From a virus: DNA of 29,618 bases. The notes under the pieces were generated by a model. It saw nothing but the letters and a program-made list of their open reading frames with translations, did not search any database and had not been told where the DNA came from. Below, one piece after another: positions 1 through 29,618 of this stretch; position 1 is the first letter of the stretch; every line of letters starts with the position of its first letter. Made by a program: the position numbers and the translations under genes. The stretch is taken from the IMG/VR virus record IMGVR_UViG_3300046167_000221, positions 1 to 29,618 of that record; one strand, 5' to 3'.

Positions 1-95
1 ATTAAGTATAAAAAAATTAATTCTCTTTACAAAAGGGATTTAATATGATAAGAAATCAAGATTATATTAACTAATAGTTATAACCAAAAGTTATT

Positions 96-233
96 ATGGA
101 AATAAACTTAATTTTATTAGTGCCTAACGCAATGATGTTAGGATGGCAGTATCACGAACCAGAGAAAGGATTTGAATATTCAGAACTTAATCTGTTTTTA
201 TTCTTTGGTCAGATACAAGTACGATGGGAGTAA
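96..233 (+). CDS. Small conserved-looking phage protein, unknown function
   Basis: A 45-residue ORF starting MEINLILLVPNAMM and ending QIQVRWE. It has an aliphatic N-terminal stretch followed by an acidic/aromatic middle (WQYHEPEKGFEYSELN). It has the look of small proteins that sit next to holin genes in flavobacterial phages, which is recall and not a search. It lies 45 bases upstream of the holin, so it probably belongs to the lysis/late transcript continuing from the right end of the window. There is no Shine-Dalgarno, as is normal for Bacteroidota. No function is proposed. Confidence 0.6.
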   Translation: MEINLILLVPNAMMLGWQYHEPEKGFEYSELNLFLFFGQIQVRWE

Positions 234-278
234 TTACTCTCGTTAATCGAACAAGGGTAAATAACTAAACTTATACAG

Positions 279-671
279 ATGAAAAAGATACTAAATTGGT
301 TTACTGGTGGTGTAATTAAAGAAATAGGTAATGCGATAGATAAACTATTTACCACAGAAGAAGAACGCTTAAAAGCCAAGAATGAGATATTCAAGGTACT
401 ACAAGAACAACAATTAGAATTACAGAAACTACAAACAGAAATAATTGTTACAGAAGCAAATGGTAATTGGTTACAGAGAAGTTGGCGACCAATACTTATG
501 TTAGCATTTGGTTTTATAGTTATCTATGTTAAGTTCATTGCACCTTTATTTAACTTACCTATTCCTCCTTTAGAGAATGAGTTTTGGAACTTATTACAGT
601 TAGGTATTGGAGGTTATGTAGTTGGTAGAAGTGCTGAAAAGATAGCAGGTAACATCACAATTAAAAAATAA
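279..671 (+). CDS. Holin, 3-TM family (GTA_holin_3TM-like)
   Basis: This 130-residue protein has an amphipathic N-terminal half (residues about 1-62, with a charged probable coiled-coil section rich in E, K and Q). It then has the family hallmark QRSWRPILML near residue 66, a transmembrane stretch at about 71-92, a short proline-rich loop (PIPPLEN), and a last hydrophobic stretch with GIGGYVVGRSAEKIA. The order W-x-R-P, membrane segment, then G-G-Y-V-x-G-R-S-A-E-K is characteristic of the 3-TM gene-transfer-agent holin family. It should form or trigger pores in the inner membrane at lysis, letting the M15 endolysin at 29201 reach the wall. The endolysin is at the opposite end of the window, which fits a circularly permuted map. 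Confidence 0.85.
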   Translation: MKKILNWFTGGVIKEIGNAIDKLFTTEEERLKAKNEIFKVLQEQQLELQKLQTEIIVTEANGNWLQRSWRPILMLAFGFIVIYVKFIAPLFNLPIPPLENEFWNLLQLGIGGYVVGRSAEKIAGNITIKK

Positions 672-844
672 TTTATATTTCTCTTTTTTATTTAAAAAAA
701 AATATATAACTTTGTAATTTATTATTATTACAATTATATAAAAATATATTTATAAAGATAGTTATAAAAACAATTATAAAATAATTATATAAAAATAGTT
801 ATAAAAAACATTAAAAAATATATATAAATAAAAATATAAGATTT
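672..844 (+). repeat. Extremely A+T-rich intergenic gap with short direct repeats
   Basis: By my count only about 11 of some 173 bases are G or C. ATAGTTATAAAAA occurs exactly at 758-770 and 795-807, and AATTATATAAAAATA at 732-746 and 783-797, so two direct repeats interleave. No ORF of note lies here. It separates the lysis genes from the first early gene. It could be a replication origin/unwinding element, a regulator-binding site, or simply a promoter region. I cannot choose between these from sequence alone. Confidence 0.5.
707..714 (+). promoter_or_regulatory. Possible Bacteroidota -7 element (TAACTTTG)
   Basis: TAACTTTG fits TAnnTTTG. No clear TTTG lies about 19 bases upstream, only a T-rich run near 684-693, so this is weaker than the promoters at 1502 and 6101. 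It is well placed to drive the operon starting at 845, but the gap to that gene is long (about 130 bases). Confidence 0.35.
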
Positions 845-985
845 ATGAACTCTATTCAATTAAAAAAAACAGACAAAAAAGATTATTACAGATTATTTTT
901 AAATGGTGTTGATGTTACTGGAGAACAAGAAAGAAGTGTGTTTAGACATATAATAGAGGTTGTAGATAACGGAATAGGACATTAA
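845..985 (+). CDS. Small hypothetical protein upstream of ninG-like gene
   Basis: A 46-residue ORF (MNSIQLKKTDKK... ending DNGIGH) whose TAA overlaps the next ATG as TAATG at 983-987, a typical coupling in this genome. The product is charged and soluble, with a LFLNGVDVTGEQ centre. The 60-residue protein at 1563 has a loosely similar NIWLNGSI segment, perhaps the same small fold. Function is unknown. It is too short to be certain, but the coupling and codon choice match its neighbours. Confidence 0.55.
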   Translation: MNSIQLKKTDKKDYYRLFLNGVDVTGEQERSVFRHIIEVVDNGIGH

Positions 986-1365
986 TGCCACGTAAAGCAA
1001 GTAGAAAAACAATAGTTAAAAAGTTAGATGCAATCTTTAGTATTTACATACGTAGAAGATATGCTAAAGATGATATAGCTGAATGTGTTACTTGTGGTAA
1101 GCAAGACCATTGGAAGAGTTTACAAGCAGGTCATTTTATGAGTAGGAAGCATTACTCTACTCGATGGGATGAAGATAACGTAGAGGTTCAATGTATGGGT
1201 TGCAACGTTTACAGATACGGAGAACAATATTTATTTGCTAAACATTTAGGAGAAGATAAAGCAGATAGATTGCTTATTAAGAGCAGACAAATACAAAAAT
1301 TTACAGATATAGAATTATTAGAACTGATAGAGTATTATAAACATAAGGTTGATAACTTAAAATAG
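985..1365 (+). CDS. ninG: NinG/Rap-like recombination nuclease
   Basis: This 126-residue protein has the NinG layout: a basic N-terminus, a zinc-binding pair C34-x2-C37, then Q-A-G-H-F-M-S-R at 47-54 with H50, N65-V-E-V-Q, and a second pair C70-x2-C73 followed by N74 and Y-G-E. NinG (lambda Rap) processes branched recombination intermediates, and the H/N and zinc ligands place it near HNH-type nucleases. It is shorter than lambda NinG (about 200 residues) but similar to forms I know from flavobacterial phages. It begins 1 base inside the stop of the upstream small ORF and is followed by a strong terminator at 1437, so it closes a short operon. Confidence 0.85.
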   Translation: MPRKASRKTIVKKLDAIFSIYIRRRYAKDDIAECVTCGKQDHWKSLQAGHFMSRKHYSTRWDEDNVEVQCMGCNVYRYGEQYLFAKHLGEDKADRLLIKSRQIQKFTDIELLELIEYYKHKVDNLK

Positions 1366-1436
1366 ATATATCAATTATTATGACTATATTTGAATGTCAT
1401 TAAGATTTTTACTTTTCTCAATTTTGTCTTTATTTT

Positions 1437-1470
1437 AAAAGGGTTACATTAATTTGTAACCTTTTTTTTT
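1437..1470 (+). terminator. Intrinsic terminator after ninG-like gene
   Basis: Perfect 7-bp stem GGTTACA (1442-1448) / TGTAACC (1455-1461) with a 6-base loop, extendable by A:T pairs outside, followed by nine T residues (1462-1470). This is strong. Confidence 0.9.
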
Positions 1471-1501
1471 GTACTTATTTAAAAATAATTAACATTTATT
1501 G

Positions 1502-1531
1502 TTGGTAATTAAAATATTTGTTTTATATTTG
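1502..1531 (+). promoter_or_regulatory. Bacteroidota-type promoter P1 (TTG-N19-TATATTTG)
   Basis: TTG at 1502-1504, a 19-base spacer, then TATATTTG at 1524-1531, matching the TTG/TTTG...TAnnTTTG consensus. It lies just after a terminator and ends 31 bases before the ATG at 1563. The leader shares TTAAAGACAAA and TATTATGACA with promoter P2 at 6101-6131. Confidence 0.85.
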
Positions 1532-1562
1532 TATCATAATAATTAATTAAAGACAAAATATT

Positions 1563-1745
1563 ATGACACTTACAAAGAATTTATTACAAGAACAAGATTT
1601 AGAATTTACTAACTCAAGAGAAGATTTAATTGAAGTATCTTTATTTAAAGATAAGTTTAATATATGGTTAAATGGTTCTATTATTGAAAACACAAAATCT
1701 TTAAAACAAACGCAAGTTAAATTAGATTTTTTAAAATCATTATAA
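1563..1745 (+). CDS. Small early protein, unknown function
   Basis: A 60-residue charged protein with no recognised domain. It is the first gene after promoter P1, so it is probably expressed immediately after infection, a position where phages often place host-takeover proteins (an inference from position only). Residues about 25-60 (SLFKDKFNIWLNGSIIENTK onward) look like a small beta-alpha unit with a basic C-terminal helix. The start follows TATTATGACA, the same start context as the gene at 6175. Confidence 0.65.
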   Translation: MTLTKNLLQEQDLEFTNSREDLIEVSLFKDKFNIWLNGSIIENTKSLKQTQVKLDFLKSL

Positions 1746-1749
1746 TATT

Positions 1750-1953
1750 ATGACATTATTAGAAAGATTAAAACCACAGTACAAAGATTTAATAGACCAA
1801 AAGAACGATAAGTTCCCTACACTTATAGGAATTATTTATGACTATTTAGAAAGCGAACAATACATATTCAATTTAAAGTGGGGTGTTTGGTCAGATATAA
1901 AATCATTTACCAACGCAGATAATCCTTATGACTTATTCATTGATAATATATAA
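1750..1953 (+). CDS. Small early protein, unknown function
   Basis: A 67-residue protein beginning MTLLERLKPQYKDLI. It is mostly alpha-helical by composition, with an aromatic C-terminal half (LKWGVWSDIKSF). It starts 4 bases after the previous stop, so it is in the same P1 operon. I have the impression of similar proteins in other flavobacterial phages but no function for them. No membrane segment or metal motif is visible. Confidence 0.65.
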   Translation: MTLLERLKPQYKDLIDQKNDKFPTLIGIIYDYLESEQYIFNLKWGVWSDIKSFTNADNPYDLFIDNI

Positions 1954-1955
1954 TT

Positions 1956-2060
1956 ATGGAAAGTAATTGTTGTGGAGCATTACCTTTGTGGGAAACAGAC
2001 GTATGTTCAGATTGTGGAGAACACGCAGAATTTAATTATATAGATGAAGATATTATTTAA
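1956..2060 (+). CDS. Mini zinc-ribbon protein
   Basis: A 34-residue ORF starting 2 bases after the previous stop. It contains C5-C6 near the start (MESNCCGALP) and C17-x2-C20 (VCSDCGEH), a plausible four-cysteine zinc knuckle in a very small acidic protein. Such tiny CxxC proteins are frequent in Bacteroidota phages and a second one occurs at 7074. It could bind RNA polymerase or nucleic acid; nothing here shows which. Confidence 0.55.
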   Translation: MESNCCGALPLWETDVCSDCGEHAEFNYIDEDII

Positions 2061-2072
2061 AAAAATAAAACA

Positions 2073-2258
2073 ATGGTGGGACAAGATAATAGTATTACGA
2101 AGATAAACGATTCAGCTTGGGAGAAGCTAAAGAAACAAATTGAGTATCATTTAAAGCAAGATAGCAACTTAACTGATATAAGGATTAACTATCAAGTTAA
2201 AGTGCCAGAAAGAGGTACAAGAAACTATTTAGGATTAAGTGTAAAAATAAACGAATAA
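2073..2258 (+). CDS. Small early protein, unknown function
   Basis: A 61-residue soluble protein (MVGQDNSITKINDSAWEKLK onward). It is predicted to have one amphipathic helix (residues 14-30) followed by two or three beta strands ending LGLSVKINE. No motif is recognised. It is part of the P1 small-gene cluster, 12 bases after the preceding gene. Confidence 0.6.
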   Translation: MVGQDNSITKINDSAWEKLKKQIEYHLKQDSNLTDIRINYQVKVPERGTRNYLGLSVKINE

Positions 2259-2262
2259 TTAT

Positions 2263-2421
2263 GTAGCAAATTTAATAACATTAGGAGCATTACTTGTTTT
2301 AGCATTTATTTTTGGATATGCTAAAGGTTCAGAATTTACAGAAGATAGAATTAGAACAAAGTTTTGTATTAAGAAGAAATATTCATATAGTGAATTTATG
2401 GATATAATTGAAGATAATTAA
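2263..2421 (+). pseudogene. Open frame for a small membrane protein that lacks a usable start
   Basis: The frame from 2263 to the TAA at 2419-2421 reads as a convincing single-span membrane protein: NLITLGALLVLAFIFGYAKG followed by a charged tail. It contains no ATG, GTG or TTG before 2398. The ATG at 2261 is in another frame and meets TAG at once. Removing the two bases TA after that ATG, or adding one base, would give ATG-GCA-AAT-TTA and restore a gene. It may be a broken gene, a sequence error, or a gene using a non-standard start (ATA/ATT). Confidence 0.4.
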
Positions 2422-2440
2422 ATAAATTTTTATATATTTG
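2408..2440 (+). promoter_or_regulatory. Possible Bacteroidota-type promoter (TATATTTG)
   Basis: TATATTTG at 2433-2440 matches the -7 box, with TTG at 2408-2410 and a 22-base spacer (longer than the 19 of P1 and P2). It would drive the recombination/SSB operon beginning at 2455/2490. A 12-codon ORF (2455-2493) directly downstream overlaps the next ATG and may be a leader peptide. Confidence 0.5.
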
Positions 2441-2489
2441 AAAAACAATAACTTATGACACATACAGAGGACATTAAAAGAGTAACATT

Positions 2490-2607
2490 ATGACAGAAGA
2501 TTTTGAACAGTACCTACATAATAGGATTGAAGCATTAGAAAACAGAGTACAGTTTTTTAGAAGCACAATTAGAAATTAGTAAACAAATAAATTTTAAAAT
2601 AGAATGA
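2490..2607 (+). pseudogene. Small coiled-coil protein with an apparent frame break in a T run
   Basis: Read straight, the ATG at 2490 gives 29 residues ending at a TAG at 2577-2579. If one T of the T6 run at 2553-2558 is skipped, the heptad-like helix continues naturally (RVQFLEAQLEISKQINFK) to a TGA at 2605-2607. That TGA overlaps the next ATG as ATGA, the usual coupling in this genome. The restored 38-residue product is a simple coiled coil. The regular leucine spacing and the ATGA junction argue that the shifted frame is the real one. Possible causes are a homopolymer sequencing error, a real mutation, or a +1 ribosomal slip. Confidence 0.6.
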
Positions 2608-2987
2608 ACAAAGACAAATTAATTGAGTTGTACAAGAAGTACGGATTAACAAAAGATGATGTATTTAAGCACCAACACTATGTTATTATCACAAGGCAAG
2701 GTATTGACAAGATACAAGCAGTAGAACAAATGAGCGTAACTTATGAAGTTATAAGATGTGAAACTAACTTTGCAGTATTTAAAGCATACGCAGAAAAAGA
2801 AGGTAAGAAGATTGAAACCTTTGGTTCTGCATTAAAAGGAGAAGGCTACAAAGATGGGAATACCAACTCTTGGTATGTTGCTGAAATGGCAGAGAAAAGA
2901 GCAATGTCAAGAGCAGTTCTTAAATTAACTGGGTTCTATGAACTTGGAGTATTTGGAGAAGATGAATCAGAATCATTTAAAAAGTAA
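2604..2987 (+). CDS. Probable recombination/annealing-associated protein
   Basis: A 127-residue protein of a type I know from many Bacteroidota phages. Its conserved centre is ETFGSALKGEGYKDGNTN and WYVAEMAEKRAMSRAVLK followed by LTGFYELGVFGEDE. The A-x-K-R-A-x-S-R-A-V-L pattern is reminiscent of the A-E-T-R-A-i-G-R-A-L signature of Rad52/ERF-like single-strand annealing proteins, though the protein is shorter than those. It sits directly upstream of an SSB-like gene, as annealing proteins often do. I would call it an annealing-protein candidate only. The start is fixed by the ATGA overlap with the restored upstream frame. Confidence 0.6.
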   Translation: MNKDKLIELYKKYGLTKDDVFKHQHYVIITRQGIDKIQAVEQMSVTYEVIRCETNFAVFKAYAEKEGKKIETFGSALKGEGYKDGNTNSWYVAEMAEKRAMSRAVLKLTGFYELGVFGEDESESFKK

Positions 2988-3027
2988 ATTAAATAAGTAT
3001 ATTAATCTAAATTAAAATAGAAGTATT

Positions 3028-3324
3028 ATGAGTGCAATTATCAATTACAGTATCAGAGTAGACAAATTACCAAAAGAGAAATTTATAGCAGGAAAAGACG
3101 GAGCAGTTTATTTAAACCTAACAATGTCGGTAAACGATGAAACAAGGTTCGGAAACAACGCATCAATCTACATCTCACAAACCAAAGAGGAGAACGAAGC
3201 TAAAAAGCAAAGGAACTACGTAGGAAACGGAAAGGTAGTATGGAACAACGGAAGTATTGTAAACGCTGAAAAAGAAGTAAAAGAAGCGTTACAAGAGGAA
3301 GTTGTAAGCGACTTACCATTTTAA
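3028..3324 (+). CDS. SSB-like single-strand DNA-binding protein
   Basis: A 98-residue protein with a compact beta-rich body (residues 1-65) and a low-complexity acidic tail ending EEVVSDLPF. An acidic tail ending in D-x-P-F is the protein-interaction tip of bacterial SSBs. Together with the position between the annealing candidate and the helicase, this strongly suggests ssDNA binding. The body is shorter than standard SSB (OB fold about 110 residues) and lacks an obvious Gly-rich linker. The N-terminal M-S-A-I-I-N-Y-S-I-R-V-D-K-L-P strand resembles phage SSB variants. A strong terminator follows immediately. Confidence 0.7.
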   Translation: MSAIINYSIRVDKLPKEKFIAGKDGAVYLNLTMSVNDETRFGNNASIYISQTKEENEAKKQRNYVGNGKVVWNNGSIVNAEKEVKEALQEEVVSDLPF

Positions 3325-3331
3325 ATTATAG

Positions 3332-3361
3332 AGGGGGGTTTTATTACTCCCCTTTTTTTTT
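3332..3361 (+). terminator. Intrinsic terminator after SSB-like gene
   Basis: Stem AGGGGGG (3332-3338) / CTCCCCT (3347-3353) with one G:T pair and an 8-base loop, then nine T residues (3353-3361). Confidence 0.85.
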
Positions 3362-3407
3362 ATATATTAGCGAAGTAGAGTAAAAGTAATGACACAAAAT
3401 AATTTAA

Positions 3408-4295
3408 ATGACAGAACAGATTACAGAAGAAAAGACCATAGAGAATATGGCAATGGAACTTATAGCAAAGGATTGTGAAGTATTTACGGATGAGGTTTTA
3501 GATTATCCTCCAGTAGCATTAAGTTTTGGAGAAAAGACATTAGAAACAAGAAAAGGAATAAAGAAAGTACCAATACCAATAGGAACGTATGGTAATATAA
3601 GTTTCGTACAAGCACCGAGTAAAACTGGTAAAACATTTTTTTTAAGTTTATTGGCAGGTGTTTTTTTAAGCGGAAATAATATTTATGGAGGAAATTTAAA
3701 AGGGCATAGAGATGGTAGGTGTTTAATTCATTTTGATACAGAGATGGGTTTATGGCACACGCAACAAGTTGCTAAACGAATTGAAAGTATGGCAGGAGAT
3801 ATAGATTTAGGTTGCTACAAAAAATATGCTTTAAGAAAGTTAGGTTATAAAGATATGCTTACTTTCATAGAATACATTTTAAAAGAGAATGAGGGGAATA
3901 ATGGTTTAGTAATTATAGATGGTGTAGCAGACCTCGTAACAGAGGTTAATGATATAAAAGATGGAAACGAATGCGTAAGAACATTAATGAGATTATCTGT
4001 TGAATATGATTGCCATATTATAACTGTAATACATAGCAACTATGGAAGTGATAAAGCAACTGGTCATCTTGGTTCTACGTTATATAAGAAATGTGAAACT
4101 GCTATCAGTTTAGAAAAAAGCACAACACACAACGGAAGAGTAGATGTAAAATGTAAATTAAGCAGAGGGTTTAGATTTGATAACTTTAGCTTTGAGATAA
4201 ATCAATATGAGTTACCTTTTGTAGTTGGAGAGATATACGACCCATTAGAAGGTTTTGTACGTAAACAACCAATAAATAAAAAAATACCATTTTAA
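3408..4295 (+). CDS. RecA-fold helicase-like ATPase (RepA/AAA_25 type)
   Basis: This 295-residue protein has Walker A APSKTGKT at residues 69-76, a substrate/acidic motif HFDTEMG near 108-114, Walker B LVIIDG at 167-172, and a sensor-like VIHSN at 207-211 followed by GHLGSTLYKKCE. This is the hexameric RecA/RepA-type replicative helicase core without a primase domain. It should unwind DNA or load replication proteins at phage forks. The last residues, NKKIPF, resemble the IPF tip of SSB proteins, and the neighbouring SSB-like protein ends DLPF. The start is the ATG at 3408, 83 bases after the SSB stop and beyond the terminator. No TAnnTTTG box is clear in that gap. Confidence 0.8.
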   Translation: MTEQITEEKTIENMAMELIAKDCEVFTDEVLDYPPVALSFGEKTLETRKGIKKVPIPIGTYGNISFVQAPSKTGKTFFLSLLAGVFLSGNNIYGGNLKGHRDGRCLIHFDTEMGLWHTQQVAKRIESMAGDIDLGCYKKYALRKLGYKDMLTFIEYILKENEGNNGLVIIDGVADLVTEVNDIKDGNECVRTLMRLSVEYDCHIITVIHSNYGSDKATGHLGSTLYKKCETAISLEKSTTHNGRVDVKCKLSRGFRFDNFSFEINQYELPFVVGEIYDPLEGFVRKQPINKKIPF

Positions 4296-4308
4296 ACAAT
4301 AAAAAAAA

Positions 4309-4806
4309 ATGTCAAACTTAATCGAAAAAGCAGCAGAGAAGCATCAAACTTGGATTAACATAGTAAACTCCTTTGGATGTCCTAAAAACATTTCAGAGGA
4401 CATAGTACAAGAAATGTATATTTATTTGATTAGGTATGAAAAAGAAGGAAAGAATATATGGTATGAAGATGGAGAGATAAACTACTATTATATATTTAAA
4501 CAGTTAAGAGGTATATATGTTGCTTTTTTAAGGAGTAACAGTAAGATAACAAAAGTAAGTTTAGATGAAATAGATAAACAGTTTGAAGAAATTGACCCTA
4601 TGGAATACGAGGAACAATATGAAACGTTTTTAAATAGTTATTTAAGAGCAGTTGATGATGTTTATTGGTATGACAAGAAAGTATTTGAATTGATAGCTAA
4701 AGGGAAGAGTGTAGCTAAATTAAGCAGGGAAACAAAGATAGGTTACTATTCTCTTTACAATACATTTAACAAAGTAAAGAACAAATTAAAAGATGATTTA
4801 TTATGA
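4309..4806 (+). CDS. Sigma-70-like (ECF-like) transcription factor
   Basis: A 165-residue protein. Residues about 28-45 (ISEDIVQEMYIYLIRYEK) match the sigma region 2 helix that contacts RNA polymerase (compare A-E-D-L-V-Q-E-x-F). The C-terminal GKSVAKLSRETKIGYYSLYN at about 131-150 reads as a region 4 helix-turn-helix, followed by a basic helix KVKNKLK. The spacing fits a small ECF-type factor with a degenerate region between. Such factors occur in Bacteroidota phages. It could redirect host polymerase to the ACTATATA-type sites seen ahead of later genes (inference). It begins 13 bases after the helicase stop and overlaps the next gene by ATGA. Confidence 0.65.
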   Translation: MSNLIEKAAEKHQTWINIVNSFGCPKNISEDIVQEMYIYLIRYEKEGKNIWYEDGEINYYYIFKQLRGIYVAFLRSNSKITKVSLDEIDKQFEEIDPMEYEEQYETFLNSYLRAVDDVYWYDKKVFELIAKGKSVAKLSRETKIGYYSLYNTFNKVKNKLKDDLL

Positions 4807-4946
4807 AACTCGGAAACTTTATAGAACTGATTACAACTTATACTGGTATCAAATGGCTTGTAGAAAAGGTAACTAAATTACTTGGTTATGAATCCTGCGG
4901 ATGTAATGATAGAAAAAATAAACTTAACGATGTTGAGTTATGGTAA
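4803..4946 (+). CDS. Small CGC-motif phage protein, unknown function
   Basis: A 47-residue ORF starting with an ATGA overlap with the sigma-like gene and itself overlapping the HNH gene start by 7 bases. It has an N-terminal helix (NFIELITTYTGIKWLVEKV) and then the motif ESCGCNDRKNKLNDVELW. The C-G-C-x-x-R-K-x-x-L-N pattern recurs in small proteins of Bacteroidota phages, as far as I recall. The two cysteines could bind metal or a partner. Function is unknown. Confidence 0.6.
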   Translation: MKLGNFIELITTYTGIKWLVEKVTKLLGYESCGCNDRKNKLNDVELW

Positions 4947-5485
4947 AGGTTTGTACAAAGTGTAAGGTAGAAAAAGAAGCAACTGAATTTCATAAATTAA
5001 AAAGAAATAAAAATGGGTTACACTCAAGTTGCAAGGTTTGTTATAAACAATACTATAAAGCTAACAAAGAACATATAAAAGAAATAAGTAGAAAATGGTA
5101 TCACGATAACAAAGAACATCATAACGAATACCGAAAAGAAAGAAAAAAAACAGATGCTTTATTTAAGATGAAGGGAAATTTAAGAACTAGAACTTCTTTA
5201 GTGTTCAGAAATAAAGGTTATTCAAAAAACACCAAAACTCAAGAGATGTTGGGAGTTGATTGGGAAGTAACTAAACAACATATAGAAAGACAATTTAAAA
5301 AAGGTATGAGTTGGGATAATTACGGAGAATGGCATATAGACCACATAATACCATTAGCATCTGCAAATACACCAGAAAGATTAAAAAAACTTTGCCATTA
5401 CACAAACTTACAACCTATGTGGGCAGTAGATAATTTAAGTAAATCAGATAGTATAAACGGACAACAAACACTTTTAAGGATATGA
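4940..5485 (+). CDS. HNH endonuclease
   Basis: This 181-residue protein has an N-terminal zinc ribbon C5-x2-C8 ... C31-x2-C34, a highly charged middle, and a C-terminal HNH core. The core has W131-H132-I-D134-H135-I-I-P-L, then L151-C-H-Y-T-N156-L-Q-P-M-W and D164-N165-L-S-K-S-D. This is the family of small phage HNH nucleases with an amino-terminal zinc finger. It may be free-standing/homing-like or help DNA packaging or host DNA degradation. Its position among replication genes rather than beside the terminase favours the former. Its stop overlaps the next start by ATGA. Confidence 0.85.
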   Translation: MVKVCTKCKVEKEATEFHKLKRNKNGLHSSCKVCYKQYYKANKEHIKEISRKWYHDNKEHHNEYRKERKKTDALFKMKGNLRTRTSLVFRNKGYSKNTKTQEMLGVDWEVTKQHIERQFKKGMSWDNYGEWHIDHIIPLASANTPERLKKLCHYTNLQPMWAVDNLSKSDSINGQQTLLRI

Positions 5486-5685
5486 CAGAACAAGATAGAA
5501 ATATATGGATAGATTTTAAGGCAAATGTAACGAGTAAATTAACTCCAGAGTATAGGAAAATCTTATGTACATTACACGCAAATTACTACAACCATAAATA
5601 TAACGAACCCTGCACTTGTAACGGAAGGATTTACAAGATGTGGATAGCTGACATAGATAGAATATATGATAAACAAAATTCATAA
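5482..5685 (+). CDS. Conserved-looking phage protein with CTC motif, unknown function
   Basis: A 67-residue helical protein. The C-terminal half reads NEPCTCNGRIYKMWIADIDR. C-x-C followed by a helix is seen in small flavobacterial phage proteins, but no function is known to me. It overlaps the HNH gene upstream by 4 bases and the nuclease gene downstream by 20 bases, so the three are one transcription unit. Confidence 0.6.
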   Translation: MTEQDRNIWIDFKANVTSKLTPEYRKILCTLHANYYNHKYNEPCTCNGRIYKMWIADIDRIYDKQNS

Positions 5686-6082
5686 GTTAGAACAAACGAT
5701 AGTACAATTATTAAATTTTGATGGATGGCAACTTAAATGGACTGGAGAAGGTTCAGAGAGTTGGGACGCAGAAGGATTAACACCAAAGGGTAAAGAATGC
5801 GTTATAGAGATGAAATTCAGAAATAAGCACTACGATACCAAGATGTTAGAAAAGTTTAAATACGATAAACTAATAGGCACTGGTAAAGTTGCTTTATACT
5901 TTGTAAATGACCCTAAAGCAAACTATTTGTTTTGGTTGAATGATATTGAATTACCAGAGGCAGTAAATAAATACTGTCCAGAAACCACAATGTGGGGAAA
6001 TAAGAAAGTTTTGAAACCTTGTTATCTACTTGAAGAAGACAAAGCAGTATTGATAAATAAAAATAATTCTGAAAATAATTGA
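5666..6082 (+). CDS. PD-(D/E)XK-type nuclease
   Basis: A 138-residue protein with the core W33-D34-A-E-G-L-T-P-K-G, then V-I-E48-M-K50-F, the D...(E)-x-K signature of the restriction-endonuclease fold. A helix (TKMLEKFKYDKL) and the strand VALYFVND follow. It is the size of phage Holliday-junction resolvases and small DNA-trimming nucleases. Without a search I cannot say which. The N-terminal 20 residues overlap the upstream gene, and a later start is possible. It is the last gene before promoter P2. Confidence 0.75.
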   Translation: MINKIHKLEQTIVQLLNFDGWQLKWTGEGSESWDAEGLTPKGKECVIEMKFRNKHYDTKMLEKFKYDKLIGTGKVALYFVNDPKANYLFWLNDIELPEAVNKYCPETTMWGNKKVLKPCYLLEEDKAVLINKNNSENN

Positions 6083-6100
6083 AAAAAAGTTATTAAAAAT

Positions 6101-6131
6101 TTTGTTTATAAGTAAATAAGTTTTATATTTG
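6101..6131 (+). promoter_or_regulatory. Bacteroidota-type promoter P2 (TTTG-N19-TATATTTG)
   Basis: TTTG at 6101-6104, a 19-base spacer, then TATATTTG at 6124-6131. The box and spacing are the same as P1. The leader carries TTAAAGACAAA and the start context TATTATGACA, also as at P1. It drives the small-gene run beginning at 6175. Confidence 0.88.
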
Positions 6132-6174
6132 TAGGGTAGTTAGGAAATAACCGCTACACTTAAAGACAAATATT

Positions 6175-6387
6175 ATGACAGATTTTAAAAAAGTATTAAT
6201 GACATCAAGCGAAGCGTTGGAAATTATATCAATGTTTGAAGATAGAATAAAATCAAATAACGAGGAGATAAACGAAGCACACTTTTTAAGTAATATGAAA
6301 GACCAAGAAAGAGAAAATGAAAAGTTAAATTGGATGATTGATAGATTAGATAAAGTATTTTGGGATAAAAAAGGAAATTTAATTTAA
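6175..6387 (+). CDS. Small early protein, unknown function
   Basis: A 70-residue, highly charged, helical protein (two predicted helices, residues about 12-32 and 38-60). It is first in the P2 operon with the same start context as the first gene of P1 (TATTATGACA), although the two proteins are not alike. No known motif. It is followed by a GC-rich hairpin at 6396-6413 that may lower expression of the genes behind it. Confidence 0.65.
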   Translation: MTDFKKVLMTSSEALEIISMFEDRIKSNNEEINEAHFLSNMKDQERENEKLNWMIDRLDKVFWDKKGNLI

Positions 6388-6395
6388 AAACAAAC

Positions 6396-6416
6396 GGGAG
6401 GGTAAAACCTCCCTTT
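6396..6416 (+). terminator. Hairpin, weak terminator or attenuator
   Basis: Perfect stem GGGAGG (6396-6401) / CCTCCC (6408-6413) with loop GTAAAA, followed only by TTTAAAA. The T tract is short, so partial termination or transcript stabilisation is as likely as a full stop. Confidence 0.55.
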
Positions 6417-6428
6417 AAAATAAACAAG

Positions 6429-6557
6429 ATGAAAGAACTAATTGAAACGCTACAAAAGATTGATACAGATTTTTATAACGGAGGTATTACATTCGGTCAA
6501 AAGTATGACCTAATAAACGCTATTGAAGAAGTATTGAAGGAACAAAAATTTATTTAA
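6429..6557 (+). CDS. Small hypothetical protein
   Basis: A 42-residue ORF (MKELIETLQKIDTDFYNGG onward, ending EEVLKEQKFI). It has an acidic-basic helical pattern with two helices around a GGITFGQKYD turn. It lies in the P2 cluster, 41 bases after the previous gene. Not recognised. The codon use is like its neighbours and no competing frame is open. Confidence 0.5.
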   Translation: MKELIETLQKIDTDFYNGGITFGQKYDLINAIEEVLKEQKFI

Positions 6558-6569
6558 AATCAAAGACAA

Positions 6570-6698
6570 ATGGAAACAATTAAAAGAATTATCAAAGAAC
6601 GAAAAGAAAACAAGAACCTAAAACCTTACAAGGTTGTAACATTATCAACTGGAGTTGTATGTGAGCATTATACTAACGGACAAGTAAAAGTTATATAG
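6570..6698 (+). CDS. Small basic hypothetical protein
   Basis: A 42-residue basic ORF beginning METIKRIIKERKENKNLK, with a beta-hairpin-like end (VVTLSTGVVCEHYTNGQVK). The ATG follows CAAAGACAAA, a variant of the TTAAAGACAAA leader found before the first genes of P1 and P2. Not recognised; possibly a nucleic-acid-binding peptide by charge alone. Confidence 0.5.
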   Translation: METIKRIIKERKENKNLKPYKVVTLSTGVVCEHYTNGQVKVI

Positions 6699-6700
6699 TT

Positions 6701-6865
6701 ATGTACAGAAGATTATTAATACAGAAGATTCAGCAGTTGATTGACAAGCTACCAATAAGCAAAAAAAGAAAAGAAGCAAAAGAAGATTTATTAAATTTAA
6801 AGTTAAGTTCTGATGATAAATTTTTTATTTCATTGGCTAATAAATATAAAAACATAAACAAATGA
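6701..6865 (+). CDS. Small basic helical protein
   Basis: A 54-residue, lysine-rich, helical ORF (MYRRLLIQKIQQLIDKLP onward) that starts 2 bases after the previous stop and ends in an ATGA overlap with the DUF3310 gene, so it is well embedded in the operon. No motif is recognised. Confidence 0.55.
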   Translation: MYRRLLIQKIQQLIDKLPISKKRKEAKEDLLNLKLSSDDKFFISLANKYKNINK

Positions 6866-7077
6866 GAGGCACACAACCACATTATGAGAACGAAAAAGAT
6901 TACGATATTATAGATGTCATAAGAGATTATGAACTAAACTTTTGCAGAGGTAATATTATTAAGTATATTGCAAGAGCAGGAAAGAAGCACGATGAACTGC
7001 TTGACTTGATTAAGGCACAAGATTATTTAAATAGAGAAATAGAACTATTAAGAAGTGAAAACAAAATAGACAGATGA
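6862..7077 (+). CDS. DUF3310 family protein
   Basis: A 71-residue protein with the DUF3310 signature: P-H-Y near residue 6-7, Y-D-I-I-D-V-I-R-D-Y, L-N-F-C-R-G-N-I-I-K-Y-I-A-R-A-G-K-K, then DLIKAQDYLNREI. The family is common in phages and has sometimes been annotated as nucleotide-kinase-related, though its role is not firmly known. Here it is a minimal version with no extra domains. It is coupled by ATGA overlaps on both sides. Confidence 0.85.
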   Translation: MRGTQPHYENEKDYDIIDVIRDYELNFCRGNIIKYIARAGKKHDELLDLIKAQDYLNREIELLRSENKIDR

Positions 7078-7211
7078 ACCAATTAGATTACGATTTAGAC
7101 AGATACTACGAAAGCGTAGAAGAACAAGGAGAGTGCAGAGAATGTGGAACAACAATAGATTTAGATGAAAAATATTGTAGTAGAGATTGTTTTAAAGCAT
7201 CAATGTTATGA
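7074..7211 (+). CDS. Small zinc-ribbon protein
   Basis: A 45-residue acidic ORF with C22-x2-C25 (ECRECGTT) and C35...C39 (KYCSRDCF), a classic four-cysteine zinc ribbon of the C-x2-C...C-x3-C kind. It overlaps DUF3310 by ATGA and the exonuclease gene by ATGA. It may act with the exonuclease encoded next, but nothing in the sequence proves this. Confidence 0.65.
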   Translation: MNQLDYDLDRYYESVEEQGECRECGTTIDLDEKYCSRDCFKASML

Positions 7212-7921
7212 TACTACTAATAGATGCAGATAGCTTAATCTTCGCAAGTTGTTATCGTAAAAGATTAACACCAGATGATTCTCCTTATTATGAGAAACTA
7301 TCTGATGCTACTGATAAGTTTGATGAGCAACTTATGGGTATTGTTAATGACCTGGAGGAACATTACGAGATAGACAAGGTACTTATATTTAGTGGTTCTT
7401 TAGGGAACTTTAGAAAGCTAATAACAAAGAAGTACAAAGCTAATAGAACAAACCAACAGAAACCACCTTTATTAAATGAGGTACACGCATACGTAAAAGA
7501 AAAACACAATTCTATTTACGGATATGGTGTAGAAACTGATGATATGGTAGCAAGGTATTGGTATGATTTATCTAACCAGTTTGGAAGGGATGAAGTGATG
7601 ATTGTATCAATAGATAAAGATTACAAACAGTTCCCTTGTTTGATGTATAACTACCACTACAAGCATAAGGTAGTATATGATATAACAGAAGATGAAGCAA
7701 TGTACAATCTATATGAGCAAATGATTATAGGAGATACTGCTGACAACGTAAACTATTTTAAAGGTAAGGGAAAGAAGTTTGCAGAAAAGTATTTAGCAGA
7801 TTGTAATAGTCATTACCAATACACAAAGAAGATGTACGAACTATTTAAAGAGGTACACAAAGGAAAAGCAAAACAAAGGTACATTGAGTGCTACAATTTA
7901 TTAAAATTAAGAACAAACTAA
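7208..7921 (+). CDS. 5'-3' exonuclease / flap endonuclease (FEN-like)
   Basis: This 237-residue protein has the acidic metal-binding residues of the FEN/PIN fold in order: LIDADSLIF (D6, D8), SGSLGNFRK with the arch-region K-Y-K-A-N-R, GVETDDMVA, SIDKDYKQFP, and IGDTADNVNYFKGKGKK, the helix-hairpin-like K+ and DNA-binding turn. Phage members remove RNA primers or degrade DNA 5'-3'. With no phage polymerase in the window, it probably assists host polymerases in lagging-strand processing or recombination. The length is typical for stand-alone phage forms. Confidence 0.85.
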   Translation: MILLIDADSLIFASCYRKRLTPDDSPYYEKLSDATDKFDEQLMGIVNDLEEHYEIDKVLIFSGSLGNFRKLITKKYKANRTNQQKPPLLNEVHAYVKEKHNSIYGYGVETDDMVARYWYDLSNQFGRDEVMIVSIDKDYKQFPCLMYNYHYKHKVVYDITEDEAMYNLYEQMIIGDTADNVNYFKGKGKKFAEKYLADCNSHYQYTKKMYELFKEVHKGKAKQRYIECYNLLKLRTN

Positions 7922-7931
7922 ATTAGACAAT

Positions 7932-8444
7932 ATGAATGAAATTAATATGATAGAATCAATAAAGGAATATGTAAAAAACCTTTATGGTTTAGATATAGAA
8001 AAAGATACAAGAAAAAGAGAATACGTAGATGCAAGAGCGTTTTATTATAAACTATGTAGAGAACTAACTAAATGCAGTTTGACTACAATAGGAGAATCAG
8101 TAGGTAGGGACCATTCCATAGTATTACATTCATTTAAAAATATATTGCACCATTTAGATACAGAAGAATTAGAAAGAGCATATTTACATTTTGGAAAGGT
8201 AGAGAACTTACCAAAAGAATCGTATTCTTATTTAGAGTTTCAAAATAAAAAGTTATCGAATGATTTAGAGAAGAAAGAAGCAGTATTGAGATTATTACCA
8301 CAGTTAGAAACCATTTACAATAACTTAAATGAATTAACAGAAGAACAAAAGCAAATAGTAAACAGAAGGAACGAAATGCAGTTTGATACTATTGCAAAGT
8401 GCTTAAATAGAGTAGAGGAAATAATAGAAACGGAAACAGAATAA
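7932..8444 (+). CDS. Protein with DnaA domain IV-like DNA-binding segment
   Basis: A 170-residue protein. Residues about 27-73 reproduce the DnaA C-terminal DNA-binding domain: R-E-Y-V-D-A-R-A-F-x-Y-x-L-C-R-E-L-T, then CSLTTIGESVGRDHSIVLHS, where G-R-D-H-S-x-V is the DnaA box-recognition signature. No ATPase domain precedes it; instead a charged helical/coiled-coil region (about 85-170) follows. It may bind DnaA boxes to start phage replication on host machinery, or compete with host DnaA. It starts 10 bases after the exonuclease stop. Confidence 0.75.
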   Translation: MNEINMIESIKEYVKNLYGLDIEKDTRKREYVDARAFYYKLCRELTKCSLTTIGESVGRDHSIVLHSFKNILHHLDTEELERAYLHFGKVENLPKESYSYLEFQNKKLSNDLEKKEAVLRLLPQLETIYNNLNELTEEQKQIVNRRNEMQFDTIAKCLNRVEEIIETETE

Positions 8445-8445
8445 A

Positions 8446-8799
8446 ATGAAAAACGATAAACAATTAGATTATTTAAAAGTAGTATTACTTGGACAACTTA
8501 CAATAGAAGCAATAGAAGATTTACAAGGTACTAACAAATACAGACAGAACTTAAAAAATCAAGGTAACAAGTTTCTAAATATGTTAGAAGGATATGTACA
8601 AGATGATTACAATACTGTTTACCTAAACAACCAGGAGATGACCACAAACGTATTAAGAAAGATTACTACATTAATAGATAAGATAAAGAACTCTGATATA
8701 GATGAACTTGTAATGTTAGATGCAGTAATAGATAAATACAAAGAAAACCAAGATTGGTTTATGAAACACGAATCTGCTGAATTTTTAAAATTAGATTAA
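8446..8799 (+). CDS. Helical hypothetical protein
   Basis: A 117-residue, all-helical, soluble protein (MKNDKQLDYLKVVLLGQLT onward). It looks like a protein I associate with Bacteroidota phage replication regions, with no assigned function. It lies 1 base after the DnaA-like gene and its stop overlaps the methyltransferase start (TAATG), so expression with both is likely. No catalytic motif is visible. Confidence 0.65.
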   Translation: MKNDKQLDYLKVVLLGQLTIEAIEDLQGTNKYRQNLKNQGNKFLNMLEGYVQDDYNTVYLNNQEMTTNVLRKITTLIDKIKNSDIDELVMLDAVIDKYKENQDWFMKHESAEFLKLD

Positions 8800-9422
8800 T
8801 GAAAATAACAAACGAAGACAATATGAAACTGATGGCAAGGTATGAAGATAATTACTTTGACCTTGCTATTGTAGACCCACCTTATGGTATTGCAAGATTT
8901 GGTAATAGGGTCGAATTAAGTAACAGATTGTGTAAAAGTGCTAAACTAAACGAATGGGATATAAAACCATCTCCAGAATATTTCAAAGAACTATTTAGAG
9001 TATCTAAAAATTTAATTATCTGGGGTGCGAATAACTTTACATTGCCAGAAAGTGAGTATTTTTTAATATGGGATAAACACCAAACAGTTGATAATTTTGC
9101 AAGTGCTGAATATGCTTGGACTAACTGTAAAAAACCAGCAAAAGTTTTTAGATATTCTATACATAAAACAATGTCAGATAGGAAAGCAGAAGGGGGTAAG
9201 ATACACCCAACACAGAAACCAGTAAAACTTTACGAATGGCTTTTAATGAACTATGCAAAAGAAGGAGATAAAATATTAGATACTCATTTAGGCTCTGGAA
9301 GTATTGCTATTGCCTGCCATAATTTAAAGTTTGATTTAACCGCTTGTGAGTTAGATACAGAGTATTATAATGCAGCAATGAAAAGACTAAAAGAACATCA
9401 ACAACAATTAACAATTTTTTAA
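8799..9422 (+). CDS. DNA methyltransferase (N6-adenine/N4-cytosine type)
   Basis: This 207-residue protein has motif IV D26-P-P-Y29 near the N-terminus, H136-P-T-Q-K-P and then the AdoMet-binding D161-T-H-L-G-S-G-S168. The order DPPY before the Gly-rich motif indicates a beta-class amino-methyltransferase. The region between is short (about 130 residues), so the target-recognition part is minimal. The protein probably marks phage DNA against host restriction. No matching restriction enzyme is seen, so it is an orphan enzyme. Its TAA is followed 28 bases later by the next gene. Confidence 0.85.
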   Translation: MKITNEDNMKLMARYEDNYFDLAIVDPPYGIARFGNRVELSNRLCKSAKLNEWDIKPSPEYFKELFRVSKNLIIWGANNFTLPESEYFLIWDKHQTVDNFASAEYAWTNCKKPAKVFRYSIHKTMSDRKAEGGKIHPTQKPVKLYEWLLMNYAKEGDKILDTHLGSGSIAIACHNLKFDLTACELDTEYYNAAMKRLKEHQQQLTIF

Positions 9423-9437
9423 AATAATTAATAATTA

Positions 9438-9453
9438 ACTATATACATATATG
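9438..9453 (+). promoter_or_regulatory. ACTATATA start-proximal motif (copy 1)
   Basis: ACTATATACATATATG, with the A exactly 13 bases before the ATG at 9451. It is identical to copy 2 at 12378, including the preceding TTA. See the finding on this signal. Confidence 0.6.
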
Positions 9454-10644
9454 CAACTAATAAACATTCAAGAGGTTAGACCTAATGAAAACAATCCAAG
9501 ATTTATAAAGGATTACAAATTTAAGAAACTTGTAAAATCAATTAAGGAGTTCCCAGAGATGTTAAAGTTAAGACCTATCGTAGTGAATAGCGATATGGTT
9601 GTACTTGGTGGTAATATGCGTTTAAAAGCGTGTAAGGAAGCAGGATTAAAAGAAGTATGGGTTTTGAAAGCTGATGATTTAACAGAACAACAACAAAAAG
9701 AATTTATTGTAAAAGACAATGTAGGTTTTGGAGAATGGGATTGGGATGTATTAGGCAACGAATGGGATACACAACAGTTGGAAGATTGGGGTTTAGAGTT
9801 TATGCCATTTGAAGAAGAAGAAGTTTTAGAAGCTAAAGAAGATGATTTTGATGAAGCACCTCCAGAACAAGCTAAAACTGTTTTAGGAGATTTATATGAG
9901 ATAGGAGAGCATAGATTACTTTGTGGAGATAGTACAGATAGCGATACTGTTGAAAAGCTAATGAATGGAGAGAAAGCAGATATGGTTTTTACTGACCCTC
10001 CTTATGGTGTAAGTTATAGTGGTGGTCATAATAAAAAACAAAGAAAGGGTATTAAGAGTGATGAATTTGAAAATGATGAATTATCTAATTTATTTGAAGA
10101 TGCTATAAATAATGCTTGTATATTTTCAAAAGAAAGTTCTCCTTTTTATATTTGGTATGCAGACAGAAAATCAAAAGAAACTTATGCAGGATTATCTAAA
10201 ACACCTATCGAAGTTAGAGCAGTAATATCTTGGTATAAGGTTAAAAGTGGTTCTGGTGCATTTATGAGCCAATATATACCTAATTATGAACCTTGTATTT
10301 ATGGTTTTAAAAGTGGTAATACCATAAAATGGTACGGACCAACAAATGAAAAAACTGTTTGGGAATTTCCTAAAGATAAACAAAACGAATACCATTTAAC
10401 TCAAAAACCTATTTTAGTAGTAGAGAGGGCATTAAAAAACAGTAGTCAAAATAATGATTTAATCTTTGATTGTTTCCTGGGAGGTGGGTCAACAATGGTA
10501 GCATCACACCAATTAAAAAGAAAATGTTACGGTATGGAATTAGACCCAAAGTATTGTGATGTAATTATAAAAAGAATGATTAAATTAGACCCAACATTAA
10601 AAGTAAAAAGAAACGGAGTTATTTGTAATGACTTTGTAGAATAA
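9451..10644 (+). CDS. ParB/Srx-domain DNA methyltransferase fusion
   Basis: A 397-residue two-domain protein. Residues 1-120 are a ParB-like nuclease domain (RPNENNPRF, VVLGGNMRLKA at 51-61). Residues about 148-390 are an amino-methyltransferase with LLCGDSTD, T181-D-P-P-Y-G-V at 181-187, HLTQKP at 315-320, and D340-C-F-L-G-G-G-S and MELDPKYCD. This fusion is frequent in phages and mobile elements and methylates adenine, sometimes helping evade restriction. It carries the ACTATATA signal, unlike the other methyltransferase just upstream, so the two may be expressed at different times. The catalytic DPPY is intact. Confidence 0.88.
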   Translation: MQLINIQEVRPNENNPRFIKDYKFKKLVKSIKEFPEMLKLRPIVVNSDMVVLGGNMRLKACKEAGLKEVWVLKADDLTEQQQKEFIVKDNVGFGEWDWDVLGNEWDTQQLEDWGLEFMPFEEEEVLEAKEDDFDEAPPEQAKTVLGDLYEIGEHRLLCGDSTDSDTVEKLMNGEKADMVFTDPPYGVSYSGGHNKKQRKGIKSDEFENDELSNLFEDAINNACIFSKESSPFYIWYADRKSKETYAGLSKTPIEVRAVISWYKVKSGSGAFMSQYIPNYEPCIYGFKSGNTIKWYGPTNEKTVWEFPKDKQNEYHLTQKPILVVERALKNSSQNNDLIFDCFLGGGSTMVASHQLKRKCYGMELDPKYCDVIIKRMIKLDPTLKVKRNGVICNDFVE

Positions 10645-10678
10645 AATTAATTTAAAAACTAAAACGTTCTTTATTTAA

Positions 10679-10704
10679 TATAAGTATAGTTCAAAGTACT
10701 TATA
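10679..10704 (+). repeat. Perfect inverted repeat A upstream of terminase
   Basis: TATAAGTA (10679-10686) and TACTTATA (10697-10704), 8 bp perfect, 10-base spacer. It is not followed by a T tract, so it is not itself a standard terminator. With repeat B it forms two tandem hairpins just before the terminase small-subunit gene. Confidence 0.6.
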
Positions 10705-10709
10705 AATCC

Positions 10710-10737
10710 AAAACAAAGTTTGTTAGTTCTTTGTTTT
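10710..10737 (+). terminator. Inverted repeat B, A+T-rich terminator or terminase-proximal element
   Basis: AAAACAAAG (10710-10718) / CTTTGTTTT (10729-10737), 9 bp perfect, 10-base loop, then ATTTTAAT. It could terminate the methyltransferase transcript. It also overlaps a TTG at 10731 that would extend the terminase small subunit by 7 residues, which argues against that upstream start. Confidence 0.55.
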
Positions 10738-10751
10738 ATTTTAATAAAATT

Positions 10752-11117
10752 ATGAAAGAAAACCAAAACAGAACAGAACACCATAAAAAAGCAATTATAG
10801 AAGCGTTAGAAAAATCTTTAGGAGTTGTTACAACTGCTTGTAAAATAGTAGGAGTAGGAAGAACAACATTTTATCAATGGTTAAAAGATGATGAAGTATT
10901 TGCAAGGCAAGTAAAAGATATTGAAAACATTGCTTTAGATTTTGTAGAAAGTAAACTGTTTGAGAATATAAGAGATGGTAAAACATCTGAAACGATATTC
11001 TATTTAAAGACAAAAGGAAAGAATAGAGGATATGTAGAAAGACAAGAGATAACTGGAGCAGATGGTATGCCTTCTAAATTTGAAATAGAAATAATAAAGC
11101 GTGAAGATAAAAACTAA
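10752..11117 (+). CDS. terS: Terminase small subunit
   Basis: A 121-residue protein with an N-terminal helix-turn-helix (ALEKSLGVVTTACKIVGVGR then TTFYQWLKDDEVF) and a helical oligomerisation region. It ends ENIRDGKTSETIFYLKTKGK and a basic tail, the usual layout of phage terminase small subunits of this HTH type. It recognises the packaging start on phage DNA and hands it to the large subunit. I use the ATG at 10752 rather than the in-frame TTG at 10731, because the TTG lies in a hairpin. The last 17 bases overlap the large-subunit start. Confidence 0.8.
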   Translation: MKENQNRTEHHKKAIIEALEKSLGVVTTACKIVGVGRTTFYQWLKDDEVFARQVKDIENIALDFVESKLFENIRDGKTSETIFYLKTKGKNRGYVERQEITGADGMPSKFEIEIIKREDKN

Positions 11118-12255
11118 TGTTGTTTTTGAACATCTTTTAGAATCAGATAAGAAGATTACAATAGAGCAAGGTGGAACAAGAAGCGGTAAAACCTACAACG
11201 TTCTTTTGTATATTATTTTTAAATACTGTTTAGAGAATACTGGTAAGACTGTAACGATATGTCGGAAAACATTTCCTGCGGTTCGTAGTTCTGTTATGCG
11301 TGATTTTTTAGATATACTAAAATTATATAATTCTTATTCAGAAGTAAATCATAATAAATCTAATCACGAATATAAGTTAAACGGAAACCTAATAGAGTTT
11401 ATATCTTTAGACCAACCACAAAAAGTAAGAGGTAGGAAAAGAAACTTACTATTTATAAATGAAGCAAACGAATTAGATTATGAAGATTGGCAACAGTTAA
11501 TTTTCAGAACAGAAGATAAAATAATTCTTGACTTTAATCCATCAGATGAATACCATTGGATTTATGACAAGGTAATACCAAGAGAAGATGCCGATTTTTA
11601 TATTACTACTTATCTGGATAATAGCTTCCTTAATAAAAGCATTACAGAAGAAATAGAACGTTTAAAAGAAACAGATGAAACCTATTGGCAAATATATGGA
11701 TTAGGTTTAAAGGGTGTATCTAAAGCTACTATATTTAATTACACAGAAGTAAACCATATACCACACGATGCGGAGTTTATAAGTTACGGAGCAGATGCAG
11801 GATATAGTAATGACCCTACAACATTAGTTTCTGTTTATAAGAAAGAACACAACCTATATATAAAAGAACACATATACCAAACACAGATGACTACTTATGA
11901 CATCAGTAGGAAATGGAAAGACATAGGTATTGAAAGAGAATTGATTTACTTTGATAGTGCTGAACCAAGATTGATTGAGGAGTTAAGAAGAATGGGTTTT
12001 AACGTAAGACCAAGTTTAAAAGGTGCAGATAGTATCAACGCAGGTATAGACCTCTTAAAACGCTTTAAAATACATATAGAGAAAGATAGCACTAATGCAA
12101 TACAAGAGTTTAGAAATTATAAATGGCAAGAGGACAGAAGTGGTAAGATGATAAATAAACCAGTTCCAAAAAACGACCATATTATTGATGCGGTCAGATA
12201 CGCTACTTATTCTGTTTTAAGCAAACCTAACTTTGGTAAATACGCTATTCAATAA
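11101..12255 (+). CDS. terL: Terminase large subunit (Terminase_3 type)
   Basis: This 384-residue protein has ATPase Walker A G24-G-T-R-S-G-K-T31, R55-K as coupling residues, and Walker B LLFINEAN at 116-123. It then has the RNase H-like nuclease with G230-A-D-A-G-Y-S-N-D, the second acidic residue D285 (YFDSAEP), and N358-D-H-I-I-D-A-V-R. All catalytic residues are present. It cuts and packages phage DNA into the prohead. The start is a GTG at 11101 inside the small-subunit gene, and the sequence MKIKTNVVFEHLLES looks like a natural N-terminus for this family. The short length is normal for it. Confidence 0.93.
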   Translation: MKIKTNVVFEHLLESDKKITIEQGGTRSGKTYNVLLYIIFKYCLENTGKTVTICRKTFPAVRSSVMRDFLDILKLYNSYSEVNHNKSNHEYKLNGNLIEFISLDQPQKVRGRKRNLLFINEANELDYEDWQQLIFRTEDKIILDFNPSDEYHWIYDKVIPREDADFYITTYLDNSFLNKSITEEIERLKETDETYWQIYGLGLKGVSKATIFNYTEVNHIPHDAEFISYGADAGYSNDPTTLVSVYKKEHNLYIKEHIYQTQMTTYDISRKWKDIGIERELIYFDSAEPRLIEELRRMGFNVRPSLKGADSINAGIDLLKRFKIHIEKDSTNAIQEFRNYKWQEDRSGKMINKPVPKNDHIIDAVRYATYSVLSKPNFGKYAIQ

Positions 12256-12258
12256 ATA

Positions 12259-12321
12259 ATGAAAAAAGTATTAATAGAAATAAAGAAAATAGCGAAGGCA
12301 ATTCATTCAATAAAAAAATAA
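12259..12321 (+). CDS. Tiny basic peptide ORF
   Basis: A 20-residue ORF, MKKVLIEIKKIAKAIHSIKK, beginning 3 bases after the terminase stop and ending at the foot of a terminator. The regular i/i+3/i+4 spacing of I/V/L against K gives an amphipathic basic helix. It could be a real micro-protein or only a stretch of A-rich DNA. There is no independent support. Confidence 0.35.
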   Translation: MKKVLIEIKKIAKAIHSIKK

Positions 12322-12348
12322 CCTTTACAGAAATGCAAGGGTTTTTTT
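12320..12348 (+). terminator. Intrinsic terminator after terminase
   Basis: Stem AACCTTT (12320-12326) / AAGGGTT (12337-12343), one G:T pair, 10-base loop, then a run of T to 12348. It separates the terminase genes from the tail genes, so a new promoter is needed before 12391 unless there is readthrough. Confidence 0.8.
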
Positions 12349-12377
12349 GTACCTTGTAATAAAATATTTAAAAATTA

Positions 12378-12393
12378 ACTATATACATATATG
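12378..12393 (+). promoter_or_regulatory. ACTATATA start-proximal motif (copy 2)
   Basis: ACTATATACATATATG, exactly 13 bases from motif start to the ATG at 12391. It follows a terminator by 30 bases. Confidence 0.65.
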
Positions 12394-13035
12394 AAAGTTG
12401 AATTAATAGTACCGAATAGTTTAAACGAGGTTACACTTGGACAATATCAAGAGTACATAAAATTAAAGGATTTATCAGAGGTTGAAATGTCTTTAAAGAT
12501 GATTGAGATATTCTGCAACTTAAATTCTGAACAAGTAAGATATTTAAAAGCTACTGATGTAAGTGCAGTAATAAGCATTATATCTGAAATGTTTGATAGT
12601 AAACCTGGATTGATAAATACGTTTAAAATAGAAGGTATTGAATACGGATTTATTCCTAACCTTGATGAAATGAGTTTCGGAGAATATATAGATTTAGATA
12701 CTTATATAGGAGATTGGGATAACATCGAGAAAGCTATGGGAGTTCTTTATAGACCAGTAGAGATGCGAAAGGGTAATAGATACCATATAAAAGAATACGA
12801 AGCAGGAGATACAGAGCATTTAAAAGCTATGCCACTAGATGCCGTATTGGGTTCTATACTTTTTTTTTATCGTTTAGGGAACGACTTGTGCGAAATTACG
12901 ATGAACTCTTTGGGGGATACGGAGAAGGAGGCCTTACAAGCGCTGCTCAATTCGGAAAAAAATGGGGTTGGTACTCAAGTATTTATGCACTCGCTAAACA
13001 AGATATTCGAAGATTTGAAAATATCACTAAATTAA
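12391..13035 (+). CDS. Tail assembly chaperone, short (G-like) form
   Basis: A 214-residue protein of a type I know as the first of the frameshift pair in Bacteroidota siphophages: N-terminal VTLGQYQEYIK, EYIDLDTYI, MGVLYRPV, then MPLDAVLGSILFFYRLGND and an acidic end. It lies upstream of the tape measure, and a downstream ORF overlaps it in the -1 frame (12888-13118). That is the layout of lambda G/GT, where the short form and a slipped fusion chaperone the tape measure protein. Codons after 12880 are unusually G/C-ending for this genome, suggesting the -1 frame is also under selection. Confidence 0.75.
   Translation: MKVELIVPNSLNEVTLGQYQEYIKLKDLSEVEMSLKMIEIFCNLNSEQVRYLKATDVSAVISIISEMFDSKPGLINTFKIEGIEYGFIPNLDEMSFGEYIDLDTYIGDWDNIEKAMGVLYRPVEMRKGNRYHIKEYEAGDTEHLKAMPLDAVLGSILFFYRLGNDLCEITMNSLGDTEKEALQALLNSEKNGVGTQVFMHSLNKIFEDLKISLN
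12860..12868 (+). promoter_or_regulatory. T9 slippery site for -1 frameshift (candidate 1)
   Basis: Nine T residues. In the 0 frame the heptamer T_TTT_TTT sits at 12861-12867, the canonical X_XXY_YYZ phase. Slipping here continues into the 12888-13118 frame for a fusion of about 242 residues. Confidence 0.6.
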
Positions 13036-13118
13036 AGATGCACGAATGTTTGATGTTCTTGACATTTGAAAAAGAGAAAAACGAATTAGAAGCAAAACAA
13101 ATAAAAAAGAAATTTTAG
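12888..13118 (+). CDS. Tail assembly chaperone, frameshift extension (T-like)
   Basis: A 76-codon frame opening with GTG at 12888 but probably made only as a -1 fusion to the 12391 gene. It contains AAQFGKKWGWYSSIYALAKQ, then RFENITKLKMHECLMFLTFE and a basic end LEAKQIKKKF. In flavobacterial phages I recall the same K-W-G-W-Y-x-S-I-Y-x-L-A block directly after the chaperone gene. Neither an independent start signal nor an ACTATATA motif is present, which favours frameshifting. It ends 1 base before the next ATG. Confidence 0.7.
   Translation: MRNYDELFGGYGEGGLTSAAQFGKKWGWYSSIYALAKQDIRRFENITKLKMHECLMFLTFEKEKNELEAKQIKKKF
12956..12962 (+). promoter_or_regulatory. A7 slippery site for -1 frameshift (candidate 2)
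   Basis: A run of seven A; with the next T the heptamer A_AAA_AAT is in the 0-frame phase at 12957-12963. A slip here joins SEKK to WGWYSS and keeps most of the short form, much as in lambda where the slip is near the end of G. Confidence 0.5.
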
Positions 13119-13586
13119 ATGCAAGGGATTAGAGGATTTTACCAACTTACTGAAACTATAAAAGACCAATTACTGAATGATGTAAATGTCAATACAGTAA
13201 CTACTGGAGATATAACAGAAATAGATTTATCTAAACAAACTATATTTCCCTTGTCGCATATTATTGTAAACAATGTAATTACAGAAGAGCAGTATTTATC
13301 TTTTAACATTACAGTTATGGCAATGGACATTGTAGATGAAAGCAAAGAACCATCAGCAGATATATTTAGAGGTAATGATAATGAACAAGATGTATTAAAT
13401 ACTCAATTAGCAGTATTAAATAGATTGACAATGATATTGCGTAAAGGTACTTTACATTCTGATTTATATCAATTAGATGGTACACCGAATTGCGAACCAT
13501 TTTATGAAAGGTTTGAAAACAAGTTAGCAGGTTGGGCGTGTACCTTTGATGTATTTATACAAAACGATATTAACATATGCAGTTAA
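13119..13586 (+). CDS. Head-tail joining / tail completion protein candidate
   Basis: A 155-residue protein starting directly after the chaperone extension. It begins MQGIRGFYQLTETIKDQLL and contains TTGDITEIDLSKQTIFPLSH, with strands LSFNITVMAMDIVDES. This is the pattern I associate with Bacteroidota phage tail-terminator or neck proteins. Its size and its place before an HK97-gp10-like protein support a role at the head-tail joint. It overlaps the next gene by 10 bases. The function is an inference. Confidence 0.6.
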   Translation: MQGIRGFYQLTETIKDQLLNDVNVNTVTTGDITEIDLSKQTIFPLSHIIVNNVITEEQYLSFNITVMAMDIVDESKEPSADIFRGNDNEQDVLNTQLAVLNRLTMILRKGTLHSDLYQLDGTPNCEPFYERFENKLAGWACTFDVFIQNDINICS

Positions 13587-14101
13587 AAGAAACACAGAAG
13601 GCTCTAAATACTTTTGCTAAATATGTAATACAACAGAGTAGAACTAATTTAACCAAAGGTACTAAACCTTATGGCTCTAAAAATAGTAGTAAGAAATTAT
13701 ACAACAGTTTAGATTCTGATGTAAAGGTTTCTAAAAATAGTTTTCAATTAAGTTTTTTAATGGAGGAATATGGTGTGTTTCAAGACAAGGGTGTAAGTGG
13801 TAAAGAAAAGAAATACAATACACCTTTTAAATATACGAATAAGAAACCTCCTGCAAGTGCATTTAGCCAATGGGTTATAAGAAAAGGATTAAAAGGAACA
13901 AGAGATAAAAAAGGTAGGTTTGTAAGTAGAAAGGGTTTACAGTTTGCAATAGCTAATACTGTATTTAGAAAAGGAATTAAACCAAGTTTATTCTTTACTA
14001 AACCATTTGAGAAAGCATTTAAGAATCTACCAAAAGAGTTAGTAGAATCATTCGCTTTAGATGTAGAGCAATTAATAAAAACAACAGTAAACAATAAATA
14101 A
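13577..14101 (+). CDS. HK97 gp10-like neck / tail component
   Basis: A 174-residue, strongly basic protein (many K in residues 20-45 and 95-140) with an N-terminal helix and the segment FLMEEYGVFQDKGVSGKEKK. This recalls the E-x-G-x-x-x-x-F/G pattern of HK97-gp10-type minor tail proteins. A C-terminal helix (KPFEKAFKNLPKELVESFA) is also typical. Probably a tail-completion or neck component. Its stop overlaps the next start as TAATG. Confidence 0.6.
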   Translation: MQLKETQKALNTFAKYVIQQSRTNLTKGTKPYGSKNSSKKLYNSLDSDVKVSKNSFQLSFLMEEYGVFQDKGVSGKEKKYNTPFKYTNKKPPASAFSQWVIRKGLKGTRDKKGRFVSRKGLQFAIANTVFRKGIKPSLFFTKPFEKAFKNLPKELVESFALDVEQLIKTTVNNK

Positions 14102-15615
14102 TGGCAAACGTATTATTAAGGAGTCCCTATTATATTTCTGAAGATATTGGTTCAGATTTATCAGCTAAAATAGAAATCACAATAGATGGCACTTTAGCTT
14201 ATACAATAGTAAAAAACAAACCTGCAAATAATAATGATTTTGTACTGTTTGAGATTTCAGAACTTGTAAGAGATTATATAGATATTAAATACAACGGAAG
14301 TATAACTGCATCTGATTTAAATGTAAATGTAAGTTATGTATTGTACAAATATACTCTTTCAAATGCAAGTGGAACAGAAACCAATTTAGGCACTACAACT
14401 TTTTTTGGTATTGATGGATATGGTTATTTTGAAGAAGGTTCTAACTTAAATATTACTAAAGGGTATATGCAATCAAATGATATTATATACACTTTGTACG
14501 GAGAAGATTTAAGATTGCCAGTAGATAGAAACAATACAACATCTGTTACATATTTATACAAAGGTTCACAAACATTTACAAAAGCAATTACATCAAGCAG
14601 TACAGAAGTATTTGAATACATTGATGCAACTGATAGTTTTAAAGAAAGAGTAATTGAAGATAGTGGAACGTATGAAGAAAGTAGTTGTTTAGATTCTTTC
14701 CTACAAAACAATGATTTGTATTTAGTTGATAAAGTAGTTTTAGAAACTGAAGGTGCTGAATTAATACCAAGTATAGATATATCAAGTAGCAGTTGGTTTA
14801 CTGGTGGAGATGCAGTTATAACAGATGGAATAACTTCTCCATCCGGAGATACAGATGCTTATAAATTGACTTCGAGTAGTGGTAACGGACATATATTTAC
14901 AACTGGAATTCAAGGAACAGATGGAGAAAAGGTTACTATTTCAGTTTGGTTAAAAGGAGATGTAGATGCGAGATTTAGACTTCAAGAGTTAGGAGGAGAT
15001 TATACAAACTACTTTCAAGAAAATATAACACTTACAACAACTTGGACTCAATATGAAGTTTCTGGGATTAAAGCAAGAGATGGAAACCCTGCTAGAATGG
15101 TAATAGATATAAATCCAGATATTGCTGGATATATAGATATTTACTTACCTTCAGTAAGATTACCAGAAACTAAAATAGTAGATGTAATTACTTTAAACGA
15201 ATGTAAATACGAACCAATAAAATTAACTTTTGTAAATCGTTTTGGTGCGTTACAAGATTTATGGTTCTTTAAAAAATCAATAGAAAAAGTAAACACTAAA
15301 AAAGAAACGTTTAACAGATTTACTATCAATTCACAAACTGGTGTTTATGATACTTCAATACACCAAAATCAAACCTTTAATGTAAACTCAAGTAAAAAGC
15401 TAACTATCAATACTGGATACGTAGATGAAAGTTACAATGATTTAATGCAGGAGTTAATGCAGTCTGAACAAATTTGGTTAGAACTAAATTCTGTTGTTAC
15501 ACCTATAAATTTAGATACAAATAGTTTGACATTTAAAACAAGTGTAAATGATAGGTTAGTAGATTATACAGTAGATGTTTCTTATTCTTTTGATGCTATA
15601 AATAACATTCGATAA
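14101..15615 (+). CDS. Large minor tail protein with inserted carbohydrate-binding-like domain
   Basis: A 504-residue protein. The body (1-176 and 358-504) is beta-rich, with LNECKYEPIKLTFVNRFGA near the rejoining point, a segment typical of Bacteroidota phage tail proteins. Two insertions seem to interrupt it. The first is a module at residues 180-206 (FKERVIEDSGTYEESSCLDS) shared with two other virion proteins here. The second is a jelly-roll, CBM-like domain at about 218-357, starting GAELIPS and containing KVTISVWLKGDVDARFRLQ and TTTWTQYEVSGI. The insert may bind host surface glycans. It lies between neck and baseplate-type genes. The domain limits are estimates. Confidence 0.7.
   Translation: MANVLLRSPYYISEDIGSDLSAKIEITIDGTLAYTIVKNKPANNNDFVLFEISELVRDYIDIKYNGSITASDLNVNVSYVLYKYTLSNASGTETNLGTTTFFGIDGYGYFEEGSNLNITKGYMQSNDIIYTLYGEDLRLPVDRNNTTSVTYLYKGSQTFTKAITSSSTEVFEYIDATDSFKERVIEDSGTYEESSCLDSFLQNNDLYLVDKVVLETEGAELIPSIDISSSSWFTGGDAVITDGITSPSGDTDAYKLTSSSGNGHIFTTGIQGTDGEKVTISVWLKGDVDARFRLQELGGDYTNYFQENITLTTTWTQYEVSGIKARDGNPARMVIDINPDIAGYIDIYLPSVRLPETKIVDVITLNECKYEPIKLTFVNRFGALQDLWFFKKSIEKVNTKKETFNRFTINSQTGVYDTSIHQNQTFNVNSSKKLTINTGYVDESYNDLMQELMQSEQIWLELNSVVTPINLDTNSLTFKTSVNDRLVDYTVDVSYSFDAINNIR
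14638..14718 (+). repeat. RV-GT-E-C module, copy in the 504-residue tail protein
   Basis: Encodes FKERVIEDSGTYEESSCLDS then FLQNNDL (residues 180-206). It aligns with copies at 23354 and 27405 as F-x-x-R-V-I/L-x-x-x-G-x-x-E-x-x-x-C. Confidence 0.65.
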
Positions 15616-17679
15616 ATGCAGAAGATACAATTATATATTGAAGGGCAAAGGTTAGATACTTTTACAGATGAAAGTGTTGTAATAACGCAATCAATAAAGA
15701 ACGTAAAAGACATTGATAAAGTATTTACGGACTTTACAAAAACGTTTAGTTTACCAGCAAGTAAAACAAATAATAAAATATTTAAGCATTATTACAATTT
15801 TGATATTGTTGGGGGTTTTGATGCAAGGATTAGAAAACCTGGAAATATAGAATTAAACAATACACCATTTACAGAGGGGTTAATAAAACTTGAAGGAGTT
15901 GATTTAAAGGATAATAAACCACATACATATAAGATTACATTCTTTGGGAATACTGTTACCTTAAAAGATATTTTAGGAGATGATAAACTATCTGGTTTAA
16001 ATAGTTTAACAAGTTTAAATCAAACCTATGATGCTACAAGTGTAAAAGATTCTTTACAAGATGACCCAACTACAAATGACATTATTGTACCATTAATTAC
16101 GCACACACAAAGATTAAGTTTTGATTCTCATAGTTCAGCAAATGACCCTGGGAATATAGCTTATGACCAAGGACATCCTCACGGAGTTTTATATACAGAT
16201 TTAAAATACGCAATTCGTTTACATTCTATTATTGAAGCAATAGAAGATAAATACCCTACACTTTCTTTTAGCAATGATTTCTTTGTAAATACAAATGCAC
16301 CTTATTATAATCTTTTTATGTGGTTGCATAGAAAGAAAGGAAGTGTTTTAGAAGAGGGTGCTTTAAGTCAAAGACTATTGACTGGTTTTTCTGATGATTC
16401 AGATAGTGGTACTTTTTCAACAATGTTAAACAATGCTTTATCATTATCTTATGTACCAGAACCGAATCAAATTGCACCTCCAAGTTTTACAATAATTAAA
16501 GTTAAAACAACTACACTTGCAACAGTTCTTCATAGAATATCAATAAGAAAAAACGGTATTGAAGTTGCTAATAGTGGAGATATTACAACATCTGGAATTA
16601 CTGAAACAATCGTGCCTTTAGATAAAACCGAAGAAAATTCACTATATACAGTTTATATTGAAGGTAATCAAAATTTAATTTTTTCAAGTATTGATTTTGA
16701 AGTTCTTTACTATGAATATTTTGGGAATGTATCAAAAACTAAAACGTATACTATTTCAAATTATACTTATATACCGACTGATGAATTTGATATTACGCAA
16801 CAAATACCAGATATAAAATTAATTGATTTTTTAAGTGGGTTATTTAAAATGTTTAATCTTACTGCATTTGTTGAAAGAAATCAAACAGAAGTAACAGTTA
16901 AAACTTTAGATAGTTTTTATTCTAATCCTTCTGATGATTCTCCTTATGATATAACTAAATATGTAGATGTTAGTAAAAGTCAAGTAAATGTAGCTTTACC
17001 ATATCGTAAAATTAACTTTAAACACGAGGATACAAAAACATTTTTAGCTGCAAAACACACTCAACTATTTGGAGAAACTTGGGGAGAATCACAATATGAT
17101 AGTGGGCAAAAATTAGATGGTAGTATCTACAATGTAAAGACACCATTTTCTCAAATGAAATATGAAAGATTTGTAGATGAAAATACTTCTGGAGTAGGTA
17201 CAACTAGTGTTCAATGGGGTTGGTTTGTAGATGACAATCAAGAATCTTATATAGGAAAACCTTTGTTGTTTTATCCAATAAGAATAACAAGCGGAAATCA
17301 AATTGCTTTTCTGAATAACATTAATAGCCAAACACCTTTAACAACATACAACATTCCTTCAAATAGTGTTGCTTTATCATCTGCTACAAGTTCTTATAAT
17401 ATGAATTTTAACGCAGAGCAAAATGAATGGGGTGCTTTAGATGGAGATACTGGTTTTACTAATTCATTATTTGAAGCATATCACAAAAACTATATAACAA
17501 GTATATTCCAAGAATCAAATAGGATTACAAAAGTTACTGCTTATTTGCCATTGAGAATATTAAGAAATTACACTTTAGCAGATAGGTTTATAATAAACGG
17601 AAAGAGTTATAAAATAAACTCAATAAAAACTAATTTAAAAAATGGTAAATCTGATTTAGAATTACTTAACGATTTATGA
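15616..17679 (+). CDS. Large tail / baseplate-type structural protein
   Basis: A 687-residue protein directly after the previous tail gene. Its N-terminus (MQKIQLYIEGQRLDTFTDES, then FTDFTKTFSLPASKTNNKIF) is the hallmark of a large structural protein I know from Bacteroidota siphophages, placed near the tape measure. It is probably a distal tail or hub protein. The body is beta-rich, with YTISNYTYIPTDEFDITQQI and a C-terminal RFIINGKSYKINSIKTNLKN. No lytic or fibre motif is visible. It ends in an ATGA overlap with a small ORF. Confidence 0.75.
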   Translation: MQKIQLYIEGQRLDTFTDESVVITQSIKNVKDIDKVFTDFTKTFSLPASKTNNKIFKHYYNFDIVGGFDARIRKPGNIELNNTPFTEGLIKLEGVDLKDNKPHTYKITFFGNTVTLKDILGDDKLSGLNSLTSLNQTYDATSVKDSLQDDPTTNDIIVPLITHTQRLSFDSHSSANDPGNIAYDQGHPHGVLYTDLKYAIRLHSIIEAIEDKYPTLSFSNDFFVNTNAPYYNLFMWLHRKKGSVLEEGALSQRLLTGFSDDSDSGTFSTMLNNALSLSYVPEPNQIAPPSFTIIKVKTTTLATVLHRISIRKNGIEVANSGDITTSGITETIVPLDKTEENSLYTVYIEGNQNLIFSSIDFEVLYYEYFGNVSKTKTYTISNYTYIPTDEFDITQQIPDIKLIDFLSGLFKMFNLTAFVERNQTEVTVKTLDSFYSNPSDDSPYDITKYVDVSKSQVNVALPYRKINFKHEDTKTFLAAKHTQLFGETWGESQYDSGQKLDGSIYNVKTPFSQMKYERFVDENTSGVGTTSVQWGWFVDDNQESYIGKPLLFYPIRITSGNQIAFLNNINSQTPLTTYNIPSNSVALSSATSSYNMNFNAEQNEWGALDGDTGFTNSLFEAYHKNYITSIFQESNRITKVTAYLPLRILRNYTLADRFIINGKSYKINSIKTNLKNGKSDLELLNDL

Positions 17680-17822
17680 TAGAAAATATTTTAGAATTAT
17701 TAAAACACGCAAACGGAGAAACAGAAAATATACGTATTGCACAAGGTAAGAATAAACTACCTATTAGTTTAAAAGATGGATATAAGGCACTTAAACAACA
17801 AATAAAATGGCAGAAAAAGTAA
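17676..17822 (+). CDS. Small protein between tail hub and tape measure
   Basis: A 48-residue ORF. It starts with an ATGA overlap and runs 16 bases into the tape-measure gene. It is mainly helical and basic (MIENILELLKHANGETENIR onward, ending KQQIKWQKK). The tight overlap on both sides suggests it is translated. It may be a small assembly factor; not recognised. Confidence 0.55.
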   Translation: MIENILELLKHANGETENIRIAQGKNKLPISLKDGYKALKQQIKWQKK

Positions 17823-19651
17823 TAATTGATTTAGAAGTAAAATCTAATAAAGGAGTTAAGAATGTAGAAAAGCTAAACACCGAAATATCTAAAACAAACA
17901 AGGAGGTTAAAAAGACAAATGATGAACTTTCTGGTGCAACAAATACTTTAGATAAATTTACTGGCGGAGCAGTTAGTAAGATTAAAAACTTTGGTAGTTC
18001 AATAAAAGGTTTAACAAATGGTTTCAAGTCTTTAAAGGTTGCAATTATTGGTACTGGTATTGGTGCATTACTTATTGCTTTAGTTTCTTTAAGAGCAGCG
18101 TTTACAAGTTCAGAAGAGGGACAAAATAAGTTTGCTAAATTGATGGGTATTATTGGTTCTGTAACTGGTAACCTTGTTGATATGTTAGCTAATTTAGGAG
18201 AGGGAATAATAAACGCTTTTACTAATCCTAAACAAGCATTAATAGATTTTAAAAACTTAATTGTAGAAAATATTACAAATAGGTTTAACGCTATTATTGA
18301 CACTCTTGGATTTTTAGGTAGTGCATTTAAAAAGGTATTTAGTGGAGATTTCAAAGGTGCATTAGAAGATGCAAAATCAGCAGGAAGTTCTTATGTAGAT
18401 TCTTTGACTGGTGTTAAAAACAGTATTAATAAAGTAACTGAAGCGACTAAAGGATTTGTAAAAGAATTAAAAGAAGAAGCGAAAATAGCAGGTCAAATAG
18501 CAGACCAGAGAGCAATCGCAGATAAATTAGAAAGAGGTCTAATAGTAGAACGAGCAGAAGCAGATAGAAAGGTTGCAGAATTAAGAGAAAAAGCAGCAGA
18601 TAAAGATAAGGTTTCAGCAAAGGATAGAATTGCAGCACTAGAACAAGCAGGTAGGATATCTGAAGAAATAACAAACAAAGAAATAGCAGCAGCTAAATTA
18701 AGATTTGACGCAAAAGTAAAAGAAAATTCTTTGTCAAAATCAACAAAAGAAGATTTAGATGAAGAGGCTAATTTAAAAGCAAGATTAATACAATTAGAAA
18801 CTGCAAGGTTAAGGCAACAAAAATCTATCACTGCTGAAATAAGTGGAGCAAGAAAACAAGAGAAAGCAGAACTAGATGCAGAAGCAAAAGAAAAACAAGA
18901 TAAAATAGATAAAGATGCTAATGATGAAAAAACAAGATTAGATGCTATTCAAAAAGTAAGAGATGACTTTAAAGAAAAACAAAAAGAAAAAGAAGCTGAA
19001 ACAGAATTAGAAAAAATTGATTTAGAAGAACAAAAAAAGATTGAAGAGTTAGATAAATTAAAAGCAACAGAACAACAGAAACAAGAAGTTTACGATTATT
19101 ATGCAGGGTTAAGAGGGGACTTAACTAAAAAGGAAAATGATAAAAAAAGAAAATTAGAAGAATTAGCTAAAAAACAAACTCTATCAGATGCAAAAAGTTC
19201 TTTTGACCAGATAGCAAATTTAGCAGGTAAAGATAGTAAGATAGGGAAAGCTATGGCAATAGCAAGTGCAACTATTAGCGGTGTAGAGGGTGTTCAAAAT
19301 GCTTATTCTACTGCACAGAAATCTCCTATTACCGCATTGTTTCCAGGTTATCCAATCGTTCAAGCAGGTTTAGCTGGAGCAGTTGCATTGAAAAATATAT
19401 CTGCAATAAAAAGCGTAAAAGAATCTGGTGGTGGTGGTACTATGCCTTCACCACCTTCAACACCTCCAACACCTTCTGTTCCTTCTTTACCTCCATCATT
19501 TAATGTTGTAGGTGCAAGTGATACAAACCAATTAGCTTCAGCAATAGGTGGACAATCACAACAACCAGTACAAGCATTTGTTGTATCGAATGATGTTAGT
19601 ACTGCACAAGAATTAGATAGAAATATTATCGAGGGTGCATCTATTGGATAA
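17807..19651 (+). CDS. Tape measure protein
   Basis: A 614-residue protein with an N-terminal T/K-rich helical region, a hydrophobic Gly-rich segment at about 77-98 (SLKVAIIGTGIGALLIALVS), and a long charged coiled coil at about 215-455. A second hydrophobic patch lies at about 490-530 and a proline-rich stretch near 545-560. This is the standard shape of a siphophage tape measure, which sets tail length and may insert in the membrane at infection. By the usual 1.5 angstrom per residue, the tail would be about 90 nm. No lytic domain is seen. Confidence 0.88.
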   Translation: MAEKVIIDLEVKSNKGVKNVEKLNTEISKTNKEVKKTNDELSGATNTLDKFTGGAVSKIKNFGSSIKGLTNGFKSLKVAIIGTGIGALLIALVSLRAAFTSSEEGQNKFAKLMGIIGSVTGNLVDMLANLGEGIINAFTNPKQALIDFKNLIVENITNRFNAIIDTLGFLGSAFKKVFSGDFKGALEDAKSAGSSYVDSLTGVKNSINKVTEATKGFVKELKEEAKIAGQIADQRAIADKLERGLIVERAEADRKVAELREKAADKDKVSAKDRIAALEQAGRISEEITNKEIAAAKLRFDAKVKENSLSKSTKEDLDEEANLKARLIQLETARLRQQKSITAEISGARKQEKAELDAEAKEKQDKIDKDANDEKTRLDAIQKVRDDFKEKQKEKEAETELEKIDLEEQKKIEELDKLKATEQQKQEVYDYYAGLRGDLTKKENDKKRKLEELAKKQTLSDAKSSFDQIANLAGKDSKIGKAMAIASATISGVEGVQNAYSTAQKSPITALFPGYPIVQAGLAGAVALKNISAIKSVKESGGGGTMPSPPSTPPTPSVPSLPPSFNVVGASDTNQLASAIGGQSQQPVQAFVVSNDVSTAQELDRNIIEGASIG

Positions 19652-19673
19652 AAGACAAAATAAAAAAAATATA

Positions 19674-19689
19674 ACTATATACAAATATG
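19674..19689 (+). promoter_or_regulatory. ACTATATA start-proximal motif (copy 3)
   Basis: ACTATATACAAATATG, 13 bases from motif start to the ATG at 19687, in the 35-base gap after the tape measure gene. No terminator is visible in front. Confidence 0.6.
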
Positions 19690-20643
19690 AATATAATTGA
19701 GTTAATATTAGACGAGGAAAATAATGAAATAGGGATTGAAGCAATTAGTGTTGTAGAAAATCCTGCTATTGAAGAAGATTTTATTGCCTTAAATAGTAAC
19801 ATTATAGAATTAGCAGAAGCAGATAAAGAAAAGAAACTACTTGTTGGTGCTTTATTAATACCAAACAAACCAATTTACAGAAAGAGCGGAGAAGAAGAAT
19901 ACTACATTTATTTTTCAAAAGATACTGTAAGAAAAGCGTCTCAAATGTATTTGATGAATGGAAATCAAAGCAATGCAACTTTAGAACACGAACACGATAT
20001 AAACGGATTAACACTTGTTGAAAGTTGGATAGTTGAAGATGAGGTACACGACAAGACCAGAAAGTACGGAATGAATGTTCCAGTAGGTAGTTGGGTTGGT
20101 TCTGTAAAAGTAAATAATGATGAGGTTTGGAATGATTATGTAAAGAGTGGAAAGGTAAAAGGGTTTTCTATTGAAGGATATTTTGCTGACAGAATGGAAA
20201 GACCTAAAGAACCAATAAACGACTTACAAGAAGAATTAAGTAAAATAGAAGAAGCAGAAGCAGAGTTTATGTTATCTCAAATAAAGGCAGTTATCAAAAA
20301 TGATAAACGACTTAAAAAAGGTAAGAGGACAGAAATGGAGAGTTTTTCTGACTATCCACAATCTGTAAGTAACAATGCTAAAAGAGGTATTGAATTAAAT
20401 AAGAAAGTAAATAATAAATGCGCAACACAAGTAGGTAAAGTAAGAGCGCAACAATTAGCAGACAGAAAGCCAATAAGTATGGAAACAATTAAACGTATGT
20501 TTTCATATTTAAGTAGAGCAGAGGAATATTATAAAACTGGAGATACAGAGGCGTGTGGATATATATCTTATTTATTATGGGGTGGTAAATCTGCAAAGAC
20601 TTGGGCAGAATCTAAAATAAAACAAGATGAGAAAAAAAAATAA
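19687..20643 (+). CDS. Prohead protease, XkdF-like (Peptidase_S78_2) with C-terminal domain
   Basis: A 318-residue protein. Residues about 15-175 match the XkdF-like phage serine protease: ENPAIEEDF, LLVGALLIPNKPIYR, A97-T-L-E-H101-E-H103, TLVESWIVED, VPVGSWVGSVKVNND, and VKGFSIEGYF with S161 and E163. H and S are the likely catalytic pair. A second domain (about 215-318) begins SFSDYPQSVSNNAKRGIELN and ends YLLWGGKSAKTWAESK, an add-on I have met in Bacteroidota phages. The protease would mature the prohead, processing scaffold and capsid encoded next. Confidence 0.8.
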   Translation: MNIIELILDEENNEIGIEAISVVENPAIEEDFIALNSNIIELAEADKEKKLLVGALLIPNKPIYRKSGEEEYYIYFSKDTVRKASQMYLMNGNQSNATLEHEHDINGLTLVESWIVEDEVHDKTRKYGMNVPVGSWVGSVKVNNDEVWNDYVKSGKVKGFSIEGYFADRMERPKEPINDLQEELSKIEEAEAEFMLSQIKAVIKNDKRLKKGKRTEMESFSDYPQSVSNNAKRGIELNKKVNNKCATQVGKVRAQQLADRKPISMETIKRMFSYLSRAEEYYKTGDTEACGYISYLLWGGKSAKTWAESKIKQDEKKK

Positions 20644-20776
20644 TTCAACTCCAAGCAGTACAAGTCCAAGAGCAAGTAAAAGAGGTTGTTTATGTAAGAA
20701 CAATACATACTCTAAAAAGTGTTGTGATGGTAGCTTACAAGCGCAAGGAATAGGCAAAACCTCAACGACAGTATAA
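20627..20776 (+). CDS. Small cysteine-rich protein (RGCLC...CCDGS)
   Basis: A 49-residue ORF overlapping the protease end by 17 bases. The N-terminal half is S/T/P/K-rich; the C-terminal part is KRGCLCKNNTYSKKCCDGSL followed by QAQGIG. Four cysteines (C-x-C and C-C) suggest a metal or disulfide knot. I recall very similar CC-D-G-S-x-x-A-Q-G-I-G endings on small proteins and on tails of virion proteins in Bacteroidota phages. A role in the head is plausible from position between protease and scaffold. Confidence 0.65.
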   Translation: MRKKNNSTPSSTSPRASKRGCLCKNNTYSKKCCDGSLQAQGIGKTSTTV

Positions 20777-20803
20777 ACGAAAATACAAATTAATTTTTTT
20801 AAT

Positions 20804-20819
20804 ACTATATATTTATATG
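20804..20819 (+). promoter_or_regulatory. ACTATATA start-proximal motif (copy 4)
   Basis: ACTATATATTTATATG, 13 bases to the ATG at 20817. Confidence 0.6.
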
Positions 20820-21455
20820 AAACCAAGTGAAATGTTAAATCAAGTAAAAACTCTTTTAGGAGTTGAAGTAAAACTTGAACAAATGAAATTAGAAAACGGA
20901 ACTGTTTTAGAAGCAGATAAATTTGAGGGTGGTAATGAAATCTTTATCGTAACAGAAGATGAAAGAGTTGCTTTACCAGTTGGAGAATACGTTTTAGAAG
21001 ATGGTCAAACTTTAGTAATCGAAGAGGAGGGTATTATCAAAGAGATAAAATCTGAAGGCGAAGATGCTAAAGAAGAAGAAGTAGAGGAAGAGGTTGTTGT
21101 AGAAGCAGAAGAAGAAGAAAAAGAAGAAATGTCTTATGCTACTAAAGAAGAACTTGCAGAGGTTAAATCAATGGTTGAGGAAATCAAAGCAATGTTAGAA
21201 CCTAAAGAAGAAATGAGCGAAGAACCAAAAGAGGAATTAAAAGAGGAAGTTGAACTTTCTGAAGTTGCTCAAGAGGTTGTAAGCGAAGCAGTAAATGAAA
21301 TTCCAGAAGAGGTAAAACAAGAGTTATCTGAACCTGCTGCTGAACCAATTAACACAAACGCAGAAGTTTCTAAAACACAAGTAAAATTCAATATAGCATC
21401 TAAAAGAAAGATGTCTACATTGGATAGAGTAATGAGTAAAATAAACAAACTTTAA
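20817..21455 (+). CDS. Scaffold-like acidic head protein
   Basis: A 212-residue protein. The N-terminal part (1-80) is a small beta domain (GTVLEADKFEGGNEIFIVTE, EYVLEDGQTLVIEEEG). The middle (about 85-165) is extremely Glu-rich and helical (VEEEVVVEAEEEEKEE), and the C-terminus is basic (KFNIASKRKMSTLDRVMSKI). An acidic coiled coil with a basic capsid-binding tail, directly before the major capsid gene, is the usual profile of a scaffold. It is probably cut by the protease at 19687. Confidence 0.75.
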   Translation: MKPSEMLNQVKTLLGVEVKLEQMKLENGTVLEADKFEGGNEIFIVTEDERVALPVGEYVLEDGQTLVIEEEGIIKEIKSEGEDAKEEEVEEEVVVEAEEEEKEEMSYATKEELAEVKSMVEEIKAMLEPKEEMSEEPKEELKEEVELSEVAQEVVSEAVNEIPEEVKQELSEPAAEPINTNAEVSKTQVKFNIASKRKMSTLDRVMSKINKL

Positions 21456-21476
21456 TAACAAATAAATTAAATAAAA

Positions 21477-22401
21477 ATGAGTGTATCTTTAACAAACCCA
21501 ACTTATAGCTGGAGAATTTAGTGGTAAGTACATCGCTGCTGCATTATTGTCTGCATCAACTTTAGATAGTGGTGCAATTTCAATTCTGCCAAACGTAAAG
21601 TTTAAATCTGTTATCCAAAAAGGAGCAACTGATGACATCGTAAAAGATGCATCTTGCGACTTTGTAACTAATCAAGGAACTTTAACTTTATCAGAAGCAA
21701 TTTTACAACCAGATGAGTTTCAAGTAAATTTAGAATTATGTAAGAAAGACCTTCACGCATCTTGGGAAGCTGAACAAATGGGTTATTCTGCTCACGATAA
21801 TTTAGCACCTTCATTTGCTGAATTTGTAATTGCTCACGTATCTGCTAAAGTAGCTGACAAAACAGAAAAAAATATCTGGTCTGGTGCAACTGCAAACAGT
21901 GGAGAATTTGATGGATTTACTGCAAAATTAACTGCTGACACTGATGTAATTGATGTTGCTGCTGCAACTGTAACTTCTGCAAACGTAGTTGAAGAATTAG
22001 GTAAAGTAGTAGATGCTATTCCAACGGCAGTTTACGGACAAGAAGATTTAACATTATATGTTTCTTCAAACGTAGCAAGAGCATACGTAAGAGCATTAGG
22101 AGGTTTCGCTTCTGGTATTGGTGCAAATGGTTCTGATAACAAAGGAACTCAATGGTATAACGGAGGTGAGTTATCTTTTGATGGTATCAACATCTTTGTA
22201 GCTAAAGGATTAGGAGATAACACTATTGTTGCTGCACAAAAATCAAACTTATATTTCGGAACTGGTATCTTAAATGACCAAAACGAAGTAAAAGTAATTG
22301 ATATGAGCGACATCGATGGTTCTCAAAATGTAAGAGTAATAATGAGATTTACCGCAGGTGTACAACACGTATTCGGTGGAGATATCGTTCTTTATTCATA
22401 G
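21477..22401 (+). CDS. Major capsid protein, with an apparent frame break after codon 10
   Basis: The ATG at 21477 reads MSVSLTNPTY and then runs into a TAG at 21519-21521. Skipping one base at about 21507 (the A after TAT) gives AGEFSGKYIAAALLSASTLD and an open frame to 22401, 307 residues in all. The best in-frame start without the shift is a TTG at 21547, which would lose the conserved N-terminus. The rest (NVKFKSVIQKGATDDIV, ELCKKDLHASWEAEQMGY, ending VFGGDIVLYS) fits the Bacteroidota phage capsid family by recall. It is followed by a strong terminator. The frame break may be a sequence error. Confidence 0.75.
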
Positions 22402-22425
22402 TAAATTAATTAATAATCATTAAAG

Positions 22426-22451
22426 AGGGTGGGTTCTGCCTACCCTTTTTT
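22426..22451 (+). terminator. Intrinsic terminator after capsid
   Basis: Eight-pair stem AGGGTGGG (22426-22433) / CCTACCCT (22439-22446; one G:T pair) with a 5-base loop, then six T residues. Very strong, as expected behind the most expressed gene. Confidence 0.9.
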
Positions 22452-22458
22452 ATTTAAA

Positions 22459-22474
22459 ACAATATAAATATATG
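22459..22474 (+). promoter_or_regulatory. ACTATATA-like motif (copy 5, variant)
   Basis: ACAATATAAATATATG, 13 bases to the ATG at 22472. It lies only 8 bases after the terminator T tract, so a promoter here would have its upstream part inside the hairpin. Confidence 0.45.
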
Positions 22475-23005
22475 GCTTGTTCATTAACAACTGGGCGTAA
22501 AGTACCTTGTAAATCAGCAGTAGGTGGTATAAAAGCTATCTACTTTACAGATTATGGAACTTTAGGAACGCCTACAATAGTAGCAGGAGAGATTACGGAT
22601 TTCCCACAAGGCACTCCAGATTGGTTTAAATTTGATGTAAAAGGTGCATCATCTTTAGAAACTGCAATAAATTCATCAAGAGAAAACGGAACTACTTTTT
22701 ACGAAAGTACCTTGACAATGGCTTTAACTTTTCAAGACAAAGCTACTCAAGAAGAATTAAAATTAATAGCACACGCAAGACCTCACGTAGCTATCGAAGA
22801 CTACAACGGAAATTATTTTGTTGTAGGTTTAGAACACGGTGCAGAGGTAACTGGTGGTACAATTTCAACTGGTGCAGCAATGGGAGATTTAAGTGGATAC
22901 AATTTAACGATTGTAGCACAAGAAACTGCTCCTCCTTATTTTATTACTGGTTCAGTAATTGTAGGTGATACATCTGGAGTTCAGATTGACCCAACACCTG
23001 CATAA
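22472..23005 (+). CDS. Major tail tube protein
   Basis: A 177-residue protein beginning MACSLTTGRKVPCKSAVGGI and containing WFKFDVKGASSLETAINSSR, ENGTTFYESTLTMALTF, ELKLIAHARPHVAIEDYNGN and GAEVTGGTISTGAAMGDLSG. This pattern is characteristic of the tail tube protein of Bacteroidota siphophages as I know it. It polymerises around the tape measure. It is encoded between capsid and portal, away from the other tail genes, and is isolated by terminators on both sides, as expected for a high-level single gene. Confidence 0.75.
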   Translation: MACSLTTGRKVPCKSAVGGIKAIYFTDYGTLGTPTIVAGEITDFPQGTPDWFKFDVKGASSLETAINSSRENGTTFYESTLTMALTFQDKATQEELKLIAHARPHVAIEDYNGNYFVVGLEHGAEVTGGTISTGAAMGDLSGYNLTIVAQETAPPYFITGSVIVGDTSGVQIDPTPA

Positions 23006-23024
23006 TTAAATTTAACTTTATATT

Positions 23025-23055
23025 AAAGGGGTATCTTAACGGATACCCTTTTTTT
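23025..23055 (+). terminator. Intrinsic terminator after tail tube
   Basis: Stem GGGTATC (23029-23035) / GATACCC (23042-23048), extended by A:T and one G:T pair at the base, 6-base loop, then a T run. Strong. Confidence 0.9.
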
Positions 23056-23060
23056 ATCTT

Positions 23061-23078
23061 AAAAGCTATGCTTTTTTA
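23061..23078 (+). terminator. Second small hairpin in tandem
   Basis: AAAAGC (23061-23066) / GCTTTT (23070-23075), 3-base loop, followed by TTATT. A weak back-up terminator directly behind the strong one. Confidence 0.5.
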
Positions 23079-23106
23079 TTAATACACACAAAAAATAGTA
23101 TTTATT

Positions 23107-23122
23107 ACTATATACTAATATG
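23107..23122 (+). promoter_or_regulatory. ACTATATA start-proximal motif (copy 6)
   Basis: ACTATATACTAATATG, 13 bases to the ATG at 23120, following two terminators. Confidence 0.65.
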
Positions 23123-23581
23123 AAAGTATTAAGTACGAGTACAAACACGCAAACCATTAAGATTATACCAAGAGTATATGATACTTCTGTTACTATAAAG
23201 TTAAGAGATGACAGTACAAATGATGAGGTTTCTTTTGTGCTTCCTACCGCAATAATAAACAAGGATTATCTTGAATTATCTGCAATCTTTAATTTAAAAG
23301 AGGGTAGGTTTTATGATGTAAAAGTATATCAGATAAAAGGTAGTTATGAAGAATTTAGAGAAAGAGTTATTTCTTTAGGTGGAACATTTGAAAACAATAC
23401 TTGTTTATTGACTTTTTTAGAATCTGAAGATTTAGTTAATACAACTGATTTAGATATTATTTACAAGGATAAAATATTTTGTACAAGTCAAACAATTAAC
23501 CAAGATACCAACGATTACTATTCAGTTAATAAAAACGAATACGTAACAAAAGAAGGTAATAATGATTATATAGTTTTATAA
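23120..23581 (+). CDS. Minor virion protein with inserted RV-GG-E-C module
   Basis: A 153-residue beta-rich protein (STNTQTIKIIPRVYDTSVTI, then YDVKVYQ, and a C-terminal DIIYKDKIFCTSQTINQ with NDYYSVNKNEYVT). I recall this host domain from Bacteroidota phages, just before the portal. Between the YDVKVYQ and DIIYKDK strands sits a module, FRERVISLGGTFENNTCLLT with FLESEDL (residues 79-105), absent from the basic domain as I remember it and shared with two other proteins here. Function is unknown; it is probably a head or neck component. It starts behind two terminators with an ACTATATA signal. Confidence 0.65.
   Translation: MKVLSTSTNTQTIKIIPRVYDTSVTIKLRDDSTNDEVSFVLPTAIINKDYLELSAIFNLKEGRFYDVKVYQIKGSYEEFRERVISLGGTFENNTCLLTFLESEDLVNTTDLDIIYKDKIFCTSQTINQDTNDYYSVNKNEYVTKEGNNDYIVL
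23354..23434 (+). repeat. RV-GG-E-C module, copy in the 153-residue virion protein
   Basis: Encodes FRERVISLGGTFENNTCLLT then FLESEDL (residues 79-105). It is the closest of the three copies to the one at 14638, sharing F-[KR]-E-R-V-I ... G-T-[YF]-E ... C-L-x-[ST]-F-L. Confidence 0.65.
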
Positions 23582-23582
23582 T

Positions 23583-24425
23583 ATGAATGATTTAAGAGTA
23601 TTAAATTTATCGACTTATACAAGTCCTAAAATAAAGGAAACAAAGACAGATAATTTTGTTTCTTATGGAGAGGACAACAATTACTTTCAGTTTTTAATTG
23701 ATAGGTATAATGGTAGTGCAACAAATAACGCTATTATAAACGGAATGTCAGAGATGATATTCGGTAGAGGTTTAGATGCAACAGATAGCAATAGAAAGCC
23801 AGAAGCGTATGCACAAATGATAACATTATTTCACGATGATTGTGTAAGGAGATTATCTTCTGATTTAAAACTTATGGGTCAATGTGCAATGCAAGTAATC
23901 TATTCTAAAGACAGAAAAACGATTGCAAGAGTAGAACACATACCAGTACAAACATTACGAGCAGAGAAGTGTAATGAGAAAGGAGAGATAGAAGCGTACT
24001 ATATGCACCCAGATTGGGCAAACTATAAAAAGAACGATACTTTACAAAGAATAGAAGCGTTTGGTTATGGTAAAGAAGCAATACAGATATATTACGTAAA
24101 ACCTTATAAGGCAGGATATAAATATTATTCTCCAGTAGATTATCAAGGTGGTTTACAATATGCAGAGTTAGAAGAAGAAATATCTAACTATCATATTAAT
24201 AACATTATGAACGGATTAGCACCAAGTATGTTAATCAATTTCAATAATGGAACTCCAGACCCAGAGCAAAGACAATTAATAGAAAACAGAATCTATCAAA
24301 AGTTTAGTGGTAGTTCTAATAGTGGTAAATTTATTTTATCATTTAACGATGATGCAAATACTGCTGCGAGTATAGAACCAATACAATTAAGTGATGCACA
24401 TAACCAATATCAATTTCCTTTCTGA
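23583..24425 (+). CDS. Portal protein, N-terminal fragment
   Basis: A 280-residue ORF starting MNDLRVLNLSTYTSPKIKET, with YGEDNNYFQFLIDRYNGSAT, MSEMIFGRGLDA, IARVEHIPVQTLRAEK and INNIMNGLAPSMLINFNNGT, a portal core of the HK97/SPP1 broad type. The portal is the dodecameric ring through which DNA is packaged. It starts 1 base after the preceding stop. The natural sequence ends at about QYQF (24416); the last residues PF and TGA are a product of the frame break at 24417. Confidence 0.75.
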   Translation: MNDLRVLNLSTYTSPKIKETKTDNFVSYGEDNNYFQFLIDRYNGSATNNAIINGMSEMIFGRGLDATDSNRKPEAYAQMITLFHDDCVRRLSSDLKLMGQCAMQVIYSKDRKTIARVEHIPVQTLRAEKCNEKGEIEAYYMHPDWANYKKNDTLQRIEAFGYGKEAIQIYYVKPYKAGYKYYSPVDYQGGLQYAELEEEISNYHINNIMNGLAPSMLINFNNGTPDPEQRQLIENRIYQKFSGSSNSGKFILSFNDDANTAASIEPIQLSDAHNQYQFPF

Positions 24426-24996
24426 TGAAAGTATGCGTAAGATTATGGTAGCACACAGAGTTGTTTCTCCTATGTTATTAGGTGTAAAGGATTCAAGTGG
24501 ATTAGGTAACAATGCAGAAGAATTAAAAACTGCTTCTTTGTTAATGGATAACACAGTTATTAGACCATTTCAGACACTTTTAATAAATGCCTTTGATGAT
24601 ATATTAGCTTACAATGATATTAGCTTAAACCTTTATTTTAAGACATTACAACCTTTAGAATTTAAAGAGTTAGATAATGTAGTAGATGAGGAAACAAGAG
24701 AAGAAGAAACTGGTGTTAAATTATCAAAAGAAAATGAGGGTTTCAATGATGATGAAATGCTTGATGCTTTAGATGGAGAGGATATATCTGATGAGTGGGA
24801 ACTTGTAGAAAAAAGAGAATATTCAGAAGAAAATGAAAGCACAGAAGATTGGGCAAGTAAATTAATAAAGGAAAAGAAAACTGGTTTACAGAAATTAGCT
24901 GACTTTATAAAATCAAAACCTAACAAAGAAAGTAAATTAGATAAAAGCTATTATAAAGGTAAGGTACGAATATTCAGAAAAGTATTCAAGTGGTAA
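24391..24996 (+). CDS. Portal protein, middle fragment
   Basis: A frame open from before 24391 (the ATG there is probably not a real start) to the TAA at 24994-24996. Genuine portal sequence begins about 24418 with LSDESMRKIMVAHRVVSPML and LGVKDSSGLGNNAEELKTAS, the portal crown/wing region. It continues through an acidic linker to SKLDKSYYK. After about 24957 the sequence KVRIFRKVFKW is out of frame relative to the expected VRYEYSEK. Confidence 0.65.
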   Translation: MMHITNINFLSDESMRKIMVAHRVVSPMLLGVKDSSGLGNNAEELKTASLLMDNTVIRPFQTLLINAFDDILAYNDISLNLYFKTLQPLEFKELDNVVDEETREEETGVKLSKENEGFNDDEMLDALDGEDISDEWELVEKREYSEENESTEDWASKLIKEKKTGLQKLADFIKSKPNKESKLDKSYYKGKVRIFRKVFKW

Positions 24997-25135
24997 TTCA
25001 AGAAACTTTTGTAAAACTATGATGGGAAGAACATCAAAAGGTGTAGTTTACAGAAAAGAGGATATAGACCAAGCAAGTTTTAGCGGTGTAAATAAATCTT
25101 TTGGTCATAAAGGAAATAATTACTCACTTGTTTAA
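24956..25135 (+). pseudogene. Portal protein, third fragment
   Basis: This frame has no start of its own near its beginning. It reads VRYEYSEKYSSGNSRNFCKT, MMGRTSKGVVYRKEDIDQAS and NKSFGHKGNNYSL before a TAA at 25133-25135. It bridges the middle and last fragments without a gap, which is strong evidence that all four belong to one gene. Confidence 0.65.
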
Positions 25136-25340
25136 ATACAAAGGTGGAGTTAATTGTGGTCATTATTGGTCTGAAAACCTTTATAGGTTGAAATCTAAAA
25201 CAGAAAAGTATATTTCAAAAGGTAAAGAAGTTGATAGTATTCCTAAAAGCTACACACCAAAAGGAGAAGAATATAGGACATCTGAAATAGCACCAAAGGA
25301 TATGCCTAATAACGGACATCACCCAAATTATAAAGGATAA
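25101..25340 (+). CDS. Portal protein, C-terminal fragment
   Basis: The frame to 25340 carries the genuine sequence FKYKGGVNCGHYWSENLYRL from about 25131 to the end NGHHPNYKG. The first residues (MVIKEIITHL) belong to another frame's DNA. H and C residues (C-x-H-Y-W) could bind metal. It is separated by 3 bases from the next gene. Confidence 0.6.
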   Translation: MVIKEIITHLFKYKGGVNCGHYWSENLYRLKSKTEKYISKGKEVDSIPKSYTPKGEEYRTSEIAPKDMPNNGHHPNYKG

Positions 25341-25343
25341 AAT

Positions 25344-25845
25344 ATGGCAACCTGCATTATTTATAAGTAGAACAGATTTAGTAAAGAACAGTATTCTTGA
25401 TGGGAATGTAGATACTGACAAGTTCATTCAATTCATTAAGATTGCACAACAGATAGATATACAGAATTATTTAGGAACTGATTTATACAATAAGATTAGT
25501 GCTGATATTATTGCTGATAATTTAAGTGGTAACTATTTATCTTTAGTTAATGACTATGTACAACCTATGTTGATACATTATGCAATGATGCAGTATTTAC
25601 CTTTTGCAGCATATCAGATAAAAAACGGAGGTATAAGTAAACATACATCAGAGAATGCAGAAAGTGTTTCTAAAGATGAGGTTGATTATTTAGTAAACAA
25701 AGAAAGAAACTTTGCAGAGTATTATACAAGAAGGTTTATAGATTATATTTCTTTTCACGAGGAAGATTTCCCAGAGTACAACAGTAATACAAACGAGGAT
25801 ATAAGTCCAGATACTAATGATTTATTTAACGGTTGGGTTTTATAA
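25344..25845 (+). CDS. Head-tail connector-like protein, with an apparent frame break near codon 3
   Basis: The ATG at 25344 reads MAT and then reaches a TAG at 25368-25370. Skipping one base at 25350 (or restoring two lost bases, which would give MATPALF) yields PALFISRTDLVKNSILDGNV and an open frame to 25845, about 166 residues. The product (HIQ-like IDIQNYLGTDLYNKI, NDYVQPMLIHYAMMQYLPFA, ERNFAEYYTRRFIDYI) resembles the DUF6712-type proteins that follow the portal in Bacteroidota phages, probably head-tail connectors. The longest unshifted ORF starts only at 25567 and lacks the N-terminal half. It is coupled to the next ORF by TAATG. Confidence 0.65.
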
Positions 25846-25937
25846 TGAGAGCAACATACAAACCAAAGGAAACAAATATTGTTAAATTAAAGAAGTATTT
25901 AACTAAAAAAGAGAAAAATGGCAAACGAAATATATAA
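25845..25937 (+). CDS. Tiny basic protein (KKEKNGKRN)
   Basis: A 30-residue lysine-rich ORF, starting in the stop of the connector gene and overlapping the next gene by 20 bases. The end YLTKKEKNGKRNI looks like tiny proteins I recall at this place in other flavobacterial phages. It is small enough that chance cannot be excluded. Confidence 0.5.
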   Translation: MRATYKPKETNIVKLKKYLTKKEKNGKRNI

Positions 25938-26109
25938 CAGTTCTTGGTGGGGTAGTCCAACTGCAACTGGTTGGGGAAATATTTATTATGAATATGCTTT
26001 TCCGAGTGAAGGGTCAAGACTTTTAGGTTTATTAGAGGCAAGAGCAGCTTATTATGAGAATGCAACTTCTTCACTTGCAATATTAACTGATTTAGAAAAC
26101 TGTGAATAA
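25918..26109 (+). CDS. Small virion-region protein, unknown function
   Basis: A 63-residue, aromatic-rich protein. It begins MANEIYNSSWWGSPTATGWG with NIYYEYAF, and the C-terminal LEARAAYYENATSSLAILTD is helical. The N-terminal part (YNSxWWGxPxxxGWGNIYY) resembles leaders of Bacteroidota phage fibre-region proteins I have seen. Its C-terminal R-x-x-Y-Y-E spacing is a faint echo of the module at 14638, not strong enough to call. It ends TAATG with the fibre gene. Confidence 0.55.
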   Translation: MANEIYNSSWWGSPTATGWGNIYYEYAFPSEGSRLLGLLEARAAYYENATSSLAILTDLENCE

Positions 26110-27467
26110 TGAGTAATTTATTAGAAAAAGCGAGTATAATAACGACACCTACTGCATATAGTGATGGGGTTTTACATAGTGTTAAGCCAAGTGAAAGTCC
26201 TTATGCTGATTTCACATTTACAAGAAACGATGCAGGAACAAGAGTAAACGCAAGTGGTAATATAGAAAGCGTAGGAGTTGATTTACCAAGAATAGATTAT
26301 AGAGGTGGTAGTGGTAGTTTATTATTAGAACCAGAGGCTACAAATACTGCAACTGATTCAAATGATTTTACAACTGGTGAAATATTTGAAGAGAGTGCAA
26401 GCCCAAGTCTTACAAGTAGTGTCTTAACATCTGCACAAGCTATTTCTCCAGACGGCACTAATAATGCTTGGAAATTAATAGATAATAATGATGCAAATAC
26501 TGGACAATGTTCTTTAAATTATTTCAATACAGTTGTTATATCTGAAAACTATAATACGGTTTCTTTATTTGTTAAAAAACAAGGTGATAACGATTGGATG
26601 TATATTAATAATTTTGGGTATGATGCAACAAGTAGAAGTTGGTTTAATATTTCAAACGGAACTTTAGGAACTGTTGCAAGTGGTCATACTGCAAGTATTG
26701 ATGATTATGGAAATGGTTGGTACAGAATAGCAGTTACATTTACAACAGAATTTGATTTAAGTGGTGGTATTAATATTAGATTAGCTACAAGTGATGGAGC
26801 AACAACTATTTTAAGAGATGGAACAAACGGAGCATACATTTACGGAGTTCAAGCAGAATCACACGCTACAAGACAATACGCAACTTCATACATTCCTACA
26901 AGTGGTTCAGTACAAACAAGAGGTGCAGATTCAGCAATAGATGCAGGAAGTAGTGATTTAATAAGCTCAACAGAAGGAGTATTGTATTTAGAAGTTTCAA
27001 CTTTTGCTTTAATAAATAACAACGAATCTATTAGTTTATCTAATGGAAGTACTGGTGATGTGGTTAGGTTTTTATTACATAATACAGTTGATAATAAAAT
27101 TGCATTTCAAGTAAAAATAGGGGGGAGTTCTGTGTTTTTTAGAAGTTATATATTAAGCGATATTACTGCTTTTAATAAAATAGCTATAAAATATAAGCAA
27201 GATGATTACGCTATTTGGATTAATGGTGTTGAAGAACATACTATTACTTCTGCAGCAGTTCCGCCTTTAAACGAACTTAATTTTACTTCTGGTAGTAATG
27301 TAGGGAATGAATTTATCGGAAACGTCAAATGCGTAGCAGTATTCAAAGAAGCATTAACAGATGCAGAATTAACTTGTTTAACAACACCAAATATATCAAG
27401 AATATTTAATGATAGAGTTTTATGGGATGGAGGAATAATAGAAAGTTTAGAATGTGTAACGCTTTAA
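26109..27467 (+). CDS. Receptor-binding / tail fibre candidate 1 (CBM + LamG-like), with C-terminal module
   Basis: A 452-residue protein. It has an N-terminal anchor-like region with DFTFTRNDAGTRVNASGNIE and SGSLLLEPEATN. A jelly-roll carbohydrate-binding-like domain follows at about 85-270 (NNAWKLIDNNDANTG, NTVSLFVKKQGDNDWMYINN, NGWYRIAVTFTT), ending with ATSYIPTSG and RGADSA. The LamG/concanavalin-like domain at about 280-425 contains SSTEGVLYLEVS, KIAIKYKQDDYAIWINGVEE and CVAVFKEALTDAELTCL. The last 20 residues are FNDRVLWDGGIIESLECVTL, a copy of the module found in two other virion proteins. The protein is probably surface-exposed and glycan-binding. Confidence 0.75.
   Translation: MSNLLEKASIITTPTAYSDGVLHSVKPSESPYADFTFTRNDAGTRVNASGNIESVGVDLPRIDYRGGSGSLLLEPEATNTATDSNDFTTGEIFEESASPSLTSSVLTSAQAISPDGTNNAWKLIDNNDANTGQCSLNYFNTVVISENYNTVSLFVKKQGDNDWMYINNFGYDATSRSWFNISNGTLGTVASGHTASIDDYGNGWYRIAVTFTTEFDLSGGINIRLATSDGATTILRDGTNGAYIYGVQAESHATRQYATSYIPTSGSVQTRGADSAIDAGSSDLISSTEGVLYLEVSTFALINNNESISLSNGSTGDVVRFLLHNTVDNKIAFQVKIGGSSVFFRSYILSDITAFNKIAIKYKQDDYAIWINGVEEHTITSAAVPPLNELNFTSGSNVGNEFIGNVKCVAVFKEALTDAELTCLTTPNISRIFNDRVLWDGGIIESLECVTL
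27405..27464 (+). repeat. RV-DGG-E-C module, C-terminal copy in fibre candidate 1
   Basis: Encodes FNDRVLWDGGIIESLECVTL (residues 433-452). Here the module is terminal, not inserted, and is missing from the paralogue at 27498. Confidence 0.65.
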
Positions 27468-27497
27468 TAAAATAATAAATAATATAATAAATAAAAT

Positions 27498-28682
27498 ATG
27501 GCAACACCAAGTATAACAATGATACCAAGCGGTTATAAATCTCAAAAGGTTTATTCTGTGCTTCCTACTAATGGAGATGGAGATTTTACCTTTGATAGAA
27601 ATAACGCAGGTTCAAGAGTAAATAAAAACGGTTTAATAGAACAAGTATCAACAGATATTCCAAGATTGGATTATTCTGATGGGAGTTGTCCAAGTCTATT
27701 ATTAGAACCTGCAAGTACTAATTTAGCACGTTATAGTGAAGATTTTAGTCAATGGACTAAATCAGAAATTAATGGAACTTCAACTATTATTAGTTCTAGT
27801 CAATTATCTCCAAGTGGTACAAATAATGCGTATAGGGTTAATTGTGTGTTAGATGACAACACACTTAATAATGAAGCTACATTTAGGACTTTTTTTTTAA
27901 CTGGTTTATCAGTTCCTAATAGAACAGTTTCTTTTTATTTAAGGTCTGATACATCTTCTGAAGTAATGGTAAGAAGACCTTACAATGATGGTACTTATAT
28001 TACTTTTCAATTAACTAATAATTGGGAAAGATATTCTATTCCTTTAAACAATGTAGTAGCAACTACTTGTTTAATAGAAATAGGTTTAAGGGCTATTACT
28101 GGGTTTGGAGATACCAACTTAAATGCAACGTTTGATGTTTGGGGAGCACAATTAGAAGAAAAACCATACGCAACTTCATATATTCCAACAACAACTGGTT
28201 CAGCATCAAGAGGTGCAGATTCATCTTCTAAAGATGGTTTAAGTTCTTATATAAGTTCAACGGCAGGAGTTTTGTATGCTGAATTAAAAGCACTTTCTTC
28301 AGAATCCACTAATCAAAGATGGATATATATTGGAGATGGGAGTATAGATAATTTTGTAGCCATTGTGTATATGCCTACATCAAACGAATTAGTAGCATAC
28401 GGTTTAAATGGAGGTAATTCATCTCTTTATATCAGTACAACAAATTATAATTTGACTGATGATTTAAAAGTTGCTATTAAGTGGAAAGAAAATGATTCAC
28501 AACTATATATAAATGGTTCTCTTATAGATACAGATACAGATACACAAGATTTTAATTTTACATTTAGTGAATTAAGATTAGAAGGAAGTGCTGCTAATAA
28601 ATTCTACGGAAAAGTAAAAGATTTAAGAGTTTATAATACTGCATTAACAGATTTAGAATTACAAGAATTAACAACAATATAA
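27498..28682 (+). CDS. Receptor-binding / tail fibre candidate 2 (CBM + LamG-like), paralogue of candidate 1
   Basis: A 394-residue protein with the same architecture as its upstream neighbour: DFTFDRNNAGSRVNKNGLIE, PSLLLEPASTNLARYSEDFS, and a jelly-roll domain (about 75-230). Then come ATSYIPTTTGSASRGADSSS and a LamG-like domain (SSTAGVLYAELKAL, LKVAIKWKENDSQLYINGSL, KVKDLRVYNTALTDLELQEL). It lacks the terminal module. The two genes probably arose by duplication and diverged mainly in the binding domain. They may give two receptor specificities or form a mixed tail tip. A short gataca repeat at about 28527-28544 encodes DTDTDT. Confidence 0.75.
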   Translation: MATPSITMIPSGYKSQKVYSVLPTNGDGDFTFDRNNAGSRVNKNGLIEQVSTDIPRLDYSDGSCPSLLLEPASTNLARYSEDFSQWTKSEINGTSTIISSSQLSPSGTNNAYRVNCVLDDNTLNNEATFRTFFLTGLSVPNRTVSFYLRSDTSSEVMVRRPYNDGTYITFQLTNNWERYSIPLNNVVATTCLIEIGLRAITGFGDTNLNATFDVWGAQLEEKPYATSYIPTTTGSASRGADSSSKDGLSSYISSTAGVLYAELKALSSESTNQRWIYIGDGSIDNFVAIVYMPTSNELVAYGLNGGNSSLYISTTNYNLTDDLKVAIKWKENDSQLYINGSLIDTDTDTQDFNFTFSELRLEGSAANKFYGKVKDLRVYNTALTDLELQELTTI

Positions 28683-28685
28683 ATT

Positions 28686-29039
28686 ATGGGATTAAATATA
28701 GGTAAATACAGATTCAATTCAAAAGAACAAGCAGAATCTAAAATAGAGGGTTTAGGGATAGAACAAGATGAAAACGGTAACAACTATCCAACTCACAAAC
28801 ATACAATCACAAAACTTGGTTATGAGGTTTTAGAGAAAGCAGTATATGATGGAGAAGAAGTAGTATCTGAAACAGTATTTGGAGAAGGTTATTTAGTTGA
28901 TGTTCTTTGGAGAGATTTAGAAGCTGATGAGAATGAAGAAATAGACCATCCTTACGGTTGGAAGTCTTATGAGGTGGATATTGAAAACGAAGGAATACAC
29001 GGATTTCTAGGTCTTAAATACCAAGACTTGAAATTTTAA
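28686..29039 (+). CDS. Fibre-region accessory protein, unknown function
   Basis: A 117-residue, acidic, beta-rich protein starting MGLNIGKYRFNSKEQAESKI. It ends YLVDVLWRDLEADENEEIDH, PYGWKSYEVDIENEGIHGFL and GLKYQDLKF. I recognise the last part from many Bacteroidota phages, near fibre and lysis genes, with no assigned function. It lies 3 bases after the second fibre gene, so it may be a fibre chaperone or a minor virion part. Confidence 0.65.
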   Translation: MGLNIGKYRFNSKEQAESKIEGLGIEQDENGNNYPTHKHTITKLGYEVLEKAVYDGEEVVSETVFGEGYLVDVLWRDLEADENEEIDHPYGWKSYEVDIENEGIHGFLGLKYQDLKF

Positions 29040-29051
29040 CAATCTGCTGCT

Positions 29052-29204
29052 ATGGATATGAATGATTTGAAAATGGGGTTTATAAACTTTGCTGCTTTTT
29101 CAGTAAGTTTTACAAATATTGAAATGTGGTTAAAATTAACATTATTAACAGTTACTATTGTTTATACTGTTATGAAGATTATTAAGCTATCAGAAAAAGA
29201 ATGA
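29052..29204 (+). CDS. Small membrane protein, putative second holin/lysis protein
   Basis: A 50-residue ORF with a short polar N-terminus, a weakly hydrophobic stretch (MGFINFAAFSVSF), the linker TNIEMW, and a clear transmembrane segment (LKLTLLTVTIVYTVMKIIKL), ending SEKE. It stops in an ATGA overlap with the M15 endolysin gene, as holin/endolysin pairs often do. With the 3-TM holin at 279 it would give two membrane lysis proteins, one perhaps an antiholin or pinholin. The role is inferred from position and topology. Confidence 0.65.
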   Translation: MDMNDLKMGFINFAAFSVSFTNIEMWLKLTLLTVTIVYTVMKIIKLSEKE

Positions 29205-29524
29205 GTAAGTACTTTAAGAATATAGAGGAAAATATGAATGTTGATTTTCTTGCTAAATTAGATGAGGCAAGAGAATACGCTAATATACCTTTTATTATTA
29301 ATTCTGCTTACAGAAGTCCAGAACACCCTTTATCAATTAAAAACCCTTCATCAAGTCATATTAAAGGTTTAGCAGTAGATATAAGTGCAAAGGATAGTAG
29401 AACACGTTTTTTAGTATTAGATGCTTTATTAGCAGTTGGATTTAATCGTATAGGAATAGCAGATACTTTTATTCACGTAGATTCAGATTTAGATAAATCA
29501 CAGAATGTAATTTGGACATATTAA
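29201..29524 (+). CDS. Endolysin, M15 family peptidase
   Basis: This 107-residue protein has the M15 zinc-peptidase signature: N34-S-A-Y-R-S-P-E-H, S51-S-H53-I-K-G-L-A-V-D60, and I91-H92-V-D94. H53, D60 and H92 are the expected zinc ligands. Such enzymes cut peptide cross-links or stems of peptidoglycan (D-Ala-D-Ala or L-Ala-D-Glu specificity cannot be told here). There is no signal peptide or wall-binding domain, so release through a holin is expected. It is short for the family, but all motifs are present. Confidence 0.85.
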   Translation: MSKYFKNIEENMNVDFLAKLDEAREYANIPFIINSAYRSPEHPLSIKNPSSSHIKGLAVDISAKDSRTRFLVLDALLAVGFNRIGIADTFIHVDSDLDKSQNVIWTY

Positions 29525-29544
29525 GAGGATTATTTCATTCAGTT

Positions 29545-29618
29545 ATGTTTATTATGGGAGCAATCATAAGAACAGATTGTGTGAAATATCCAAAGATATT
29601 AGTATTATGTACTTGGTT
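29545..29618 (+). CDS. Small ORF running off the right end; continues at the left end if circular
   Basis: An ATG at 29545 opens 24 codons that are still open at the last base. If the window ends are joined, the last two bases TT plus base 1 make TTA and the frame continues to a TAA at 41-43, giving 38 residues. I do not recognise the product; it has a hydrophobic stretch (residues KILVLCTWLL) and could be a small membrane protein of the lysis region. It lies between the M15 endolysin and the next lysis-region genes. It could equally be a chance ORF, since the code is short and A+T-rich. Confidence 0.35.
   Translation, partial: MFIMGAIIRTDCVKYPKILVLCTW

Follow-up and report, generated by a model that had tools for sequence, protein, structure and literature searches.

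Candidate sigma-dependent late promoters that would give leaderless mRNAs in a phage of marine flavobacteria

Five genes of a marine flavobacterial phage are preceded by a two-part element which, with a probability of about 0.8 on comparative sequence grounds, is a late promoter depending on a phage ECF-like sigma factor and giving leaderless mRNAs. The DNA analysed, hereafter the window, is the whole virus record IMGVR_UViG_3300046167_000221 (29.6 kb; 29,618 nt). It is a phage of marine flavobacteria with many uncultured marine relatives, and its gene order is that of a tailed phage, running from early replication genes to methyltransferase, terminase, tail, protease, capsid and portal genes. 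In the proposed mechanism, the ACTATATA copies would be the -10 part of two-part late promoters read by host RNA polymerase carrying the phage sigma factor (4309-4806). The start codon would coincide with the point where transcription starts, probably to within 2 nt, and the late transcripts would begin at the AUG or a few bases away and be translated as leaderless mRNAs. Sequence comparison supports this reading by the two-part element, its fixed spacing, its place at late operon heads, its concerted variation and its co-occurrence with the sigma gene.

The original prediction had described six strings located 13 nt before an ATG. All six are present at those places and five of them form the promoter set, in which ACTATATA occupies -13 to -6 of the ATG at 9451, 12391, 19687, 20817 and 23120. 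The copies at 9451 and 12391, said to be identical over 19 bases, share at least 20. The sites, with the look-alike that was set aside, are the following.

9418-9453, + strand: candidate late promoter of the ParB/methyltransferase gene (ATG 9451); TAAAA 9420-9424, ACTATATA 9438-9445, predicted +1 at the A of ATG 9451, model score 22.4.
12358-12393, + strand: candidate late promoter of gene 12391; TAAAA 12360-12364, ACTATATA 12378-12385, predicted +1 at 12391, model score 22.7.
19654-19689, + strand: candidate late promoter of the protease gene (Peptidase_S78_2, Pfam); CAAAA 19656-19660, ACTATATA 19674-19681, predicted +1 at 19687, model score 24.2.
20784-20819, + strand: candidate late promoter of gene 20817, with the capsid gene (start 21477) downstream; CAAAT 20786-20790, ACTATATA 20804-20811, predicted +1 at 20817, model score 21.9.
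23087-23122, + strand: candidate late promoter of gene 23120, with the portal gene downstream and an intrinsic terminator before it; CAAAA 23089-23093, ACTATATA 23107-23114, predicted +1 at 23120, model score 20.1.
22459-22466, + strand: look-alike before 22472, outside the set; ACAATATA, without a -31 box, below the model threshold and not conserved.

The bare 8-mer is not enriched in the window (12 matches on both strands versus 8.4 expected). At exactly -13, it was found before 6 of 43 gene ATGs versus none of the 593 other ATGs of the + strand (binomial P ~1e-14), and a prior-free search of the window gave CTATAT at -12 as the fixed-offset hexamer of highest significance, with 5 copies versus 0.025 expected. 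For none of the five promoter genes could an alternative in-frame start be detected upstream. The 22472 copy was rejected as a sixth member: besides lacking the -31 box, it carries A at -11 where the family has T or G, it was missed by the promoter model, and only 4 of 45 relatives conserve it. Its homologues display instead a hairpin and a T-run followed by varied A-rich sequence, and since they are devoid of the element the copy is regarded as a chance look-alike.

Three window proteins (the terminase, the sigma-like protein and the product of gene 22472) served as queries against IMG/VR, and the relatives so collected comprise about 240 loci and 20 longer records; these relatives are often fragments and mutually non-independent, so that a site count does not equal a number of events. 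The element lies exactly at -13 before the homologues of the five genes. It reads ACWATATA at that position in 21 of 31 homologues of gene 9451 and, with up to two mismatches, is present in 44 of 53 homologues of gene 12391, 36 of 37 of the protease gene, 29 of 34 of gene 20817 and 35 of 37 of gene 23120. Essentially none was found upstream of early or internal genes of the relatives. The motif search in related phages that had been proposed as a check therefore recovers the same five gene families, and the stated absence of the motif ahead of early genes is borne out both in the window and in the relatives. The element is thus shared by late operon heads and missing from early genes, lateness being judged from gene content.

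The 8-mer takes lineage-dependent forms, ACTATATA, GCTATATA, NTTATATA, ACGTTATA and ACGATATA. A consensus was derived from 114 sites dereplicated at 75% identity. They had been selected by 8-mer class and presence of the ATG, and neither the -31 box nor T(-1) entered the selection. It consists of CAAAA or TAAAA at -31 to -27, a 14-nt A+T spacer nearly devoid of G and C, YKWTATA at -12 to -6, and a T at -1 immediately followed by the ATG. Single positions are also conserved, A(-3) in 82% and T(-1) in 99% of the sites, and A never occurs at -12. The original prediction had overlooked both the -31 box and the conservation of T(-1)/A(+1). YKWTATA at -12 to -6 is in agreement with the -10-like element expected about 10-12 bp before the start codon of leaderless genes. 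It does not fit the Bacteroidota sigma-A element (TAnnTTTG at about -12 to -5), copies of which sit in early intergenic regions of the window, e.g. at 1524 and 6124.

A promoter model restricted to -33 to -6, with the ATG left out and each genome's own sites removed from the training, was run on 21 genomes with mechanical gene calls. The coding strand yielded 76 matches, as against 2 for the opposite strand and 4 when the model was reversed; almost all were intergenic. Sites were found at 68 of 370 genes with an upstream gap versus 8 of 560 tightly packed genes. Of the 61 dereplicated sites followed by a start codon, 36 have A(+1) as the first base of the ATG, and most of the remaining ones have short leaders. 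In several relatives the whole block is shifted upstream, giving predicted leaders of 1-47 nt, a few of the longest being doubtful. These leadered sites keep the same internal spacing, and T(-1)/purine(+1), neither of which is in the model, was found in 23 of 25 dereplicated ones. This conservation away from the start codon points to a promoter rather than to a fixed-distance translation signal, and to +1 as the initiation point.

The start could nevertheless lie 2-3 nt further upstream and leave a tiny leader, since A(-3) is conserved as well, and some relatives have predicted leaders of 1-4 nt. Real promoters with leaders of a few nucleotides, i.e. near-leaderless mRNAs, are unlikely as a general description of the sites: the T(-1)/purine(+1) pair of the leadered sites marks +1 as the start, and the spacing is consistent with the mapped phage-sigma promoters of phiEco32 and 7-11, which start 6-8 and 6-9 bp from the element, respectively (PMC8948821). 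In the window sites, the A of the ATG lies 6 bp beyond it.

The candidate reader of the promoters is encoded by the following gene.

4309-4806, + strand: gene of an ECF-like sigma factor of 165 aa (domains sigma2 and sigma4), proposed to read the promoters.

The window protein alone gave no sigma match against Pfam, and a sequence-profile search of solved structures retrieved no sigma factor; fold comparison alone found one. At the level of the family, 16 of 20 members match Pfam Sigma70_r2 (best E 1e-4) and 12 of 20 match the PHROG sigma-factor family. In the AlphaFold2 model (mean pLDDT 80), the best structural matches are sigma factors, mostly of the ECF type: residues 1-81 resemble sigma2 (5uxx_C, 2.6 A over 76 residues) and residues 100-165 resemble sigma4 (2h27_A, 2.3 A over 66), the relative placing of the domains being unreliable at the low overall pTM of 0.46. 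By profile matches and fold, the phage thus encodes a sigma-family protein, and its small size with sigma2 and sigma4 is that of the ECF type. The two folds agree with a two-box promoter. The gene is present in 18 of 20 longer records, in one of them with a broken frame; the two records without it are among the shorter ones, and the region may be missing from them.

The -12 to -10 triplet varies in a concerted manner, being alike in 116 of 129 pairs within genomes versus 34% between genomes, and on the sigma tree it requires no more than the minimum number of changes. It also tracks the trees of four structural genes, and because all these trees agree almost fully, the comparison of sigma history with gene history does not discriminate. 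The covariation with sigma is therefore not independent of common descent and supports, rather than proves, recognition. One contig (L094/L175) was considered as a mixed-type recombinant, which could have told the history of the sigma apart from that of the genes, and rejected, as it carries a single type and an A+T-rich chance match.

A similar design was found in the cultured Nonlabens phage P12024S, whose late-gene homologues display about 32-35% identity. With the window sigma as query, tblastn gave no matches among phage records, and the homologous sigma of P12024S, gp33, was reached via gene order, annotation and profile (profile E ~1e-12; Pfam Sigma70_r2 above the cut-off). In this phage, CGTTAATA or CGTTACTA (CGTTA(A/C)TA) lies exactly 12 nt upstream of 6 of 45 CDS starts, the expectation for CGTTA at that offset being 0.04, and the sites mostly have AAAACAAA around -34 to -27. 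Just two of its promoter genes correspond to those of the window, 179 (protease, shared PHROG) and 3031 (gene order), suggesting that the design was kept while promoters move between genes. In the flavobacterial phages 11b (L284), P12002S (L285) and 1/32 (L286), neither a sigma homologue, searched for with the same profile, nor such a promoter signal could be detected. These three phages carry an A-rich signal at -14 to -10 of their start codons, resembling the host translation-initiation signal.

It seems improbable that the promoters, if real, are read by a host sigma, e.g. a host ECF sigma, instead of the phage protein. Shared ancestry could indeed account for the covariation with the phage sigma, but the sigma gene is present in most of the longer records and in P12024S, the motif is missing from the three sigma-less phages, and the triplet differs between sigma clades while being uniform within genomes.

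That the motif is a translation-initiation enhancer in ordinarily leadered mRNAs, replacing Shine-Dalgarno pairing for ribosomes which ignore it, was the other reading offered at the outset and is now very unlikely. The fixed distance to the ATG would suit it, and A at -3, -6 and -13 favours translation in F. johnsoniae (PMC6847099), matching parts of the motif. A(-12) also favours translation in that host (PMC6847099), yet it is never seen in the 114 sites. A second box at -31, the preference for genes with an upstream gap and the displacement of the block from the ATG in some relatives argue against an enhancer as well, and it is the different, A-rich signal of the sigma-less phages that appears to be the true one for translation. 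Random matches within A+T-rich intergenic sequence would explain the lack of over-representation of the bare 8-mer and account for the 22472 copy, but they are already excluded for the five sites by position statistics and conservation. The promoter reading of the original prediction, with a sigma-like factor and leaderless or near-leaderless mRNAs, gained strong comparative support from the two-part structure with fixed internal spacing at operon heads, the block shifts with leaders in which T(-1)/purine(+1) is kept, the variation that tracks the sigma clade and the similar cultured relative.

Terminators had been reported upstream of three of the six copies and are real, those at 22427 and 23025 being strong and the one at about 12320 weaker; terminator-like hairpins therefore precede two of the five promoter sites (~12320 and 23025).

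23025-23056, + strand: strong intrinsic terminator upstream of the 23120 promoter.
12320-12349, + strand: terminator-like hairpin of lesser strength before the 12391 promoter, fold z -1.8.

A hairpin and T-run like that before 12391 is present in many relatives. The capsid gene is separated from gene 22472 by a strong hairpin with a T-run (22424-22452), which every listed relative retains and after which no recognisable promoter was found; it is possibly a partial terminator or an RNA-processing site setting the ratio of the two products. A small stem-loop, both arms of which change together, often with a T-run, directly follows the late promoter of a terminase-region gene in relatives where the leader measures 22-48 nt. 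It is possibly a 5' hairpin, an attenuator or a protein site, and was located as follows.

Leader stem-loops in loci: L281 2934 (- strand), L209 7705, L186 8894, L219 6267.
Leader stem-loops in longer records: G004 20163, G010 10331, G015 8754, G017 7258, G020 2901.

Other features of the window were noted. Two inverted repeats, TATAAGTA...TACTTATA and AACAAAG...CTTTGTT, occupy 10678-10745 in the gap before the small-terminase-like gene 10752. The 170-aa protein encoded at 7932-8444 resembles DnaA in the C-terminal, DNA-binding domain alone (Bac_DnaA_C), the ATPase part being missing. The capsid frame looks frameshifted at 21477-21550, where ATG 21477 meets a stop and the frame resumes before 21547, and the portal frame is split at 24385-24425 (23583-24425 and 24391-24996), the corresponding frame of relative L094 (2855-4646) being undivided. 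Both frameshifts are probably assembly errors of the window record.

Bacteroidota ribosomes have to select start codons in the absence of Shine-Dalgarno pairing, and phage genes expected to be leaderless, in cells with few such mRNAs, are a natural test of how these ribosomes handle a 5'-terminal AUG. P12024S, cultured and with the same design, makes this testable now. The element also gives a sequence rule for locating late operons and true gene starts in common uncultured marine phages, and yields sigma/promoter pairs which diverged together. Leaderless mRNAs represent 5.5% in F. psychrophilum (PMC9723704), leaders exceed 10 nt in 87% of the predicted transcripts of F. johnsoniae (PMC6847099) and about 3.7% of leaders are shorter than 10 nt in B. 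thetaiotaomicron (PMC7366714). Leaderless mRNAs being a minority in flavobacteria, the late ones of the phage might not be translated efficiently. We tentatively raise the idea, which is rather doubtful, of an early/late switch in translation too, from leadered early mRNAs made at host-type promoters to leaderless late mRNAs belonging to a phage-sigma regulon, perhaps via a change of ribosome or initiation factor favouring the 5'-terminal AUG.

The arrangement is unusual because the hosts rarely make leaderless mRNAs, and in the open literature, subscription journals being outside the coverage, no report of promoters of this kind in Bacteroidota phages was found. The closest systems are those of phages 7-11 (gp47) and phiEco32 (gp36), in which a phage sigma serves late operon heads with a start a few bp past a -10-like element, the 7-11 promoter being also two-part (GTAAtg-16-aCTA). 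They differ by their enterobacterial hosts and box sequences, and a start codon on the start point is not described in the portion of PMC8948821 used here. Thermus phage phiYS40 likewise has mostly leaderless middle and late transcripts, but in a host phylum rich in leaderless genes (PMC3594737). In the TA-led leaderless genes of bacteria, the start codon likewise has a -10-like element about 12 bp before it; they are host genes with a TANNNT box like the sigma-70 -10 (PMC3160421), whereas the genes of the window are those of a phage and have a second box at -31 and a -10 box specific to the lineage. The late promoters of T4 resemble the window sites by an 8-bp TATA-like element one helical turn upstream and a phage sigma-family protein, gp55. 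That element is single and gp55 is sigma70-like in domain 2 only (PMC2988020), in contrast with the -31 box and sigma4 fold found here. The promoters of the ECF-type SM6 of F. psychrophilum belong to a host regulon that includes type IX secretion genes, and are untied to the start codon (PMC9723704). Late promoters read by a phage sigma and leaderless phage mRNAs are thus each known, and their combination in Bacteroidota phages seems to be new.
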